Shown here: piece after piece, positions 1 through 64,000 of the stretch
Numbering within the stretch: the stretch's first letter is position 1
Layout of the letters: every line of letters begins with the position of its first letter
Assembly: GCA_018436595.1 (NCBI GenBank)
Contig: JAHDLC010000022.1
Coordinates: 1-64,000 of the forward strand
DNA length: 64,000 nt
Origin: Synergistaceae bacterium
GTDB lineage: Bacteria > Synergistota > Synergistia > Synergistales > Aminobacteriaceae
Direction: 5' to 3'
The notes under the pieces: generated by a model
The model's input: only the letters and a program-made list of their open reading frames with translations
Database searches by the model: none
What the model was told of the DNA's origin: nothing
Made by a program: the position numbers and the translations under genes

Positions 1-58
1 ATTCGTTTCGATGCCCCGTAACGAAGTTTTTTCCATTTTCCGGAAGGAGAGATCGTGC

Positions 59-1813
59 GTGAATGTAGATCTGAAAAAATCGTGGCGGATCCTGGTGCTC
101 CTCTTTGCTGTAATCCTGTTGCCGAATGCCGCCTTTGCCGCGGAACCCCTTGTTTCTGCCCTTGCCGTGGAAGGAAACCAGCAGGTTGTGGCGGAGCACA
201 TTCTTGGGGTCGTGGGGACCAGGGTGGGTGAACCCCTCAGCAGAGAACAGCTTCAGACGGATGTGGAGGCCATATATAACCTCGGGTTCTTTTCCTTTGT
301 GGACATCAGCCTGCAGAGTGTCGCAGGAGGAGCGGCTGTGACCTACGTCGTCACGGAGAACCCCGTGGTGGAACAGATCACCTTCACCGGCAACAACATC
401 TACACGGACGAGGACCTTCTGAAAGTCGTATTCACTTCGCCGGGCACGGTGTTCAACAGGGTCTTCTTCCGGAACGACCTCGACCGGATCCAGGAGAAGT
501 ACCACAAGGACGGCTACGTTATGGTGAAAATCGCCGATGTCCAGGTCGAGAGCGGCCTCATCGACGTCAAGATCGTTGAGCCGAAGGTCGGGAACATCAT
601 CATCCAGGGAAACAAGAGGACGAAAACAAAGGTCATCGCCAGGGAGATCAAGCTGAAGAAGGGCGACCCCTTCAACGCGACGATTCTCAGGCATTCCATC
701 AACCGCCTCCAGGCAAAGGGCTTCTTCGAGGATGTGAGCGTCGGATTCGAACCGGGAGAAGATCCCGAGGAAACTGATATTATCCTGACGGTATCCGAAG
801 CCAAAACAGGCAAAGTCGGGCTATCGGTCAGCCACGGAACGGAGAGCGGCTGGTCGGGGGGCCTGACATATACGGACACCAACTGGAAAGGCCTGGGGCA
901 CATCGGCGAAGTGGGCTTTGAAACGGGAGACAACGAACAGTATTGGGCTTCGTATTCTGAACCCTATATGGATTCGAAGCATTTCGCATGGAAAGTTGGG
1001 TTTTCCAAGCGAAAATGGGAAGACCGGTATTACTATCGCCGTGGAGTGAAACAGCTGAAATATGATGACGATGTAAAAAATATTTTTATTGGAGCCGGAA
1101 GAAAATTCGGCAGGGATGAAAAATACAGCTGGTTCCTTACGCTGGACTGGAAGGATGTGGATGCTTACAACTTCAGGGAGCAAATCCGTCCTGGAATCGA
1201 AGATGAACTGACGAAAGGAAAGATTTTCGCCCTCATCGGAACCGTCACGAGGAATAACACAGACCCCTATCTGAGTTATTCAAAAGGGGACATAATCGAC
1301 CTTACCGTTGAACACGCCCTTGAAGCTCTGGGTGGAGAGTACAGCTACACGAAATACTGGCTCCAGGCACGGTATTATGTTCCAATCACAGGGCTTGGGG
1401 ATCTTTTCGACAGGCAACTCGGGGATGAGGACAATCCTGCTATTTTTGCCGCCCGCCTTCGGGCCGGTTTTTCGTCCGGCGATCTTCCGACAGCAAGCCT
1501 CTATTCTCTCGGCGGATCCAGTACTTTACGAGGATATGATTCCGGTGAATACGAGGGAAGCGAAATGTTCCTCGCAAACTTTGAACTGCGCATACCGATA
1601 GAGAAAGCCTTTGGCCTTGTCATCTTCTATGATACGGGCAATGCCTGGAAGAGCCCCTGGGAGACTAACGGCGGATCCTTCAGTCTCTCCGATCTGCATG
1701 ATGCCTGGGGAGTCGGCGTCAGGGTGAAGACGCCCCTCGGCAATTTCAGGCTTGATCATGCAACAGGAGAAAAGGAGTCCCGGACTCATTTCGGCTTCGG
1801 GGAAATGTTCTAG
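59..1813 (+). CDS. bamA: BamA/Omp85 outer-membrane assembly factor
   Basis: Central subunit of the BAM machine, which inserts beta-barrel proteins into the outer membrane. The GTG at 59 is chosen because AAGGAGA at about 44-50 precedes it and the product then opens with a signal peptide ending in AFA-AEP near residue 28; an ATG at 11 in the same frame has no such site. The 584-aa protein has about three POTRA-like repeats (roughly residues 30-255), fewer than the five of proteobacterial BamA, then a 16-strand-type barrel. The Omp85 loop-6 motif appears as LRGY and the C-terminus ends in an aromatic beta-signal (FGFGEMF). It heads the lipid A cluster, as in many diderms. Confidence 0.93.
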   Translation: MNVDLKKSWRILVLLFAVILLPNAAFAAEPLVSALAVEGNQQVVAEHILGVVGTRVGEPLSREQLQTDVEAIYNLGFFSFVDISLQSVAGGAAVTYVVTENPVVEQITFTGNNIYTDEDLLKVVFTSPGTVFNRVFFRNDLDRIQEKYHKDGYVMVKIADVQVESGLIDVKIVEPKVGNIIIQGNKRTKTKVIAREIKLKKGDPFNATILRHSINRLQAKGFFEDVSVGFEPGEDPEETDIILTVSEAKTGKVGLSVSHGTESGWSGGLTYTDTNWKGLGHIGEVGFETGDNEQYWASYSEPYMDSKHFAWKVGFSKRKWEDRYYYRRGVKQLKYDDDVKNIFIGAGRKFGRDEKYSWFLTLDWKDVDAYNFREQIRPGIEDELTKGKIFALIGTVTRNNTDPYLSYSKGDIIDLTVEHALEALGGEYSYTKYWLQARYYVPITGLGDLFDRQLGDEDNPAIFAARLRAGFSSGDLPTASLYSLGGSSTLRGYDSGEYEGSEMFLANFELRIPIEKAFGLVIFYDTGNAWKSPWETNGGSFSLSDLHDAWGVGVRVKTPLGNFRLDHATGEKESRTHFGFGEMF

Positions 1814-1834
1814 GGGAGCGGAGGACGGAGCACG

Positions 1835-3109
1835 GTGTCCCCGGCGGGGGAATCGGAAAGAAGCAGGATAGGAATACTGCGGGCTGTGGCGGTGCTGATC
1901 CTCGCCGCAGCCCTCCTTTTTCCGGGGCCGGCCGGGGCTGCCGTCGTCATTGAAGGAGCGCCTCCCTGGCTCCGGGAAAGAATGGAGCGGAGCGCCGCAT
2001 CTGTCTGGTTGGAAATCAGACAGGACGGTTCTTTATCCGCAGGTGACAGCCTCCGCCTGCTTTCTCTGGTGGCGGAGCGGGTGTTTGCCGGGTTTGTGGT
2101 AGAGAATTCATTTTTCCGGGGAGAGGATGCCGTTCTGCGGCTCAAACCCAAGGCAGGAACGGCGCCCTGGCGGGTGGAGATCTTCCCGCCCCAGCTCGCT
2201 TCACCCGTGGACGGCTGGTTTCGGGAAAGCGTTTCGGGAATCGGAGAGAGAATACGGGATCATCTTGGAAACCTTCCCCTTGAAGCTCTTTCCTGGGCGG
2301 ACAGCCCTCTCAAAGAGCTCATTGATACGCTCTGTACCCCCGGCCTGCCGGGCTGGAGCGCATCCCTGCTCGTGAGGCTCGAACAGGAAGGTCCCGTCCT
2401 CAGGATTTCCTTCGTCCCCAAGCCTCCCTTTGTTCTGGCCGTGGTTCCCAGGGTCTCGTCGGATACCCTTCCGGTGATGCTCCGGTCGGACCTGAACGAA
2501 AACATTCTTCGCACACTGTCGCCTGTGGTGGGGCTGCCCATCGAATGGGTCTCCGCCCACAGGGACAAGGTGGAAAAAATGGCCGTGGAATCGCTCCGGC
2601 AGACGAACATCGTGGGGAACACCCGGTCCGCGGTGGAGGTGTCCTTTAAGCCTGCACAAATTGCAGCGGCAAACGCACTTGTGGACAGCCCGAAATATTC
2701 CGTCCGGGCCTGGGTGGCAGCGTACGCCGGTTCCGACACCAAGTACCCGGAGATCGGTCTCCACATGGGACGGAAGTTTCTGCCCGTTTCCGGGTGGGAC
2801 ATGGAGTTCTACGGTGAATGGATCCTGTCCGTCAACGGTTTTTCCCTCGAAAGCCGGTGGGGCATTCGATGGAGCCCCTGGAAAAACATCCTGGCGGGTG
2901 TTGAGCGGGCTTTCCCCGGAAACGTCACCTGGTACCGTCTCTGGGTTGAAGGGGGCGTACGGGCCCCGTACCTCTGGTGGCGGCTCAGCGAGGACGGAGA
3001 CCACCACGTGGGGCTCGGGTACCGGCTGAACCAGCGGATTTCACTGGAAATTCATTACGACGGCCGTGACGAGGACAAGATCAGCATCAGGGCGCTGAGC
3101 GACCTCTGA
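1835..3109 (+). CDS. Unrecognised exported protein between bamA and lpxD
   Basis: GTG start with GGAGG at about 1820-1824. The 424-aa product has a basic N-terminus, a hydrophobic segment (about residues 16-35) and a likely signal-peptidase site near AGA-AVV, so it is probably exported. I recognise no family. The C-terminal 130 residues alternate polar and aromatic residues (many W, Y, F), compatible with beta strands at or in the outer membrane, but a barrel is only a guess. Many diderms have skp/ompH in this position; this protein is far longer and lacks the helical, charged character of Skp. It lies 21 bases after bamA and directly before lpxD, so co-transcription is likely. Confidence 0.75.
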   Translation: MSPAGESERSRIGILRAVAVLILAAALLFPGPAGAAVVIEGAPPWLRERMERSAASVWLEIRQDGSLSAGDSLRLLSLVAERVFAGFVVENSFFRGEDAVLRLKPKAGTAPWRVEIFPPQLASPVDGWFRESVSGIGERIRDHLGNLPLEALSWADSPLKELIDTLCTPGLPGWSASLLVRLEQEGPVLRISFVPKPPFVLAVVPRVSSDTLPVMLRSDLNENILRTLSPVVGLPIEWVSAHRDKVEKMAVESLRQTNIVGNTRSAVEVSFKPAQIAAANALVDSPKYSVRAWVAAYAGSDTKYPEIGLHMGRKFLPVSGWDMEFYGEWILSVNGFSLESRWGIRWSPWKNILAGVERAFPGNVTWYRLWVEGGVRAPYLWWRLSEDGDHHVGLGYRLNQRISLEIHYDGRDEDKISIRALSDL

Positions 3110-3136
3110 GTGAAGCCGGAAAAACGGAGAAAAACC

Positions 3137-4204
3137 ATGAACGGTGAAAGAATACTACTGGGTGACATTGCCCGGAAACTTGGAGGAGCGGTCGTCGGCG
3201 ATTCTGCCGCCGAAGTCACCCGCCCGGCTTCGCCGACGGGGGCTCGTGCGGGGGATATCTGCGCGGTGTGGGAAGTCCGGGATTTTGAAAAAATCCGGGT
3301 CGGTGTCCATGTCCTTGCTTCGCCTGATGCCTTTGCCTCCCGGCCGGAATTGACCGGCATTTCGGTGGACGATCCCCGGGCCGCCTTTCCTGCCCTTCTT
3401 TCTCTTTTCCAGCCCGTTCGAAAGGGCAGGGGAGTCCACCCCTCGGCGGTGATTTCTCCCCTCGCAGCCCTATCCCCCGACGCATGGATCGGTCCACTCT
3501 GCGTGGTGGAAGACGGTGCCGTTATCGGCGAAGGAGTCCGGCTCCGGGCCAATGTCTTCGTGGGAGAGGGATGTGTCCTTGGCGCGGGAACGGTGGTCGA
3601 ACCCGGCGCGGTCCTCCTCGAAAAGGTCCGCACGGGACAGAACTGCCTCATCCACGGCGGAGCGGTTCTCGGGTCAGACGGTTTCGGTATCCTTCCCGCC
3701 GGTGAGGTGAGCGGCCCCGTCAAAATCCCCCAGCTCGGCGGTGTGGTTCTCGGTGACGAAGTGGAGATCGGGGCCTGCACAACCGTGGACCGGGGAACCC
3801 TGGACGATACTGTTGTGGGGGATTTCACCAAGGTGGATGACCACGTCCATATCGCCCACAACACCGTCATCGGAAAGAACTGCATCGTGGTGGCCATGAC
3901 GGGCATCGCAGGAAGCGCCGTCCTTGAGGACAATGTCATCATGGCCGCAAGGAGCGGTGTGAAGGACCATACGCGGATCGGCAGGGGCGCAACCGTGGCC
4001 GCCAATGCCGGGGCAATCAAGGATGTGCCTCCGGGGGCCGTGGTGTCCGGGTTTCCCGCCCGGGACCACAGGGAGAACTTCCGTGTCCAGGCAGCCCAGC
4101 AGCGCCTTCCGGAGCTGCTCCTCCGGGTCCGGAAGCTCGAGCAGGCGGTGTTCCCTTCGGACGAAAAGCTGCCGGACAGGAAACAGGGAGGGGAAGGACA
4201 CTGA
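3137..4204 (+). CDS. lpxD: UDP-3-O-acylglucosamine N-acyltransferase LpxD
   Basis: Third step of lipid A synthesis: transfers a 3-hydroxyacyl chain from ACP to the 2-amine of UDP-3-O-acylglucosamine. The ATG at 3137 gives 355 aa, the usual family length, with GGAG just upstream; an in-frame GTG at 3110 abuts the previous stop but would only add a basic tail. An N-terminal uridine-binding domain (about 1-100) is followed by hexapeptide repeats of a left-handed beta helix. The HIAHN motif carries the expected catalytic histidine. The stop overlaps the lpxC start (TGATG), implying coupled translation. Confidence 0.95.
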   Translation: MNGERILLGDIARKLGGAVVGDSAAEVTRPASPTGARAGDICAVWEVRDFEKIRVGVHVLASPDAFASRPELTGISVDDPRAAFPALLSLFQPVRKGRGVHPSAVISPLAALSPDAWIGPLCVVEDGAVIGEGVRLRANVFVGEGCVLGAGTVVEPGAVLLEKVRTGQNCLIHGGAVLGSDGFGILPAGEVSGPVKIPQLGGVVLGDEVEIGACTTVDRGTLDDTVVGDFTKVDDHVHIAHNTVIGKNCIVVAMTGIAGSAVLEDNVIMAARSGVKDHTRIGRGATVAANAGAIKDVPPGAVVSGFPARDHRENFRVQAAQQRLPELLLRVRKLEQAVFPSDEKLPDRKQGGEGH

Positions 4205-5073
4205 TGGAATACCGCCGGTTGACCGGGGAGATTGTTTTTTCCGGAAAGGGGCTCCACACGGGGGAAGACTGCCGCGTGACCCTGTCTCCGGGCGGTCCGG
4301 GGGAGGGTGTGACGGTGGACCGGGGGTGTGGTTTGTCCCCTCTTGATGCCTGCACTTTTTCCGGTACCGGGCGGGGGACGGAAGTCTTCCTTCCCTGCGG
4401 ACAGTCCGTGAAGACACCGGAGCACCTCTTTGCCGCCCTCTACGGCCTCGGCATCTGGTCCGTCCGCATTTCGGCGGAAGGACCGGAGGTTCCCGCCCTG
4501 GACGGCTGTTCCGCCGCCTTCTCGGAGGCCCTTCTGGCAGGCTCGCGGCCGATACAGGAAGGGGAAGAACAGCCGGAACCCTTTGCCCTTTCCAGCCCTC
4601 TTGCCGTTGAAGATACGGGGCGGAACGCCCTGGTGTTTGCCCTTCCTTCCGGTGGACTGTCCCTATCCTACGTTATCACCTACGGGGGAACTCCCATCGG
4701 AACCCAGGCGGCCGACTTCCGTCTTTCCCCGGGGAGCTTCAAGTCCCTTCTCGCTCCTTCCAGGACCTTTGCCCTCGCGTCTGAAGTGCGGTCCCTTCTC
4801 GACCGGGGGCTCGCGAAAGGAGGAAGCCCGGAAAACGCCGTGGTGGTGGAAGAAAAATCCGTTTCCGCCGCCGGAGGGCTTCGGTTCCCCGACGAGTTCG
4901 TCCGCCACAAGATGCTCGACCTTCTGGGAGACCTCTACCTTCTCGGCCGCCCCCTACGGGCCCGGGTGATCGCCCTGAGGGCCGGTCACGACCTGCACTG
5001 CCGCCTCGCTGAGAGGTTCCTGTTTCTGTCAGCTGCCAGACATTCCCGAAAAAAGGAGACGAACCATGTATGA
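4204..5073 (+). CDS. lpxC: UDP-3-O-acyl-N-acetylglucosamine deacetylase LpxC
   Basis: Zinc-dependent committed step of lipid A synthesis, acting on UDP-3-O-acyl-GlcNAc in the cytoplasm. The 289-aa product shows the family landmarks: KGLHTGE near the N-terminus, PEHLFAAL (zinc-ligand histidine region), DGCSAAF, and HKMLDLLGDLYLLG carrying the second histidine and the aspartate ligand, with GHDLHCRLAE toward the C-terminus. It overlaps lpxD by one base and fabZ by eight. Confidence 0.95.
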   Translation: MEYRRLTGEIVFSGKGLHTGEDCRVTLSPGGPGEGVTVDRGCGLSPLDACTFSGTGRGTEVFLPCGQSVKTPEHLFAALYGLGIWSVRISAEGPEVPALDGCSAAFSEALLAGSRPIQEGEEQPEPFALSSPLAVEDTGRNALVFALPSGGLSLSYVITYGGTPIGTQAADFRLSPGSFKSLLAPSRTFALASEVRSLLDRGLAKGGSPENAVVVEEKSVSAAGGLRFPDEFVRHKMLDLLGDLYLLGRPLRARVIALRAGHDLHCRLAERFLFLSAARHSRKKETNHV

Positions 5074-5530
5074 CATCCAGAAAATCATGAAGTGCCTTCC
5101 CCACAGGTATCCCTTCCTTCTCGTGGACAGGGTGCTCGAGATCGACGAACAGCATGCCGTGGGCATCAAGAACGTCACCATCAACGAGCCCTTCTTCCAG
5201 GGGCATTTCCCCGCCGAACCGGTCATGCCCGGAGTCCTCGTCCTCGAGGCCATGGGGCAGGTTGCGGCCATGATGATGTCCGCCCGCCCCGGAAGCGAAA
5301 ACCTCATCACCTTCCTCACGGGGGTGGAAAAGGCGAAATTCCGGAAGCCGGTCAAGCCGGGCGACCAGCTTGTCACCACCGCCGAGATGGTAAGGCTTCG
5401 GGGTAAGATGGGCAAAGTCCGCACCGTGGGCCGCGTCGACGGGGCCGTGGCCGCCGAGGCGGAGTTCAGTTTCGTGGCGGCTGAAACCCTGGCCGCCCCT
5501 TCGGAGAAGGAGGAGACCGAAAAAGCATGA
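5066..5530 (+). CDS. fabZ: 3-hydroxyacyl-ACP dehydratase FabZ
   Basis: Dehydrates 3-hydroxyacyl-ACP in fatty acid elongation and competes with LpxA and LpxD for the same hydroxyacyl-ACP pool, which is why it sits in lpx operons. The 154-aa hot-dog protein has the substrate-binding HRYPFLLVDRV segment and the catalytic GHFPAEPVMPGV segment, followed by the LEAMGQ helix. AAAAGGAGAC at about 5051-5060 is a strong ribosome site inside the end of lpxC. The stop overlaps the lpxA ATG. Confidence 0.95.
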   Translation: MYDIQKIMKCLPHRYPFLLVDRVLEIDEQHAVGIKNVTINEPFFQGHFPAEPVMPGVLVLEAMGQVAAMMMSARPGSENLITFLTGVEKAKFRKPVKPGDQLVTTAEMVRLRGKMGKVRTVGRVDGAVAAEAEFSFVAAETLAAPSEKEETEKA

Positions 5531-6354
5531 CATCCATCCATCCTTCGGCGATCGTTTCTCCGGGGGCCGAACTCGGAGAGGACGTGACGGTCGGCCCCTA
5601 CTGCATCGTCGAGAACCATGTGAAAATCGGGAGCGGGTCGGTGCTCTCCTCCTTCGTCACCCTCCTCGACTACGTGGAGATCGGCGATAACTGCCGCATC
5701 GCCCAGAATGCCGTGATCGGCGGAGAACCCCAGGATCACGGCTTCAAGGGGGAGGAGTCCTGGGTCAGAATCGGCCGGGACGTCATCATCCGGGAAAACG
5801 TCACCATCCACAGGTCCACCGGCGAAGGCACGGCCACCGTGGTGGGCGACGGCTGCTTCATCATGGAAGGGGTCCACCTGGGACACAACGTGGTCATAGG
5901 GAAGAACGTCACCATGGCCAACAAGGTCGGCATGGCGGGATTCTCCTCCGTGGGCGACGGGGCGGTCCTCGGCGGCATGGCCGGAGTCCACCAGTTCGTC
6001 CGGGTGGGTAAATTGTGCATGATCGGCGGCCTGTCGAAGATCGTGAAGGACATCCCACCCTTCCTCATGGCGGACGGCCATCCGGCGGACATCTTCAGCC
6101 TCAACAAGGTGGGAATGCGTCGGGCGGGGTACGATAGTCCGGAACGGGCGGCGGTGAAGGCATTTTACGACAGGCTGTTCCACGGCGGCCTTCCCTTCCG
6201 GAAAGCCCTCGAGAGCCTCGCGTCGTCCGAGGAGGGCCGGAGCGGGGCAGCCCGGGAAATAATCGATTTCTGCACCGGGTCGAAGCGGGGCATCACCCTG
6301 TGGCACCGAAGCCGGCCGGCTGTGCGCGGCGAAGAGGACGGGCATGACGATTAG
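5527..6354 (+). CDS. lpxA: UDP-N-acetylglucosamine O-acyltransferase LpxA
   Basis: First step of lipid A synthesis: moves a 3-hydroxyacyl group from ACP to UDP-GlcNAc. The 275-aa protein is a run of hexapeptide repeats (IHPSAIVSPGAELGEDV onward) with the conserved HLGHNVVIG segment holding the catalytic histidine, the GGMAGVHQF segment, and a C-terminal helical domain (LNKVGMRRAG). Length and order match the family. It overlaps the fabZ stop and the kdsC start. Confidence 0.95.
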   Translation: MTSIHPSAIVSPGAELGEDVTVGPYCIVENHVKIGSGSVLSSFVTLLDYVEIGDNCRIAQNAVIGGEPQDHGFKGEESWVRIGRDVIIRENVTIHRSTGEGTATVVGDGCFIMEGVHLGHNVVIGKNVTMANKVGMAGFSSVGDGAVLGGMAGVHQFVRVGKLCMIGGLSKIVKDIPPFLMADGHPADIFSLNKVGMRRAGYDSPERAAVKAFYDRLFHGGLPFRKALESLASSEEGRSGAAREIIDFCTGSKRGITLWHRSRPAVRGEEDGHDD

Positions 6355-6817
6355 GCTCCTGGCCCTCGACGTGGACGGCACTCTTACCGACGGGGGCGTC
6401 TACATGAACGGCCAGGGGGGCGAATTCAAGCGGTTCGACATCCGGGACGGCATGGGAATCGTCCGACTGAAAAAGGCCGGCGTGGAGATCGCCCTGATCA
6501 GCGGACGGCATTCGGCGGCGACGGAACAGCGGGCCCGGGATCTCGGCATCACCAGGCTCCATAACGGCGTGGCGGACAAGATGCCCCTGCTTTCTGCCAT
6601 CGTGGAGGAGCTGGGGATCACCTTCGCCGAGACGGCCTACATGGGAGACGACGTGAACGACGTGGAGTGTCTCCGGGCCGCCGGCCTGGCCCTGGTCCCC
6701 TCGGACGGCGTGCCGGAGGCCAGGGCGGCGGCGGATTACGTGACATTTTCGCCGGCGGGAAGAGGGGCTGTCCGCGAGGCCGCCGAACTCATCCTCGCCG
6801 GAAACGGAGGGCACTGA
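6344..6817 (+). CDS. kdsC: KDO-8-phosphate phosphatase KdsC (HAD family)
   Basis: Hydrolyses KDO-8-phosphate to free KDO. The 157-aa protein is a compact capless HAD phosphatase of the KdsC type: nucleophile motif LDVDGTLTDG near the N-terminus, ISGR (motif II) at about residue 50, and GDDVNDV (acidic motif) at about residue 107. Its place between lpxA and an LPS permease, with kdsA, kdsD and kdsB further on, supports KDO over other HAD substrates. It overlaps lpxA by 11 bases. Confidence 0.9.
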   Translation: MTIRLLALDVDGTLTDGGVYMNGQGGEFKRFDIRDGMGIVRLKKAGVEIALISGRHSAATEQRARDLGITRLHNGVADKMPLLSAIVEELGITFAETAYMGDDVNDVECLRAAGLALVPSDGVPEARAAADYVTFSPAGRGAVREAAELILAGNGGH

Positions 6818-6818
6818 C

Positions 6819-7928
6819 GTGGCGGGAAAGGGCAGAACCTTCGGGCTTCTCGACAGGTACATTCTGAAGGAGCTTTCCGGCTCCTTTCTTTTCGGCGTCA
6901 CGGCCTTCACCATGGTGTTCGTGGCGGGGGACCTGCTCTTCCAGGCGGCGAACCTCATGATCGAGCAGGGGGTCTCCCTTTCCGTGGTGACTCGGCTCTT
7001 CGTCTACCGTCTCCCCGAGGTTGTGGCCATGACCCTTCCAATGGCGAGCTTGCTTTCGTCCCTGCTCACCTTCAGCCGCCTCTCCACGAACAGCGAACTC
7101 GTGGCCCTCAAGGCGGCGGGCATCCCCTTCCACCGCATTCTCCGCCCCGTCTTCCTCGCCTCCATCCTGGTCGGGATCGGGGCCCTCGCCGGCAACGAAA
7201 CCCTTGTCCCCTTCTCCAACAGGGCGGCGGAGAACCTCATGAAGTTCGAGGTCATGCGGGAGAAACCGTCCCTGCTCAAGGAAAAAGTCTTCCTCCGGGA
7301 GGAGAGCAGGGGGGTTCTCCAGCGGGTGATTTACCTGGACCAGCTCAAGGCCCGGGAGGGCACCATGAAGGACGTGATCATCCAGGAGTTCGAGGGAGGC
7401 CGCCTCAGCCGCATTTCTTTGGCCGACAACGGAATCTGGGGGGACGGCGAATGGTGGCTTCAGGACGGACAGGTCTTCGAGGTCACCCGGGAAGGGCGGG
7501 TTAACCCTCTTCTCCGGTTCCAGCGGCAGAAGCTCCAGCTGAGCCTGACGCCCGCCCAGGTGGAAAAAGCCTCCCGGAAGCCCTCCGAGATGAGTTCCAC
7601 GGAACTTCTCGTCCAGATAGCCCTCCTGTCAAAAGAGGGCCGGAACCTTGCCCCCCTCAAGGTAATGTTCCATCTCCGACTCGCCCTTCCCTGGGCAAGC
7701 GTGGTCCTTGCGGTGCTCGGCGCAAGCCTCGGCGTCCGATCGAGCAGGGCGGGCCCGGGGATCGGCTTCGGCCTCAGCGTCCTCATCGTGTTCGCCTATT
7801 ATGTCACCATGTCCTTCAGCCGGGCCCTCGGCGAGGCTGGATACCTGTTCCCGGTCATTGCCGCCTGGATACCCAACGTGTCCTTCCTCCTCGTGGGGGG
7901 ATACTTCGCCCGCCGGGCAAACGGCTGA
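6819..7928 (+). CDS. LPS export permease of the LptF/LptG (YjgP/YjgQ) family
   Basis: Membrane subunit of the LptB2FG transporter that extracts LPS from the inner membrane. GTG start one base after the kdsC stop. The 369 aa show the family pattern: N-terminal DRYILKELSGSFLFG, about three N-terminal helices, a large periplasmic domain (about residues 120-265) and three C-terminal helices. Proteobacteria have two copies (LptF and LptG); only one is visible in this window, so it cannot be assigned to F or G from sequence alone. Confidence 0.88.
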   Translation: MAGKGRTFGLLDRYILKELSGSFLFGVTAFTMVFVAGDLLFQAANLMIEQGVSLSVVTRLFVYRLPEVVAMTLPMASLLSSLLTFSRLSTNSELVALKAAGIPFHRILRPVFLASILVGIGALAGNETLVPFSNRAAENLMKFEVMREKPSLLKEKVFLREESRGVLQRVIYLDQLKAREGTMKDVIIQEFEGGRLSRISLADNGIWGDGEWWLQDGQVFEVTREGRVNPLLRFQRQKLQLSLTPAQVEKASRKPSEMSSTELLVQIALLSKEGRNLAPLKVMFHLRLALPWASVVLAVLGASLGVRSSRAGPGIGFGLSVLIVFAYYVTMSFSRALGEAGYLFPVIAAWIPNVSFLLVGGYFARRANG

Positions 7929-7949
7929 GAGCCGGAAAGGATTGATCTC

Positions 7950-8789
7950 ATGAAAACCGTGACAGGACCCGCCGCCCTCATCGCCGGCGATGGAGCCCTT
8001 CCGGAGGAAACCGCCCGGCAGATGGCCGGAGCCGGGCTGGACGTCACCGCCTATTCCTTCTCGGGCGGAGCGGAAGACCGGTTCCCGTTCCTTCCGAAGG
8101 ACCGGGTGCTTTCCCTGCTCTCCCTCCCCGGGGGCGAAGGGAAGCTGAGCCTTCAGGCCCTCCTCGCCGACCTCCGGGCCAGGGGCATACGGTCCGTCTG
8201 CATGGCGGGGCTCATCCCAAAGACGATCATGTACGGCGCAGGGGCGGACACTTCTCTCCTCGGCATGCTCTCTTCGGACGGGAACGACGATCACAGTCTC
8301 CTGGGCCGCATCGTGGCGGCCTTCGAGAGTTTCGGCATCCGGGTTCTCCCCTATACGGGATTTGTCCGGGAGAGCCTGGCGGCGGAAGGGGTTCTCGCGG
8401 GCCGGGAACCCTCGGAACAGGAGCGGGAGGATGTGAGCTGCGGAAAGGGGATCCTGTCCGTCACCCTTCCCCTCTCCTTCGGCCAGTCCGTCGTGGTGGC
8501 CCGGGGTGCGGTGGTCGCCGTGGAAGCCATGGAAGGCACCGACGAAATGGTCCGCCGGGCGGGGGGCCTGCTTTCGGGAGCTCCGGGCGTCGTGGTGAAG
8601 ATGATGCGTCCCGACCAGGATATCCGGTTCGATCTCCCCACCGTGGGGACGGGAACCCTCCGGGCCATGGCGGCGGCGGGGCTGACCTGCCTTGCCGTTG
8701 AGGCCGGCCGGACCATCATCCTGGACCGCCCTGACTTCGCCTCCCTGGCGGAGAGTTTGTCCATCGCAGTGGAGGGCATCATCCCGTGA
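7950..8789 (+). CDS. lpxI: UDP-2,3-diacylglucosamine pyrophosphatase LpxI
   Basis: Cleaves UDP-2,3-diacylglucosamine to lipid X and UMP, the role LpxH fills in Escherichia coli; LpxI is the unrelated form found in alphaproteobacteria and many other diderms. The 279-aa product (formerly DUF1009) has the N-terminal ALIAGDGALPE, the GNDDHSLL segment, VEAMEGTDEM and the C-terminal RPDQDIRFDLPTVG block with its conserved acidic residues. It is immediately followed by lpxB through a GTGA overlap. Confidence 0.92.
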   Translation: MKTVTGPAALIAGDGALPEETARQMAGAGLDVTAYSFSGGAEDRFPFLPKDRVLSLLSLPGGEGKLSLQALLADLRARGIRSVCMAGLIPKTIMYGAGADTSLLGMLSSDGNDDHSLLGRIVAAFESFGIRVLPYTGFVRESLAAEGVLAGREPSEQEREDVSCGKGILSVTLPLSFGQSVVVARGAVVAVEAMEGTDEMVRRAGGLLSGAPGVVVKMMRPDQDIRFDLPTVGTGTLRAMAAAGLTCLAVEAGRTIILDRPDFASLAESLSIAVEGIIP

Positions 8790-9934
8790 CGCCGGCCGGG
8801 CGGGGGATTTTTTTCAGCTGCGGCGAGGTCTCCGGGGACGGGTACGCCGCCGCCGTGCTGGACGCCCTGCGGAGGAGGGGATTTGCAGGGTCCCTCTTCG
8901 GCATGGGAGGACCCCTCGCCGCCGGTGCGGGAGCGGAGATCGTCTCCGACTCCAGGGCCCTTCACCTCATGGGCGTCACGGATGTCCTTCCCGCCATCCC
9001 CCGCCTTCTCCGGCTGAAGAAAAACCTCGTTGACCTCATCCTCTCCCGGCGGCCCGGAGCGGTGCTCCTCATCGACAGCCCGGACTTCCACCTTCCCCTC
9101 GCCGCCTCGCTCCGCGGGAGCGGATGGCGGGGACCAATCGTCTACGCGGCGCCCCCCACGGTGTGGGCCTGGCGTCCGTGGAGGGTGAAGAACCTCCGAC
9201 GGGACATGGATCTCTGTCTTCCGCTCTTTCAGTTCGAGCACGAGTACCTCCTCCGGGCCGGGGTCAATTCGGCATGGAAAGGACACCCTCTGGTGGACGA
9301 ATTTTCCGCTCCCCTCCCGGAGGAGGCTGATCCGAAGCGGATCGCCCTCCTCCCGGGGAGCAGGCGGTCCGAAGTGTTCCGCCTCCTGCCCCCCCTGGTG
9401 GAATGCGCCTCCCTTTTGAAGGACAGGGGATACCGCCCGGTGTTCTCCATCGCTCCCGGAATGCCCGAAGATCTCAGGAACCGCCTCCGGAACGTACTGA
9501 TGGGCCATGAAACCTGGGAAGGCCCCGGGCGGGATCTCCTGGCATCGAGCGCTGCCGCGGCGGGGGCGAGCGGCACCGTGGCCGTTGAGGCCATGATGCT
9601 CGGCAGGTTCATGGCCGTTCTCTACAGGGGAGGCTTTCTCTCCTGGCTCGCCTGGAAGACCCTGGTGAAGACGCCCCGCATTTCCATCCCCAACCTCCTT
9701 GCCGGAGAGGAGCTGTACCCCGAGTTGATCCAGGGCAGGGCCACGGGCAGGAATGCCTTTTCGGCCCTTCTGGGCTTCCTGGAGGACGAGCGGGCCGCGG
9801 AGCATATCCGGGTAGGCCTCCTGTCGGCCCGGAGGGCCATGGGGCTCCCGGGAGCCGTGGACTTCTGGGCGGAGCGCCTTGAAGCCCTGTTATCAGGGCA
9901 AACAGCCTTCCCGGAGAAAGGTGCGGAAGCATGA
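8786..9934 (+). CDS. lpxB: Lipid-A-disaccharide synthase LpxB
   Basis: GT19 glycosyltransferase that condenses UDP-2,3-diacylglucosamine with lipid X. The 382-aa product has the N-terminal SCGEVSGDGYAAAVL motif, GMGGP, LIDSPDFHLPLA, the PPTVWAWRPWRVK segment, KGHPLVDE and the LLPGSRRSEV block. GTG start overlapping the lpxI stop. Length is normal. It is followed by a paralogue, so this copy, with the canonical motifs, is the best candidate for the true synthase. Confidence 0.93.
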   Translation: MTPAGRGIFFSCGEVSGDGYAAAVLDALRRRGFAGSLFGMGGPLAAGAGAEIVSDSRALHLMGVTDVLPAIPRLLRLKKNLVDLILSRRPGAVLLIDSPDFHLPLAASLRGSGWRGPIVYAAPPTVWAWRPWRVKNLRRDMDLCLPLFQFEHEYLLRAGVNSAWKGHPLVDEFSAPLPEEADPKRIALLPGSRRSEVFRLLPPLVECASLLKDRGYRPVFSIAPGMPEDLRNRLRNVLMGHETWEGPGRDLLASSAAAAGASGTVAVEAMMLGRFMAVLYRGGFLSWLAWKTLVKTPRISIPNLLAGEELYPELIQGRATGRNAFSALLGFLEDERAAEHIRVGLLSARRAMGLPGAVDFWAERLEALLSGQTAFPEKGAEA

Positions 9935-11031
9935 AGTCCGTCCTTCTCCTCGCCAACGGGCCTGGAGAGCTCTGGGGGTGGGTACGGCCCGTGGCGGCGG
10001 AACTGAAGCGCCGCTCCCGGAAAGTCTCCCTCCTTCTCCTTCCCTGCCAGTTCGCCTCCGGCGAGGAGCGAAGAGTGGCGGAAGGCCTCGCCCCTGACGA
10101 ACTCCGGGGACCTTCGGGCCTTTCGGGAACGCTGAGGGACGCCCTCTTTCTTGGCCGCAGCGCCGAGGCAGTCCTCCAGCTCGGGGGTGACCTGGCCTGG
10201 GGGCGGATTGCCGCCCGGGCTGGACGGGCCCCTCTTTTGTGCTATGCTTACGGCAGAAAAAACGGCCTTCCCCGCTGCGACAGTGTTTTCACAGCCTTTC
10301 CCGCCATGGCGGCATCCATGGGGGACAGGGTACAGGTTGCCGGGGACCTTGTCAGGGATTCTCTCGCTCTGGACGGGCAGGATTCTTCCGGGGAAGTCGG
10401 GGCGCCGTCGGTCCTGTTTTTTCCCGGAAGCAGGGCTGCCATCCGGGAGTTTTCCTTTCCCTTTCTCAAGGGAATGCTCCCTTGCCTGGAGAAGCAGGCC
10501 TCGGAATGGCGTTTCCGTGTTGTCCTCTCCCCGTTTTCCACACCGGGAGAGGAAGAGGCATGGCGTTCAGCGGGCTTTTCTCCCGCCAGGGGGGCTGAGG
10601 CTTTCCGGGGAGCGGAGTTCGCCGTCACCCAGCCGGGGACTAACACCCTGGAGCTCATGTACCGGAGAATCCCCTTCTGCGTGCTCGTTCCCTTCTCCTC
10701 TCTCCGGAAGGTTCCCCTTCCGGGGCTTGCCGGGCTGATCGCGTCCCTCCCGGGGATCGGGCCGAGGCTTCGGGAAACGGTTCTCAGGCGCAGGAGGAGG
10801 AAAATGGAGCTTCTGGCCTGGCCGAACCGACTTGCCGGAAGGATGCTGGCGGACGAATGCATCGGGGAGTATTCCCCCGAATCGGCGGCAGAATTCGTGG
10901 TTTCATGGCTCCACGACCGGTCACGAAGAGACGGCCTCCGGGAAGCCCTCGGAGACGTTGCCGGGTCGGCCCCCCAGGGAGCTGCTGTCCGGATCGCCGA
11001 CGAAATAGAAAGGATGACTGTCCGGGTATGA
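9931..11031 (+). CDS. LpxB-related GT-B protein of unknown acceptor
   Basis: A 366-aa protein that resembles LpxB in layout (NGPGELWGWVRPVAAEL near the start, FFPGSRAA mid-protein, TQPGTNTLELMYRRIP in the nucleotide-binding half) but lacks the canonical LpxB N-terminal and tryptophan-rich motifs. A GT-B fold and sugar transfer to lipid A or its precursor are inferred, not shown. It starts inside the lpxB stop (ATGA) and its own stop overlaps msbA, so it is made with both. Confidence 0.72.
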   Translation: MKSVLLLANGPGELWGWVRPVAAELKRRSRKVSLLLLPCQFASGEERRVAEGLAPDELRGPSGLSGTLRDALFLGRSAEAVLQLGGDLAWGRIAARAGRAPLLCYAYGRKNGLPRCDSVFTAFPAMAASMGDRVQVAGDLVRDSLALDGQDSSGEVGAPSVLFFPGSRAAIREFSFPFLKGMLPCLEKQASEWRFRVVLSPFSTPGEEEAWRSAGFSPARGAEAFRGAEFAVTQPGTNTLELMYRRIPFCVLVPFSSLRKVPLPGLAGLIASLPGIGPRLRETVLRRRRRKMELLAWPNRLAGRMLADECIGEYSPESAAEFVVSWLHDRSRRDGLREALGDVAGSAPQGAAVRIADEIERMTVRV

Positions 11032-12806
11032 GCCTGATGACAACGCGGCAGGGCGGCGAAAGCCCGGGAAAGAAATCGGTCTACCTTCGGCTCCTTTCCA
11101 GCGCCCGCCCCTACCGGAAACGGTTTTTCTGGGCGGTGGGGTGCATGCTCCTCGCCTCGGCCTGCAACGTGGTTCCTCCCTGGCTCCTCAAAAACGTGGT
11201 GGACGATGTCCTCATCGCCCGGAATCTGGCCATGCTCAACGTCCTTCCCTTCCTCCTGGTGGCCCTCTTCGCCGGGAAGGGCATCGCCTCCTACGGCCAC
11301 CAGTACCTGATGAACTGGGTGGGCCAGAACGTGGTCATGGACCTCCGCCTGCGGCTGTACGACCACCTCCAGAGAATGTCCCTCAGGTACCTCCACGGGA
11401 ACCGCCTCGGGGAGATCATGTCCCGGATCACCAACGACGTGACCATCCTCCAGAACCTGGTCACCTCCGTGGTGGTCAACCTGGTGGTCCAGTCCGTCAC
11501 CTTCCTCGGCATGGTGGGGTTTCTCTTTTACATCAACTGGAAGCTCACCCTCATCACCTTCGCCATCCTTCCTCTCACGGTGCTGATCCTCGACCGGGCG
11601 TCAAAAAAACTCCGGATCGTGGGGCACGCCATCCAGAGCGAGCTTGCGGGGCTGTCGGCGGTGGTGCAGGAGGCCTTTTCGGCGGTCCGGGTCGTCCGGT
11701 CCTTCGCCACGGAGGACCTGGAGCTTTCCCGCTTCCGCAGGAGCAACCGGGAGAACTTCAGGGCCGTGATGCATGGCGTGCAGGTTCAGGCAGCCCTCGC
11801 CGCCATCATCGAGCTGGTCCTCATCGCCGCCCTTGCCCTCATCCTCTGGCTCGGCGGAAGGGAAGTGGTGGGGGGCGGCCAGACGCCCGGAGAACTCATC
11901 GCCTTCCTAGGCTACCTTGGCTTCCTCGTCCAGCCCATACGGGTCTTCACCTCCGTGGTCAGCTCCATGCAGCTCGGCCTTGCGGCGGCCGAGCGCATCT
12001 TCGGCCTCCTGGACATTCCCGGAGAAGTCGAATCCCCGGTGAACCCGGTCCCCCTCGGGGTGCTGGAAGGGCGCGTCATCTTCCGGAACGTCACCTTCTC
12101 CTACGCAGAGGGGCAGCCGGTGCTCCGGGACATCTCGCTGGAAATCGTCCCCGGAGAAAAAGTGGCCCTGGTGGGCCCGACGGGATCGGGCAAGTCCACC
12201 CTCGCAGATCTCATCCCCCGGTTCTACGATCCTGACAGCGGGACCGTCCTCGTGGACGGCGCTGACCTCCGGCGGGTGAACCTCCGAGACCTGAGAAAGC
12301 AGATCGGCATCGTCCCCCAGGAGTCCCTCCTGATGAAGGGGACCATCGCCTTCAACATCTCCTACGGCCTGCCGGAGCTTTCTCGGGAGCAGATACGGGA
12401 GGCCGCGGACATAGCGGGTATCCTCTCCTTCATCGAATCCCTCCCGGAAGGGTTCGAAACGGAGGTAGGGGAGCGGGGCGTCACCCTGAGCGGAGGGCAG
12501 AGGCAGCGCATCGCCATAGCCCGGGCGGTGGTCCGCGACCCGAGGATCCTCATCCTCGACGAGGCCACATCCTCCCTGGACCTCGAGGTGGAGCGGCAGG
12601 TCCAGGAGGCCATGAACCGGGCCATGAAGGGACGGACCTCCCTTGTCATCGCCCACCGCCTTTCCACCATACGGAATGCCGACCGGATCGTGGTCCTCGA
12701 CGGCGGCCGGATCGTGGAGCAGGGACGGCACGATGAGCTTCTCGCAGGGGGCGGAATCTACTGCAGGCTCCACAACCTCCAGTTCGACCGGGGAACGGGA
12801 CAATGA
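11028..12806 (+). CDS. msbA: Lipid A flippase MsbA-type ABC exporter
   Basis: Fused half-transporter predicted to flip core-lipid A across the inner membrane. The ATG at 11028 overlaps the previous stop and gives 592 aa, the family length; a longer reading frame back to 10857 runs inside the previous gene and adds low-complexity Arg/Pro sequence, so it is rejected. A six-helix exporter domain (about 1-320) precedes an ATPase domain with Walker A GPTGSGKST, the VPQESLL Q-loop, signature LSGGQRQRIAIARA, Walker B ILILDEATSSLD and the IAHRLST switch. The lpx context supports MsbA over a multidrug exporter. Confidence 0.92.
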   Translation: MSLMTTRQGGESPGKKSVYLRLLSSARPYRKRFFWAVGCMLLASACNVVPPWLLKNVVDDVLIARNLAMLNVLPFLLVALFAGKGIASYGHQYLMNWVGQNVVMDLRLRLYDHLQRMSLRYLHGNRLGEIMSRITNDVTILQNLVTSVVVNLVVQSVTFLGMVGFLFYINWKLTLITFAILPLTVLILDRASKKLRIVGHAIQSELAGLSAVVQEAFSAVRVVRSFATEDLELSRFRRSNRENFRAVMHGVQVQAALAAIIELVLIAALALILWLGGREVVGGGQTPGELIAFLGYLGFLVQPIRVFTSVVSSMQLGLAAAERIFGLLDIPGEVESPVNPVPLGVLEGRVIFRNVTFSYAEGQPVLRDISLEIVPGEKVALVGPTGSGKSTLADLIPRFYDPDSGTVLVDGADLRRVNLRDLRKQIGIVPQESLLMKGTIAFNISYGLPELSREQIREAADIAGILSFIESLPEGFETEVGERGVTLSGGQRQRIAIARAVVRDPRILILDEATSSLDLEVERQVQEAMNRAMKGRTSLVIAHRLSTIRNADRIVVLDGGRIVEQGRHDELLAGGGIYCRLHNLQFDRGTGQ

Positions 12807-15085
12807 GCCTCCTCAAGAGCTACCTTTCTTTTGCCCGGGGAGAAGCGCCTCTCTCTCCCTGGGGAATCACCTACCCCTTCGGGCTCGTGGCCAGGGCTGT
12901 TGTCTCCCTCCGGAACTTCGCCTACGACCACGGCATCGTTCCTCTTGTGGAGCCTTCCCTTCCCGTGATCAGCGTGGGGAACATCACCCTGGGCGGGACG
13001 AACAAGACTCCCTTCGTGGAAATGCTGTGCCGCATGCTTCTTGAGGCGGGCATCCCGGTGGGGATCGTCAGCAGGGGATACGGCGGAACGACCGAGGACC
13101 CTGTGGTCCTGTCCTCGAATACCCTCCAGGGAAGCGACGGCTTCTGCACGGACGACATCGCCGCCCTCCGGGGTCTCGTGGGGGACGAACCGCTGCTGCT
13201 GGCCTCCCGGCTGAGGGGCGTTCCCGTGGCGGTGTCCAAGGACCGCCTTCGGGACATCGAAGCCCTCTCGGACAGGAACGTGAAGCTCATTGTCGCCGAC
13301 GACGCCTTCCAGCACCGGCGGATGGCAAGGGACGTGGATATCGCCCTGGTGGACGCCTGCTGCCCCTTCGGAAACGGGTGGGTGGCCCCTGCCGGCATAC
13401 TTCGGGAACCTCCCGCCGAGTTGTCCCGGGCCTCCCTGGTGGTGATCACCAAGTCGGACCAGGTACCGGCCGAAAAGCTGCGCATCCTGGCGGCGGAGAT
13501 CCGGCGGTTCGTTCCGGAGGAGAAAGTCTTCTACTCCCGGCTCTCGGTTCCCACCTGGCGCCGGTGGAACGGGTGCTGGAGCGCAGAGCGCTGCGAAGCC
13601 CCCCGCGCCGTCCTCGCCTTTTCCGCCATCGGAAGCCCGGAGAGTTTCCAGAGATCCCTGGAGCAGCGGGGAATAGCCATCGTCAGGGAACACCGCTTCA
13701 AGGACCACCACAGGTACGGCCGGGAGGACATGGAGATGCTCGAGGAAGCCTTCGCAGGGTGCGGGGCGGAAGCCATGACCTGCACCGAGAAGGATATCTA
13801 CAACCTTCCCACTGACTGGAGACCTTCCCGGGACATCCTCGTCCCCCTCATCTCCACGGAGCTCGACGACGAACCCCGCTTCAGGAAGGCCCTGGCGGAC
13901 GCCCTCCGGCCGAGGATTGTGGTGGCGTCCAACGGCTACGGCGAAGACTCCATGGGAGCACTCCTGGCGCGGAAGCTCAGGGAGCGGTTCCCTGCTGCGG
14001 CGGTCTCCTCCTTCCCCATCGTGGGGAAGGGGGAGCATTACCTCAAAGAAGGCATTCCCGTGGACTCTGTGCCCGAGGATTCCCCCAGCGGCGGGGTCAT
14101 CAAGTACCGCCTGTCCGACCTCTGGAGAGACCTCAGGTCGGGGCTTCTCCGATCCATCGCCCGGCAGATGAGGGCGTGGAAGCGGCTTCGGGGGGCCATC
14201 CGCACCCCCGTCTGCGTGGGGGATGTCTACCTCCTGCTCCACGCCCTGTGGGGCCAGGGACAGCTCCCCGTCCTTGTGGCCACCGCCAAGACGGTCTACC
14301 TCAGCGGCCACTGGCGTCTCGAGCGGTTCATCATCAAGTACAGGAGCCGCATCGCCTGGACCCGGGACAGGGACACCGCGGAGGAGCTTCTCCGGTCCGG
14401 CGCCGCCGCCCGGTTCGACGGCAATCCTATTATGGACCTGACCTGTGATAATACTATCGAGAAGGTGTCGTGGGGCGACAAGGACGGTTTCCGGATCCTG
14501 CTCCTGCCCGGCAGCCGCCGGAGGGCCTACGAGGACGTCCGGCTCCTTCTCGACGCCGTGGAGCTGCTGAGCGGGCGCATGGTCTGCTCATACCTCATGG
14601 TGATCGCCCCCACCCTCGACACGGACGAGCTGCTGGCTTCCTGCCAGGGATGGACCTCCTTCGAGGAGAACGGACAGAGGGGAATACGGAAAGAAAAGGC
14701 CTCCATCTCCTTCTTCTTTGGTCCCCTTCCCGCGGTCACGGAAGGAGCCCATCTGCTCATCGGTCTGGGCGGCACGGCGAACCAGGTCTGCGCCGGCATG
14801 GGGGTCCCCGTGGTGTCCATAGAGGAGAAGGGGAAGTTCGTGCAGAAAAAGCTGCTCGGCGAATCGGAGCTTCTCGTCCCGGCCACGGCCCGGGACCTTG
14901 CCTGCGGCGCCGAGAAAATACTCTCCGACAATGAACTCCGCCTCCGGATGGCCAGGGAGGGCCGGGAGCGCCTCGGCGGCCCTGGTGCCCTCGACATGGT
15001 GGTGGAGCACACAGCGTCCGCCATGGGATGGGGACTCCGGTGCGAAGTGTATTCAATGCTGTCGGAGCAATGGGGCCGCGAATGA
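12803..15085 (+). CDS. lpxK: LpxK tetraacyldisaccharide 4'-kinase fused to an LpxB-like GT-B domain
   Basis: A 760-aa two-domain protein. Residues 1 to about 365 are LpxK, which phosphorylates the 4' position of the lipid A disaccharide: VGNITLGGTNKTP is the P-loop (residues 64-70 read GGTNKTP where GGTGKTP is usual), and DDAFQHRR is the second family motif. From about residue 367 a second domain starts (VVASNGYGEDSMGALLARKL) and continues with KTVYLSGHW, FDGNPIMD, LLPGSRRRAYED and GLGGTANQVCAGMGVPVV, the pattern of the lipid-A-disaccharide-synthase-related family known from cyanobacteria. No stop or frameshift separates them. The first start overlaps the msbA stop. The role of the second domain is unknown. 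Confidence 0.88.
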   Translation: MSLLKSYLSFARGEAPLSPWGITYPFGLVARAVVSLRNFAYDHGIVPLVEPSLPVISVGNITLGGTNKTPFVEMLCRMLLEAGIPVGIVSRGYGGTTEDPVVLSSNTLQGSDGFCTDDIAALRGLVGDEPLLLASRLRGVPVAVSKDRLRDIEALSDRNVKLIVADDAFQHRRMARDVDIALVDACCPFGNGWVAPAGILREPPAELSRASLVVITKSDQVPAEKLRILAAEIRRFVPEEKVFYSRLSVPTWRRWNGCWSAERCEAPRAVLAFSAIGSPESFQRSLEQRGIAIVREHRFKDHHRYGREDMEMLEEAFAGCGAEAMTCTEKDIYNLPTDWRPSRDILVPLISTELDDEPRFRKALADALRPRIVVASNGYGEDSMGALLARKLRERFPAAAVSSFPIVGKGEHYLKEGIPVDSVPEDSPSGGVIKYRLSDLWRDLRSGLLRSIARQMRAWKRLRGAIRTPVCVGDVYLLLHALWGQGQLPVLVATAKTVYLSGHWRLERFIIKYRSRIAWTRDRDTAEELLRSGAAARFDGNPIMDLTCDNTIEKVSWGDKDGFRILLLPGSRRRAYEDVRLLLDAVELLSGRMVCSYLMVIAPTLDTDELLASCQGWTSFEENGQRGIRKEKASISFFFGPLPAVTEGAHLLIGLGGTANQVCAGMGVPVVSIEEKGKFVQKKLLGESELLVPATARDLACGAEKILSDNELRLRMAREGRERLGGPGALDMVVEHTASAMGWGLRCEVYSMLSEQWGRE

Positions 15086-15111
15086 TTGTGTTGTCCTGAA
15101 GCGTTTTTTTC

Positions 15112-15497
15112 TGTCATTCTGAGGTGTTTGTTTCTGTCATCCTGAGGCCGGCCTCTTGGCCGAAGGATCTCGGGCCTGGTTTGTCATCCCGAACGGAGTT
15201 CTTTGTCATCCTGAGGCGTTCGTTTCTGTCATCCCGAGCGAACGCGAGGGATCTCGGTTCTGGTCCGCCCTGAATCAAAAACGAGATCCCTCGTCGCCTG
15301 AAACCGCTCCTCGGGATGACAGAAAGGCTTGTCATCCCGAGCAACGCGAGGGATCTCAGGCTTGATTCTGTCGTTCTTGAGGTTGTTTTTTTGTCATCCT
15401 GAACGGAGTGAAGGATCTGTTCCTAGGGCTTCAAAAAACCAGATTCTTCCCCTGCGGGGATGCTTCGCGATCGTCGCTTTGCTCCTCAGAATGACAT
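15112..15497 (+). repeat. Inverted-repeat array, type shared with 34230-35067
   Basis: The roughly 460 bases between lpxK and kdsA hold no credible gene. They are packed with half-units of the form GTCATCCYGAG...GGATCTCG and the reverse complement CGAGATCC...GGGATGAC. The best full unit pairs GTCATCCCGAGCGAACGCG at about 15228 with its complement ending in GGGATGACA near 15320, around a centre that includes TGAATCAAAAA. Short open frames here simply translate the repeat. The same motif fills a second intergenic region in this window. Confidence 0.8.
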
Positions 15498-15499
15498 AA

Positions 15500-15527
15500 T
15501 TACGGACAATTAAAGGATGAGTACTAA
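15500..15527 (+). promoter_or_regulatory. Possible promoter for the kdsA operon
   Basis: TTACGG at 15500-15505 and TACTAA at 15522-15527, 16 bases apart, lie between the repeat array and kdsA. The match to a housekeeping promoter is weak, but a promoter is expected because the array separates kdsA from the upstream operon. Confidence 0.3.
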
Positions 15528-15546
15528 CACTAGGAGATGATTGTTC

Positions 15547-16455
15547 ATGAGCGATAACGCGAAAATTCCTACCTTCACCCCTGTCCGGGTGGAAGACCCC
15601 TCCGGCGATGGGCGCTGGAATTTCACCATAGGGGAAGGTAGCCTCGCCCTGATCGCCGGGCCCTGTGCCCTGGAAACCCCCGAACTGGGACTGGAAATCG
15701 CCGAGACGGTCCGGGACCTCTGCAGGCCCCTGGGGATCAACTACATCTTCAAGGCCTCCTTCGACAAGGCCAACCGGACATCCCTGAAAGGATTCCGCGG
15801 CCCGGGCCTGGAAGAGGGGCTCGTGCACCTGGCCCGCATCGGCCGGAAGGCCGGTGTTCCTGTGCTCACCGACATTCACGAGTCATGGCAGGCCGATTCC
15901 GCCGCCCGCTCAGTGGACATCCTCCAGATACCGGCCTTTCTCTGCCGCCAGACGGACCTCCTCCTTGCCGCGGCCCGGACCGGCAAGCCCCTCAACGTGA
16001 AGAAGGCCCAGTTCCTCGCCCCCTGGGACATGAAGCATGTTTTGGAGAAGTGCCGGGGAGGAGGAGCCCCATCGGTGATGCTCTGCGAGCGGGGGACCAC
16101 CATGGGGTACGGCCAGCTGGTGGTGGACATGCGGTCCCTTCCGGTCATGCGCTCCTTCGGGTGCCCCGTGGTCTTCGACGGCACCCACAGCGTCCAGATG
16201 CCCGGAGCCGCCGGCAGCGCCAGCGGAGGCGACAGGCGGTTCATCCTTCCCCTCGCTAGAGCTGCTCTTGCCGCGGGGGTGGACGCCCTTTTCCTTGAGA
16301 CTCACCCCTGCCCGGAAAAGGCCCTCAGCGACGGGCCCAACCTCGTCCCCCTCGGGAAGATGAAGTTTCTCCTGGAGCAGCTTTCCGAGCTTCATGCCCT
16401 GGTGAGGGACAGGCTCGGCATGCCCTCCCTGGGATGGGCTGGGGAGGATCGCTGA
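15547..16455 (+). CDS. kdsA: KDO-8-phosphate synthase KdsA (metal-dependent class)
   Basis: Condenses arabinose-5-phosphate with phosphoenolpyruvate. The ATG at 15547 sits nine bases after AGGAGA (15532-15537); a TTG at 15541 would be too close. The 302-aa TIM-barrel protein has LIAGPCALE, in which the cysteine is the metal ligand of the Aquifex-type class (asparagine in the E. coli enzyme), and the remaining ligands are visible as FDGTHSVQ (His), FLETHP (Glu) and SDGPN (Asp). The KASFDKANRTS and LNVKKAQFLAPWD segments are typical. Confidence 0.95.
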   Translation: MSDNAKIPTFTPVRVEDPSGDGRWNFTIGEGSLALIAGPCALETPELGLEIAETVRDLCRPLGINYIFKASFDKANRTSLKGFRGPGLEEGLVHLARIGRKAGVPVLTDIHESWQADSAARSVDILQIPAFLCRQTDLLLAAARTGKPLNVKKAQFLAPWDMKHVLEKCRGGGAPSVMLCERGTTMGYGQLVVDMRSLPVMRSFGCPVVFDGTHSVQMPGAAGSASGGDRRFILPLARAALAAGVDALFLETHPCPEKALSDGPNLVPLGKMKFLLEQLSELHALVRDRLGMPSLGWAGEDR

Positions 16456-16456
16456 C

Positions 16457-17512
16457 ATGCTCTGCCTTCCCTGGGAACGGGAGGGGCGATGCCTCTCCGA
16501 TGAACAGCTTCTCGAGGCAGGAAAGGGGATCCTCCGGTCCGAGGCCGCCGAGATCCAGCGGGCGGCGGACAGGATGGACATGGAGCTCGTCCGGGCCGCC
16601 CGGATCATCCACTCCTGCAGGGGGCGCCTCGTGGTGGCGGGCATGGGAAAATCGGGGATCATCGGCCGGAAAATCGCCGCGACCCTCGCCTCCCTGGGCA
16701 CGCCTTCCTTTTTCCTCCACGCCGCTGAAGGCTCCCACGGCGACCTGGGGATGGTCTGCCGGGACGACGCCGCCCTCATCCTGAGCAACAGCGGGACCAC
16801 GGCGGAGGTACTCTCCATCCTTCCCCACTTCCGCAGGCTCGGAGCGCCCATCATCGCCATAACCGGCGGGCTGAAATCGCCCCTGGCCCAGAACGCCGAC
16901 GTGGTTCTCGACTCCTCGGTGCTCTCCGAAGCCGGCATTCTGGCGAAGGTCACCCCTGCGGACGACCTAGGGGAGGACGAGGACGCCCTGAACCTGGCCC
17001 CTCTCTGCAGCACCACCCTCCAGCTCGCTCTCGGGGACGCCCTCGCGGGGATGGTGACGGAACTCCGGGGGCTCCGCCCCGAGGATTTCGCCCTCTTCCA
17101 CCCCGGCGGTGCTCTCGGCCGGAAACTGCTGACCAGGATCCGGGACGTGATGGCCACAGGGGACAAGCTTCCCGTCGTGGGGCTTTCCGTGAAGGTGAGC
17201 GACGCCCTCTTCGAGATGACCAGCAAGGGATACGGGGCCACCATCATCGTGGACGACCGGGGGGACCTGGCGGGGATCTTCACCGACGGCGACCTCAGGC
17301 GGCTCATCGCCCGGAAGGGCGTGGAATGTCTGTCCGAAGAAGTTTCGGGAGTCATGATTGCCACCCCCCTCGTGATCGCTCCTGACAGGCTTGCCGTGGA
17401 AGCGGTCCGCATCATGGAGCAGCGGGAAATTTCCGCCATTATCGTGGTGGAAGGGAAGCGCCCCGTGGGCATCCTCCACCTCCACGAACTTCTCAAGGCG
17501 GGGGTGGCCTGA
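16457..17512 (+). CDS. kdsD: Arabinose-5-phosphate isomerase KdsD (KpsF/GutQ family)
   Basis: Converts ribulose-5-phosphate to arabinose-5-phosphate, the KdsA substrate. The 351-aa protein has an N-terminal SIS domain (GMGKSGIIGRKIAATLASLG; SHGDLGMV; LSNSGTTAEVL) and two C-terminal CBS domains starting at RDVMATGDKLP. One base separates it from kdsA, and the neighbourhood argues for the LPS enzyme rather than the sugar-alcohol paralogue GutQ. Confidence 0.94.
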   Translation: MLCLPWEREGRCLSDEQLLEAGKGILRSEAAEIQRAADRMDMELVRAARIIHSCRGRLVVAGMGKSGIIGRKIAATLASLGTPSFFLHAAEGSHGDLGMVCRDDAALILSNSGTTAEVLSILPHFRRLGAPIIAITGGLKSPLAQNADVVLDSSVLSEAGILAKVTPADDLGEDEDALNLAPLCSTTLQLALGDALAGMVTELRGLRPEDFALFHPGGALGRKLLTRIRDVMATGDKLPVVGLSVKVSDALFEMTSKGYGATIIVDDRGDLAGIFTDGDLRRLIARKGVECLSEEVSGVMIATPLVIAPDRLAVEAVRIMEQREISAIIVVEGKRPVGILHLHELLKAGVA

Positions 17513-17513
17513 C

Positions 17514-18779
17514 CTGAACCCCCTGCTGTACAGGGCCATCGTCTCGGCCGCCTATCCGGTGCTCTATCCCTGGCTGGCGAAGAAATACGCCGTCGGGTTG
17601 GAGGAGCGGCGGGCTCTGTATCCAAAGGACAAGGCGGAAAGGTTCCCTGAACGGCCTCTCTGGGTCCATGCGGTTTCGGTGGGGGAGGTGCAGTCCGCCT
17701 GGCCCCTTCTGGATCTGCTCGCCCGGGAAAACCCCGGGGAAAAGGTCCTCCTTTCCACCACCACCGTCACGGGCCGGGAAACGGCCTTTCGACTCGCTGA
17801 CGGACTCTTCGGAGAGCACATCTACTACCCCTGGGACGTTCCCCGGATCGCCCGGCGGTCCCTCGACCGGATCCGCCCGAAGGGGTATATTGTGATGGAG
17901 ACGGAAATCTGGCCCGCCATGCTTCTGGAATTGAAGAGAAGGTCCATCCCCGCCTTCCTGGCCAACGGCCGCTTCTCCGAGAGGACGGCCCGGAACGTCA
18001 AAAAGCGTCCCGCTTTCTGGAGGCAGGTCTACGGTCTCTTCTCCCTTCTGCTGGTGCGCTCCGCCGCCGACCGGGACTTCCTGGCGGACCTGGGGGTGCC
18101 GGAGGGAAAGCTGCGGGTCACCGGCGACTGCAAGGTGGACGCCCTGCTGCTCCGGAAGCAGGCGGCGGATCTTTCCCGAATCCGGGAAATTGTTGCTGGA
18201 CAGGGCCCCGTCTTCGTGGCGGGAAGCACCCACCAGGGGGAGGAATCGATAGCCCTCGCCGCGTTCCGGAACGTGCGGGAACGGATCCCTCAAGCCCGCC
18301 TGGTCATTGCGCCCCGTCACCCGGAGAGAAGCGGGGACGTGCTGGAAGCAGCCTCCCGGACGGCGGAAGCCGCTCTTCTGTCAGAAGCCGAACGGTCCGG
18401 CGGTACTTCCTGGGACATCCTCGTGATCGACCGCATCGGTGTGCTCTTCGACCTCTACGGCGTGTCCGACGGCGCCTTCATCGGCGGAAGCCTGGTGGAC
18501 AAGGGCGGGCAGAACATCATGGAGCCCGCCGCCTTCGGGATACCCTTTTCCCACGGTCCCTTCATGCGGGATTTCGTGGAAGCGGCAGGGGAGCTGGGAA
18601 AACTGGGGGCGGCAACCCTCGTTCGAACAGAAGCGGAAATGGCCTCCCACTGGGAGCGGTGCCTGGACCAGAATGAACGGGAGAAAGCGCGTCGTGCCTC
18701 CGGAGCCTACTTTCAGGCAGTGGGAGGTGCGGCGAAGGCCACTCTCGATGAAATCCGCAGGGAGATGACAAAGAAATGA
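17514..18779 (+). CDS. waaA: KDO transferase WaaA (KdtA)
   Basis: GT30 transferase that adds KDO from CMP-KDO to lipid A at the inner membrane. The N-terminal segment LNPLLYRAIVSAAYPVLYPWL is the usual membrane-associated helix, HAVSVGEVQSA holds the catalytic glutamate, and METEIWPAM, NGRFSERTARN, GSTHQGEE and APRHPER follow in order. No ATG, GTG or TTG lies in frame between the kdsD stop and the conserved region, so the likely start is a CTG at 17514, two bases after the kdsD stop; this gives 421 aa, the normal length. The exact start is uncertain. Confidence 0.9.
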   Translation: MNPLLYRAIVSAAYPVLYPWLAKKYAVGLEERRALYPKDKAERFPERPLWVHAVSVGEVQSAWPLLDLLARENPGEKVLLSTTTVTGRETAFRLADGLFGEHIYYPWDVPRIARRSLDRIRPKGYIVMETEIWPAMLLELKRRSIPAFLANGRFSERTARNVKKRPAFWRQVYGLFSLLLVRSAADRDFLADLGVPEGKLRVTGDCKVDALLLRKQAADLSRIREIVAGQGPVFVAGSTHQGEESIALAAFRNVRERIPQARLVIAPRHPERSGDVLEAASRTAEAALLSEAERSGGTSWDILVIDRIGVLFDLYGVSDGAFIGGSLVDKGGQNIMEPAAFGIPFSHGPFMRDFVEAAGELGKLGAATLVRTEAEMASHWERCLDQNEREKARRASGAYFQAVGGAAKATLDEIRREMTKK

Positions 18780-19987
18780 CAATCAATGAACACCTTCTGA
18801 ATGAATTCTACGAAAACCTTGACGAGCGCTCCAGGGAAGCCCTGGACCAGGCGGCGGAGAAAATGACCGCCGCCAAGAGGCGGGGAGGAAAGATCGTCGT
18901 GGCCACGGGGAGCGGACCCAACATCCACGAGGGGGTGACCACCCTCATCGCCGAGCTCATGGACAAGGGCATCGTGGACGGGGTCACCACAAGCTCCGCC
19001 GTGGTGGGCCACGAGATGGGGGGCGCCCTGGACCTGGTGAAGATGTGCAAAGCCTCCGCCCTCGGTTTCGATGAACGGTACATGCCCAGGGGCGACGTGT
19101 TTGAATTCACCCAAATGCCGGAAGAGCAGCTGGCATCCCTCCGAAACGAGATGGTCCTGGACGAGGACCTTCTTGCACGGGGGGAGAAGGCCGAGGGACG
19201 GCTTGTGATCAAGGCTGCGGGGAACATGGCCTATCCCGTGGGGCTCCGGAACGAGAACCTGGCCGGGGAGATCCTCATCTTCTGCAGAACCCTGGGTCTT
19301 TCCTTCGAGACCGTGGCCGGATGGGGCGCCGACCGGCGGACCATGATCGGCATCGGGGCGGAAAAGAACATTCCCGTGCTGGTCAGCATCCCCCAGCTCG
19401 TGGGCAGCGGCCATATCGGCATGGCCATCGGCGACAGCATACCGGTCTTCGAGCGGTCGAAACGAATCGCCGCCATGCTGGCAGGTGCGGAGGTGATCAT
19501 CGAGTCGGCGGTGGTCCTCAGCCAGGAGATCCATGACGGCCCCTTCGAGTGCTACACAGGCCACGGCATCTGGTCATGGTGGAAAGGGTACCCCACCTAC
19601 TCCCTGAAGGACAAAACCCTGGTGCGGATCGACCTGGACGAAAACCTCCGGAAGGCTCGGGACCTCGAGACCGGCAGCTCCCTCATCCAGGAGGCCATCA
19701 ACCGGGGACTGCCCAAGACGAAGATATCGAAGATCCCTTTCCGCATGGAAATGTCCGCCTTCGCCCGCCACGAGGGCAGCATTCCCGTCATCGGGGACAT
19801 CGGTCAGGTGTGGCCCGTCCTGGCATGGAAGGTCGCCGGTGACCTCGGGATACCCCTTGATTTTATGAGCTACGCCCAGCACACCCCCGAAGGGAAGGCC
19901 ATGAGGGAATGGATCGTCGAGGCAGTGAAGCCTGTGGACAAAGACAGGCTCCTGGCCCGGACCAGGGAATACGGATTGCAGGCATGA
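18776..19987 (+). CDS. DHS-like Rossmann-fold protein of unknown function (long form)
   Basis: A 403-aa cytoplasmic protein between waaA and kdsB, overlapping both neighbours by an ATGA. Residues 39-75 read as a nucleotide-binding Rossmann unit (VVATGSGPNIHEGVTTLI, then a conserved GH-E near residue 72). This resembles the NAD-binding region of deoxyhypusine synthase and of the archaeal-type ornithine cyclodeaminase C-terminal domain. A second block near residues 211-250 includes GHIGMAIGD and EVIIESAVVLSQEI. Both blocks align with the protein at 21950. The substrate is unknown; the location points to KDO or core-sugar metabolism, but that is inference only. Confidence 0.7.
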   Translation: MTINEHLLNEFYENLDERSREALDQAAEKMTAAKRRGGKIVVATGSGPNIHEGVTTLIAELMDKGIVDGVTTSSAVVGHEMGGALDLVKMCKASALGFDERYMPRGDVFEFTQMPEEQLASLRNEMVLDEDLLARGEKAEGRLVIKAAGNMAYPVGLRNENLAGEILIFCRTLGLSFETVAGWGADRRTMIGIGAEKNIPVLVSIPQLVGSGHIGMAIGDSIPVFERSKRIAAMLAGAEVIIESAVVLSQEIHDGPFECYTGHGIWSWWKGYPTYSLKDKTLVRIDLDENLRKARDLETGSSLIQEAINRGLPKTKISKIPFRMEMSAFARHEGSIPVIGDIGQVWPVLAWKVAGDLGIPLDFMSYAQHTPEGKAMREWIVEAVKPVDKDRLLARTREYGLQA

Positions 19988-20721
19988 GAGTCCTCGGCGT
20001 CATCCCGGCCCGGTACGCCTCCACGCGCCTGCCCGGCAAGCCCCTGGCGGACATCTGCGGCAAGACTCTCGTCCTCAGGGTCTATGAACGGGCGTCCCTC
20101 TCCGCGATGCTCCACCGCCTCGTGGTCGCCACGGACGACGAACGTATACTTCAGGAGGTGCGGAGCTTCGGGGGAAACTGCGTTCTCACGTCCCCGGACC
20201 ACCCCAACGGCACCTGCCGGGCGGCGGAAGCGGCCGAAAAAGAAGACGCCGACGTGGTGATCAACATCCAGGGAGACGAACCCTTCCTGGACCCCGTCAT
20301 GATCGACGAAACGGCATACCTTCTTTCCCAGGATGGCTCTGCCTTCTCGTCCACCCTCTGCGAACCGCTGGCCGACCCGAAATCCATCAGGAACCCCAAC
20401 GTGGTGAAGGTGGTCATGGACCGGTCAGGCAACGCCCTGTACTTCAGCCGGTCCGTCATTCCCTATCCAAGGGTTGAAACGGGCGTTCCAGTCTACAGGC
20501 ATATCGGCATCTACGGCTTCCGGAGGGAGTTTTTATTCACCTACGCCTCCCTGCCCCCCACGCCCCTTTCGGCGGCGGAATCCCTCGAGCAGCTTCGGAT
20601 CCTGGAGCACGGCTATTCCATGAAGGTGGCCGTGACCCGGGGGCGGTGCGGTCCCAGCGTGGACACCCCCGAGGATCTGGAGAACGTGCGGACAATCTTC
20701 CGGGGGATGGAAAAGGAGTGA
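19984..20721 (+). CDS. kdsB: CMP-KDO synthetase KdsB
   Basis: Activates KDO with CTP to give the donor for WaaA. The ATG at 19984 overlaps the previous stop and gives 245 aa; an upstream in-frame start lies inside the previous gene and lacks family similarity. Motifs: VIPARYASTRLPGKPL at the N-terminus, INIQGDEPF and YFSRSVIPYPR. With kdsA, kdsC, kdsD and waaA all present in the window, the KDO pathway is complete here. Confidence 0.95.
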   Translation: MRVLGVIPARYASTRLPGKPLADICGKTLVLRVYERASLSAMLHRLVVATDDERILQEVRSFGGNCVLTSPDHPNGTCRAAEAAEKEDADVVINIQGDEPFLDPVMIDETAYLLSQDGSAFSSTLCEPLADPKSIRNPNVVKVVMDRSGNALYFSRSVIPYPRVETGVPVYRHIGIYGFRREFLFTYASLPPTPLSAAESLEQLRILEHGYSMKVAVTRGRCGPSVDTPEDLENVRTIFRGMEKE

Positions 20722-20725
20722 TACC

Positions 20726-21901
20726 GTGACGGCCTGTCCCGCCTTGGTCTTTCTTCTGAGCGACGGCATCCGGGGGCACCTCTTCCAGGGAAGGGGCGTC
20801 GCGGGATGGCTCTCCCGCTTCACCGGCGCCGACGTGGTGGAACTGGACGTACCCCGCCCCACTGGGTGGGAGCGGACCCGCCTCTTCAAGTGGAAGGCCC
20901 GGTTTCTTCCCTCCATGGACGGCGCCGGGGCTGTCCGGTGGATTCAAGAGGCAGGCGGGTCCTCCCTTCTGGACAGGGCAGGTCAGGAACTGGCCACGAG
21001 GAACTGCGGCGAAAACTCCGCCCTCTTCCTCTCCGCAGGGAGCGGCGCGGCGCTCTTCACCCTTGCTCTCGCCAGGGCGACAGGGCAGAAATGCTGCACC
21101 CTCATGACCCCCTCGGTGCTGGGGACGGCTCCCTTCGATTTTGCCGTTGTTCCCGAGCACGACCATCCGGAAAAAAGAGAGAACGTCCTCTCCACACTCG
21201 GAGCACCGAACGCCATCTTTCCCGACGAGCTCGAGCGGAAAGGGTGGGAGCTTGCCCAGAAATACCCTCCCCGGGAAACGGGTGTGCGTGAGAACCGGTG
21301 GGGAGTACTCGTGGGGGGCGACGACGCAAACTACCGGGTTTCGGCAGAATGGGTGCGCCGGGCACTAGGGCCGGTACTCGAAGCCGGGGCCAAAGCGGAC
21401 GCCGACATCTACATCACCACCTCCAGGCGGACATGCCCCGAGGCCGAGGAAGAACTGCTCAGGCTGACGGGAAGTCACACCAACGTCAAAATGCTCTTCC
21501 TCGCTTCCAGGGATCCCTTCAATCCCGTTCCAGGCATGCTCGGACTCTGCTCACGCATCTTTGTTACCGAGGACTCCGTTTCCATGGTCTCTGAGGCTGT
21601 CACCGCAGGCAGGGAGGTCTTCCTCCTCAGGACGGAACGGCAGAACCGCGGCAGGACGGCCCTTCAGGAGACGACGGCATTTCTGGTAAGAAAAAAACTC
21701 CTTCCGGGGAGTCTCCTCTGGGGTATTCCACGGTTCGATGCCCTCTTCTCCAGCCTTGCCTCCAGGGGATTTCTGAAAGAAGCGCACTATGATAGACTGT
21801 ATACGCCGATAGGGACCTCGGTGTCCCTTCATCCGGATGGCCCGGTCCTCAACGAGGCGAAGCGTACCGCTGAGTGGATCATGGAGAGATGGAGCAAATA
21901 G
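20726..21901 (+). CDS. ELM1-family GT-B-like protein
   Basis: GTG start four bases after kdsB. The 391-aa protein matches the family often named mitochondrial fission ELM1: LLSDGIRGHLFQ near the start, LSAGSGAALF, PFDFAVVPEHD, VLVGGDDANYR and a C-terminal VTEDSVSMVSEAVTAGREVFLL. The bacterial members have a GT-B-like layout and often sit with LPS genes; the actual reaction is not established. Here it lies between kdsB and a second core block, consistent with a glycosyl-transfer or LPS-modifying role. Confidence 0.75.
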   Translation: MTACPALVFLLSDGIRGHLFQGRGVAGWLSRFTGADVVELDVPRPTGWERTRLFKWKARFLPSMDGAGAVRWIQEAGGSSLLDRAGQELATRNCGENSALFLSAGSGAALFTLALARATGQKCCTLMTPSVLGTAPFDFAVVPEHDHPEKRENVLSTLGAPNAIFPDELERKGWELAQKYPPRETGVRENRWGVLVGGDDANYRVSAEWVRRALGPVLEAGAKADADIYITTSRRTCPEAEEELLRLTGSHTNVKMLFLASRDPFNPVPGMLGLCSRIFVTEDSVSMVSEAVTAGREVFLLRTERQNRGRTALQETTAFLVRKKLLPGSLLWGIPRFDALFSSLASRGFLKEAHYDRLYTPIGTSVSLHPDGPVLNEAKRTAEWIMERWSK

Positions 21902-21949
21902 TGTAACATGTGGTAAATACTGTATATTTCGCAAGGAGGATATTACAGG

Positions 21950-22906
21950 GTGGGACGGTACGAAGAACTTGATCTGTCAAAACTGCGGACGTACAAAGCC
22001 GCTGACAGGATTTCCAAAATCAGTGCCCGAAATATCGCCCTGCCTCCTCGCGAAGGAATGACCCTCAAGGCATTTCTCGAAAACCTTCCCGATGTTTTGA
22101 AGGCGAAGGATCTGAAAGCACTGGCCGGGGCCATTGTACAGGCAAAAAGAGATAAACTGCCTGTGATCGCAATGTTCGGCGGACATGTGGTGAAGTGCGG
22201 CTGCCTGCCCGTTCTCATTGATCTCGCACGAAGGGGATTCATTACCCATTTTGCCTCAAACGGAGCCGCTGCAATTCATGACGTTGAACTGGCTTCCTGG
22301 GGACAGACCTCCGAAGATGTGGCGGCACAGCTTGAGGACGGATCTTTCGGCATGGCTTCAGACACTGCCGAAACCCTTAATTCTGCCGCACGATCGGCTT
22401 TCGGAGGAACGCTTGGTTTCGGTGAATCCATTGGAAAACTCCTTGTGGAAAGAAAAGTACCTTTCGGAGGAAATTCTCTGGCCGTGCAAAGTTTTCTGCT
22501 CCCCATTCCCTATACGGTTCATGTCGCTCTGGGTACTGATATAGTCCACCAGCATCCCGGAGCTGACGGCGCATCCATCGGAGATGCCTCTCTCAGGGAC
22601 TTCCGGATCTTTGCCGCATCTGTTGCAAGGATGGACGGCGGAGGAGTAATCCTGAACCTCGGCAGTGCAGTTCTGCTTCCTGAAGTGTTTCTTAAGGCCC
22701 TGTCTATAGCCCGGAACCTGGGAAACAATGTCAGGAACATTGTTACAGCCAACATGGATATGATCCAGCATTACCGTCCCCTGAACAATGTTGTGACCCG
22801 TCCGGTCATTTCAGGAGGACAGGGATACTCATTTACGGGTCATCATGAAATAATGATTCCCCTCCTTGCAGCTGCCGTTTACGAGCAAAGCTCGGAAAAC
22901 GGCTGA
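21950..22906 (+). CDS. DHS-like Rossmann-fold protein of unknown function (short form)
   Basis: GTG start eleven bases after a strong AAGGAGG. The 318-aa product contains a Rossmann unit at residues 72-113 (VIAMFGGHVVKCGCLPVLI, then FASNGAAAIHDVE), close in pattern to the NAD site of deoxyhypusine synthase, and a second block near 203-242 (GASIGDASLRDF; VILNLGSAVLLPEV). Both blocks correspond to those in the 403-aa protein at 18776. It sits directly before hldE, which hints at a role in heptose supply; gmhA, gmhB and hldD are not in the window, but nothing shows it replaces any of them. It also marks the start of the AT-richer segment. Confidence 0.7.
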   Translation: MGRYEELDLSKLRTYKAADRISKISARNIALPPREGMTLKAFLENLPDVLKAKDLKALAGAIVQAKRDKLPVIAMFGGHVVKCGCLPVLIDLARRGFITHFASNGAAAIHDVELASWGQTSEDVAAQLEDGSFGMASDTAETLNSAARSAFGGTLGFGESIGKLLVERKVPFGGNSLAVQSFLLPIPYTVHVALGTDIVHQHPGADGASIGDASLRDFRIFAASVARMDGGGVILNLGSAVLLPEVFLKALSIARNLGNNVRNIVTANMDMIQHYRPLNNVVTRPVISGGQGYSFTGHHEIMIPLLAAAVYEQSSENG

Positions 22907-22960
22907 GTGCTGTGTGATGGAGGCATGGAACATACTCTGCCTGGAAAGGATACTGAACGG

Positions 22961-24391
22961 ATGATGTTGAATCCTGACAGTTTTAAACACATTAATATTC
23001 TTGTCCTCGGAGATGTCATGCTTGACAGGTATCTTTCAGGAGATGTACACCGTGTTTCTCCGGAGGCTCCGGTCCCTGTCCTGTCGGTGCGGGACCGGAA
23101 GGAAGTGCTTGGTGGTGCAGGGAACGTGGCTGCCAACCTTGCTGCCCTGGGATGTTCAGTCACTCTGATGGGAGTCATAGGAAGAGACTATGAGGGAAAG
23201 AGAATAACGAAACTGCTCGCTGAAAAGGGAATCGGAAGATGTCTCATAGAAACAGAGGATCGGCCGACAACCACAAAAACGAGAGTTATCGGGGGAAACC
23301 AGCAGATCGTCCGGTTTGATGAAGAAACAGCCGAGGTTGTTTCTTCTGGTACAGAAGAGATGCTTTCCACGGCAATGCTCGGTTTGCTCGATTCTGCCAA
23401 AGGTGTTCTTCTCTCCGATTACGGCAAAGGAGTGCTGAAAGGAAACCTGTGCAAATCTGTGATCTCCGGAGCACTTCGACGGGGGGTGCCGGTTTTTGTC
23501 GATCCAAAGGGCCGTGACTGGGAACGATATCGCGGTGCGGCGTGCGTCACCCCAAATGAAGCGGAATTCTTTGCTGTTTCCGGGGAATCAACTGACGAAC
23601 GCGGGGTTTTTTCGCGGAATGCTCTGGAAATAAAAAGCAGGTTTGAAATTAATAATTTACTTGTCACCAGGGGAGCGAAAGGAATCGCTTTTTTCCCGGA
23701 GGAGGGGGATCCCTGTTTTGCTCCCGCCCCCAGGGTTAGGGAAGTATACGACGTCTCGGGAGCAGGCGACACGGTTGTAGCGGTTCTCGCGGCATCGGTG
23801 GTTTCCGGATATTCCTGGGACTATGGAGTCTCTCTCGCCAACAGGGCGGCGGGAATCGTCATAACACGGGCGGGTACTTCTCCTGTGTCAATGGAAGATT
23901 TGTCCGGCCCAGTTGAAGAAGACTCGAAGATTTGCACCTGGGCTGAAGCTGAAAGAAGGGCGGCACTCTGGAAAAAGAATGGGGCTTCCGTCGTTTTTAC
24001 GAACGGGTGTTTCGACCTCCTTCACCCCGGCCATATAAAGGTGCTTCGCCAGGCCGCACGGGAAGGTGACAGGCTCGTGGTCGGGCTGAATTCCGATGCG
24101 TCGGTCCGCCGCCTCAAGGGTCCGGACCGCCCAGTTCTCCACCAGGCTGACCGTGCCTCTATTCTGGCTGCCCTTGATTGCGTGGATCTTGTTGTTGTGT
24201 TCGAGGAAGATACACCCGAGAATTTAATTCGTGTTCTTGTACCCTCCGTGCTTGTCAAAGGAGGAGACTACACCCCAGAAAGCATTGTGGGAAGGAAAAT
24301 AGTCGAAGAGGGGGGCGGCAGAGTCGTCATCGTTCCCCTGATGGAAGGAAAAAGCACTACCAACATTCTCCGTTCCCTGAAAAAACAGTGA
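22961..24391 (+). CDS. hldE: Bifunctional heptose-7-phosphate kinase / heptose-1-phosphate adenylyltransferase HldE
   Basis: Supplies ADP-heptose for the LPS core. The ATG at 22961 follows AAGGA by ten bases and aligns with the E. coli N-terminus; in-frame starts at 22907 and 22925 are poorly placed. The 476 aa hold an N-terminal ribokinase-type domain (LVLGDVMLDRY, SPEAPVPVLSV, GGAGNVAANLAALG, VYDVSGAGDTVV) and a C-terminal nucleotidyltransferase domain (TNGCFDLLHPGHIKVLR; LNSDASVRRLKG; VKGGDYTPE). Both enzyme halves look complete. Confidence 0.94.
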   Translation: MMLNPDSFKHINILVLGDVMLDRYLSGDVHRVSPEAPVPVLSVRDRKEVLGGAGNVAANLAALGCSVTLMGVIGRDYEGKRITKLLAEKGIGRCLIETEDRPTTTKTRVIGGNQQIVRFDEETAEVVSSGTEEMLSTAMLGLLDSAKGVLLSDYGKGVLKGNLCKSVISGALRRGVPVFVDPKGRDWERYRGAACVTPNEAEFFAVSGESTDERGVFSRNALEIKSRFEINNLLVTRGAKGIAFFPEEGDPCFAPAPRVREVYDVSGAGDTVVAVLAASVVSGYSWDYGVSLANRAAGIVITRAGTSPVSMEDLSGPVEEDSKICTWAEAERRAALWKKNGASVVFTNGCFDLLHPGHIKVLRQAAREGDRLVVGLNSDASVRRLKGPDRPVLHQADRASILAALDCVDLVVVFEEDTPENLIRVLVPSVLVKGGDYTPESIVGRKIVEEGGGRVVIVPLMEGKSTTNILRSLKKQ

Positions 24392-24428
24392 ATGCAGGTT
24401 AGTCAGAATTTCCTCCGACGGGAGTGAA

Positions 24429-25463
24429 TTGAGAGTGAAAATCATCCATATCCTTCCAGAACTCGAGGAAGGGGGAGTCGAACGTCACGTTCTCTGGCTG
24501 ACGGAGGAACTTTTCTCCAGGGGGCATGAAGTCACTGTCATATCTTCAGGGGGGAAAATGGTTTCCCGGCTGGCTCCCGGGGTGAATCACCTTACCTTGC
24601 CGGTGGATGCAAAAAATCCGCTGACGGCTTTCTTCTGCGCCAGGCAAATTGCCCAATTAAATAGAAGACAGAGGGTTCAGACACTTCATGCCCATTCAAG
24701 AGTACCGGCATGGATTGCTTACTGGGCTGCGAGGATGGCCAAAATTTCTTTTGTGGTTACTGCTCACGGGGTATTCAGCAATAGGAAGGCGTGGATTTAT
24801 CACCCATACAGGAAGGCTGACAAGGTGATCTGTGTCAGCTCTGCTGTGAAAAGAACCATGGAGCCGCTTTTCGGCAATAATACAACAGTTATCCTCAACG
24901 GAATGCCGGAAACGGACTTTGTATGGAAGGGCCCTGCGGGCGGAATAACTCGATTTCTCTTTATCGGGCGCCTTACGTCTCTAAAGGGTATTCAGGACAT
25001 AATGGAGATTCTTCCTTTTCTGCAAGGCGGCTGGACGCTTGACGTAGTGGGAGACGGCCCGCTTTTCAGCACACTATTGGCGAGAATAAAAGAACTTGGT
25101 CTGAACGAACGGGTTTTCCTCCATGGTTTCCGGGATGATACTGATCGTTGGCTTGCTGAGTGTTCGTGCCTCCTTTTTCCTTCCTACACGGAAGGGATGC
25201 CCCTGACACTGGCCAGGGCGGTCCAGATGGGTGTGCCCGTACTTGCTTCATCCATTCCCTCTGTCATCGAGATGGCTGAAACCGAAGAAGGATTATTGCC
25301 CCCCGGGGAAAAAGATCTTTGGAGAAGGGCGATACAGAGGGTAATGGAGGGAAATATAAGTTTCCCTTGCTTCTCTTCGGAGAAAATTCCTACGATTAAA
25401 AAAATGACTGACGAGGTTGAGGCAGTATATGCGGAAGTGTGCACAGAGGGAGAGAAAAAATGA
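24429..25463 (+). CDS. GT4-family glycosyltransferase
   Basis: Predicted core or O-chain sugar transferase. TTG at 24429 lies five bases after GGGAG; GTG at 24435 (product beginning with KIIHILPEL) is an alternative. The 344-aa GT-B protein has the N-terminal ELEEGGVERHVLWL acceptor-side motif, a nucleotide-binding C-terminal half with FIGRLTSLKGI, VVGDGPL, and the EX7E-type segment YTEGMPLTLARAV. Donor and acceptor cannot be read from the sequence. Base composition is AT-richer than the lipid A genes. Confidence 0.85.
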   Translation: MRVKIIHILPELEEGGVERHVLWLTEELFSRGHEVTVISSGGKMVSRLAPGVNHLTLPVDAKNPLTAFFCARQIAQLNRRQRVQTLHAHSRVPAWIAYWAARMAKISFVVTAHGVFSNRKAWIYHPYRKADKVICVSSAVKRTMEPLFGNNTTVILNGMPETDFVWKGPAGGITRFLFIGRLTSLKGIQDIMEILPFLQGGWTLDVVGDGPLFSTLLARIKELGLNERVFLHGFRDDTDRWLAECSCLLFPSYTEGMPLTLARAVQMGVPVLASSIPSVIEMAETEEGLLPPGEKDLWRRAIQRVMEGNISFPCFSSEKIPTIKKMTDEVEAVYAEVCTEGEKK

Positions 25464-26521
25464 AAATCCTCCATTATGTGAATGAAGCCAATCTCGCGTG
25501 GGGACGTCCCTGGGTGCAGCTTCTTCTTCGCCTGGAGGAAATGGGATTGAGAAATATCGTTCTCTGTCCTTCCGGGGGGACTCTCGGCCGGTTGCTCGAA
25601 GAGTACTCGGTTTCCCATTTCTATTCAGGAGCCTTGTTTTCATGGTTTCCTCCTTTCTGTAAAGGAGTGGGGAATGCCATTGAAAAAATCCGTCCCGATG
25701 TGCTCCACACCCGGCTTTCTTCCGCTGCTCTCATTGGCGGCTACTGGGGAAAACGGCTGGGAGTCCCTGTTATTTCCACCATCGACAAGTATCCACGGAA
25801 AAAGTACTACAGAAATGCTGATGTTATTGTCGGATGTTCCACTGCCGTATCAACGCACATGGAAAAAGTCGGTTTCCCTGCGGACCGGATTGTCACAATC
25901 CATAATCCGGTGGATTGTGACTTCTATCATCGTTCCTCGGAAGAAAGAAACAGGATGAGAAACACTGCAGGCGTTTCAGAAGATGAAATTGTATTTTTGG
26001 GACTTGGGAGATTCGTGGACTGGAAAGCTTTTGATATCCTCATCGAGGCCTGCGCGAGGATTTCGAAAACTGCAAAGTGGCGGTTGTGGCTTGTGGGAGA
26101 CGGGCCCGAACACGAAAAATTAAAACGGCTTGTTGGTGAACATGCTTTGGAAGACCGAACCTCCTTTTGGGGGTATGCCTCTGATGTCCGTCCGTTTCTC
26201 TGGGGTGCTGATTTTTTTGTGCAGCCTTCGAACAAGCCGGAGGGGTTCAGTCTAGCTCTTCTTGAAGCCATGGCCGCAGGGCTCCCCGCAGCTGCGACGA
26301 AAATTGGCGGGACTCTGGATATCCTTGATGGAGGCGGAGTATTTCCCTGCAAGCCGGATGATGTTGAAGGGCTGCGCGCTATTCTCGAAAACTTCCTCTC
26401 TCTTTCAAAAGAAGAAAGGGATGCTTTGGGTCGCGATTCGGTGAAATCATCATCCCGTTTTTCGGTGCAGGCAATTGCAAAACAGTATTTGGAGCTGTAC
26501 GGTGCGTGCTCTGTCGAATGA
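25460..26521 (+). CDS. GT4-family glycosyltransferase
   Basis: Second GT4 transferase, 353 aa, starting at the ATG that overlaps the preceding stop. N-terminal KILHYVNEANLAWGRPW, then GLGRFVDWKAFDILIEA, LVGDGPEHEKL, WGYASDV and the EGFSLALLEAMAAGLP catalytic-loop motif in the nucleotide-binding half. It is paired with the gene before it and probably adds successive sugars to the core. The specific linkage is unknown. Confidence 0.85.
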   Translation: MKILHYVNEANLAWGRPWVQLLLRLEEMGLRNIVLCPSGGTLGRLLEEYSVSHFYSGALFSWFPPFCKGVGNAIEKIRPDVLHTRLSSAALIGGYWGKRLGVPVISTIDKYPRKKYYRNADVIVGCSTAVSTHMEKVGFPADRIVTIHNPVDCDFYHRSSEERNRMRNTAGVSEDEIVFLGLGRFVDWKAFDILIEACARISKTAKWRLWLVGDGPEHEKLKRLVGEHALEDRTSFWGYASDVRPFLWGADFFVQPSNKPEGFSLALLEAMAAGLPAAATKIGGTLDILDGGGVFPCKPDDVEGLRAILENFLSLSKEERDALGRDSVKSSSRFSVQAIAKQYLELYGACSVE

Positions 26522-26861
26522 AAAGTGAAAACCACTCCTTTGAGTTGAGGTGACCTGAAGACGACCCTGCGTACGGAGAACTTTTTTTGCCGGTTCTGCA
26601 AAGAGGTGGATGATATATCCTTTGTCGCGTCGCTCGCTCTCCTTCCGGAGGTGTGGAAATCTGCTGTGCAGCCGGGAATAGCCTTGACGGAGCCCATCCT
26701 GGAACGGGGGGTTGTGGATTTCATACGGAAATCGCCAGATTCCCTGAGGAATAAAATGGGCGTTGTTTCGGCTTTTCCTTGCCATGACAATGATTTGCGG
26801 TTACGAAAGTTGAGTTGTTCAGAAAGTTTTCCGAAGCATATTACGGAAGGTCGGTTTTATT
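26522..26861 (+). other. 340-base gap with no assigned gene
   Basis: Between the second GT4 gene and the ligase-like gene. One + frame stays open from about 26552 through 26861 and on into the next gene, with a possible GTG at 26606, but there is no clear ribosome site and no recognisable motif (the translation includes LALLPEVWKSAVQPG). It may be the decayed remnant of a gene, an unrecognised small gene, or chance. No terminator or repeat is visible. Confidence 0.35.
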
Positions 26862-28091
26862 ATGAACTTAAGAATTTTCAAGCCGGATTTCTGGCAAACG
26901 GTCACGCTGGTGGAATTCGGTTTTCTTTGGTCGGTGTTGTTTGCGGTTTGGGGGCCTGTTCCCAGGTATCTCGGGTGGCTTCTGGCCATTATCGGCCTTT
27001 GTTCAGAGAAGCTGCGGGGAAATCGGCTGACAAGCGCGCTTCATCCTGTTGTAAAGGCGGGATTGTTATTTGTTCTCCTTTGGGGGGTGCCGTCCAGCTT
27101 TCTCAGAAAACCGGATCTATTTTCTTTTTTGAAGGGGTATTCTTTAGCATTGGAGTTCGCTTTTTCTCTGTGGCTTGCTGCAAGAGTTTTCTCGAAAGAA
27201 TCACTGCAGAGGTTCTGGGTTGTTCTTTCCGCCTCGGTCGTTCTTGCCATCATTCAGACATTCTACGCATTTTTCTTTGAGAATCATTTTGCCGGACTCT
27301 TCAGCAATATCAATACCCTGGGAATTTATGGACTAATCCTTTTGCCTCCTTTCCTTTCATGGACTTTCGAAAGGGGGCACCTTGTATCGTGGATTGTTTC
27401 CGCAGGCATTTTGTTCATCATCTGCTTAAGCTCCAGTTCCTCGGCCTGGATTGCGGGGATATTCAGCATCATCCTTCTTGCAGTGATGGGAGGGAAAAAG
27501 TTTTTTTTCAGAATTGCCTTTTTGTTTGTTCTTTTTTTCTTCCTTTTTGCAGGAATCTGGGGAGGGCTGGGAAAAATAAATCCGGAACTGAAGCAGAGTT
27601 TTTCCAACTACATGCAGCGCGAACTGAATCAGATTCTTTCTTTCCGCGATTCCGCAAAATTCACGACAAATCGGTCGTTTATATGGCAGGGAACGGCAAA
27701 CCTTATCGAAAAATATCCTCTTTCCGGCTGGGGATGGGGTTCTTTTAACGATGCTTTCGCCAAAATAAACAGGTCCTGGTGGGATGTGAAGAAAACTCGC
27801 CTCCATGCGCAACATGTTGGCGACGCTCACAATATGTACCTGAACCTGTCAGTATACGGTGGTATACCGACAGCTGTTGCTGTTGTCGCTATCTTTCTGT
27901 TTTGTTCCCACAGGGCGTTTCTGTTTTCCAGAAAAAGACGAGAAGATGAATGGTTCTGGATCGGAGTATCGGTCTCGGTTTTATCCATCCTCCTTTACGG
28001 TCTTGCCGGGGATGTTTTTTCCATACGATACAAATTTGCCTGTATTTTCTGGTACTACATGGGATTTGCCGGAAGATCGGATGTGGAGTGA
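26862..28091 (+). CDS. O-antigen ligase/polymerase-like membrane protein (WaaL/Wzy type)
   Basis: A very hydrophobic 409-aa protein with about ten to twelve membrane helices and one long periplasmic loop (about residues 240-320) containing NRSFIWQGTANLIEKYPLSG and GWGWGSFNDAFAK, then DAHNMYLNLSVYGGIP. That loop pattern (R..IW......I...P..G.G, then H(N).YL......G) is the O-antigen ligase/polymerase signature. GGAAGG precedes the ATG. Ligase and polymerase cannot be told apart without experiment. It is one of the most AT-rich genes in the window. Confidence 0.82.
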   Translation: MNLRIFKPDFWQTVTLVEFGFLWSVLFAVWGPVPRYLGWLLAIIGLCSEKLRGNRLTSALHPVVKAGLLFVLLWGVPSSFLRKPDLFSFLKGYSLALEFAFSLWLAARVFSKESLQRFWVVLSASVVLAIIQTFYAFFFENHFAGLFSNINTLGIYGLILLPPFLSWTFERGHLVSWIVSAGILFIICLSSSSSAWIAGIFSIILLAVMGGKKFFFRIAFLFVLFFFLFAGIWGGLGKINPELKQSFSNYMQRELNQILSFRDSAKFTTNRSFIWQGTANLIEKYPLSGWGWGSFNDAFAKINRSWWDVKKTRLHAQHVGDAHNMYLNLSVYGGIPTAVAVVAIFLFCSHRAFLFSRKRREDEWFWIGVSVSVLSILLYGLAGDVFSIRYKFACIFWYYMGFAGRSDVE

Positions 28092-28096
28092 TTCCC

Positions 28097-29083
28097 ATGC
28101 TGTTCTCGCAGCCGTACCTCCCCCCCCTTGGGAAGGGAGAAGGGGAGAAAATTCTCTTCATCCGCTACAGTGCCCTGGGAGACATCCTTCTTGCCACTCC
28201 TTTCGCAAGGGCTTTGAAAGAGAAATACCCCGAGTCTGAATTGACATGGCTTGCCGCCTGTCCCTATGAACAGATTCTCGAGGGCCAGCCTTATATAAAC
28301 AGGATTTTGCCGTGGGACAGACGGCTGGACAATAAGGTTTTTTTTCAGCTTCTCCGCAGAATAAGGGCAATGCGTTTCACCAGGATTGTATCCCTCCAGG
28401 GTACCGACAGGGGAGCGTTAATGACTCTTTTTTCCGGTGTTCCCCAGCGTTTTTGCACGGCTGGTAAATGGGAGTTTATTTATAACGGAGGCAAATCGTC
28501 CTTTTGGGAATCTCATGACATTCCCGTCCCTGAAGATTCGGGGAACGGATTTGTAGCTTCCGAAAAAATGATTAAAAGTGCCTCGGATATTCTTGGGGAA
28601 GTTAAACTCCCTTTTATGATTGCCGCCATAGGAGCGAGCAAGAAAATAAAACAATGGCCTGTTCTGAGATGGGTGGAATTTGCAAAAAAAACCGCCGCCC
28701 GTGGAATTTCCATGGTCCTTGCGGGAGACGGGGCGGAAGAGCGGGCAAAAGCGGAGGAAATCTGTAGAGTTGTCTCCAGTGGCCTTTTGTATAACCTTGT
28801 GGGACGGATTCCTCTCTCCATTCTTGGGGGTGTGGTAAAAAAGTCATCCCTTGTCCTTGCTGGCGATACGGGAATCCTCAATATGGCACGGATAATGGGC
28901 GTTCCCTCCATGGCTCTTCTGGGGCCGACACGTCTCCCCGGCGGCGTTGGCCTTATGGAGCCGGAACATGTTTTCATCGCCGAATGCAGCGATGTCGGAT
29001 GCGGGAAAAACCATTGCGGGAAAAGCTGCCTGGGATCCATTCAAGCTGAAGAAGTTTTTCAGGCGGTCTCGGCTTTTTTTTGA
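28097..29083 (+). CDS. GT9 heptosyltransferase-like protein
   Basis: Predicted ADP-heptose:LPS heptosyltransferase. ATG at 28097 follows GGAG by eight bases. The 328-aa product has KILFIRYSALGDILLATPF, the classic GT9 opening, WLAACPYEQILEG, SLQGTDRGALMT, IGASKKIKQWPV and LAGDTGILNMARIMGVPS near the donor site. With hldE upstream it is probably an inner-core enzyme, WaaC- or WaaF-like; which heptose it adds is not clear. Confidence 0.85.
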   Translation: MLFSQPYLPPLGKGEGEKILFIRYSALGDILLATPFARALKEKYPESELTWLAACPYEQILEGQPYINRILPWDRRLDNKVFFQLLRRIRAMRFTRIVSLQGTDRGALMTLFSGVPQRFCTAGKWEFIYNGGKSSFWESHDIPVPEDSGNGFVASEKMIKSASDILGEVKLPFMIAAIGASKKIKQWPVLRWVEFAKKTAARGISMVLAGDGAEERAKAEEICRVVSSGLLYNLVGRIPLSILGGVVKKSSLVLAGDTGILNMARIMGVPSMALLGPTRLPGGVGLMEPEHVFIAECSDVGCGKNHCGKSCLGSIQAEEVFQAVSAFF

Positions 29084-29129
29084 GTGTAATTTCTCAGTAA
29101 TTTTACGTAAAATAGTTCTTAGGTCCTAT

Positions 29130-29157
29130 TTGCAGAAAAGCGGTCCTCGTCTACAAT
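29130..29157 (+). promoter_or_regulatory. Candidate promoter for the SLH porin gene
   Basis: TTGCAG at 29130-29135 and TACAAT at 29152-29157 with a 16-base spacer. If used, the transcript would carry an untranslated leader of roughly 265 bases before the ATG at 29431. Confidence 0.5.
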
Positions 29158-29430
29158 GCATCAGGAAACGGTGTATTGGTGTACTTTGACAATATAACCT
29201 TGGATTCATCAGCTTCTACGCTTCCGTGAAGAAATCCCGACGGCATGAAAGGAGGTGCAAACCCCCGGCCAACAAGGACGAGCGGAAGCTGAAGGCGGAA
29301 AAATCTGTTTTGCGAAGCGGAAGGGAAAAGGGAAAAGGAAACGAGGAAACTTCGTCCCGGACCCCCCGAAGCGGAGAGAGCAGACATCCGCGAAATAAAA
29401 AAACACACAAACCAAGGGGGTTAACACACA
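29158..29430 (+). other. Long purine-rich leader of the SLH porin gene
   Basis: The space between the GT9 gene and the porin holds no convincing gene. The non-coding strand is unusually purine-rich from about 29280 to 29400 (AAGGGAAAAGGGAAAAGG-type runs). A ribosome-site-like AAGGAGG near 29249 is followed by no plausible coding frame; an open frame starting at 29226 is lysine/arginine-rich and overlaps the porin. A regulatory or stabilising leader for a highly made protein is a reasonable inference. Confidence 0.4.
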
Positions 29431-30921
29431 ATGAAAAAGATTCTTGCGCTTGTTGCAGTAATCGCGCTCGTGGCCTTCGCAGCTCCTGCGTTTGCCGCCG
29501 CCAATCCTTTCATGGATGTTCCTATGAACCACTGGGCCTATGACGCAATCGGCCAGCTTGCCGCCCGCGGCGTGCTTTCCGGCTATCCCGACGGCACCTA
29601 CAAGGGCAACCAGCCCATGACCCGGTACGAAGTCGCTTCCGCAGTCGCCCGCGCTCTGGCAGTCGTCGACATGACCAAGGCCAGCAAGCAGGACGTCGAA
29701 ATGCTGAAGAAGCTCGTTGTCGAATTCAAGGACGAACTTGACGCCCTCGGCGTGAAGGTCGACAAGATCGACAGCAGAGTCGCCGTTCTTGAAGAGGGTG
29801 TCGGCGGCTGGAAAATCAGCGGATCCTTCCGTATGGACTGGAAATGGGCTGATCAGACTGCAGGGACCTATGCTCAGGATGGTGATGAGGATCTCACCAT
29901 GCGGCAGCCCAGCAACTACCTCCAGCTCGTGAAACGCATCGACGACAAGGTGTCCTACCGTGCTCGGCTTCGTCGGATGGATGGTAACAGAAATATTGAG
30001 TGGGCTGAAAACTTCATTACCGTGAAGTTCCCCGATCTGTGGGATACCACAATGAAGTTCGGCCGTTCGGATTCCATCGTGTGGGAAAACGGCCTCTACC
30101 ACGACAGCCTCGGCGATGACGCTTGGTTCCTTGATGACCGCATTGAGGGCATCGTTCTCGACAAGAATTTTGCCATGGGAAATTTCAGCGCTCTGTGGGG
30201 CCACTATGACGATGCTAATGGTGGAGTAGGCGAAGCTACTTGGTACGGTGCCAGGGTTCGCTTCAACTTCAACGAGCAGTTCAACATGGGACTCAATGCG
30301 CTCATAAAGGATTATGATAATAATCCTGAATTCGACAATCCTGTTGTTGGGCTTCTGCCCTTTGAAAAGTGGCAGACATACTGGTTCGATTTTGGCGTGA
30401 ACTTCAACCAGAACGTAGCTCTTCGCGGTATGTATGCCATGAACAAGTATGATATCGCTGGTGGCACTCCTGTATGGATGGATGATTCTCCGAACGCCTA
30501 CAAGATCATCGTTGACGTGAAGCAGGACGCACTCAAGTTCACCAGCCTCTGGCTCGAGTATGCGAAGCTTGACGCTTTCTTCGCCACTCATATCAATGGA
30601 CTTTCCTATGCTGAGCAGGCCGCAGGGAACCCGAAACCTGCTACCCTCATTGATAAGCCTTGGAGACCGTTCGAAATGAAGTACTGGATGATCGCCGCCG
30701 AGCAGAAATGGAACGACAAGTGGGCCACCTTCCAGCGGTATCTCGATGTCGACTATGATACTGCTATCGGTGATCTGTTCGACCACACGAACTGGCTCTT
30801 TGGTGTTCGCTACATGTACACCTCCGCTCTTCAGTTCGAGCTTATGTACGACAAGATCGAAGCTGACAACGTGAACTACTCCGACCACATGATCCGCTTC
30901 CGTACCTCCATCTCCTTCTAA
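29431..30921 (+). CDS. SLH-domain outer-membrane porin (OmpM-like)
   Basis: Predicted abundant outer-membrane protein that also ties the outer membrane to the cell wall. The 496-aa product has a signal peptide (cleavage near AFA-AAN, residue 24), one SLH domain at about 25-78 (FMDVPMNHWAYDAIGQL; GYPDGTYKGNQPMTRYE), a short coiled coil at about 82-125, and a long amphipathic beta region ending in RFRTSISF with a terminal phenylalanine. This layout matches the OmpM/Omp-alpha porins of Negativicutes, Thermotogae and Synergistetes. AAGGGGG precedes the start; a strong terminator follows. Confidence 0.9.
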   Translation: MKKILALVAVIALVAFAAPAFAAANPFMDVPMNHWAYDAIGQLAARGVLSGYPDGTYKGNQPMTRYEVASAVARALAVVDMTKASKQDVEMLKKLVVEFKDELDALGVKVDKIDSRVAVLEEGVGGWKISGSFRMDWKWADQTAGTYAQDGDEDLTMRQPSNYLQLVKRIDDKVSYRARLRRMDGNRNIEWAENFITVKFPDLWDTTMKFGRSDSIVWENGLYHDSLGDDAWFLDDRIEGIVLDKNFAMGNFSALWGHYDDANGGVGEATWYGARVRFNFNEQFNMGLNALIKDYDNNPEFDNPVVGLLPFEKWQTYWFDFGVNFNQNVALRGMYAMNKYDIAGGTPVWMDDSPNAYKIIVDVKQDALKFTSLWLEYAKLDAFFATHINGLSYAEQAAGNPKPATLIDKPWRPFEMKYWMIAAEQKWNDKWATFQRYLDVDYDTAIGDLFDHTNWLFGVRYMYTSALQFELMYDKIEADNVNYSDHMIRFRTSISF

Positions 30922-30945
30922 ATTCGGGAGAAATTCGCAGCATGA

Positions 30946-30980
30946 GGACAGGCCGAAAGGCCTGTCCTTTTTTTTCTTTT
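30946..30980 (+). terminator. Intrinsic terminator after the SLH porin
   Basis: A perfect nine-pair stem, GGACAGGCC with GGCCTGTCC, around a GAAA tetraloop, directly followed by a run of eight T. Confidence 0.95.
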
Positions 30981-30990
30981 AAAAAACCTG

Positions 30991-30996
30991 TATAAT
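30991..30996 (+). promoter_or_regulatory. Possible -10 element upstream of the secreted coiled-coil gene
   Basis: A perfect TATAAT preceded directly by TG lies between the terminator and the gene at 31030. The expected -35 position falls in the terminator T-run and has no match, so this is a weak call. Confidence 0.4.
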
Positions 30997-31029
30997 CCTT
31001 GAAGTTCTTGAAAAGGGGTGGATTGAATT

Positions 31030-31794
31030 ATGGAAGGAAAAAGGATCACAAGGCTTATAGGACTGTCGGTTCTGCTTTTTGGAATGCTTTTTACTGCCGT
31101 GCCCGGTTTTGCGGCAGACTACTCGAAAACTCTTGCAAAATGGACGCGCCAGCAGACATTCCGTGAGCCGGGTGCCATTGGTCCCCTGGAGATGAAGGTA
31201 ACCTATTATTCTGCGGAGTATGTGCAGGCACTCATCGAAACCGAAGCGGAAAAGAACCTGTGGACGAAGGACGAAAAGGAGAACTATACGTACCAGCTCC
31301 TGAAGACGCTGAATATGGACGAGATGATTCCCATCCACGTGGAATTCAGGAACTACGGACCATCCATGCACATGGCACCCTTTGACGAGCAGGTTGAAAT
31401 ATGGATAGGACGGAAGAAGTTTAAGCCTGTTGATTATGACAAGCGCTTCAACTTCCGACTTCAGGGTGACCGTGACGGTATGATTTATTTCCCCCGGTAC
31501 GATGAAAAGGGTAAACCACTTTTAGAAGGGGTTTCCTCAGTCAAGCTGAGTTTCAACAGCGGTATACACATGTACATCAGAGGCTCGTCGGTTGATTTTA
31601 TATGGGATGTTCACAAGGACAAGCCGGAATCCCTTTATGCGGGACGAGCGGCCTCTCGGCTTGAGCTTGACCGCCTCATCAAGAGGATAGAGAAACTGAA
31701 TGCCGAGAAGCGGGATCTTGAGAACAAGCTGAACGAGCTGAACAATGAACTTTCCTCCGTCAACAAGCGTGTAGACGAGCTCCAGAAACAGTAA
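31030..31794 (+). CDS. Exported coiled-coil protein of unknown function
   Basis: The 254-aa product has a signal peptide (cleavage near GFA-ADY, about residue 28), a globular middle and a C-terminal coiled coil (about 210-254, KRIEKLNAEKRDLENKL). It stands alone between two terminators. The middle (about 55-170) resembles the N-terminal half of the exported protein at 42377: YSAEYVQALIETEAEKN and FRNYGPSMHM match YPEELVDPWVDSEAARG and YAFGPRPLDF in order and spacing. Function unknown; a periplasmic envelope role is inferred. Confidence 0.78.
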   Translation: MEGKRITRLIGLSVLLFGMLFTAVPGFAADYSKTLAKWTRQQTFREPGAIGPLEMKVTYYSAEYVQALIETEAEKNLWTKDEKENYTYQLLKTLNMDEMIPIHVEFRNYGPSMHMAPFDEQVEIWIGRKKFKPVDYDKRFNFRLQGDRDGMIYFPRYDEKGKPLLEGVSSVKLSFNSGIHMYIRGSSVDFIWDVHKDKPESLYAGRAASRLELDRLIKRIEKLNAEKRDLENKLNELNNELSSVNKRVDELQKQ

Positions 31795-31811
31795 AATTTG
31801 CTGAAAGTGAA

Positions 31812-31840
31812 AGAGGGTCCGGTTGCGGGCCCTCTTTTTT
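31812..31840 (+). terminator. Intrinsic terminator after the coiled-coil gene
   Basis: AGAGGG at 31812-31817 pairs with CCCTCT at 31830-31835 with further inner GC pairs, followed by a T-run to 31840. Confidence 0.88.
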
Positions 31841-31905
31841 CGTGCCTGCTGTGGTAGGATAATTCCTGTCGTTATTCAGCGGTTTCAGGAGGGAAGAAGG
31901 GAATC

Positions 31906-32868
31906 ATGATGAAGCGCATTGCGGTACTGACGAGCGGGGGAGATTCGCCGGGAATGAACGCGGCCGTACGGGCGGTGGTCCGGACGGCTCTCTACCACGG
32001 CATGGAGACCATCGGGGTAATGCGGGGCTTTGAAGGCCTCATGGACGGCGACTGCATGACCCTTGACCGGGCCGCCGTTGGAGGGATCATCCACCGGGGG
32101 GGAACCATCCTCCGGACGGCCCGGAGCGAGCGGTTCAAGACGGAGGCCGGACAGCGGGCCGCCCTTGTGCAGATGGAGAACCGGAAGGTGGACGCCCTGG
32201 TGGTAATCGGCGGCGACGGCTCCTTCCGGGGGGCTCTTGAACTGGAGAAGAAGGGACTGCCCGTCATCGGCATTCCCGGCACCATCGACAACGATATCGC
32301 CGGAACGGACGTGACCATCGGCTACGATACGGCGGTCAACACGGCCCTCTCGGCGGTGCAGAAGCTCCGGGACACGGCGAGCAGCCATGACCGGCTGTTC
32401 ATCGTGGAGGTCATGGGACGGAACGCCGGTTTCCTCGCCCTCGAAGTGGCCGTCTCCACCGGGGCGGAGTACGTGGTGGTGCCGGAGATCCAGCTTGACA
32501 TCGCCAAGATGTGCGACCATCTTCACTACTCCCGGAAACGGGGGAAGACCCACTCCCTCATCATCCTGGCGGAAGGGGTCATGTCGGCCCTCGAGCTGAA
32601 GAACCGTCTCCAGGACACGGGCGGGTACGACGCCCGGGTGACGGTGCTGGGGTATATTCAGCGGGGGGGGAGCCCCTCGTCCTTCGATACCGTACTGGCG
32701 TCCCGGATGGGGGCCTTCGCGGTGGAATCTATCCTGGAGGGGAAATCCGGGTCCATGGTCTGCTCCATCTGCGGCGCGATGACCCTCTGTCCCCTGGAGG
32801 ATGCCTGGAAATCGCCGAAGTACCTCAACCCGGAACTTCTTGCCCTCGTTGAAAAGCTGAGCGTGTGA
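31906..32868 (+). CDS. pfkA: 6-phosphofructokinase
   Basis: Phosphorylates fructose-6-phosphate in glycolysis. The 320-aa protein is the usual bacterial size with TSGGDSPGMNAAVR, GGDGSFRGAL (glycine in the GGDGS position marks the ATP-using rather than PPi-using form), PGTIDNDI (catalytic aspartate region), VEVMGRNAG and a late GYIQRGGSPSSFD. AGGAGGG precedes tandem ATGs at 31906 and 31909; either could be used. Confidence 0.95.
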   Translation: MMKRIAVLTSGGDSPGMNAAVRAVVRTALYHGMETIGVMRGFEGLMDGDCMTLDRAAVGGIIHRGGTILRTARSERFKTEAGQRAALVQMENRKVDALVVIGGDGSFRGALELEKKGLPVIGIPGTIDNDIAGTDVTIGYDTAVNTALSAVQKLRDTASSHDRLFIVEVMGRNAGFLALEVAVSTGAEYVVVPEIQLDIAKMCDHLHYSRKRGKTHSLIILAEGVMSALELKNRLQDTGGYDARVTVLGYIQRGGSPSSFDTVLASRMGAFAVESILEGKSGSMVCSICGAMTLCPLEDAWKSPKYLNPELLALVEKLSV

Positions 32869-32869
32869 C

Positions 32870-33724
32870 ATGGATATCCACGGTTCCGTCGGACGCCTGA
32901 TTGCCTCGGACCGGGGAGGACGGAAAATACCCTCCCTGTTCCGGCCCGGTTTTCTGGACGACGCCCTCGGATTGCTGGAGGATTCGTCAAGAGTAGCTGT
33001 TGTGACGGGCTTTTTTGTTCCGGCCTGCGGCGCCCCGGAGACCGACGGGCCGGGCGGGGCCGTGATGCTGGGCCGGTCTCTTGCGCGGAGCGGAAAAGAA
33101 ACAGTGCTGTTCACCGACAGGCTGTGCCTGGATGCCGTGACGGCCTGTTCCGCGGCGGTCGGCGGGCCCGTGGTTCGGGAGGCCGCCGGTGCGGAGGAGA
33201 TTCTCGCTTTCCGTCCGGATCTGCTTGTGTTCATCGAGCGCCTGGGTCGGGCGGAAGACGGGCTGTACTATAACATGCGGGCCGAGGACGTCTCGGCGAC
33301 CAGTGCTCCTCTTGACGGAGCGGCTCTGTCCGGGAACGTCAAGGTCCTTGCTGTGGGCGACGGGGGGAACGAGGCCGGCATGGGTGTTTTCCGCGGAAAG
33401 CTGGCGGAAATCCTTCCCGGCTATGCTCCATACCTCTCCGTGGTGGGTGCGGACACGGCTCTGCCGGTGGACGTCTCCGACTGGGGAGGCTATGCCCTGG
33501 CCTCCCTGATGTCCTTGGGGTGCGGGGAGTGGATCGGCCCGGAGGAAAGGGAAACGGGCACCATGCTGGATGCCCTCATTTCAGCCGGTGCCGTTGACGG
33601 AGTGACCAGGAGAAGTGAACCCACAGTCGATGGTTTCCCGGAAAGGGAGCACCGACATGTAATCAGTAAGCTGAAGGAGCTTGTTACCTCCCGTCTCCGG
33701 AACTCCTGGAAAGGGCTTTCCTGA
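32870..33724 (+). CDS. DUF4392 (D-glutamate cyclase C-terminal-like) protein
   Basis: A 284-aa protein starting one base after pfkA. It contains TGFFVPACGAPETDGPGG, the hallmark of the DUF4392 domain that forms the C-terminal half of mitochondrial D-glutamate cyclase (conversion of D-glutamate to 5-oxo-D-proline), then ERLGRAEDG, NMRAEDVSA and GDGGNEAGMG. It stands alone here without the DUF1445 partner domain. D-glutamate turnover is plausible for an amino-acid-fermenting diderm, but the substrate is not shown. Its last 41 bases overlap the convergent gene. Confidence 0.8.
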   Translation: MDIHGSVGRLIASDRGGRKIPSLFRPGFLDDALGLLEDSSRVAVVTGFFVPACGAPETDGPGGAVMLGRSLARSGKETVLFTDRLCLDAVTACSAAVGGPVVREAAGAEEILAFRPDLLVFIERLGRAEDGLYYNMRAEDVSATSAPLDGAALSGNVKVLAVGDGGNEAGMGVFRGKLAEILPGYAPYLSVVGADTALPVDVSDWGGYALASLMSLGCGEWIGPEERETGTMLDALISAGAVDGVTRRSEPTVDGFPEREHRHVISKLKELVTSRLRNSWKGLS

Positions 33725-34175
33725 GGGGGTTCAGGGCCGCCAGGGCAAGTGCGGCACCCATGCCGCACTGTACCAGGTCTGTGACCAGTTCCACCGGTGC
33801 GGCGGCCCATCCGTAGAGCACTCCCGCCATGGTGGTATAGCCTGCGATCATGACGGCGGCTCCGGCGGCGATGCCGAGAAGAGGGGACCGTTTTCCGACC
33901 GTTCCTGTGACGTAGCCTTCGGCACCCTTGATAATCAGGGTGAAGGGAGCCCAGAGCGGGTAGCCGAGGAGAAGGTCCGCCAGGGATGCGCCGATTCCTC
34001 CGGCGGCCGCTCCCCATGCGGGGCCGAGGAGCAGTGCGGCAAGGTAGATGATTCCCTCCCCGAAGTTAAAATAGAGCCGGAACCCGGGCACGGGTATGCT
34101 GAGCATGGTGGCCCCGGTGACGGCGGCGATGAGGAGCCCGCGAAGGGCGACTTTTTTCGAGAGTGTTGCGTTCAT
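33684..34175 (-). CDS. ECF transporter S component (substrate unknown)
   Basis: A 163-aa membrane protein with about five or six helices, AAGGAGG nine bases upstream of its ATG. The pattern LRGLLIAAVTGATMLSIPVPGFRLYFNFGEGIIYLAAL and the GPAWGAAAGGIGASLADLL repeat-like segment fit the vitamin/metabolite-binding S subunits of energy-coupling-factor importers. No riboswitch was recognised upstream and no A or T subunits lie nearby, so the substrate is open. It is convergent with, and overlaps, the DUF4392 gene. Confidence 0.8.
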   Translation of the reverse strand: MNATLSKKVALRGLLIAAVTGATMLSIPVPGFRLYFNFGEGIIYLAALLLGPAWGAAAGGIGASLADLLLGYPLWAPFTLIIKGAEGYVTGTVGKRSPLLGIAAGAAVMIAGYTTMAGVLYGWAAAPVELVTDLVQCGMGAALALAALNPLRKALSRSSGDGR

Positions 34176-34229
34176 GGGATGATGCCTCCTTTATGATTAT
34201 TCGGGGTGTTGCAGTCGTTTCGAGCAGCG

Positions 34230-35067
34230 TGAAGATCTGTTTTTGTCATCCTGAGGAGCGTTTTTTGCGACGAAGGATCTCGTTTTTGATTATGGTCCGA
34301 TCCAAACCCGAGATCCCTCGCTTTCGCTCGGGATGACGGCCTAGCCTTGTCGTCCCGAGCGAGCGAAGCGACGAGGGACCTGCTTTTGTTCCGGATTGCC
34401 TCAAAACCAGATCCCTCACTCTGCTCGGGACGACGACGGTTCAGTGTCATCCCGAGGCCGGTTCCGTGGCCGAGGAATCTCGCTTTTGATTCCGATGGCC
34501 TCGATAACAAAGAAACTTCAAAGGCAGATCCCTCGCGTTCGCTCGGGATGACAACAAGAGCAAGACCGAGATCCTTCGCCCCCTCCGGGGATGCTACGCG
34601 ATCGCTGCGCTCCTCAGGATGACAGGCAAGGGAAAAACCGAGATCCCTCGCGTTCGCTCGGGATGACAGGCAAGGGCAAGACCGAGATCCCTCCCCTTCG
34701 GGGATGCGCGAACCGCCACGCTGTCATCCTGAGGGTGTGCTTCACCGCCCGAAGGATCTCGCTTTTGATCATGGCCCCATTCAAACCCGAGATCCTTCGG
34801 CCTAAAATACAGGCCTCAGGATGACAGGCAAGGGCAAAACCGAGATTCCTCGCGTTCGCTCAGGATGACAGGCAAGGGCAACCCCGCGATCACTCCGTTA
34901 GGGATGACAACGGTTTGGTGTCTTCCTGAGGGTACGTTTCACCGCCCGAAGGATCTCGTTTTTGATTATGGCCCCATTCAACCCCGAGATCCTTCGTCGC
35001 TGCGCTCCTCAGGATGACAGGCAAGGGCAAAACCGAGATTCCTCGTCGCTTCGCTCCTCGGAATGAC
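34230..35067 (+). repeat. Large inverted-repeat array (about fourteen half-units)
   Basis: Over 800 bases without a gene. GTCATCCYGAG...GGATCTCG half-units alternate with their reverse complement CGAGATCC...GGGATGAC, often around a 20-odd-base AT-rich centre containing TTTTGATTATGG and CCATTCAAAC (near 34283, 34766 and 34962). For example 34245-34337 is one complete inverted pair. Several right half-units are joined by a repeated spacer, ACAGGCAAGGGCAAAACC. Half-units differ by a few bases, so the array is not a clean tandem or CRISPR-type repeat. Open frames here translate only the repeat. Confidence 0.85.
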
Positions 35068-35259
35068 AAAAAACGCTCGTCAGGCCGACAGGAATCCGCT
35101 CCTTCTTGCCTTATCCATGATATTCGTGGTAGAGTGCTTCGGGGAAGATCCAGGCGGCGCGGTTTTTTCGTTTTTCTGGACTGGTTTTCGCGGCCGTTCC
35201 GGATAAAGGCGCCTTCTTTTTCTCTTTGCACTTGTGTTTTTTCGGGGGCGGTGGGTATA

Positions 35260-35694
35260 ATGTCGAGGAACGGAAGATTTTTTCTTCTTCTGATGTCCTG
35301 TGTTATTATTTTGCTGCTGTTTTTCTCTTTTTGGGCTGTGCGTTCAAACAAGGCTGCGGGGTCCTTCGAGATTCACAACGTTCTCATGTGTGACGAAGTG
35401 GATGACCGGATGCAGCCTCTCGGTGCGGGGTCGGTGTTCAGCTACGGTGCCAGGCAGTTGTGCCTCTGGTTCGATTATTCCCGGGCTTCCGGAGGAGACG
35501 GGGTTCGGGTCCGATGGTACTTCCGGGGGCGGCCGATTCATTCCGAAGTGCTCAGGCTGACGCCCGGCGACGGGGCCAAGGCATATTGCCTTCTTCTCGA
35601 AGACGGCTCCCCTCTTCCCAAGGGTTCGTATTCAGTTCGCATTTCAATGTATGACAGGGTTTTTTCGGATGTGCCCTTTGTAATTTCCGAGTGA
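35260..35694 (+). CDS. Small membrane-anchored protein of unknown function
   Basis: A 144-aa product with one N-terminal hydrophobic helix (about residues 7-26, LLLMSCVIILLLFFSFW) and a beta-rich exported domain of about 110 residues with WFDYSRASGG, RWYFRGRPIHSE and PKGSYSVRI. It loosely resembles the DUF2914 type of domain, but I am not confident. The start is uncertain: ATG 35260 overlaps a TATAAT at 35256-35261, so either that sequence is not a promoter or translation begins downstream (ATG 35293) or without a leader. Confidence 0.55.
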   Translation: MSRNGRFFLLLMSCVIILLLFFSFWAVRSNKAAGSFEIHNVLMCDEVDDRMQPLGAGSVFSYGARQLCLWFDYSRASGGDGVRVRWYFRGRPIHSEVLRLTPGDGAKAYCLLLEDGSPLPKGSYSVRISMYDRVFSDVPFVISE

Positions 35695-35866
35695 GCTTTG
35701 CCGCTTTTTTCATTTTTTCCGCGTTCCGGTCTTTCCGGGCACTGGGTGCCGGAGTCCGGGACGGGGGTTTCAGGAAGGGGATGCTTTATTTCGTGTTTTC
35801 CATTCTTTCCATTTCCCGCGCAGTATTCCAGAGTCCTCCGGGGCCGGGGAACCGGTAGTTTCCGTC

Positions 35867-37243
35867 ATGTCTGACACCATACTCGAAAACGAATTGAACG
35901 GGCAGGAAGCGGAGACGGTCGAACAGGACAATCCGGCGGTTTCCTCCGAACAGGAGACGGAAGCGGAAACGACGCTCAAGCCCGCCCCGAAACCGAGGTA
36001 CACCTTCGGGCAGCTTGCCGCCCTCCTGAACCCCGAGCTTCGCAAAATAGCGAAAGAGCTCGGCCTTTCAGGTTTTTCCTCCCTCCGCAAGGACGATCTT
36101 ATCATCGCCATCCTCAAGGCCCAGGCCGAGGAGCTGAATTACAGGTTCGGCGGCGGAACCCTCGAGATCCTGCAGGAAGGGTACGGTTTCCTGAGACCGA
36201 AGGGACTGCTTCCCAGCGACCATGACGTGTACGTGTCCGCCTCCCAGATCCGCCGGTTCGGCCTCCGGAACGGCGACGTCATCTGGGGCCTGGTCCGTCC
36301 GCCGAGGGATTCCGAACATTATGAGGCCCTGCTCCGGGTGGAGATGGTGAATTTCTCCGATCCCGAGGCAGCGAGACGACGGCCTCACTTCAGCGCCATC
36401 ACCCCCATTTTTCCTGACGAGAAGCTTTCCCTGGAGACAGACCCCAGGGAGATTTCAACCCGCCTCGTGGACCTTTTCGCTCCCATAGGAAAGGGACAGA
36501 GGGCGTTGCTCGTGTCGCCCCCCAAGGCGGGAAAGACCACCCTGCTGAAGAAAATAGCCAACGCGGTCACGGTGAATTACCCGGACATCATCCTCATGGT
36601 CCTGCTCATCGACGAGCGGCCTGAAGAGGTGACGGACATGGCCCGTTCCGTGGACGGCGAGATCATCGCTTCCACTTTCGACCGGCCGGCCGACGAACAC
36701 CTCCGGGTGGCCAACCTCGCCCTGGAGAAGGCAAAGCGCCTGGTGGAGGTAGGCAAGGACGTGGTGCTTCTCCTTGACTCCATCACCCGTCTCGCCCGGG
36801 CGTCGAATCTGGTGGTTCCTCCGTCTGGGAGGACCCTGTCCGGCGGCATGGACCCGGCGGCCCTCTATTTTCCCAAGCGCTTTTTCGGCGCCGCCAGGAA
36901 CATCGAGGAGGGGGGCAGCCTGACCATCATCGGTACCGCTCTCGTGGATACGGGCAGCCGCATGGACGAGGTCATCTACGAAGAATTCAAGGGTACGGGC
37001 AACATGGAGCTCCACCTGTCCCGGAAGCTCTCTGAGCAGCGGATCTTCCCCGCCATCGACATCACGAAGTCGGGGACCCGGAGAGAGGAGCTTCTTCTTG
37101 ACGAGGACGAGCTGAGCCGCATCTGGCTTCTGCGGAGGCGCATCGTGAACGTGGACGAATCAGGGGCGCTGAACCTGATCATTGATAAGCTGAAACAATC
37201 CGGCACCAACAGGGATTTCCTGCTGACCATCAAGAAGTCGTAA
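35867..37243 (+). CDS. rho: Transcription termination factor Rho
   Basis: Hexameric RNA helicase that ends transcription. The 458-aa protein has an acidic N-terminal extension of about 45 residues, the Rho N-terminal domain ([14 protein letters not shown]), the cold-shock RNA-binding fold ([13 protein letters not shown]), Walker [11 protein letters not shown], Walker [17 protein letters not shown], and the Q-/R-loop region up to the C-terminus. No strong ribosome site is seen before the ATG. The 170 bases upstream hold no recognisable signal. Confidence 0.96.
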
Positions 37244-37295
37244 GACGGAGGCGGGATGGACCCCAAAAATTGAAAGTGCAGAGGAGGTTGAGGAG

Positions 37296-39179
37296 ATGAA
37301 GAAAAAAGATACTTCTCCTTCATCCTGTGGAGTCCGTCGGGAGCGCCCGAAGGGTAAGTTTCCCGCCCGGGATGGTTCCGGCGGACTGAAAAGAGGACGT
37401 TTCGGTTTTATGCTTGTTATCCTGTGCATGTTCGGCGCAGCCGTTCTTCTCGCCGTGGGGGCGGGAAACAGGACGGCGGGAGTGGCCTGGGGCGGTCTTT
37501 CCGATTCCGACGGCCCGGAGGAATTTGTCCTTCCCTCTTCGGGCTTTATCGTGGTGGATATGTCCAGCGTGTACCTTTCCGACGACGGCAGGGAACTGAG
37601 CCATCGGTCCCTGAAGCCCGGCGGCTCGCAGGGCGTGAATGGCGCGGCCGCAGGTGCCGACAGGGAGTGGAGCTTCCCCGACAGTGTCGTGGTGAGTGCC
37701 GGCGGCGACGGAGTATCCGGTTCTTTGTCCGCCAATTCCGGTTCCTCCCGTCTTTCAGGCTTTCGCCTGAAGATGCCGGAGCAGATTCCCGTGGAGGGGG
37801 AAGCCTTCGGGCTTTCCTCCGAATCCCTTTCCAGCGCGGGAATGTCCCGGCTTTCAGGATTCCGCATCCCCCTGCCGGAGAACCTCCCTGTGGAAGGCAC
37901 CCTCTTCGGGACCGGCGGGGCAGATGTGGCCAATTCCGCGGAGTTTCGTCTCGGAGCCTTCGCCGTGAGCACGCCTGCGTCTGAAGCGGCACCTGTATCT
38001 CCAGGAACTGTTCCTCCCGACCTGGGGAGCCTGATGCCCGGCAAGATGGAATCGGATTACGATTCCGTGGTGCTGAGCACGGCATCGGACGGCAAAAGCC
38101 TTCCCGCCGAGGAAGACCCCGAGCTTTCGGCGGAAGAGGAGGACGTGGTGCTCACGGAGGTGAAACCCCTCTGGAAAGAGCATATCGTCAAGGCCGGGGA
38201 GACCATGTCCGACATCGCCGTGTCTTACGGCGTTTCCATGAGCGACATTCTGAAGGCCAATGAACTGAAGGACCCCAACAGGCTCTCCGAGAAGCAGCTT
38301 CTTCTCGTCCCCAACAGCGGTGATGCCGTGGATGCAACCCTTGAAGAAGTGATGACCCGGAAGGCCCGTGTCCTCGCCGCCCAGGAAAAGGTGGTTCCCG
38401 TGAAAGTCACCGCCTACGTGGTGGCCCAGGGGGACAGCCTGTGGTCCATAGCAAACTCCCAGAACCTCGAGATCGACTCCCTTTTCGGATGCAACGACCT
38501 GAAGAACCCCGACCTTCTGAAGCCCGGGGTGACTCTGCGGATCCCGAACCAGGACGGCATTTTCTACACGGTGAAGAAGGGCGATACCCTGGAGAAAATC
38601 GCCAAGAGCTACGGCATTCCCGTGGACAGGATACGGAAGGGGAACGCGGCTGAATCGCTGAGCCCACTCCAGGAAGGGCGCGAAGTGTTCCTGCCCGGTG
38701 CCCGTCCTGAAGCCGCCGATTCCGCGCCGGCACAGAAGAGCGGTTCCGCGAAGAGCCGGCCGAAGAGCGAAGGCAGGACGGTTTCTTCGGCATCCAGAAG
38801 CTACCGGTGGCCCGTGATGGGGAAGATCAGCAGCCCCTTCGGATGGAGGCGCCACCCGGTGACCCGCAGGAGGGACTTCCATACGGGCATCGACGTGAGG
38901 GCCCCAAGAGGCAGGGCGATCAAGGCGGCGAAGGCGGGCCGGGTGGAATACGCCGGCTGGATGGGGGGATACGGCAGGGTCGTGGTCGTCCGCCACAACG
39001 ATGGTCTTTCCACCCTCTACGCCCACTGCAATTCCCTGTCGGTGCGGAACGGCCAGTCCGTCTCCCAGGGACAGACCATCGCGTCGGTGGGAACCTCCGG
39101 CAGGACCACCGGACCCCATCTTCACTTCGAGATCCGGCAGGGAAAGAGCCCCATGAACCCTCTGAAGCTGTTAAGATAG
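37296..39179 (+). CDS. LysM-repeat M23 (LytM-type) murein endopeptidase
   Basis: Predicted wall hydrolase anchored by an N-terminal helix (about residues 38-60). AGGAGG precedes the ATG. The 627 aa contain, in order, three related segments at about 152, 184 and 215 ([18 protein letters not shown]-like), LysM domains at about 295-339, 372-416 and 421-465, and an M23 domain from about 502. Zinc ligands are intact: HTGID (H529, D533) and HLHFE (H608, H610). It is therefore probably an active endopeptidase rather than a regulator only. A terminator follows. Confidence 0.92.
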
Positions 39180-39220
39180 GCAATAGTGACCATGACATTC
39201 CGTGACAATTTCGCTATTCT

Positions 39221-39252
39221 GGACCGGGGAATTCCCTGGTCCATGTTTTTTT
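39221..39252 (+). terminator. Intrinsic terminator between the M23 gene and pyrG
   Basis: A near-perfect palindrome, GGACCGGGGAATTCCCTGGTCC at its core, is followed by a T-run at 39246-39252. Confidence 0.8.
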
Positions 39253-39269
39253 AATGCTGTCTGCCGTAA

Positions 39270-40913
<1,644 letters not shown>

Positions 40914-40915
40914 CC

Positions 40916-41914
40916 ATGAAAAAATCAGTTCTCGGTCTTGTCCTCGCACTTTTTGTCGTGTGTGCGGCGGGTGTCGGAGCATTTGCGGAAGAGCAGCAGT
41001 CAACGGTGTTCCTGATGGGAAAGGTTGAACGTCTTCTGTACGGAAGCGAGCGGACCGGAGGACTTATCGACCGCTTGAACGGCGTTGAAAAAGAGATGTT
41101 CGGCCGGGAGCTTCCCGGAAGTATCGCTGAACGGCAGAACGCCCTCCTGAACTTCATCGAGAAGGGGGCGCCGGAACAGCCCTCCGTGCTCTTCAAGCTC
41201 GCCGTGGCCGAATGGGCCGTGGGCCAGAAGGTCGATTCCCTTTCACCGGCGGTCAAGAGGGTGGAAACCCTTGAAGTGGATCTGGAAGGGACGCCCCAGG
41301 TTGACCGGCCTGTCTCCATGCGCCTCGAGAGGATTCTCGGGCTTCTGCTGTCCGATCCCGTGACCATGCAGGACGCCGAAATACCCGCCGGGACGGTGGT
41401 CAAGGGTGCCCTGAGCAGGACCCTTTCCCCGAAGACGGCGAAGAAGGGCGACCTGGTGGACATAACGCTCCAGAAAGACCTCGCCGTGGGGACAAACCTC
41501 GTGGCTCCGCGAGGGAGCCGGATGCAGGCCACGGTCACCGAAGTCACCAAGCCGAGGAGTTTCGGACGCCCTGCGGAGGTCAAGATTTCCGTGGAGAAGC
41601 TCTTTCCCCTCGGACCTGAAGAGGTCTTCCTGACGGTGGGGGAAAACACCAAGAAGGCCACGGAAGCCGAGTCAGCCCAGATGGCAGCGGCAGGAACAAG
41701 CGTTGTGGGCGCTATTCTCCTGGGACCCATCGGCCTCGCGGGAGGGTTCCTTGTCCGGGGGGACCTCAAGGAAATTCCCGAGGGATCGTTGGTCTTTGCC
41801 GAGACCGCCGATACCTTCCGGGTGTCGTCCTATCCCGTTCCCCTTGGACTCCAGGGAATGCTCCAGAAAGAAGAGCCCAGACCCGAGGAGAAGAAAGAAC
41901 CGGATTCAAAGTAG
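40916..41914 (+). CDS. Exported protein of unknown function
   Basis: The 332-aa product has a clear signal peptide (KKSVLGLVLALFVVCAAG; cleavage near AFA-EEQ). The middle (about 155-245) looks beta-rich (EIPAGTVVKGALSRTL; VDITLQKDLAVG; GSRMQATVTEV), followed by a small hydrophobic stretch (TSVVGAILLGPIGLAGGF) and a charged tail rich in E, P and K. It follows pyrG by two bases and begins a run of three unrecognised exported proteins leading into lptC-lptD, so an outer-membrane role is plausible but unproven. Confidence 0.78.
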   Translation: MKKSVLGLVLALFVVCAAGVGAFAEEQQSTVFLMGKVERLLYGSERTGGLIDRLNGVEKEMFGRELPGSIAERQNALLNFIEKGAPEQPSVLFKLAVAEWAVGQKVDSLSPAVKRVETLEVDLEGTPQVDRPVSMRLERILGLLLSDPVTMQDAEIPAGTVVKGALSRTLSPKTAKKGDLVDITLQKDLAVGTNLVAPRGSRMQATVTEVTKPRSFGRPAEVKISVEKLFPLGPEEVFLTVGENTKKATEAESAQMAAAGTSVVGAILLGPIGLAGGFLVRGDLKEIPEGSLVFAETADTFRVSSYPVPLGLQGMLQKEEPRPEEKKEPDSK

Positions 41915-41926
41915 GGAGGGACAGGA

Positions 41927-42361
41927 ATGAATGCACTGAAAAAGAAGACTCTTGCCCTGATCCTGGCATCCGTTCTCGCTCTGGGAGGGTCTGCCTGGGC
42001 GTTCAACCTGGGGGACCTCATCGGCGTTGTCGGAGGCGGATTCGTTGTCTCCGCCATCGCCGGGCCCATCAATGACTTCATCAACACGATCACCCTGAAC
42101 AGGGGGGCCAAGGTGGAGGGGCACACAAAGGTCGTTCCCATCGTTTCCATCGGTTCCGGGACCCATATCGGGGCGGCCCAGGTGGCCGGTCCCCGGGGCG
42201 ACGCCATCAACGGAACAAAGGCTGTGGCCCAGATCGAGGCCACGTTCCAGAACCGCCTGAGAGTGAAGATTCTCGTGCCCATCGATTCGGAGAATCCCAT
42301 CCAGCGGTTCCGGCGGGTCCAGGGCGTGGGCGTGTCGGCCATTATCGACCTGAGACTATAG
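41927..42361 (+). CDS. Small exported protein of unknown function
   Basis: A 144-aa product with a signal peptide (cleavage near AWA-FNL, about residue 26) and a glycine-rich hydrophobic stretch (LIGVVGGGFVVSAIAGPI) that could insert in a membrane. The rest is probably beta-structured (AKVEGHTKVVPIVSIGSG). No family recognised. Good ribosome site (AGGGAGG near 41914) and close spacing to both neighbours suggest co-expression. Confidence 0.72.
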   Translation: MNALKKKTLALILASVLALGGSAWAFNLGDLIGVVGGGFVVSAIAGPINDFINTITLNRGAKVEGHTKVVPIVSIGSGTHIGAAQVAGPRGDAINGTKAVAQIEATFQNRLRVKILVPIDSENPIQRFRRVQGVGVSAIIDLRL

Positions 42362-42376
42362 GAGGCAGATTTTTCC

Positions 42377-43471
42377 GTGGCATTTTCCGGCAGCCCGAAA
42401 ATCAGGATACTGTGCCTTTTCCTGTCCGCTCTCCTTGTGCTTTTCGCCGCTCCGGCGGCGGGAAGCGACGCCATCGGGGAGGCTACGGCCATCCTCGAGC
42501 GGTGGACCTCCTTTCACTGGGGGCGGGATTGTCTCGTCTGGATCGTCCATTATCCGGAGGAACTCGTGGATCCATGGGTTGATTCCGAGGCGGCCAGGGG
42601 AGGAATGTCCGAGGGAGAAAGGGAAGAATACCGCAAGGCCTTCGTTTCGGAACTCCGGATCGGCGACACCGAACCCTTTCTTGTCACCATTTACGCCTTC
42701 GGCCCCCGCCCCCTGGATTTCGGCGGTTTTGCATCCTCCGTCCGTCTTGTGACGAAAAACGGGGATGCCGTGCCTCCCCTGAGCTACGAAGGGAAGTTCG
42801 ACCAGCCGGTGAGCGGCATTGTCCAGGGACTGGTGTTCTTTCCGAAGCAGAGGGACAAGGAGTTCTCCGTCGCCATGAGGCGTCTCGGCGTGGTGGAGGA
42901 GCAGCTCTTCAGCTTCGGCGGTGAGGGGGCCGGAAGCACTCCCGTGGCGTCTCTTCCTCCGGAGAAGGAAAAGGAAGTGGTGGTTGTTGAGCTTCCTCCC
43001 GCCCCGAAGAAGGAGCCTCCGAAGCCGAAGCCCGTGAAGGATCCGCCGCCCCAGATGCTCACTCCCCCTCCGGTGCCCGCCCAGCCCGTTGAGCTGGCGG
43101 AGCTGCAGCCCCGGCCTGCCCCCGAACCGGTCAGGCCCGAACCGGCGGAGGAGCCGAAAAAGAATGTTGTTTTCATCAGCCGCGACAAGACCCTTGAACT
43201 CTTCATCAGCCACTGGATCGCGGGCGACACGAAGGCGATGTACGGCCTTCTCTCGTCGGCGACGAAAACCCTGCTGAACGAGGACCAGTTCGGGAAGCAG
43301 GTTAACGCCACGGGGCTCAGGCTCTCCCTCCGGGACGGTTACAAGGTTCAGTGGCTTGACGGCGACCGGGCCAAGGTGATAACAGCCCAGAAGATGCTGG
43401 TCTTCCGGACCCTGCGGAGCAAAACACTGTCCCTGGTCAAAGAGGATAAAATCTGGAAAGTGACGTGGTAG
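42377..43471 (+). CDS. Exported proline-rich protein of unknown function
   Basis: GTG start after TAGGAGG. The 364 aa comprise a signal peptide (cleavage near AAG-SDA), an N-terminal domain (about 33-175), a proline/lysine/glutamate-rich linker (about 200-258) of the kind that spans the periplasm in TonB-like proteins, and a C-terminal domain of about 100 residues (TLELFISHWIAGDTKAMY...) that resembles small nuclear-transport-factor-like folds in length and pattern. The N-terminal domain resembles the protein at 31030. Function unknown. Confidence 0.75.
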   Translation: MAFSGSPKIRILCLFLSALLVLFAAPAAGSDAIGEATAILERWTSFHWGRDCLVWIVHYPEELVDPWVDSEAARGGMSEGEREEYRKAFVSELRIGDTEPFLVTIYAFGPRPLDFGGFASSVRLVTKNGDAVPPLSYEGKFDQPVSGIVQGLVFFPKQRDKEFSVAMRRLGVVEEQLFSFGGEGAGSTPVASLPPEKEKEVVVVELPPAPKKEPPKPKPVKDPPPQMLTPPPVPAQPVELAELQPRPAPEPVRPEPAEEPKKNVVFISRDKTLELFISHWIAGDTKAMYGLLSSATKTLLNEDQFGKQVNATGLRLSLRDGYKVQWLDGDRAKVITAQKMLVFRTLRSKTLSLVKEDKIWKVTW

Positions 43472-43475
43472 AATC

Positions 43476-44060
43476 GTGTCGGATGCGCCGATGACAGAAA
43501 AAAGCCCCTGGAAAAAAAGAATTCTCATCCTTCTGCTGGTGCTCGGCATCGGAGGGTACTTCGCATTCGAGGTAGTAAAGGATGCGGCCCGGGACCTGAG
43601 CGAGGGGCGGATTCCCGCGGGGATTCCTGACTCCATCCTGGAAAATGTCAAGATGGACAGGGAAGTGAACGGTGACCTATGGAAGGCGGACCTGGGGAAA
43701 GTGGAACGGGGCAAGGGGTGGGCGAACCTCTATGACATTGACGTTGAACTGATCCGTGTCAACGGCCAGGTCTGGACAATGCAGGCACCCAAGGGCAGGT
43801 ACTTCGAGAAAAACATGAGGGCCGACGTGACAAATCCCCGGGGAACGATGACTGAAGGGGCGCTGCTTTTCCATTACAGGGCCCCCGCCGCTTCCTGGGA
43901 GCAGAAAACAAACTACCTTGTGTTCCCGAAGGGGTTTGAGGCCTCCGGGGATCTCGGTGCATTCGAGGCCGGGTATATGACGCTGATTCCCGGCGGGATT
44001 ATGGAAGCTGAAAGGGGAGCCACCGTGAAGTGGTTCGACCGGGGGGAGAAAATACCATGA
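43476..44060 (+). CDS. lptC: LPS export component LptC
   Basis: Bitopic inner-membrane protein that passes LPS from LptB2FG to the periplasmic bridge. The 194 aa have one N-terminal helix (about 17-34, ILILLLVLGIGGYFAF) and a beta-jellyroll-type domain with ERGKGWANLYDIDVELI, MQAPKGRYFE and a final FEASGDLGAFEAGYMTLIPGG. Its stop overlaps lptD, which strongly supports the call. Start may be GTG 43476 or ATG 43491. Confidence 0.85.
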   Translation: MSDAPMTEKSPWKKRILILLLVLGIGGYFAFEVVKDAARDLSEGRIPAGIPDSILENVKMDREVNGDLWKADLGKVERGKGWANLYDIDVELIRVNGQVWTMQAPKGRYFEKNMRADVTNPRGTMTEGALLFHYRAPAASWEQKTNYLVFPKGFEASGDLGAFEAGYMTLIPGGIMEAERGATVKWFDRGEKIP

Positions 44061-45988
44061 GACGAGGCTTGATCTTTCTGTTCGCGGCAGCTTTCTTCGC
44101 CTGTACCTTTTCCTCCCCTTCCGGGGCAGAACCCAAAGGGGACATTATCCTTGACGGCGATCAGGTCATTTTCGACCAGGCCAGCGGAATGGCCGAGGCG
44201 GAGGGGACGGTGCGCCTCAGGCAGGACAACGTCAGGATTTTCTCCCACCGGATGGAGTATGACACGGTGAACCAGCACGCCGTGGCCACGTCCAGGCCCG
44301 GAGAAGTGGTGACGCTGCTGTACGGAGGCAACCGCTTCACGGGAAAGACCCTCGAATACGACATGGATGCCGGAGAGGGCGTTCTCACCGACGCTACCGG
44401 GGATCTGCCTGCGGGGACCCGGGGAGGAACGGTCTACATCCGGGGGAAGAACCTGGAAGTTGTCCCCCTGGATTCGGCCCTGGAAAAAAAGTGGATCAAG
44501 AAGCGCCACACCCGCCGGGTCAAGGAGGAAGACCAGCAGGTGGCGAAATGGACCGACGCGTCCCTGACCACCTGCCCCCTGCCGAAGACCCATTACCGTC
44601 TCATGACGAAGCGCCTTGTGGTGATCCCGGGCGTCAGGGTCATAGCGAAAAATCCCCGGGTGTATATCGCCGAGAAATTTCTCTTCTCCTACCCCTTTGA
44701 CTATGTGGTGCCCCTCCACGGAGAGAAGGATTACCTGCTCGGCATCTTTACCCCGAGCATCGTCTACGATTCCGACAAGGGTGTCGGGTATGCTCTTACC
44801 GGTCCCTATGCCTGGGATACCGGCGAGGTGACCATGGCCTTCCGCTACTGGAGCAACATCGACTTCGAAGCCCGAGCCGGCCTGCGGCAGCGTTTCGGAA
44901 GGAACCTCTCCGTCTTCGCCAACATGGACTATTCATGGGAGGAGCTGGAGGAGGACGAAGAGGGAAGGAGCATCGGCGAGAAGAAGCACCGGCCGTCCTG
45001 GGGAGCGGAGTACTTCCGGCAGGGATGGAGCGCCAAGATTCTCTGGTCCCAGCGGGAGAACCTGGACCTCGAGAAGCGGAACCAGGTGATCGACGGTGTC
45101 CAGCAGGAGAAAAACTACCGGAACATGCTCCATCGGGAGCCTGAAGTCACCGTGACAAGCCCGTGGTTTTCAGTGGGAGGAATGAAGGATTTCTCCTGGA
45201 GGGTCACGGGGCTGTGGGGAGAGTACGAAACGTCCAGGACGCGGCCGGGTGAGGCCCGAATAGGCACCAGGTCTGTCTGGGACGTGCAGGCCCAGTATAT
45301 CGTCAAAACCGGGGACATCCGTCCTTTCTGGAGGGGGCAGTACCGGAAGTTTTCCTATTCCGGCTTCGACAATCCCACCGGCAGGCTCCAGGATCACCAG
45401 GAGACCACGAGCATGTGGCTCGGATTCCGGACGCGGCTCGGCATGTTCGACTTCGCCAACGCGTGGCACATCCAGAATGTCACGGGCCGCTCCCCCCTGG
45501 GGTGGGACCGGGCCGGCGACAGCGAAGTCTTCTACACGGAGCTGGGTTTTCCCGTGGGGCGCGACCTGTATCTTTCCGCCATGTCCACCTACAACATCAA
45601 AACCCACAACGTGAGCGAAGTGGCCTACCGGCTCATCCTGGACCACGACTGCAGCCGGTGGGAATTCATCTTCCGGGATGACCATCTCGCGAGCAACGAT
45701 GACTGGATGACCCTCCGGTTCATGGTAAAAGCCTTCCCGGAGACGCCCCTGGCCTTCGGCGACAAAAAGCTCTCGAATCCCTTCCCCAACCAGGGCGAAT
45801 TCAAGGGGAAAAAGCCTGAAGGCGTTCCGTCCCGCAGGCCGATCATGGAAGATGACTGGGGCGACGACGGCCTGACCTACAAGTCCGACCCCACGCAGTT
45901 GAAAGAGACAGGGGAGAACCCTGTCCCTTCAACCGAAGCCGATTCGGAGGAGCCCTCAGGCGAGGACGGAAATCTCCTTAATCCGTAG
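44057..45988 (+). CDS. lptD: LPS-assembly protein LptD
   Basis: Outer-membrane translocon that puts LPS on the cell surface. The ATG at 44057 overlaps the lptC stop (ATGA) and gives 643 aa with a signal peptide (cleavage near SGA-EPK). An OstA/LptA-like periplasmic domain (about 35-160, IILDGDQVIFDQASGMAEAEG) precedes a barrel region. It is shorter than E. coli LptD (about 780 aa). No separate lptA lies beside it. Its last 33 bases overlap the end of greA on the opposite strand. Confidence 0.88.
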   Translation: MRRGLIFLFAAAFFACTFSSPSGAEPKGDIILDGDQVIFDQASGMAEAEGTVRLRQDNVRIFSHRMEYDTVNQHAVATSRPGEVVTLLYGGNRFTGKTLEYDMDAGEGVLTDATGDLPAGTRGGTVYIRGKNLEVVPLDSALEKKWIKKRHTRRVKEEDQQVAKWTDASLTTCPLPKTHYRLMTKRLVVIPGVRVIAKNPRVYIAEKFLFSYPFDYVVPLHGEKDYLLGIFTPSIVYDSDKGVGYALTGPYAWDTGEVTMAFRYWSNIDFEARAGLRQRFGRNLSVFANMDYSWEELEEDEEGRSIGEKKHRPSWGAEYFRQGWSAKILWSQRENLDLEKRNQVIDGVQQEKNYRNMLHREPEVTVTSPWFSVGGMKDFSWRVTGLWGEYETSRTRPGEARIGTRSVWDVQAQYIVKTGDIRPFWRGQYRKFSYSGFDNPTGRLQDHQETTSMWLGFRTRLGMFDFANAWHIQNVTGRSPLGWDRAGDSEVFYTELGFPVGRDLYLSAMSTYNIKTHNVSEVAYRLILDHDCSRWEFIFRDDHLASNDDWMTLRFMVKAFPETPLAFGDKKLSNPFPNQGEFKGKKPEGVPSRRPIMEDDWGDDGLTYKSDPTQLKETGENPVPSTEADSEEPSGEDGNLLNP

Positions 45989-46450
45989 GTGGCGCATTCC
46001 CCTGGGTACCTTGACGTGCACTTCGTCGCCTACCTTCTTGTTCAGAAGGGCCTGCCCGACCGGGCTGGACGAGGAAATCTTGCTCGCCTTCGGGTCGGAT
46101 TCTTCGGAACCTACGATGGTATATGAGAATTCGGCTTTGTTGTTGATGTCCTGGATGGTGACCGTGGTTCCGAGGGTGACGCTGCTGTTGTCGATGGTGG
46201 AGGAGTCGAGGATCTTGGCCTTGCTGAGCTGGAATTCGAGGTAGGATATGCGCGTCTCGAGTTTTGCCTGCTCTTCCTTCGCCGCGGCGTATTCGGCGTT
46301 CTCGCTGAGGTCCCCGAAGGACCTGGCCTCTTCGAGCTGGCGGGATATTTCCGCTCGTCCCGTGCTTCGGAGCTCAACGAGCTCCGCCATGAGCTTCTCG
46401 TATCCCTTCTGTGTCATGGTGGAGGGGCTGTCGCTGGTGTGATTGCTCAA
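45956..46450 (-). CDS. greA: Transcription elongation factor GreA
   Basis: Rescues backtracked RNA polymerase by stimulating transcript cleavage. The TTG at 46450 is preceded by GGGAGG eight bases upstream and gives 164 aa, close to the usual 158; longer in-frame starts lie upstream of, or in, the predicted promoter. The N-terminal coiled coil carries the conserved FGDLSENAEYAAAKEEQ tip with its acidic residues, and the C-terminal FKBP-like domain includes SSSSPVGQALLNKKVGDEV. Convergent with lptD. Confidence 0.95.
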   Translation of the reverse strand: MSNHTSDSPSTMTQKGYEKLMAELVELRSTGRAEISRQLEEARSFGDLSENAEYAAAKEEQAKLETRISYLEFQLSKAKILDSSTIDNSSVTLGTTVTIQDINNKAEFSYTIVGSEESDPKASKISSSSPVGQALLNKKVGDEVHVKVPRGMRHLRIKEISVLA

Positions 46451-46493
46451 ACTTTCTACCTCCCGGTAACGTCCTCTGAGTGAGGCAAGGTTC

Positions 46494-46522
46494 ATATTAC
46501 GTTTGATATGGAATTCTAACAA
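46494..46522 (-). promoter_or_regulatory. Candidate greA promoter
   Basis: Read on the minus strand: TTGTTA (46522-46517), a 17-base spacer, then TAATAT (46499-46494). Transcription would start near 46487, leaving a short leader before the TTG start at 46450. Confidence 0.6.
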
Positions 46523-46544
46523 AGAATGTTCTGTTCGGCAATAC

Positions 46545-46566
46545 GGAAGGAGAGATTCCTCCTTCC
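46545..46566 (+). promoter_or_regulatory. Leader hairpin upstream of RNase J
   Basis: GGAAGGAG at 46545-46552 pairs with CTCCTTCC at 46559-46566 around a six-base loop, in the leader of the RNase J gene. No T-run follows, so it is not a terminator. It could be a stability or autoregulatory element; that is inference. Confidence 0.45.
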
Positions 46567-46602
46567 CGCCGGAACTGAATCGGAGAAAGGCAAGGTGTAC
46601 CA

Positions 46603-48375
46603 ATGGCGAGAGATTCACGAAGCCGCAAGAAGAAAACCTCTGCAGCGAAGAAGGACGGCAAGCTGCGGTATATCCCCCTGGGCGGCCTGGGGGAAGTGGG
46701 CAAGAACATGTACGCCCTCGAGTACGAGGACTCCATCCTCGTCGTAGACTGCGGTCTCATGTTCCCCGACGACGAGATGTTCGGCATCGACTTCGTCATC
46801 CCGGATATCACCTATCTTGAAGAGCGAAAAGACAAGATTGTCGGCATCGTCATCACCCACGGCCACGAGGACCACATAGGGGGCCTTCCCTTCAATCTTC
46901 CGAAAATTCCCGCCCCCCTCTACGGCACGAAGCTCACCCTGGGCATGGTGGGGAACAAGCTCACGGAATGGGCCCCCGCTTTTTCACCCGACTACCGGGA
47001 AATACGGGCCGGTGACCGGGTGGAAATGGGCCCCTTCTCCGTACGGTTCATCGCCGTGTGCCATTCCGTTCCCGACGGCGTGGGGCTTGCCATAGAAACC
47101 CCCGTGGGAACGGTGGTCCATACTGGAGACTTCAAGCTCGATCCTACGCCCATCGACGGCAGGCTGACCGACTATGCGGCCTTCTCGGAGGAAGGGAAGA
47201 AGGGAGTTCTCCTTCTGCTTTCAGATTCCACCAACGTGGAGCGCCCCGGCTTTACCCAGTCGGAGCACACCCTGTCCGGCACCATCGACCGGCTATTCCG
47301 GCAGCACCGGTCGAGGCGCATCGTTATTTCCGCCTTCGCCAGCAACCTCCACCGGGTACAGCAGGTGGTGGACGCGGCGGCCAGGTTCAACCGGAAGGTC
47401 GCCCTGGTGGGGCGGAGCATGGTGAAGAACGTGGAGCTCGCCCGGGAGTTGGGCTACCTTCACGCCGACGACAAGACCATCGTGGACATCGAGGATATAG
47501 GCAAGGTCCCGCCGGGTTCGCTGGTGGTCATGACCACCGGGAGCCAGGGAGAGCCCTTCTCCGGTCTTGTCCTCATGAGCAGAGGGGAGCACCGGGTGAT
47601 CACCCTGACGGAGAAGGACGTGGTGGCCATCTTCGCCACTCCCATTCCCGGAAACGAAAAAACGGTGAGCAACACCATCAACCGCCTGTTTGCCTGCGGC
47701 TGCGAAGTGGTCTACGAAAAGGAGCAGGCCATCCACGTCTCGGGCCACGCCGCACAGGACGAGCTTCGGGTCATGCTGAACATGGTCCGGCCCCAGTTCT
47801 TCGTTCCCGTCCACGGCGAATACCGCCATCTCGTCCGCCACGCGAAGCTCGCCCGTGAGATGGGCGTGGCTCCGAAAAACGCTTTTGTCCTGCTGAACGG
47901 CGACGTGCTGACCCTGGAAAAGGACAAGGCCGTGGTGAAGGACCGGGTTCAGGCCGGCGGCATCATGGTGGACGGCATCGCCCTCGGCGAAATGCAGGGG
48001 AGCGTGCTGAAGGAGCGGAGGGAACTCGCCGAGGACGGGGCCGTGGCTGTCTCCCTCATCCTCACGGGCGAGGGGACCCTCGCCTCGCCCCCGGTTTTTG
48101 AAAGCAGGGGGTTTCTCCACCTTGAGGATGCGGCGAAGCTGAGGGAAGACCTCACGGTCTCCGTCGGGAAGGCCGTGGAATCCCTCGGAGCAAAGGCTGT
48201 TTCCGACCGGGACCTTCTCGAAACGCGGATAAAGGGCAGAATGCGGGACGCCCTCCGGCGGTTCGGGCGGGGCCGCCCGGTTATCCTCCCCCTTGTCACC
48301 GTTCTCGGGGAAAAACCGGCGGCCGAGCGGCCCAGGGCCTCTTCCCAGGGTAGGGGACGGAGGAGGAAAAGCTGA
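46603..48375 (+). CDS. rnj: Ribonuclease J
   Basis: Dual 5'-exo and endoribonuclease for mRNA decay and RNA maturation. The 590-aa protein has a basic N-terminal tail, the metallo-beta-lactamase opening IPLGGLGEVGKNMYAL, the zinc motif ITHGHEDHIGG, VHTGDFKLDPTP, SDSTNVERPG, the beta-CASP core with SQGEPFS and SGHAAQDEL, HGEYRHLVRHA, and the C-terminal domain. Intact metal ligands suggest an active enzyme. Only one copy is seen here. Confidence 0.95.
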   Translation: MARDSRSRKKKTSAAKKDGKLRYIPLGGLGEVGKNMYALEYEDSILVVDCGLMFPDDEMFGIDFVIPDITYLEERKDKIVGIVITHGHEDHIGGLPFNLPKIPAPLYGTKLTLGMVGNKLTEWAPAFSPDYREIRAGDRVEMGPFSVRFIAVCHSVPDGVGLAIETPVGTVVHTGDFKLDPTPIDGRLTDYAAFSEEGKKGVLLLLSDSTNVERPGFTQSEHTLSGTIDRLFRQHRSRRIVISAFASNLHRVQQVVDAAARFNRKVALVGRSMVKNVELARELGYLHADDKTIVDIEDIGKVPPGSLVVMTTGSQGEPFSGLVLMSRGEHRVITLTEKDVVAIFATPIPGNEKTVSNTINRLFACGCEVVYEKEQAIHVSGHAAQDELRVMLNMVRPQFFVPVHGEYRHLVRHAKLAREMGVAPKNAFVLLNGDVLTLEKDKAVVKDRVQAGGIMVDGIALGEMQGSVLKERRELAEDGAVAVSLILTGEGTLASPPVFESRGFLHLEDAAKLREDLTVSVGKAVESLGAKAVSDRDLLETRIKGRMRDALRRFGRGRPVILPLVTVLGEKPAAERPRASSQGRGRRRKS

Positions 48376-49187
48376 TGGAAGCTCTTCCGGCTGTGTTTCT
48401 GGGGCTGGTCCAGGGAGTGACGGAATTCCTTCCCGTGAGCAGCTCCGGTCACCTTGCCCTGTTCCAGCAGCTTTTCGGCATCGGGGAGGCGGCTCTCTCC
48501 TATGACCTTCTCCTTCATTTCGCCACCATGCTCGCTACACTGGTTTTCTTCGGCAAGGACGTCGCCCTTCTCCTGTGCCAGTGGTGCAGGGGATTGCTTT
48601 CAGCGGAAAGCAGAACGGCGGAGGGATGGACCTTCGGGTGGGCCGTCATTGCCGGAACGGTGCTCACCGGGGCAATAGGCCTTTCCCTCAAACCCCTCGT
48701 GGAGCGGGCCATGACCCTCCCCTGGGCGGTGGGAGCGGGGCTCCTGGTCACAGCCGCCGTCCTCTGGTACGGCTCGTCCCTCGCCACAGACCTCTGCGGC
48801 AGGCCCGTGACGCCCGCCAGGGGGCTCGTTGTCGGGATCGTGCAGGGGATCGCGGTCCTGCCGGGTATTTCCCGGTCGGGGTCCACCATCGTCGCCGGCA
48901 TGAAGACAGGACTGTCTGCCCCGTCGGCCTTCCGTTTTTCCTTCCTTCTCTCCCTTCCGGCCATTTTCGGAGCGACCCTGCTGGAGATGAAGGACCTCCT
49001 CCAGGTTCCGGACTGGTCCTCCACCCTGCCGTCAGGGTGGGCCGCCGGAACCGCCGCGGCCTTTTTCTCCGGACTCGTCTCCCTGGCGGTGCTCCGCAGG
49101 GTGGTCACCCGGGGGAAGTGGCGCCCCTTCGCGGCCTACTGCGCTTTCGTCGGCCTCCTGGCACTGGCGATCTTCCCGGGGAGGTAA
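48375..49187 (+). CDS. uppP: Undecaprenyl-diphosphate phosphatase UppP (BacA)
   Basis: Recycles the lipid carrier used for peptidoglycan and O-antigen building. The 270-aa membrane protein (about eight helices) shows FLGLVQGVTEFLPVSSSGHLAL at the N-terminus and GIVQGIAVLPGISRSGSTI further on, the two conserved glutamate/serine-histidine and arginine motifs. Start overlaps the RNase J stop (TGATG). Confidence 0.96.
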   Translation: MEALPAVFLGLVQGVTEFLPVSSSGHLALFQQLFGIGEAALSYDLLLHFATMLATLVFFGKDVALLLCQWCRGLLSAESRTAEGWTFGWAVIAGTVLTGAIGLSLKPLVERAMTLPWAVGAGLLVTAAVLWYGSSLATDLCGRPVTPARGLVVGIVQGIAVLPGISRSGSTIVAGMKTGLSAPSAFRFSFLLSLPAIFGATLLEMKDLLQVPDWSSTLPSGWAAGTAAAFFSGLVSLAVLRRVVTRGKWRPFAAYCAFVGLLALAIFPGR

Positions 49188-49191
49188 CGGC

Positions 49192-49434
49192 ATGGCCGGG
49201 TCGTCTTCCGCACGATGGTGGATCATTGTCGCCTCCCTGGTTCTCGGATCCCTTCTCGGGGTGTACCTCCAGAGATTTTCCTTGACCGAGCCCTATTTCA
49301 GGGATATTCTTTCAACCGGCTTCAACGTGTCGGAGGTGAACCTCGCCTTTGCCGATTTCGGATTCCGCTTTTCCCTGAGGTGCAACCTCGGGACTCTGAT
49401 CGGAGGCGTCTTCGGACTATGGGCCGCCCGATAG
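49192..49434 (+). CDS. Small membrane protein, DUF4321-like
   Basis: An 80-aa protein with two hydrophobic segments (about residues 8-26 and 60-79), four bases after uppP and overlapping maf by 16 bases. The size, the two-helix layout (LGSLLGVYLQ; GTLIGGVFGLW) and location before maf match DUF4321 proteins of Firmicutes and relatives. Function unknown. Confidence 0.75.
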   Translation: MAGSSSARWWIIVASLVLGSLLGVYLQRFSLTEPYFRDILSTGFNVSEVNLAFADFGFRFSLRCNLGTLIGGVFGLWAAR

Positions 49435-50018
49435 AACTGGTCCTCGCCTCGGGGAGCCCGAGACGAAGGGAGCTGCTCTCTTCTCTCGGGTGGGCCTTTA
49501 CCGTGCTGGTTCCCTCCGTGGACGAGTCCCTTCTTCCCGGGGAAAGCCCCGGCGAGGCTGTGAAGCGCCTCTCCCGGGAAAAGGCGGAGACTGTCGCGAA
49601 AGAGCGCCCCGGGAGGTTTGTCGTGGCGGCCGATACGGTGGTGGCCCTCGGGAACAGGATTCTCGGAAAGCCCTGCAGCAGGGAGGAAGCCCTGGAGATG
49701 CTCATCCTGCTCAACGGCAGGACCCATTCGGTCTTTACGGGCGTTACGGTGTCTTCCCCCTGGGGAATGCAAACCGCCGCCGAGAGAACGGACGTGGTCT
49801 TCCGGGAACTTCCCGAAGACGCTCTCCGGGCCTACGCCGAGAGCGGCGAGGGAGACGACAAGGCCGGCGCCTATGCCATCCAGGGACTGGGGGCACTCCT
49901 GGTGGATTCCATCAGGGGAGATTATTTCAACGTGGTGGGCCTGCCCCTCTGCAGGCTCAGCAGAATGCTTGAATCCCTCGGCTTTTCAGTGGCCGACCAA
50001 TGGAGGAAAACGCAATGA
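49419..50018 (+). CDS. maf: Maf-family nucleotide pyrophosphatase
   Basis: House-cleaning hydrolase that removes non-canonical nucleoside triphosphates such as dTTP/UTP analogues. The ATG at 49419 overlaps the preceding gene and gives 199 aa. Motifs: LVLASGSPRRRELLSSLG at the N-terminus, AADTVVALGNRILGKP, FTGVTV, and GDDKAGAYAIQGLGALLV. The aspartate in AADTVV is the catalytic residue. Confidence 0.94.
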   Translation: MGRPIELVLASGSPRRRELLSSLGWAFTVLVPSVDESLLPGESPGEAVKRLSREKAETVAKERPGRFVVAADTVVALGNRILGKPCSREEALEMLILLNGRTHSVFTGVTVSSPWGMQTAAERTDVVFRELPEDALRAYAESGEGDDKAGAYAIQGLGALLVDSIRGDYFNVVGLPLCRLSRMLESLGFSVADQWRKTQ

Positions 50019-51973
50019 AGAAGAGACTGTTCCCTCCCGAAGGAGCCCGAATCAACCTCGGGCTCTGTGTTGTCCTCGCCCTGTTCCTCCTTTCCGCCGT
50101 CGCCCTGCTGCCCCGCATGGGAGCGGAGCGGGCATCCCGGAACGCGGGTATAATCCTCGACTTCCGGGACGTGGCCTCCCTTGGGTCTTCCACAGGCCGG
50201 ACCCCGGAGGCGGCCTGGGGGGACATGGCCCGGAAGGGCGCCACGGGGCTCATGGTTTCGGAGCTGACCGGTACCCAGCTCTCCCTCGGCGTTCTGCCCC
50301 TCTATTACGGCACTGCTTCGGGGCTGCCCGACGGGGCGAGGAAGGCCCTGGCAGCACCGCTTTCGTCTACGGCCCTCTTTTTCCCGAAGACGTTCCCCGC
50401 CGGACGGAAGGCCCTGCCCTACCTGGCGGCCCGTTTTCCCGGCATGCGTACGGCGGAAGCCGACGGAGGAACGGCGGTTTATCTTCCCCGAACCCTGGAG
50501 GAACTGCTCCTGACGGGTGTTCTTCCCGACATGGACGGACTGCTCCTGTCGGAAAAGCTGCGGATTCCCGTATTCTACCGGGTGGCCCCCGCTCTTCCGG
50601 GGGATACGTCGCCCTCGGTGGCCGCCCTTGACAGACTGCTCGCCGATTTTCCGTCCATCCGGACTCTCGCCCCCGCAGGGGAGACGGCCCTCGGATTTCC
50701 AGATCTGAAGCCCCTCGCCGGAGCGGTGAAGAAAGCGGACCGCTCCGTGGCGGTGGTGGAGTTCTCCCGCCAGCTCGGCGCCCCCCAGCTCAACTGGCTT
50801 GCTTTTCCCGCCCTGCTGCCTCTCCACAGCGTGACCCACGAGGAACTCCTCAGCCGGAACATCTCCCGGGCCGCCCTGTTCGAACGGCTTCTCCGGGCGG
50901 TCAAGGAACGGTCCGTCCGCCTGCTCGTCTTCCGTCCCTCCGCCATGGAATCCTCCGCCGACCCCTACGGCACCTTCCTCGGGGAGCTTGGGAACCTCGC
51001 GGCGGGGCTTTCGGCTCACGGCATAGCCGTTTCCTGGCCCGAACCCTTCTCGCCCTGGAGGACGGGACTGGCCGGCGCTGCGGCCCTGGCCCTCGCCTTT
51101 GTCTACTCCCTCCTCCAGTATCTCCGGCGGTTTTTCCTTTTCTCCGGCGCAGACGACCACGGGCGGACGGGCAGGGTTTCCCGGAAAGGAGCCCTTCTTC
51201 TCGGGGCAGTCGTCCTCGTCACGGCTCTCGCTGTCCGTTTCGTTCCGCCGGCAGCCAGGATCATCGGGGCCCTCGCGGCGGTGTTCGTGGTTGCCGAGGC
51301 GTCCTTCCTGGCCCTTGACGGGTGGAGGCGCCCCTGGGCGGGGCTCGTGGGAAGTTTCCTCTTCGCCGTGGCGGGGGGGCTGGCCATCGCCGCCTTCTTC
51401 AGCGAGCCCGCCTACATGCTCCGCCTCCGGGCTTTCTCCGGCGTGAAGGCGACGCTCTTTCTTCCGCCGCTCCTGGTGCTGCTCGCCGACCTGAGGCGGA
51501 GGGAACATCCCGAGTCCCTGGGAGATATCTTCCGCCGTCCCCCTCTCTGGGGGGAGCTTTTTCTCCTCGGCATTCTGCTGGCGGGAGCGGGCCTGGTTCT
51601 CTTCCGCAGCGACAACGTCCAGTTCGTGCCTGCCTTTGAGGTCCGCATGAGGGAGTTCCTCGAGCGCATCCTCGTGGCCCGGCCCAGGAACAAGGAGATC
51701 TTCCTCGGGTACCCGGCGCTCCTCCTCTGGTATTACGTCCGCAAGGCCGACCTGTGGCCCCGGTACAGGGAAGTGCTCCGCATGGCCACCGTCCTCGGTT
51801 TTTCGTCGGCGGTGAACAGCTTCTGTCATTTCCATACGCCTCTCTATTTCATTCTCTTCAGGCAATTTAACGGATTGTGGACCGGCGTCCTCGTGGGTAT
51901 GATGGGAATCGTGATTCTCAGGTTCCTCATTCTGCCCCTGTGGGAGAAGTACGGGAGGATGGTGACGGAGTGA
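50015..51973 (+). CDS. DUF5693 multi-pass membrane protein
   Basis: A 652-aa protein: one N-terminal helix (about 13-32), a large extracytoplasmic domain (about 35-345) with repeated aspartate/arginine-rich turns (IILDFRDVASLG), then seven to nine helices. Layout and proximity to csaB match DUF5693 proteins found beside csaB in SLH-bearing Firmicutes. GGAGG precedes the ATG, which overlaps the maf stop. Function is unknown; a part in making or exporting a pyruvylated wall polymer is inferred from the neighbourhood. Confidence 0.75.
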   Translation: MKKRLFPPEGARINLGLCVVLALFLLSAVALLPRMGAERASRNAGIILDFRDVASLGSSTGRTPEAAWGDMARKGATGLMVSELTGTQLSLGVLPLYYGTASGLPDGARKALAAPLSSTALFFPKTFPAGRKALPYLAARFPGMRTAEADGGTAVYLPRTLEELLLTGVLPDMDGLLLSEKLRIPVFYRVAPALPGDTSPSVAALDRLLADFPSIRTLAPAGETALGFPDLKPLAGAVKKADRSVAVVEFSRQLGAPQLNWLAFPALLPLHSVTHEELLSRNISRAALFERLLRAVKERSVRLLVFRPSAMESSADPYGTFLGELGNLAAGLSAHGIAVSWPEPFSPWRTGLAGAAALALAFVYSLLQYLRRFFLFSGADDHGRTGRVSRKGALLLGAVVLVTALAVRFVPPAARIIGALAAVFVVAEASFLALDGWRRPWAGLVGSFLFAVAGGLAIAAFFSEPAYMLRLRAFSGVKATLFLPPLLVLLADLRRREHPESLGDIFRRPPLWGELFLLGILLAGAGLVLFRSDNVQFVPAFEVRMREFLERILVARPRNKEIFLGYPALLLWYYVRKADLWPRYREVLRMATVLGFSSAVNSFCHFHTPLYFILFRQFNGLWTGVLVGMMGIVILRFLILPLWEKYGRMVTE

Positions 51974-53019
51974 ACCGTCGCTACCGCGCGGTGCTTTGCG
52001 GCTACTACGGGTTCGGCAACCTCGGGGACGAGCTTCTTGCCTCGGCCCTGGTGGAGGCCTTCGAAAAAATCGGCGTTCCGAGGGATGAGCTGGCCATACT
52101 CTCAGCGTCTCCTGCGGATACCGAGCGGTCTCTGTCTCTGCGGGCGGTGAACCGATGGAAAACGACGGAAGTTTTCCGCCTCCTCAGGGAGAGCGACACC
52201 CTGCTTCTCGGCGGGGGGGGGCTCTTTCAGGACGTTACGAGCGTCCGGTCGTCCGCCTATTACTGGGGAATGATCCGTCTCGCGTCCCTTGCCGGCGCCC
52301 TGCCCTGGGCGGTAGGACAGTCGGTGGGCCCGTTCCGGACCCTCTCCGGCATGTTCTTCGCCCGGAATGCCCTGGGAAAATGCGCCCTCAGAAGTGTCCG
52401 GGACGAGCGGTCCGGCGCCCTGCTGAACTCCTGGGGGCAGAAGTCCTCCAGGTCTCCGGACCCGGTGTTTCTGCTGGGGCGGCATTCCTCCTGCAGAGAA
52501 CGGAGGGACGGCCATTTCCTCGTGAACATCCGCCCCTGGGGCGGAAGCCTGCCGCTCCGGACGGTGACGAAAGCCGCGAGACTGGCCGCGGAAAAAAAAC
52601 TCCCGGTCATCGGGGTGGGGCTTTCCCGGGAGGATGTGGTCCTCATAGAGCGGCTTGCCGGAAGCCGGATTTTCCGTCCCCGGAGGATCATCCTGCTCTC
52701 GGCGGCGAACTGGAGCACCGAATCGGAACAGTTGTTCTGCAACGCCGCCGGAGCGGTGTCCATGCGGTACCATTTCGCCCTTCTCGCCCTTCTTTCCGGT
52801 GTTCCCCTGACCCTCTCGGCCTATGACCCGAAGGTGGAGGAGTTCGCCGCCGAATGGAAGCTCCCCGTGTGGAAGGGGGATGGGCGCCTTCCACACCCGG
52901 CCCTGTCGCCGGAACAGGAAAAGACCGTCTATCGGGCGGATCTCTTCCTCGAGGAATTCAGCCGGATGTGGAATGAAGCCCGGAGGCTCGCACACAGAAA
53001 GGGGACTGGTCGTTCATGA
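51970..53019 (+). CDS. csaB: Polysaccharide pyruvyl transferase CsaB
   Basis: Adds ketal-linked pyruvate to a wall polymer so that SLH domains can bind it. GTG start overlaps the previous stop. The 349-aa GT-B-like protein shows GYYGFGNLGDELLASAL at the N-terminus, LLGGGGLFQDVTS, AVGQSVGPF, SVRDERS, VNIRPWGG and SMRYHFALLALLSGVPL, the usual CsaB order. The window also encodes an SLH porin at 29431, a likely client. Confidence 0.92.
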   Translation: MNRRYRAVLCGYYGFGNLGDELLASALVEAFEKIGVPRDELAILSASPADTERSLSLRAVNRWKTTEVFRLLRESDTLLLGGGGLFQDVTSVRSSAYYWGMIRLASLAGALPWAVGQSVGPFRTLSGMFFARNALGKCALRSVRDERSGALLNSWGQKSSRSPDPVFLLGRHSSCRERRDGHFLVNIRPWGGSLPLRTVTKAARLAAEKKLPVIGVGLSREDVVLIERLAGSRIFRPRRIILLSAANWSTESEQLFCNAAGAVSMRYHFALLALLSGVPLTLSAYDPKVEEFAAEWKLPVWKGDGRLPHPALSPEQEKTVYRADLFLEEFSRMWNEARRLAHRKGTGRS

Positions 53020-53843
53020 CCCCGGATTTGAATGGTCTGGCTGAACACGCTTCCGCAGTCCGGAGGGACGTGGTCAGGATGATCGGCGTCGCCCGGTCGG
53101 GACACCTGGCGTCTTCTCTCTCCATTGTGGATCTTCTTGTCTGGCTGTACTGGGAGGTTCTTTCCCTGCGGACGGACGAACCGTCCTGGGAGGACAGGGA
53201 CCGGTTCGTCCTCGGGAAGGGGCACGGATGTCCCGCCCTGTACGCCGTCCTCGCCAACAGGAGCTTCTTTCCCCGGGAAGAGCTGTGGAGCTACCGCCGG
53301 CTCGGCGCCATGCTGCAGGGATTTCCCGAGGTCCGCAGGACCCCCGGCGTGGACGCCCCCGGAGGATCCCTCGGCCAGGGGCTCGGCCTCGCCAACGGCC
53401 TCGCTCTCGCGCTGAGGGACCGGGCATCCGTTCCGTCGGTCTTTTGTCTTGTGGGCGACGGGGAGCTCCAGGAGGGAGCCTTCTGGGAGTCCGCCATGAC
53501 GTCCGCCCACTTCTCCCTGGACAGCCTGCTGCTCCTGGTGGACAGGGACGGACGGCAGATGGAGGGGGCCACGGAGGACATCATGTCCCTCGAGCCGGTC
53601 CGGGACAAGTTTCTCGCCTTCGGCTGGGCCGTGGAGGAGTGTGACGGCCATGACTTCGCCTCCATGGAGGAGGCTCGTGCCCGCCTCGGGTCCCGCAGGG
53701 GAAAACCGGGGTGCATCGTGGCGAACACCGTGCTCGGAAAGGGTGTTTCCTTCCTCGAAAACGATCCCTCCGGAGGGCGGATGGTCCTGGGGCGGGATTC
53801 CATGGACAAGGCCCTCCGGGAACTCGAAAAGGGAGGGGACTGA
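53016..53843 (+). CDS. Transketolase, N-terminal subunit
   Basis: Thiamine-diphosphate-binding half of a split transketolase, 275 aa. It shows HLASSLSIVDLLVWLYWE, LGKGHGCPALYAVLA, GSLGQGLGLANGLAL and the ThDP motif GDGELQEGAFWE. ATG overlaps the csaB stop. Paired with the next gene it would form the complete enzyme of the pentose phosphate pathway, supplying ribulose/arabinose and sedoheptulose phosphates used for KDO and heptose. Confidence 0.92.
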   Translation: MTPDLNGLAEHASAVRRDVVRMIGVARSGHLASSLSIVDLLVWLYWEVLSLRTDEPSWEDRDRFVLGKGHGCPALYAVLANRSFFPREELWSYRRLGAMLQGFPEVRRTPGVDAPGGSLGQGLGLANGLALALRDRASVPSVFCLVGDGELQEGAFWESAMTSAHFSLDSLLLLVDRDGRQMEGATEDIMSLEPVRDKFLAFGWAVEECDGHDFASMEEARARLGSRRGKPGCIVANTVLGKGVSFLENDPSGGRMVLGRDSMDKALRELEKGGD

Positions 53844-53846
53844 ACG

Positions 53847-54797
53847 ATGCCGGCTCCTGAAAGAAGCACCAGGGACGCCTACGGGCAGGCCCTTATTGAC
53901 CTCGCTGCGGCAGACCCTTCGGTGGTGGCCGTGGACGGCGACGTGGGATCCGCCACCCGTGCGGCGCGGTTTGCCGCCCTCCATCCCGACAGGGTATTCA
54001 ACGTGGGCATGGCGGAGCAGGACATGATCCTCACCGCTGCCGGACTGGCCCTCGGGGGAAAGAACGTCTACGTGTCCTCCTACGCTTCCTTCCTCGTGGG
54101 GCGGGGGTACGAGCAGATCCGGTCCGCCGTGGCCATCCCCGGCCTCCCTGTGAAGATTGTGGGGAGCCACTGCGGGGTTACCGTGGGGGAGGACGGGGCG
54201 TCCCACCAGATGCTCGAGGACCTGGCTCTCATGAGAGTCTTCCCGGACATGACGGTCCTCGTCCCGGCTGATTACACATCTGCCCTTGCGCTGCTGAAAA
54301 ACGCTGTCTCCTCCAGGGGGCCCGTGTACGTCAGGCTCGGCAGGTCGCCGGTTCCGGACGTTTACGCCGACGGTGACGAAGGCATCCTTCCCGGAGGAGG
54401 AAGGGTGCTCCGGGAGGGGACGGAAGTGACGGTCTGCTGTTGTGGTATCATGGTCTCCGAGGCGCTCCGGGCTGCGGAAGTGCTGGCGCGGCAGAACATC
54501 AGCGCCGAGGTGATAGACTGCTACAGTGTATCCCCCCTTCCGGCCCAGAGCATTCTCGACTCCGTCCACAGGACGGGGTGCTGCGTCACCGCCGAGGAGC
54601 ATTTTGCCCGGGGAGGCCTGGGAGAAGGTGTCGCCGCCCTCGTGAGCGGCGCCTACCCCGTCCCGGTGAAGCAGGTCGCTGTATTCGACAAGTTCGGCCA
54701 GAGCGGTTCTCCGGCGGAGCTGCAGGAGTATTACGGCCTGACGGCATCCCAGATCGTGAGCGCCGCAGTGCAGGCCTGGACCATGCGCAGGAGGTAA
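53847..54797 (+). CDS. Transketolase, C-terminal subunit
   Basis: Second half of the split transketolase, 316 aa: VVAVDGDVGSATRAARFA, the NVGMAEQDMILTAAGLAL segment with the conserved catalytic glutamate, GSHCGVTVGEDGASHQ, and a C-terminal domain (VTAEEHFARGGLG). Three bases separate it from the N-terminal subunit. Split transketolases are common in Firmicutes, Archaea and Synergistetes. Confidence 0.92.
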   Translation: MPAPERSTRDAYGQALIDLAAADPSVVAVDGDVGSATRAARFAALHPDRVFNVGMAEQDMILTAAGLALGGKNVYVSSYASFLVGRGYEQIRSAVAIPGLPVKIVGSHCGVTVGEDGASHQMLEDLALMRVFPDMTVLVPADYTSALALLKNAVSSRGPVYVRLGRSPVPDVYADGDEGILPGGGRVLREGTEVTVCCCGIMVSEALRAAEVLARQNISAEVIDCYSVSPLPAQSILDSVHRTGCCVTAEEHFARGGLGEGVAALVSGAYPVPVKQVAVFDKFGQSGSPAELQEYYGLTASQIVSAAVQAWTMRRR

Positions 54798-54800
54798 GAA

Positions 54801-55496
54801 ATGGATATTCGCCTGGCAGGAGTCACCAAGGTATTCGAACCGGACATCGTCGCCCTCGAGGATATTTATCTCTCCATCGACAAGGGGGAGTTCGTCTACC
54901 TTGTGGGGACCACAGGCTCTGGAAAGACCACCCTCCTCAGGCTCATCTCCCGGGAATACCTTCCCACCAGGGGGCAGATCACCGTGGGGGACGTGAATCT
55001 GCGAAAAATCGGACGGGGCAGGCTTCCCTTCTACAGGCGGGACGTGGGGGTCGTCTTCCAGGATTACAAGCTGCTGCCCAACCTGACGGTCTTCGAAAAC
55101 GTGGCTTTCGTGCTGGAGGCCATGGGCATTCCGCCGAGGGTCGTGCAGAACCGGGCCAACGAGGTGATCGACCAGGTGGGGCTGTGGAGACGGCGGTTCC
55201 TCAAGCCTCCCCAGCTCTCCGGGGGAGAGCAGCAGCGGGTCGCCATCGCCAGGGCCATGGCGAACTCGCCCTCCATCTTCCTCGCCGATGAGCCCACCGG
55301 AAACCTTGACCTCCGGACGTCCGAAGAAATCATGCGTCTTCTCCTTTCCATCAACGCCGCAGGAACCACCGTTCTCGTGGCAACCCACGACCAGTACCTC
55401 GTCGACGCCTACCGCCAGCGCCTCGTTGAGCTCCACAACGGGCGGCTCAAGCGGGACGAGAGGAGAGGGAGGTATTTCATCGATGGCGAGCTTTAA
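54801..55496 (+). CDS. ftsE: Cell-division ATPase FtsE
   Basis: ATPase subunit of FtsEX, which controls septal murein hydrolases. The 231 aa carry Walker [34 protein letters not shown], signature [14 protein letters not shown], Walker [13 protein letters not shown] and the switch ATHDQYL. Its 3' end overlaps ftsX by 14 bases. Confidence 0.95.
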
Positions 55497-56367
55497 ATAT
55501 GCCCTGCGGGACACCTTCCGGCTCATCTGCCGCCACTGGGGACTGAGCATTCTCACCCTCATCACCGCGGCCTCGGTGCTGTACATCCTCGGATTTACCG
55601 CCCTTTTCGCCCTGAACGTGCGCCACATGGTCTCCCAAATCGAGGGAGGTCTCGTGGTGCAGGTCTACATGAAGAAGGGCGAAAAGCCGGACGACGTGTA
55701 CGGCAAGGTGAAGACAAACCCCACGGTCACCAGCATCCGGGCCATTTCGCCGGAGGAGGCTCTCGACCGCCTCCGGGCGAAGCTGGGAAACCAGGCCAGG
55801 GCCGTTACCCTCATGGGGGAAAACCCCCTGCCGTGGAGCCTGGAAATCCAGGTCCAGCGGGCGGAGCACATTACGCCCCTCGTCCGGGACCTCGTGGTCT
55901 TCCCCTCCGTGGAGGAAGTGATCTACTCGGGCAAGCTGGTGGAGCGCCTTTCCACCATATCCCGGGCATCGGCGGGCGTGTCGGCCACCATCCTCGTTCT
56001 CGCGGTGATCATCAGCGCCCTGGTGATTTTCAACACCATCAGGATCGCCATCTACTCCAGGAAGGAAGAGATCGAGGTCATGCTCCTCATCGGGGCCACC
56101 AAGACCTACATCTCCCTTCCTTTCGTCTTCCAGGGAATGTTCCTCGGCGCCGGGGGAGCCCTTCTCGCCGTGGCGGGCCTCTGGGCCACCTACGCGTCGG
56201 CGGTGAACGCCGTACGCTCCACCCTCGCGTTTCTTGATATAATTGTCAACCAGCAGATCCTGCTCCAGTTCTTCCTTCTTCTTTTCGCCACGGGCGCCAC
56301 CATGGGCTGGATGTGCAGCTGGCTCGCCGTGAGCCGTTTTACGTCGAGGGCCCTGCGCCCCCGCTGA
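55483..56367 (+). CDS. ftsX: Cell-division membrane protein FtsX
   Basis: Transmembrane partner of FtsE. ATG at 55483 overlaps ftsE and gives 294 aa; a longer frame upstream lies inside ftsE. Four helices with the usual large first periplasmic loop (about 45-170, ISQIEGGLVVQVYMKKGE-like) and a C-terminal trio including VIISALVIFNTIRIAIYSRK and EVMLLIGATKTYI, the FtsX/MacB core motif. Confidence 0.94.
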   Translation: MASFKYALRDTFRLICRHWGLSILTLITAASVLYILGFTALFALNVRHMVSQIEGGLVVQVYMKKGEKPDDVYGKVKTNPTVTSIRAISPEEALDRLRAKLGNQARAVTLMGENPLPWSLEIQVQRAEHITPLVRDLVVFPSVEEVIYSGKLVERLSTISRASAGVSATILVLAVIISALVIFNTIRIAIYSRKEEIEVMLLIGATKTYISLPFVFQGMFLGAGGALLAVAGLWATYASAVNAVRSTLAFLDIIVNQQILLQFFLLLFATGATMGWMCSWLAVSRFTSRALRPR

Positions 56368-56391
56368 CTCCGACGAAGGGAGCTGACCACA

Positions 56392-57579
56392 GTGAAGACC
56401 GCACGAACAGCCTGTTTTCTCCTTGCGATCGCCCTGTTTCTTGCTTCCGCGGGTCCCCTGTCCGCCGCTTCGGGCCTCGACAGCAGGATAGCCCAGGAAG
56501 AGGCCCGGATGAGGGTTCTGGAAAAGCAGATTTCCGAACACCAGAAGCGGGCCAGGCAGATGGGGGAGAAAGAAAAGGGAGTGCTCACCCAGCTCAATTC
56601 CCTGGACCAGAAGAAGAAGGTGACCGAACAAAGAATACGGGTGCTGGAGCTGAAGCTTGAAAAAGTGAAAAACACCATCGCGGGGCTCAGGGCGGAAGTC
56701 CGCCTGACCGAGCAGGAGCTTGGGGAGATGATGTACGTCTTTGAAAACCGTCTCGTGGACATCTACAAGTACGGCGGCGTGGCGGAGTTCAACCTCCTTC
56801 TTTCCTCCACCACCGCCCACGAGGCCATGGAGACCTCCTACCTGCTGAACCGCATCGCCCTCCAGGACCAGGCCATGATCAGCGAAATGCTCCAGAAAAA
56901 GGACCGTCTCATCAAGGCCGCCGCCCAGATGGAGCAGCAGGAAAAAGAACTTTCTGAGAACACGTCCCGCCTCAACGGCGAACGAAAGACATTCCGGAAC
57001 GAGATCAACAAGAGCAATGTCTTTCTGGGGAAGGTTCGACAGGAGCGGTCACTGCACGAACAGGCCGTGAAGGAGCTTCTCCAGTCCCAGAAGGAAATCC
57101 AGCAGACCGTGATGGCCCTCATGCGGAAAAAGCGGGATGAGGAGTCTAGGAACAAAGGACGGTCCGCCCAGTATACCTATCTTCCTTCGGGGGGGCAGCT
57201 TTCCTGGCCCGTCCAGGGACAGATCACGAGCACCTTCGGCCAGAGGGTGCATCCTGTCTTCAAGACGAAGATGATGCACACCGGCATGGACATTCGTGCG
57301 CCCAGGGGAACGCCCGTACGGGCCGCCGGGCCCGGCGAGGTTCTCTTTGCCGGATGGCTGAGAGGGTACGGACAGGTGATCATCATCGACCACGGGAACA
57401 ATCTGTCCTCCGTCTACGCCCACCTTTCGAGCATGTCGGTACGGGAAGGCTCGGCGGTCAAGAAAGGACAGACAATAGGGGCAGTGGGCAGCACGGGAAC
57501 GGCCACAGGGGCACACCTTCATTTCGAGGTGCGTGTCGGCGGCGATGCCAGGGATCCCATGCGGTATTTGAGAAAATAG
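56392..57579 (+). CDS. EnvC-like coiled-coil M23 protein with intact active site
   Basis: Predicted partner of FtsEX at the septum. GTG start; 395 aa with a signal peptide (about 1-24), a long coiled coil (about 25-255) and a C-terminal LytM domain (about 268-395). Unlike E. coli EnvC, whose LytM domain is degenerate and only activates amidases, the zinc ligands are present: HTGMD (H296) and HLHFE (H375, H377). It could therefore be a hydrolase itself, as for the FtsEX-linked peptidases of some Gram-positives. Confidence 0.9.
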   Translation: MKTARTACFLLAIALFLASAGPLSAASGLDSRIAQEEARMRVLEKQISEHQKRARQMGEKEKGVLTQLNSLDQKKKVTEQRIRVLELKLEKVKNTIAGLRAEVRLTEQELGEMMYVFENRLVDIYKYGGVAEFNLLLSSTTAHEAMETSYLLNRIALQDQAMISEMLQKKDRLIKAAAQMEQQEKELSENTSRLNGERKTFRNEINKSNVFLGKVRQERSLHEQAVKELLQSQKEIQQTVMALMRKKRDEESRNKGRSAQYTYLPSGGQLSWPVQGQITSTFGQRVHPVFKTKMMHTGMDIRAPRGTPVRAAGPGEVLFAGWLRGYGQVIIIDHGNNLSSVYAHLSSMSVREGSAVKKGQTIGAVGSTGTATGAHLHFEVRVGGDARDPMRYLRK

Positions 57580-57594
57580 AAAAGGAGAAGGACA

Positions 57595-58839
57595 ATGTCC
57601 GAACAGAAAACACACTTTCGAAAAAGAGTTCGGGACTGGCTCGGAGGCATCGTTCTCGGAGCGGCGGCAGCGGGTCTCATCGTATCGGCAACCGCCGCCG
57701 ATCTCGGCGATTTCGAGCGGATTGCCCCCTTCAATCCCCAGGCCATGTGGCTCATGAAACAGGCCCGGGCGATCATCGAAACATACCAGGTGGATTCCGC
57801 CGAGAAGCCCGCCGAGGAAGACAAGCTGCTCTATGGGGCCATCAGGGGGATGGTGGAGGCCTGGGGCGATCCCTACACCCGTTTCGTGGACCCGGGCCAG
57901 CTCAAGGAAGAAGAGATCGAGATGGAAGGGGAGTACGGGGGGCTCGGGATTTACATCGGCCAGCGGGACGGTAAAACCCTGGTCATCAGCCCCATCGAGG
58001 ACACTCCTGCCGACCGCGTGGGACTCAAGCCCCAGGACCAGATCGTGAAGATAGAGGACGAGATCATCCTCGGCTGGGATTCCCAGCAGGTGGTGAAGCG
58101 CCTTCGAGGCAAGCCGGGCACCTCGGTTACCATCTGGGTCCGGAGGGAAGGCGAGGAGGAGCTCCTGAAATTCGAGATTGTCCGTGAGAACATCAAGCTC
58201 ATCTCCGTACGTTCCGAGATGATGGACAAGAACCTCGGGTACGTGAAGATCAGCCAGTTCAAGCAGAAGACCGCCCATGAGGTGCGGAGCGCCTTTTCCG
58301 CCCTGATGAAGGAGGGGGCGAAGGGGTTTGTGCTCGACCTGCGGAACAACGGCGGCGGGCTCCTCAACGGGGCGGTGGAGATCTGCGACATGTTCCTGAA
58401 CGGCGGCCTGGTGGTTGGAATGAAAGGCCGTGTGGACAGGGCCAACGATGAAATCTACGCCAACCCGGGAACCCTTACGAGCCTGCCCATGGTGGTGCTT
58501 ATCAACGAGGGAAGCGCCTCGGCCTCCGAGATCGTGGCGGGCGCCCTTTCCGACCGCGGCCGGGCGGTCTCGGTGGGAAAGAAGACCTTCGGGAAGGGAT
58601 CGGTGCAGACCCTGTTCAACCTTACCGACGGGTCCGGGCTCTACGTGACCATCGCCCGGTATCACACACCTTCGGGCAAGGTGATCGACCACGTCGGACT
58701 TGAGCCGGACGTCAAGGTCGACGGCGAGGTCACCAAGGAAAAGGACAAGGACGAGCAGCTCAAGCGTGCCCTGGAAGAACTCAGGAATATCATCTCCGGC
58801 AAGAGCGCTCCTGCCGCGAAGCTGCCCGAGGCATCCTGA
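57595..58839 (+). CDS. ctpA: Carboxyl-terminal processing protease CtpA
   Basis: Exported serine/lysine protease of the S41 family. The 414 aa have an N-terminal hydrophobic anchor, an S41 N-terminal region (LLYGAIRGMVEAWGDPYTRF), a PDZ domain (about 115-195, GGLGIYIGQRDGKTLVISPI) and the catalytic block GSASASEI (nucleophile Ser) with the base lysine in GKKTFGKGSVQ. Good ribosome site (AAAGGAGAAGG). In operon with the FtsEX/EnvC-like genes, consistent with control of wall hydrolases. Confidence 0.94.
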   Translation: MSEQKTHFRKRVRDWLGGIVLGAAAAGLIVSATAADLGDFERIAPFNPQAMWLMKQARAIIETYQVDSAEKPAEEDKLLYGAIRGMVEAWGDPYTRFVDPGQLKEEEIEMEGEYGGLGIYIGQRDGKTLVISPIEDTPADRVGLKPQDQIVKIEDEIILGWDSQQVVKRLRGKPGTSVTIWVRREGEEELLKFEIVRENIKLISVRSEMMDKNLGYVKISQFKQKTAHEVRSAFSALMKEGAKGFVLDLRNNGGGLLNGAVEICDMFLNGGLVVGMKGRVDRANDEIYANPGTLTSLPMVVLINEGSASASEIVAGALSDRGRAVSVGKKTFGKGSVQTLFNLTDGSGLYVTIARYHTPSGKVIDHVGLEPDVKVDGEVTKEKDKDEQLKRALEELRNIISGKSAPAAKLPEAS

Positions 58840-58857
58840 AGGACGGACGGCTGAGCT

Positions 58858-59883
58858 TTGAAACACGGAAATGACCTTCGGGGTCTCGCCGTTGGATTGT
58901 GCCTTCTCGCCGCCGGGGCCTGCGTGATCCTTTTCGGTTCCGGCGGGGGGAAAACCCTGCCGGAACCCCTTCGGGAAGAAACGGCCGGACCGGGTGCGGT
59001 CCGGGCTGAAAACGGAGAGCACCCGGGGCGGGAAAATCCGGGCGGCGAAAATGAAGACTCCGTTGCCGTTCTTCCTTCCGGTGAAAAAACGGAGGAGGCC
59101 CCCCGGAAGCCCGGGCCCGGACCCTACGTTGCCATCGTCATCGACGACTTCGGATTCTCGAAGGCCATCACCGACGGCTACGGGGAGCTGACTCTCCCGT
59201 TGACATGGTCCATCATCCCCTTCCAGTCCCACTCCCTTTACGCTGCCGGGCAGGCGGAAAAGGCAGGGATTCCCTACATGATCCACATGCCCATGGGCGC
59301 CGGCGGGGATAAAAAATGGGATGAAAAGACGGGGGTCATCGACTCCGGCATGTCCGCAGAAACGGTTACCCTGCTTCTCCGAAAGGCCCTGGCCTTTCTT
59401 CCGGGCGCCCTCGGCATGAACAATCACAGGGGATCCAGGGCGACACGGGACGAACACCTCATGGAAACCGTCATGACGGAACTGGCCTCCACTTCCCTTT
59501 TCTTTCTCGACAGCAGGACATCCTCCGCCTCGGTGGCGTATAATACAGCCCGGACCAAGGGCATTCCCGCCGCATTCTGCTCCGTCTTCCTCGACCATGA
59601 ACCGTCGGAGGAATTCATGGAGAAACAGTTCCAGCGGGGACTGGACCTTGCCGCGAAGAGAGGATGGGTGGTTATGATCGCCCATACCCGGCAGGGAACG
59701 CTGGACTTTCTGAAGAAAAAAAGCGACTCCCCTCCGGAAAAAGTGACCTTCGTCACCATGCCGGAACTTATGCATATTCTGTGGGACCGGAGCGACATGT
59801 CATCCAGGCAGAGTGTTTCCGGGAGAAACGTATTCAAAGCAGGCCGCCGGTTCAGGGCGGCCAATGAGGGGGATTTTTCGTGA
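58858..59883 (+). CDS. YibQ-type divergent polysaccharide deacetylase-like protein
   Basis: A 341-aa exported protein with an N-terminal helix (about 10-30), a low-complexity linker (about 35-80) and a domain with VAIVIDDFGFSKAITDGY, LPLTWSIIPFQSHS, MIHMPMGAG, GMNNHRGSRATRDEHLM, FFLDSRTSS and VVMIAHTRQGTLDFL. These are the marks of the divergent deacetylase family (PF04748) often found beside envC and ctpA. TTG start, a little uncertain. It probably acts on a wall or envelope glycan. Confidence 0.85.
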   Translation: MKHGNDLRGLAVGLCLLAAGACVILFGSGGGKTLPEPLREETAGPGAVRAENGEHPGRENPGGENEDSVAVLPSGEKTEEAPRKPGPGPYVAIVIDDFGFSKAITDGYGELTLPLTWSIIPFQSHSLYAAGQAEKAGIPYMIHMPMGAGGDKKWDEKTGVIDSGMSAETVTLLLRKALAFLPGALGMNNHRGSRATRDEHLMETVMTELASTSLFFLDSRTSSASVAYNTARTKGIPAAFCSVFLDHEPSEEFMEKQFQRGLDLAAKRGWVVMIAHTRQGTLDFLKKKSDSPPEKVTFVTMPELMHILWDRSDMSSRQSVSGRNVFKAGRRFRAANEGDFS

Positions 59884-61166
59884 AAGGTCGGGTTGAGGTC
59901 ATCATCGGCGCCCAGTGGGGCGATGAGGGAAAGGGAAGGGTCGTTGACGCCCTCGGATCGAGGGTGGACGTCTTTGCCCGGTACCAGGGAGGCGCCAACG
60001 CGGGGCACACTGTGATCGTGGAGGGGAAAAAATATGTCTTCCACCTCCTGCCCTCGGGAATGCTCTACCCCTGCAGGGTATGTGTCATAGGCAACGGGGT
60101 GGTCATCGATCCCGAGCAGCTTCTCAACGAACTGAGGGAACTCCAGGAGCAGGGGAAGGACCGGGCGAGGCTCGTCATCAGCGGCGCCGCCCACGTGGTC
60201 ATGCCATACCATAAAAAGCTCGACACAGCCCAGGAAAACCAGCGGGGCAAGGGGCGGAAGATCGGTACCACGGGAAGAGGCATCGGTCCCGCCTACGTGG
60301 ACAAGTACAGTCGGTGCGGTGTTCGGGTGGAAGACCTGCTTGACGGGGATTCCCTCCGGGATAAGCTTGAGTACAACCTTGACGAGAAAAACCTGTTCCT
60401 CTCCAAGATCTACGGCGAGGAACCTCTTCCCTTCGATGAAGTGTTCGATCAGGCCGTTGAATGGGGCAAGGCCCTCGCCCCCTACGTGGGGGACGCGTCC
60501 CTCATAATCGATGAAGCCATACAGGAGGGCAGGGGCGTCCTCTTCGAAGGAGCCCAGGGAACCCTTCTCGACGTGGACCACGGCACCTACCCCTACGTCA
60601 CGAGCTCGTCGCCCGTGGCCGCCGGAGGATGCGTGGGTCTCGGCGTGGGACCTGCCGCGGTGGATAGGGTGATCGGCGTGGTGAAAGCCTACTGTACCAG
60701 AGTGGGTGAAGGTCCCTTCCCGACGGAAGATGAAGGGGAGAGCGGGAACCGCCTGAGAGAAAAGGGAGCGGAGTACGGAGCCACAACCGGCAGGCCCCGG
60801 CGGTGCGGCTGGCTCGATCTTGTCGCCCTGCGCTATGCCGTGAGGGTGAACGGCATGTCCTCCATCGCCCTCACAAAGCTCGACGTGCTCACGGACTTCG
60901 AGCGGATTCCCGTCTGCACGGGGTACGAGATCGACGGGAAGGCGGAGGAGCATTTCCCCAGCGGAGTTCACCGCCAGTGGAAGGCGAAACCGGTGTACGA
61001 GTACCTGGAAGGATGGAAGGAAGACCTTTCGGGATGTGCGGAATTTGACAGACTTCCTCTCCAGGCAAGGAAGTACGTTGAGTATATCGAGACGGCCTGC
61101 GGCGTTCCCGTCAACCTCATCGGGGTCGGGCCCGGAAGGGACCAGACCATTCTCAGGAATTTCTAG
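59880..61166 (+). CDS. purA: Adenylosuccinate synthetase
   Basis: Converts IMP and aspartate to adenylosuccinate using GTP. GTG start overlapping the previous stop; 428 aa, normal length. Motifs: GAQWGDEGKGRVVDALG (usual GDEGKGK with K to R in the last position), QGGANAGHTV, GTTGRGIGPAY, EGAQGTLLDVDHGTYPYVTSS and TTGRPRRCGWLDL. Confidence 0.96.
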   Translation: MKGRVEVIIGAQWGDEGKGRVVDALGSRVDVFARYQGGANAGHTVIVEGKKYVFHLLPSGMLYPCRVCVIGNGVVIDPEQLLNELRELQEQGKDRARLVISGAAHVVMPYHKKLDTAQENQRGKGRKIGTTGRGIGPAYVDKYSRCGVRVEDLLDGDSLRDKLEYNLDEKNLFLSKIYGEEPLPFDEVFDQAVEWGKALAPYVGDASLIIDEAIQEGRGVLFEGAQGTLLDVDHGTYPYVTSSSPVAAGGCVGLGVGPAAVDRVIGVVKAYCTRVGEGPFPTEDEGESGNRLREKGAEYGATTGRPRRCGWLDLVALRYAVRVNGMSSIALTKLDVLTDFERIPVCTGYEIDGKAEEHFPSGVHRQWKAKPVYEYLEGWKEDLSGCAEFDRLPLQARKYVEYIETACGVPVNLIGVGPGRDQTILRNF

Positions 61167-61191
61167 AAGGGAGAATCTTCCCATTCTTCCC

Positions 61192-61674
61192 GTGGAACTT
61201 GATCTCTGCTCCTCCGCCGACCTTGAGGGAATCTGCTCGGTGGAGGAGCAGTCGTCTGTTTCTCCCTGGCCCCGGGAGGTCATCGGGGCCGACCTTTCCG
61301 GGGACAGCCCCTACCTTTACCTGTGCGCCAGGGCGGGGGACCGTATCCTCGGGTTCGGTACCGTCCTCAGGAAAGGGAAAACTTCCGAGCTTGCGAACCT
61401 TGCGGTGCTTCCGGAATTCCGGAGACGGGGCGTAGGTTCCCAGCTCCTGGCAGGTCTTGCAGAAATCGCCGAATCGCTGGGAAGCCTGCGGATGAACCTC
61501 TACGTGAGAGAATCCAACACAGGGGCGGCAAAGCTCTACCGTCTCTTCGGCTTTTCCGTCCTCGGGCGGCATACAGGCTACTACGCCGATGGAGAAGACG
61601 CCCTGGTCATGGAAGCTTCCCTTCCCCTCCGTCTTCCGGACGACGGCGACGGGGGGTATCCGCCCCCGGGCTGA
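61192..61674 (+). CDS. rimI: GNAT acetyltransferase, RimI-like
   Basis: Predicted N-terminal acetyltransferase for a ribosomal or other protein. The 160-aa product carries ELANLAVLPEFRRRGVGSQLL, the acetyl-CoA motif with R-R-x-G-x-G, and NTGAAKLYRLFGFSVLGRHTGYY in the C-terminal half. GTG at 61192 is the best start in frame, though the likely ribosome site (AAGGGAGA) is 17 bases upstream, farther than usual. RimI versus another GNAT is not certain. Confidence 0.8.
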   Translation: MELDLCSSADLEGICSVEEQSSVSPWPREVIGADLSGDSPYLYLCARAGDRILGFGTVLRKGKTSELANLAVLPEFRRRGVGSQLLAGLAEIAESLGSLRMNLYVRESNTGAAKLYRLFGFSVLGRHTGYYADGEDALVMEASLPLRLPDDGDGGYPPPG

Positions 61675-61686
61675 GCTTCGGGCTGT

Positions 61687-62133
61687 TCACCACGTGGGAT
61701 CGAAGATGCTCGGCTCGTACTCCCTGACCTTCCGCCGGATTTCTTCGAGAGATTTCCGCACCCGCTCTCTTCGAAGCCGCTCCGCCTCGTCCAGGTATTC
61801 CTTCATGTCTCCCGGGTTCCCCTTCCGGGCTTTCACTCCCTGTTTCAGCGAATCGAGATCCCTGCCGCCCGTGCCCGTCCGCTTTCCGGAAGGGACGGTG
61901 CGCCGGGAGAGGGGGGAACCGTCCCTGTCAGGGGAAGCCGGTTCCGGGTATTCTCCGTCGCCGGAACGCACGGGAACATCCGATGAAAGAACCTGCTCTC
62001 CTTCAAAAAGAAGAACAGTCTTCCTGTTCCCTCCCCAGGAAAAATGAGATTCCCTGGAAGGATGGGCCCTGAGAAGCGCCCCCAGCAAAATGAACACCAC
62101 TACTGCTCCCCATGCGGCAGCTTTCTTTCTCAT
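61687..62133 (-). CDS. Small anchored coiled-coil protein of unknown function
   Basis: A 148-aa product with a strong ribosome site (GAAGGAGG just upstream of the ATG), one N-terminal hydrophobic helix (about residues 7-22) and a charged helical C-terminal half (about 95-140, YLDEAERLRRERVRKSLEE). On the minus strand TATAAT at about 62162-62157 could be a -10 element. No family recognised. Convergent with the RimI-like gene, 12 bases between the stops. Confidence 0.7.
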   Translation of the reverse strand: MRKKAAAWGAVVVFILLGALLRAHPSRESHFSWGGNRKTVLLFEGEQVLSSDVPVRSGDGEYPEPASPDRDGSPLSRRTVPSGKRTGTGGRDLDSLKQGVKARKGNPGDMKEYLDEAERLRRERVRKSLEEIRRKVREYEPSIFDPTW

Positions 62134-62221
62134 GTCGTCCTCCTTCTCCCGGGTGTATTATAGAACAAAACCATTCCCGGCATTCTTCCGGCAGGAGCAG
62201 GCCGGAAAGGAGGAAGAGAAC

Positions 62222-63157
62222 ATGAAGAAAGCGGTCTACTTTTTCTGCGACGACCCCTTCGACCCCGTGGCGGGGAATGTCCTGGCCGCAGTGCGGCACT
62301 TCTTTTCTCCGGAAGAGACGTCTCTTCTCATTGACGGGCTTCCCGTTCTTGCCTGCAGCTCTCCTTCGGGAGACCTCTTTTCCTTTGTTCGCACCCTGAA
62401 AGTTGTCAGCCACGACTATTCCCGCTACCTCCCAGTGATGACGGGCCACTTCGCCGACTGCGATCTCGCCGGAATCATCACATGGCACGAGGGTGAAAAC
62501 GCCCCGGACGGCATCCTCACCACCCACACCACCGGGGACGTGGACTCGGGGGCCTTCGGTCCCGCCGACCCGGAGTGCATGAGGAATCTCCTCCTCGCCA
62601 TGGAGCAGGGCAGGGTGGAGGAAGGCATGGAGGACTACAGGGTGGTCACCGAGGCGACCCACTGGTCCGGCATGGTCTACGGGGGAGGAGACCCCGACAG
62701 GATTCTCCGCTATCCCGTTCCCCTGCTGGACATCGAGATCGGAAGCTCCCCCCGATGCTGGTCCGACGATAGGGCGGCCCGGGTGCTGGCCCGGTCCCTT
62801 CTTTCGGTCTTCACGGGAGACGGAAAAGAGGTGCGGAATATCCTCTGCGCTGGGGGCGTCCACTTCGACCCCAACTTCGCCGCAGCCGCCCTGACCTCCT
62901 GGAACGGCAGCGCCTTCGGCGTCTCCCACATCCTCGCCAACCAGTGGCTCGTGGGGGGGCGCTACGAGGAGGAAACGGGGCCGGACAAGCTGGACCGGTG
63001 CGTGGCATCCATCAGGGGGGGCATCAGCGCCATCGCTTTCCACGACAACCTCAAAGGCCCGTACAAGGACCGCTTCCGCGCCCTGGGGGAACGGCTCGGC
63101 ATTCCCGTGGTCAAACACCAGGCCCTTCGTTCGCCCGAAAAGATCCCGTGGCGCTGA
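62222..63157 (+). CDS. D-aminoacyl-tRNA deacylase-like protein (DTD2/GEK1 family)
   Basis: AAGGAGG precedes the ATG at 62222; 311 aa. Segments correspond in order to archaeal DTD2: GILTTHTTGD (archaeal TTHVTGN), VTEATHWSGMV (ATHHGP), DIEIGSSPRCW (IEIGSSEEEW), CAGGVHFDPNF (GGGHYAPK), and a C-terminal KGPYKDRFRALGERLGI. The motif histidines are partly kept, partly altered (ATHHGP to ATHWSG; HYAP to HFDP). DTD2 frees tRNA from D-amino acids; whether this relative still does is unknown. The family is described mainly from archaea and plants. Confidence 0.78.
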   Translation: MKKAVYFFCDDPFDPVAGNVLAAVRHFFSPEETSLLIDGLPVLACSSPSGDLFSFVRTLKVVSHDYSRYLPVMTGHFADCDLAGIITWHEGENAPDGILTTHTTGDVDSGAFGPADPECMRNLLLAMEQGRVEEGMEDYRVVTEATHWSGMVYGGGDPDRILRYPVPLLDIEIGSSPRCWSDDRAARVLARSLLSVFTGDGKEVRNILCAGGVHFDPNFAAAALTSWNGSAFGVSHILANQWLVGGRYEEETGPDKLDRCVASIRGGISAIAFHDNLKGPYKDRFRALGERLGIPVVKHQALRSPEKIPWR

Positions 63158-63293
63158 AGCGGCGGAAGAATCCGGCAGAGCCCTTCAGGAAACCGGAGGG
63201 ATAAAACGCCTTTCCTCCCGGCGGAATCAGGCAGGGGATCCCTTCCCCTGTGACTCTCCCCGCTGCCGGAGGATTGAGGAGCCGGAGAGACCA

Positions 63294-63323
63294 TTGACGG
63301 GAAGATTTCTGACGTGCTATCAT
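63294..63323 (+). promoter_or_regulatory. Candidate ars operon promoter
   Basis: TTGACG at 63294-63299 and TATCAT at 63318-63323 with an 18-base spacer, about 40 bases before the arsR start. Confidence 0.65.
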
Positions 63324-63341
63324 TTCGTTAAATGCAGAAAT
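63322..63341 (+). promoter_or_regulatory. Possible ArsR operator
   Basis: ATTTC (63322-63326) and GAAAT (63337-63341) form an inverted repeat at the downstream edge of the -10 element, where an ArsR-type repressor would block initiation. Confidence 0.4.
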
Positions 63342-63363
63342 AACAAAAGGTAGGCGAGGCACT

Positions 63364-63732
63364 GTGGAATCAATTCTCTCCATCTCAAAGGCACTTGGTG
63401 AAAAGAACAGGCTCCGGGTCTTCCTGGCGCTTATGGATACGGAAGAACTGTGCGTCTGCGACGTGGGGGACTTCCTCGGACTTGCGCCCGCCACGGTTTC
63501 CCGCCACATGAGCATCCTCCACCAGGCAGGGCTCATCGAATCGGAAAAAAGGGGGCGGTGGGTTTACTACCGCATGGGAACAGCCGTCGATCCCCGGCTG
63601 CTCGGGTGGATACGGAGCTCCGTGGGGAATGACGGCTTTCCGGCGCAGGACAGGGAGAAAATCAGGGAAATCGTCAGGCTGCACAGGGAGAGCTGCCTCT
63701 GTGACTCAGGGGGGAGGAAAACGACCGTATGA
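63364..63732 (+). CDS. arsR: ArsR-family arsenic-responsive repressor
   Basis: A 122-aa winged-helix metalloregulator. ELCVCDVGDFLGLAPATVSRH contains the ELCVCD arsenite-sensing cysteine pair on the first recognition-domain helix, and the wing region reads KRGRWVYYRM. GTG start. It overlaps arsC (ATGA) and probably represses its own operon until arsenite or antimonite binds. Confidence 0.92.
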   Translation: MESILSISKALGEKNRLRVFLALMDTEELCVCDVGDFLGLAPATVSRHMSILHQAGLIESEKRGRWVYYRMGTAVDPRLLGWIRSSVGNDGFPAQDREKIREIVRLHRESCLCDSGGRKTTV

Positions 63733-64000
63733 AGAACAAGCTGAAGGTTCTGTTTCTCTGTACCGGAAACTCGTGCCGCAGCCAGATGGCGGAAGGATGG
63801 ATCCGGCATCTTCACGGAGACGTCGTAGAGGCATGGTCAGCGGGGATTGAAAACCATGGCCTGAACCCCAATGCCGTAGCGGTGATGAAAGAAGCCGGAG
63901 TGGACATCTCCGGGCACAGGTCGAAAAACGTTGCCGAACTGCTTGACGTTCCTTTCGACTTCGTCATCACCGTATGCGGCGACGCCGATGAACGGTGCCC
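63729..64000 (+). CDS. arsC: Arsenate reductase ArsC, thioredoxin-coupled type (partial)
   Basis: The first 90 codons are inside the window; the gene runs off the right edge. The N-terminus carries VLFLCTGNSCRSQMAEGW, the low-molecular-weight phosphatase-type P-loop (CX5R) of the Gram-positive-style arsenate reductases, followed by HGLNPNAVAVMKEAGVDISGH and DFVITVCGDADERCP. It reduces arsenate to arsenite for export. Confidence 0.92.
   Translation, partial: MKNKLKVLFLCTGNSCRSQMAEGWIRHLHGDVVEAWSAGIENHGLNPNAVAVMKEAGVDISGHRSKNVAELLDVPFDFVITVCGDADERC

Follow-up and report, generated by a model that had tools for sequence, protein, structure and literature searches.

Two proteins of the deoxyhypusine synthase/ArgZ fold beside Kdo and heptose genes in a Synergistaceae bacterium

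Deoxyhypusine synthase (DHS) modifies eIF5A, a protein not known from bacteria. The overall fold of DHS (PF01916; PDB 1dhs, 1rlz, 7cmc), including its first Rossmann unit with a Gly/Ser-rich loop, is shared by two bacterial proteins encoded among lipopolysaccharide (LPS) genes, here called DHSL1 and the GSU2086-family protein. An even closer fold to both is that of the C-terminal domain of ArgZ/AgrE and of the M. maripaludis protein 3c2q (TIGR00300, PF21570). The crystal structure of AgrE (6lrg) holds NAD and ornithine, and its reaction is of the oxidise-eliminate-reduce kind. In contrast to ArgZ/AgrE, the gene cluster described here has no arginine or ornithine genes.

Two other known systems are relevant because of their pathway and not their fold. 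HldD, the ADP-glyceromanno-heptose 6-epimerase (TIGR02197), is a short-chain dehydrogenase; it carries out the step proposed below for the GSU2086-family protein. KdnA/KdnB and other Kdo-modifying enzymes are precedents for a sugar enzyme working on Kdo ahead of a KdsB-type enzyme. The families of KdnA and KdnB (aminotransferase and iron alcohol dehydrogenase) differ from DHSL1, which matched neither in profile scans.

Gene order and fold of the two proteins

In the window, that is, the whole stretch of 64,000 nucleotides analysed, the genes given here with coordinates lie on the forward strand. DHSL1 (403 amino acids, 18776..19987; profile scans, AlphaFold2 model) lies immediately 5' of its partner kdsB, encoding CMP-Kdo synthetase (19981..20721; TIGR00466 above cut-off). 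It is followed by an ELM1-type gene (20726..21901; PF06258, E 9.5e-49), the GSU2086-family gene (318 amino acids, GTG start, 21950..22906) and its partner hldE, encoding heptose-7-P kinase/heptose-1-P adenylyltransferase (22907..24391; PfkB and CTP_transf_like). Upstream, kdsA (Kdo-8-P synthase, 15541..16455), kdsD (arabinose-5-P isomerase, 16457..17512) and waaA (Kdo transferase, 17391..18779) were read from the sequence and have homologues in other genomes. The waaA reading frame overlaps kdsD, thus its true start is further downstream. The preliminary description had placed DHSL1 between waaA and kdsB, and the second protein before hldE with the ELM1-type gene interleaved; both reading frames, the motifs quoted for them and this order were confirmed.

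AlphaFold2 models of both proteins match DHS and the ornithine-cyclodeaminase domain of ArgZ/AgrE with Z scores of 16–21. The DHSL1 model aligns to DHS with Z 16.8 over 258 residues and to the ArgZ/AgrE C-terminal domain with Z 17.2; for the GSU2086-family model the values are 19.1 over 256 residues and 20.6, respectively. The fold proposed in the preliminary description, that of DHS and archaeal-type ornithine cyclodeaminase, is thus borne out. Sequence searches of the PDB with the proteins returned nothing at E < 0.01, and hhalign gave no match when the human DHS sequence was the sole target.

The same description had called the proteins two paralogues sharing two blocks. Profile-profile comparison aligned the first block only (residues 8–80 with 39–111, E 2.9e-6). 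The second block is weak by sequence, its 238/233 register ranking 226th of 120,344 twelve-column window pairs, and by BLASTP the two proteins match at E 0.12. Since the independent models each superpose for the greater part on DHS and on one and the same ArgZ/AgrE domain, the predicted structures place the two proteins in one superfamily beyond chance. The relation is remote, and they are not close paralogues. The favoured, tentative explanation takes both for oxidoreductases with this DHS/ornithine-cyclodeaminase fold, presumably of the dinucleotide type.

Family membership, catalytic residues and cofactor

The protein at 21950 belongs to NF052581, the GSU2086 family (410.4 bits over 301/301 positions, cut-off 250; E 5.3e-123). 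DHSL1 reaches 29 bits with this model over about 75 positions (31–105), below the 250-bit cut-off, and is therefore outside the family; profile scans placed it in no Pfam or NCBIfam family above cut-off. Scores for enzymes acting on amines are far lower than their cut-offs: DHSL1 gives 14.8 bits with DS (cut-off 27) and 17.3 with dhys (304), the GSU2086-family protein gives 15.7 bits with PRK02301 (364), and TIGR00300, the archaeal/ArgZ-type ornithine cyclodeaminase model (410.8), gives 22.1 bits for DHSL1 and 18.1 for the GSU2086-family protein.

Unlike DHS, both proteins lack an equivalent of the catalytic lysine (human Lys329). In ungapped sequence windows, as opposed to coordinates, the equivalent position is A328 in DHSL1, with no lysine at 320–351, and falls near 285 in the GSU2086-family protein, with no lysine beyond 249. 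This loss, together with the low family scores and the sugar genes that flank both proteins, largely refutes the idea that they are true deoxyhypusine or homospermidine synthases or ornithine cyclodeaminases with amine substrates. The shared fold and the weak Pfam DS and ArgZ matches speak for that reading, which is very improbable.

The residue that binds the NAD ribose in DHS, Asp342, corresponds in such ungapped windows to D341 in DHSL1 and to a histidine in the GSU2086-family protein, therefore the cofactor may differ between the two. It has to be considered that one or both proteins use the nickel-pincer nucleotide in place of NAD, so that their hydride chemistry on these sugars would resemble that of LarA. 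The NCBI title of the related TIGR00300 is 'ornithine cyclodeaminase, nickel-pincer nucleotide-dependent', and in three genomes of one Synergistota family larC lies soon 3' of DHSL1, directly 3' of kdsB where inspected. However, that adjacency is limited to the one family, and LarC occurs in 53 of 61 Synergistota whether DHSL1 is present or absent; as LarC does not track DHSL1 it is uninformative, and nickel-pincer chemistry appears very improbable.

Residues 187–264 of DHSL1 weakly match UbiD-type models (best Pfam E 0.016, below cut-off, in 4 of 48 homologues). The Foldseek and VIA matches listed contain no UbiD chain, which makes a UbiD-like prFMN module less likely.

The GSU2086-family protein and the heptose pathway

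It is reasoned, tentatively and with slightly less than even confidence, that both proteins were recruited to the inner-core sugars of LPS, the GSU2086-family protein replacing HldD and DHSL1 acting on Kdo or a stereoisomer. The preliminary description had placed both among Kdo/heptose genes, waaA included. Linkage to sugar genes does recur across phyla, and it is split: the GSU2086-family gene goes with gmhA and hldE, DHSL1 goes with kdsB, and waaA is not a general neighbour.

In 38 of 41 GSU2086 loci (the phylum being sampled through a Syntrophaceae genome), gmhA lies on the same strand within 400 bp, and one operon reads gmhA-GSU2086-hldE-gmhB. The gene adjoins hldE or HldE domains in Synergistota, Spirochaetota, a Solidesulfovibrio plasmid and the virus-collection contigs L265, L266 and L273; PHROGs and named phages gave no match. 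The commonest neighbour is gmhA and not hldE, and on a Chloroflexota plasmid, where LPS is not expected, GSU2086 is accompanied by gmhA and a kinase-domain relative, and no adenylyltransferase is seen nearby. These two observations favour a sugar phosphate as the substrate, or a broader role. In a published Tn-Seq screen of Geobacter, the phenotype of GSU2086 is like those of gmhA and hldE (values of −3.2, −3.7 and −3.1, respectively; PMC5585712). In the literature searched, one paper names GSU2086 and no LPS structure of Geobacter was found. The preliminary description had considered the proteins undescribed, which is half right for the one at 21950: its family had already been named and had this phenotype, and no function had been assigned to it.

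The main evidence for the place of the protein in the pathway is its avoidance of HldD. Among 297 genomes, 167 have GSU2086 alone, 53 HldD alone, 12 both and 65 neither (P=7e-15), and the exclusion holds within GmhB-positive genomes (P=1.5e-16). As a control, GmhB is found in 161 of 179 GSU2086-positive and 92 of 118 GSU2086-negative genomes, thus it is not excluded by GSU2086, and replacement of GmhB by the GSU2086-family protein is ruled out by their co-occurrence. On an IF-2 tree of 79 of the 297 genomes, either gene changes presence at least 13 times on well-supported branches; genomes with neither gene were left out of this sample, which biases its sign test towards opposition. No HldD (TIGR02197) is present at E 1e-60 in the genome of the window, which is 100% complete, and eight Synergistota relatives that carry HldD lack the GSU2086-family protein. 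The 12 genomes with both genes and the 65 with neither count against a simple exchange.

Where the preliminary description had suggested a new reaction, the exclusion makes a known step catalysed by a new enzyme more likely for the protein at 21950. The best reading is that it is a non-homologous replacement of HldD: no match to TIGR02197 was reported for it, and, unlike HldD, its best fold matches are DHS and ArgZ. It would work alongside GmhA, HldE and GmhB in the place of HldD, oxidising C6 of D-glycero-D-manno-heptose (as the 7-phosphate or the ADP-sugar) and then handing the hydride back on the opposite face to give the L-glycero form.

Alternatively, the protein may be no epimerase at all, serving another heptose step or acting as a partner or regulator of GmhA in lineages that use unepimerised D-glycero-D-manno-heptose. 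The near-constant gmhA neighbour, the plasmid-borne kinase-domain relative without an adenylyltransferase and the 65 genomes with neither gene, which indicate that L-glycero-heptose is not universal, are in line with this. We consider it unlikely, though worth keeping in view, because it leaves the strong avoidance of HldD and the repeated changes on the tree unexplained, NAD-dependent enzymes have this fold, and the polar residues H79, K82, H110, D197 and K249 are invariant and look catalytic.

If replacement of HldD is correct, heptose is finished by an enzyme unrelated to HldD in Geobacter and in 60% of the genomes that were sampled in one phylum; a gap in the LPS pathway of many Gram-negative bacteria would be filled and a named family without a function would gain a role. 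ADP-heptose is an immune signal and its synthesis is discussed as a drug target, so such a replacement matters for which species these ideas cover.

DHSL1 and Kdo

In Synergistota, Thermodesulfobacteriota, Spirochaetota, Atribacterota and Chloroflexota, DHSL1 is adjacent to kdsB or separated from it by one gene. In two clades it is apart from kdsB, one comprising gut Synergistota, Acidaminococcaceae and Prevotellaceae and the other Bacteroidota. None was found in the plasmids or viral contigs searched. DHSL1 is present in only about half of the Synergistota that have KdsC, and seven genomes with DHSL1 lack a KdsC match. Replacement of KdsC by DHSL1 is ruled out, as the window has kdsC (6344..6817) and the two often co-occur.

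The best guess is that DHSL1 works on free Kdo, or on a stereoisomer, through hidden-redox chemistry beside the activation step of KdsB, probably by oxidation and then reduction as proposed for the GSU2086-family protein. This would point to an unstudied Kdo reaction. The incomplete overlap with KdsC given above counts against it.

Operon L056 speaks for the link to Kdo and also suggests a different role. It reads TRAP transporter-DHSL1-kdsB-YhcH family-NanA/DapA-type aldolase-fucI-ribulokinase and fits uptake and breakdown of Kdo to pyruvate and D-arabinose, the latter going to D-ribulose. DHSL1 might therefore take part in the salvage or degradation of Kdo and not in LPS decoration, for instance by turning an imported, unusual ulosonic acid into Kdo; its position in the LPS cluster would then reflect substrate supply to KdsB. 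In keeping with salvage, TRAP or aldolase genes are neighbours in L046, L061, L073 and L077, and DHSL1 is present in gut genomes without a KdsC match. However, many Synergistota keep DHSL1 within a full cluster for lipid A and Kdo synthesis (kdsA, kdsD, kdsB), and that of the window also has kdsC and waaA, which leaves salvage a doubtful but appreciable alternative to action on Kdo for LPS.

The exocyclic glycol is the same at heptose C6-C7 and Kdo C7-C8, thus the geometry is alike. A single fold family other than the short-chain dehydrogenases might accordingly supply hidden-redox epimerases for both sugars, GSU2086 at heptose C6 and DHSL1 at Kdo C7. This idea is rather improbable; if DHSL1 does epimerise C7, the LPS of anaerobes would contain an isomer of Kdo that has yet to be described there.

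The ELM1-type gene comes after DHSL1 and kdsB in many Synergistota.

The two ORFs and their fold

The two ORFs of interest are at 18776-19987 (DHSL1, 403 aa) and 21950-22906 (the 21950 protein, 318 aa), the coordinates assigned to them in the preliminary description. They are surrounded by a long lipid A/Kdo/core cluster in the order BamA, LpxD, LpxC, FabZ, LpxA, KdsC (6344), an LptF/G-type protein, LpxI, LpxB, an LpxB-like protein, MsbA, an LpxK fusion, KdsA, KdsD, WaaA, DHSL1, KdsB, ELM1, the 21950 protein, HldE, glycosyltransferases, and an O-antigen-ligase-type protein. Several of these names are assigned from reading of the sequence and from established knowledge. The order agrees with the earlier placement of DHSL1 between waaA and kdsB and of the 21950 protein before hldE, past ELM1. 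The LpxB-like protein (9931-11031, weak PF02684) follows the regular LpxB at 8786 and had no match in an NCBIfam search, and LpxK (12803-15085) carries a fused C-terminal lipid-A-disaccharide-synthase-related domain (TIGR03492, slightly under cut-off). The ELM1-type protein (20726-21901, PF06258) retains its position 3' of DHSL1 and kdsB, Acidaminococcaceae included.

The two proteins had been described as paralogues sharing two sequence blocks and a fold of the deoxyhypusine synthase (DHS) and ornithine cyclodeaminase type. The fold is borne out by AlphaFold2 models of DHSL1 (pLDDT 89, pTM 0.91) and of the 21950 protein (pLDDT 81, pTM 0.81). The DHSL1 model matches ArgZ (Z 17.2, 211 aligned, 2.9 A) and DHS (Z 16.8, 258 aligned); the other matches AgrE (Z 20.6, 236 aligned, 4.5 A), 3c2q (Z 19.7), and DHS (Z 19.1). 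Because both models match ArgZ/AgrE (proteins with an ornithine cyclodeaminase domain) and DHS, the two proteins fall in a single superfamily, distant within it. A close relation does not hold (BLASTP E 0.12). Alignment of the DHSL1 profile (48 homologues) with the GSU2086-family profile of the 21950 protein (49) is limited to the first Rossmann unit (E 2.9e-6), which upholds the first shared block, whereas the second gives a weak signal at the sequence level.

By the tests applied, neither protein is a DHS or an ornithine cyclodeaminase: the scores are far under the family cut-offs. DHS residues of established role were mapped by ungapped sequence windows using a human DHS sequence identical over its full length to PDB 1rlz; DHSL1 336-351 aligns with human DHS 337-352. 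The position of Lys329 is an alanine in DHSL1, and lysine is absent from DHSL1 320-351 and past residue 249 of the 21950 protein. DHS loop 104-111 corresponds to an invariant GSGPN segment in DHSL1 and to GGHVVKCG in the 21950 protein, and Asp342 to invariant D341 and to H298, respectively. Based on the loop and Asp342 correspondences, DHSL1 probably has a dinucleotide site, and the 21950 protein may have one that differs in cofactor detail.

The GSU2086 family and heptose genes

The 21950 protein is a full member of the NCBI GSU2086 family, named after a Geobacter sulfurreducens gene located between hldE and gmhA. In Tn-Seq, the electrode-growth defects of gmhA (-3.7), GSU2086 (-3.2), and hldE (-3.1) are similar; the authors describe GSU2086 as hypothetical, within a sugar operon, and argue that polar effects are minor (PMC5585712). 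The family thus already has a name and a phenotype, without a function, and the term "undescribed" fits only DHSL1, for which no description was found. For the pair, fold and pathway are known and the enzymes are without an assigned role.

The proposed linkage of the 21950 protein to core-sugar genes is confirmed: gmhA lies within 400 bp of the GSU2086 gene on the same strand in 38 of 41 inspected loci, and hldE adjoins the gene in the window, another Synergistaceae genome, and two Spirochaetota. The order gmhA-GSU2086-hldE-gmhB is consecutive in one genome. In G001, a close relative of the window's genome, only the C-terminal part precedes hldE (L218:10830-11209); the gene may be broken, or the assembly may be at fault.

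Similar cassettes occur on plasmids. On Solidesulfovibrio carbinolicus pDCAR1 (L353), the gene is flanked by those for a bifunctional HldE-like and a GmhA-like protein; this cassette adjoins nonulosonate genes and three radical SAM proteins. On plas-ZRK (L354), the order is HAD, GSU2086, a heptose-kinase-domain relative, and a GmhA-like protein, 3' of a sugar ABC transporter; the plasmid belongs to Chloroflexota, a phylum without expected LPS. Distant relatives are carried by IMG/VR contigs (L261-L273), some in heptose cassettes, between both HldE domains (L265:4510-6808) or near HldE (L266:4896-8336 and L273), others next to or between terminase and portal genes (L267:452-2847 and L268). A search of named phage records for these viral relatives gave zero matches.

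Exclusion of HldD

The key result for the 21950 protein is the exclusion of HldD, the heptose epimerase. Among 297 genomes sampled from the phylum to which a Syntrophaceae genome belongs, the GSU2086 family is over cut-off in 179 and HldD in 65 (both 12, GSU2086 only 167, HldD only 53, neither 65; Fisher P = 7e-15). A wholesale lack of the pathway is not the cause, because GmhB is common in GSU2086-positive and GSU2086-negative genomes; within the 253 GmhB genomes the counts are 12, 149, 50, and 42 (P = 1.5e-16). Likewise, HldD was not found in the window's genome or in two Synergistota relatives carrying the family, and the family was found in none of eight Synergistota relatives having HldD. 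To ask if the exclusion is a single old split, an IF-2 tree of 79 of the 297 genomes was built. The tree shows at least 13 changes in the presence of one or the other gene on well-supported branches, and the two swap in about 9 of 13 independent pairs, a sign test biased by the omission of genomes with neither gene, which makes a joint change in a pair impossible. The repeated swaps among near relatives hold despite this bias.

In these genomes the step that lacks a known enzyme is heptose C6 epimerisation, which HldD performs via hidden redox with NADP. Beside the observed fold, linkage, and exclusion, we infer a reaction, a cofactor, and a position: the 21950 protein would take HldD's step. 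An ArgZ/DHS-type fold is a fitting substitute, because its chemistry is oxidation, then reduction, using a tightly held dinucleotide. The substrate would be the 7-phosphate or the ADP-sugar; linkage to gmhA and the plasmid from Chloroflexota point to the early, phosphate-level one. Alternatively, the exclusion could reflect lineages content with D,D-heptose, GSU2086 having another job beside GmhA.

DHSL1 and free Kdo

For DHSL1, every Pfam and NCBIfam match is under cut-off. A whole-genome search placed the window in a genome of 3.2 Mb. The closest DHSL1 genes were found in Synergistaceae, and relatives at 60-83% identity in Synergistota, Thermodesulfobacteriota, Spirochaetota, Atribacterota, Chloroflexota, Bacillota (Acidaminococcaceae), and Bacteroidota. 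The core-sugar linkage claimed for DHSL1 is true in part: kdsB or an LPS cluster is linked in 29 of 48 on the DHSL1 tree, but linkage is missing in a clade of gut Synergistota, Acidaminococcaceae, and Prevotellaceae and in a Bacteroidota clade. In some Acidaminococcaceae of the gut clade, DHSL1 still precedes ELM1 and glycosyltransferases.

The DHSL1-kdsB association persists beyond LPS clusters. A single Atribacterota operon (L056) holds a TRAP transporter, DHSL1, kdsB, a YhcH-family protein, a NanA/DapA-type aldolase, L-fucose isomerase, and ribulokinase. Kdo aldolase splits Kdo into pyruvate and D-arabinose, fucose isomerase also converts D-arabinose to D-ribulose, and ribulokinase phosphorylates D-ribulose. 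As these are consecutive steps of Kdo breakdown, the operon reads as a Kdo use pathway. NanA/DapA-type aldolases occur in two further loci (L046, L073) and TRAP genes in two others (L061, L077). The element common to DHSL1 contexts is Kdo as a free sugar. DHSL1 as a KdsC substitute is ruled out, since KdsC accompanies DHSL1 in the window and in 18 of the 25 genomes positive for DHSL1. Our best guess is that DHSL1 makes a hidden-redox change to Kdo or an isomer. A nickel-pincer idea for one or both proteins draws on the name that NCBI gives to TIGR00300 and on larC (nickel insertion, PF01969), which lies soon after DHSL1 and kdsB in G047 (L203), G038, and G055, within one Synergistota family.
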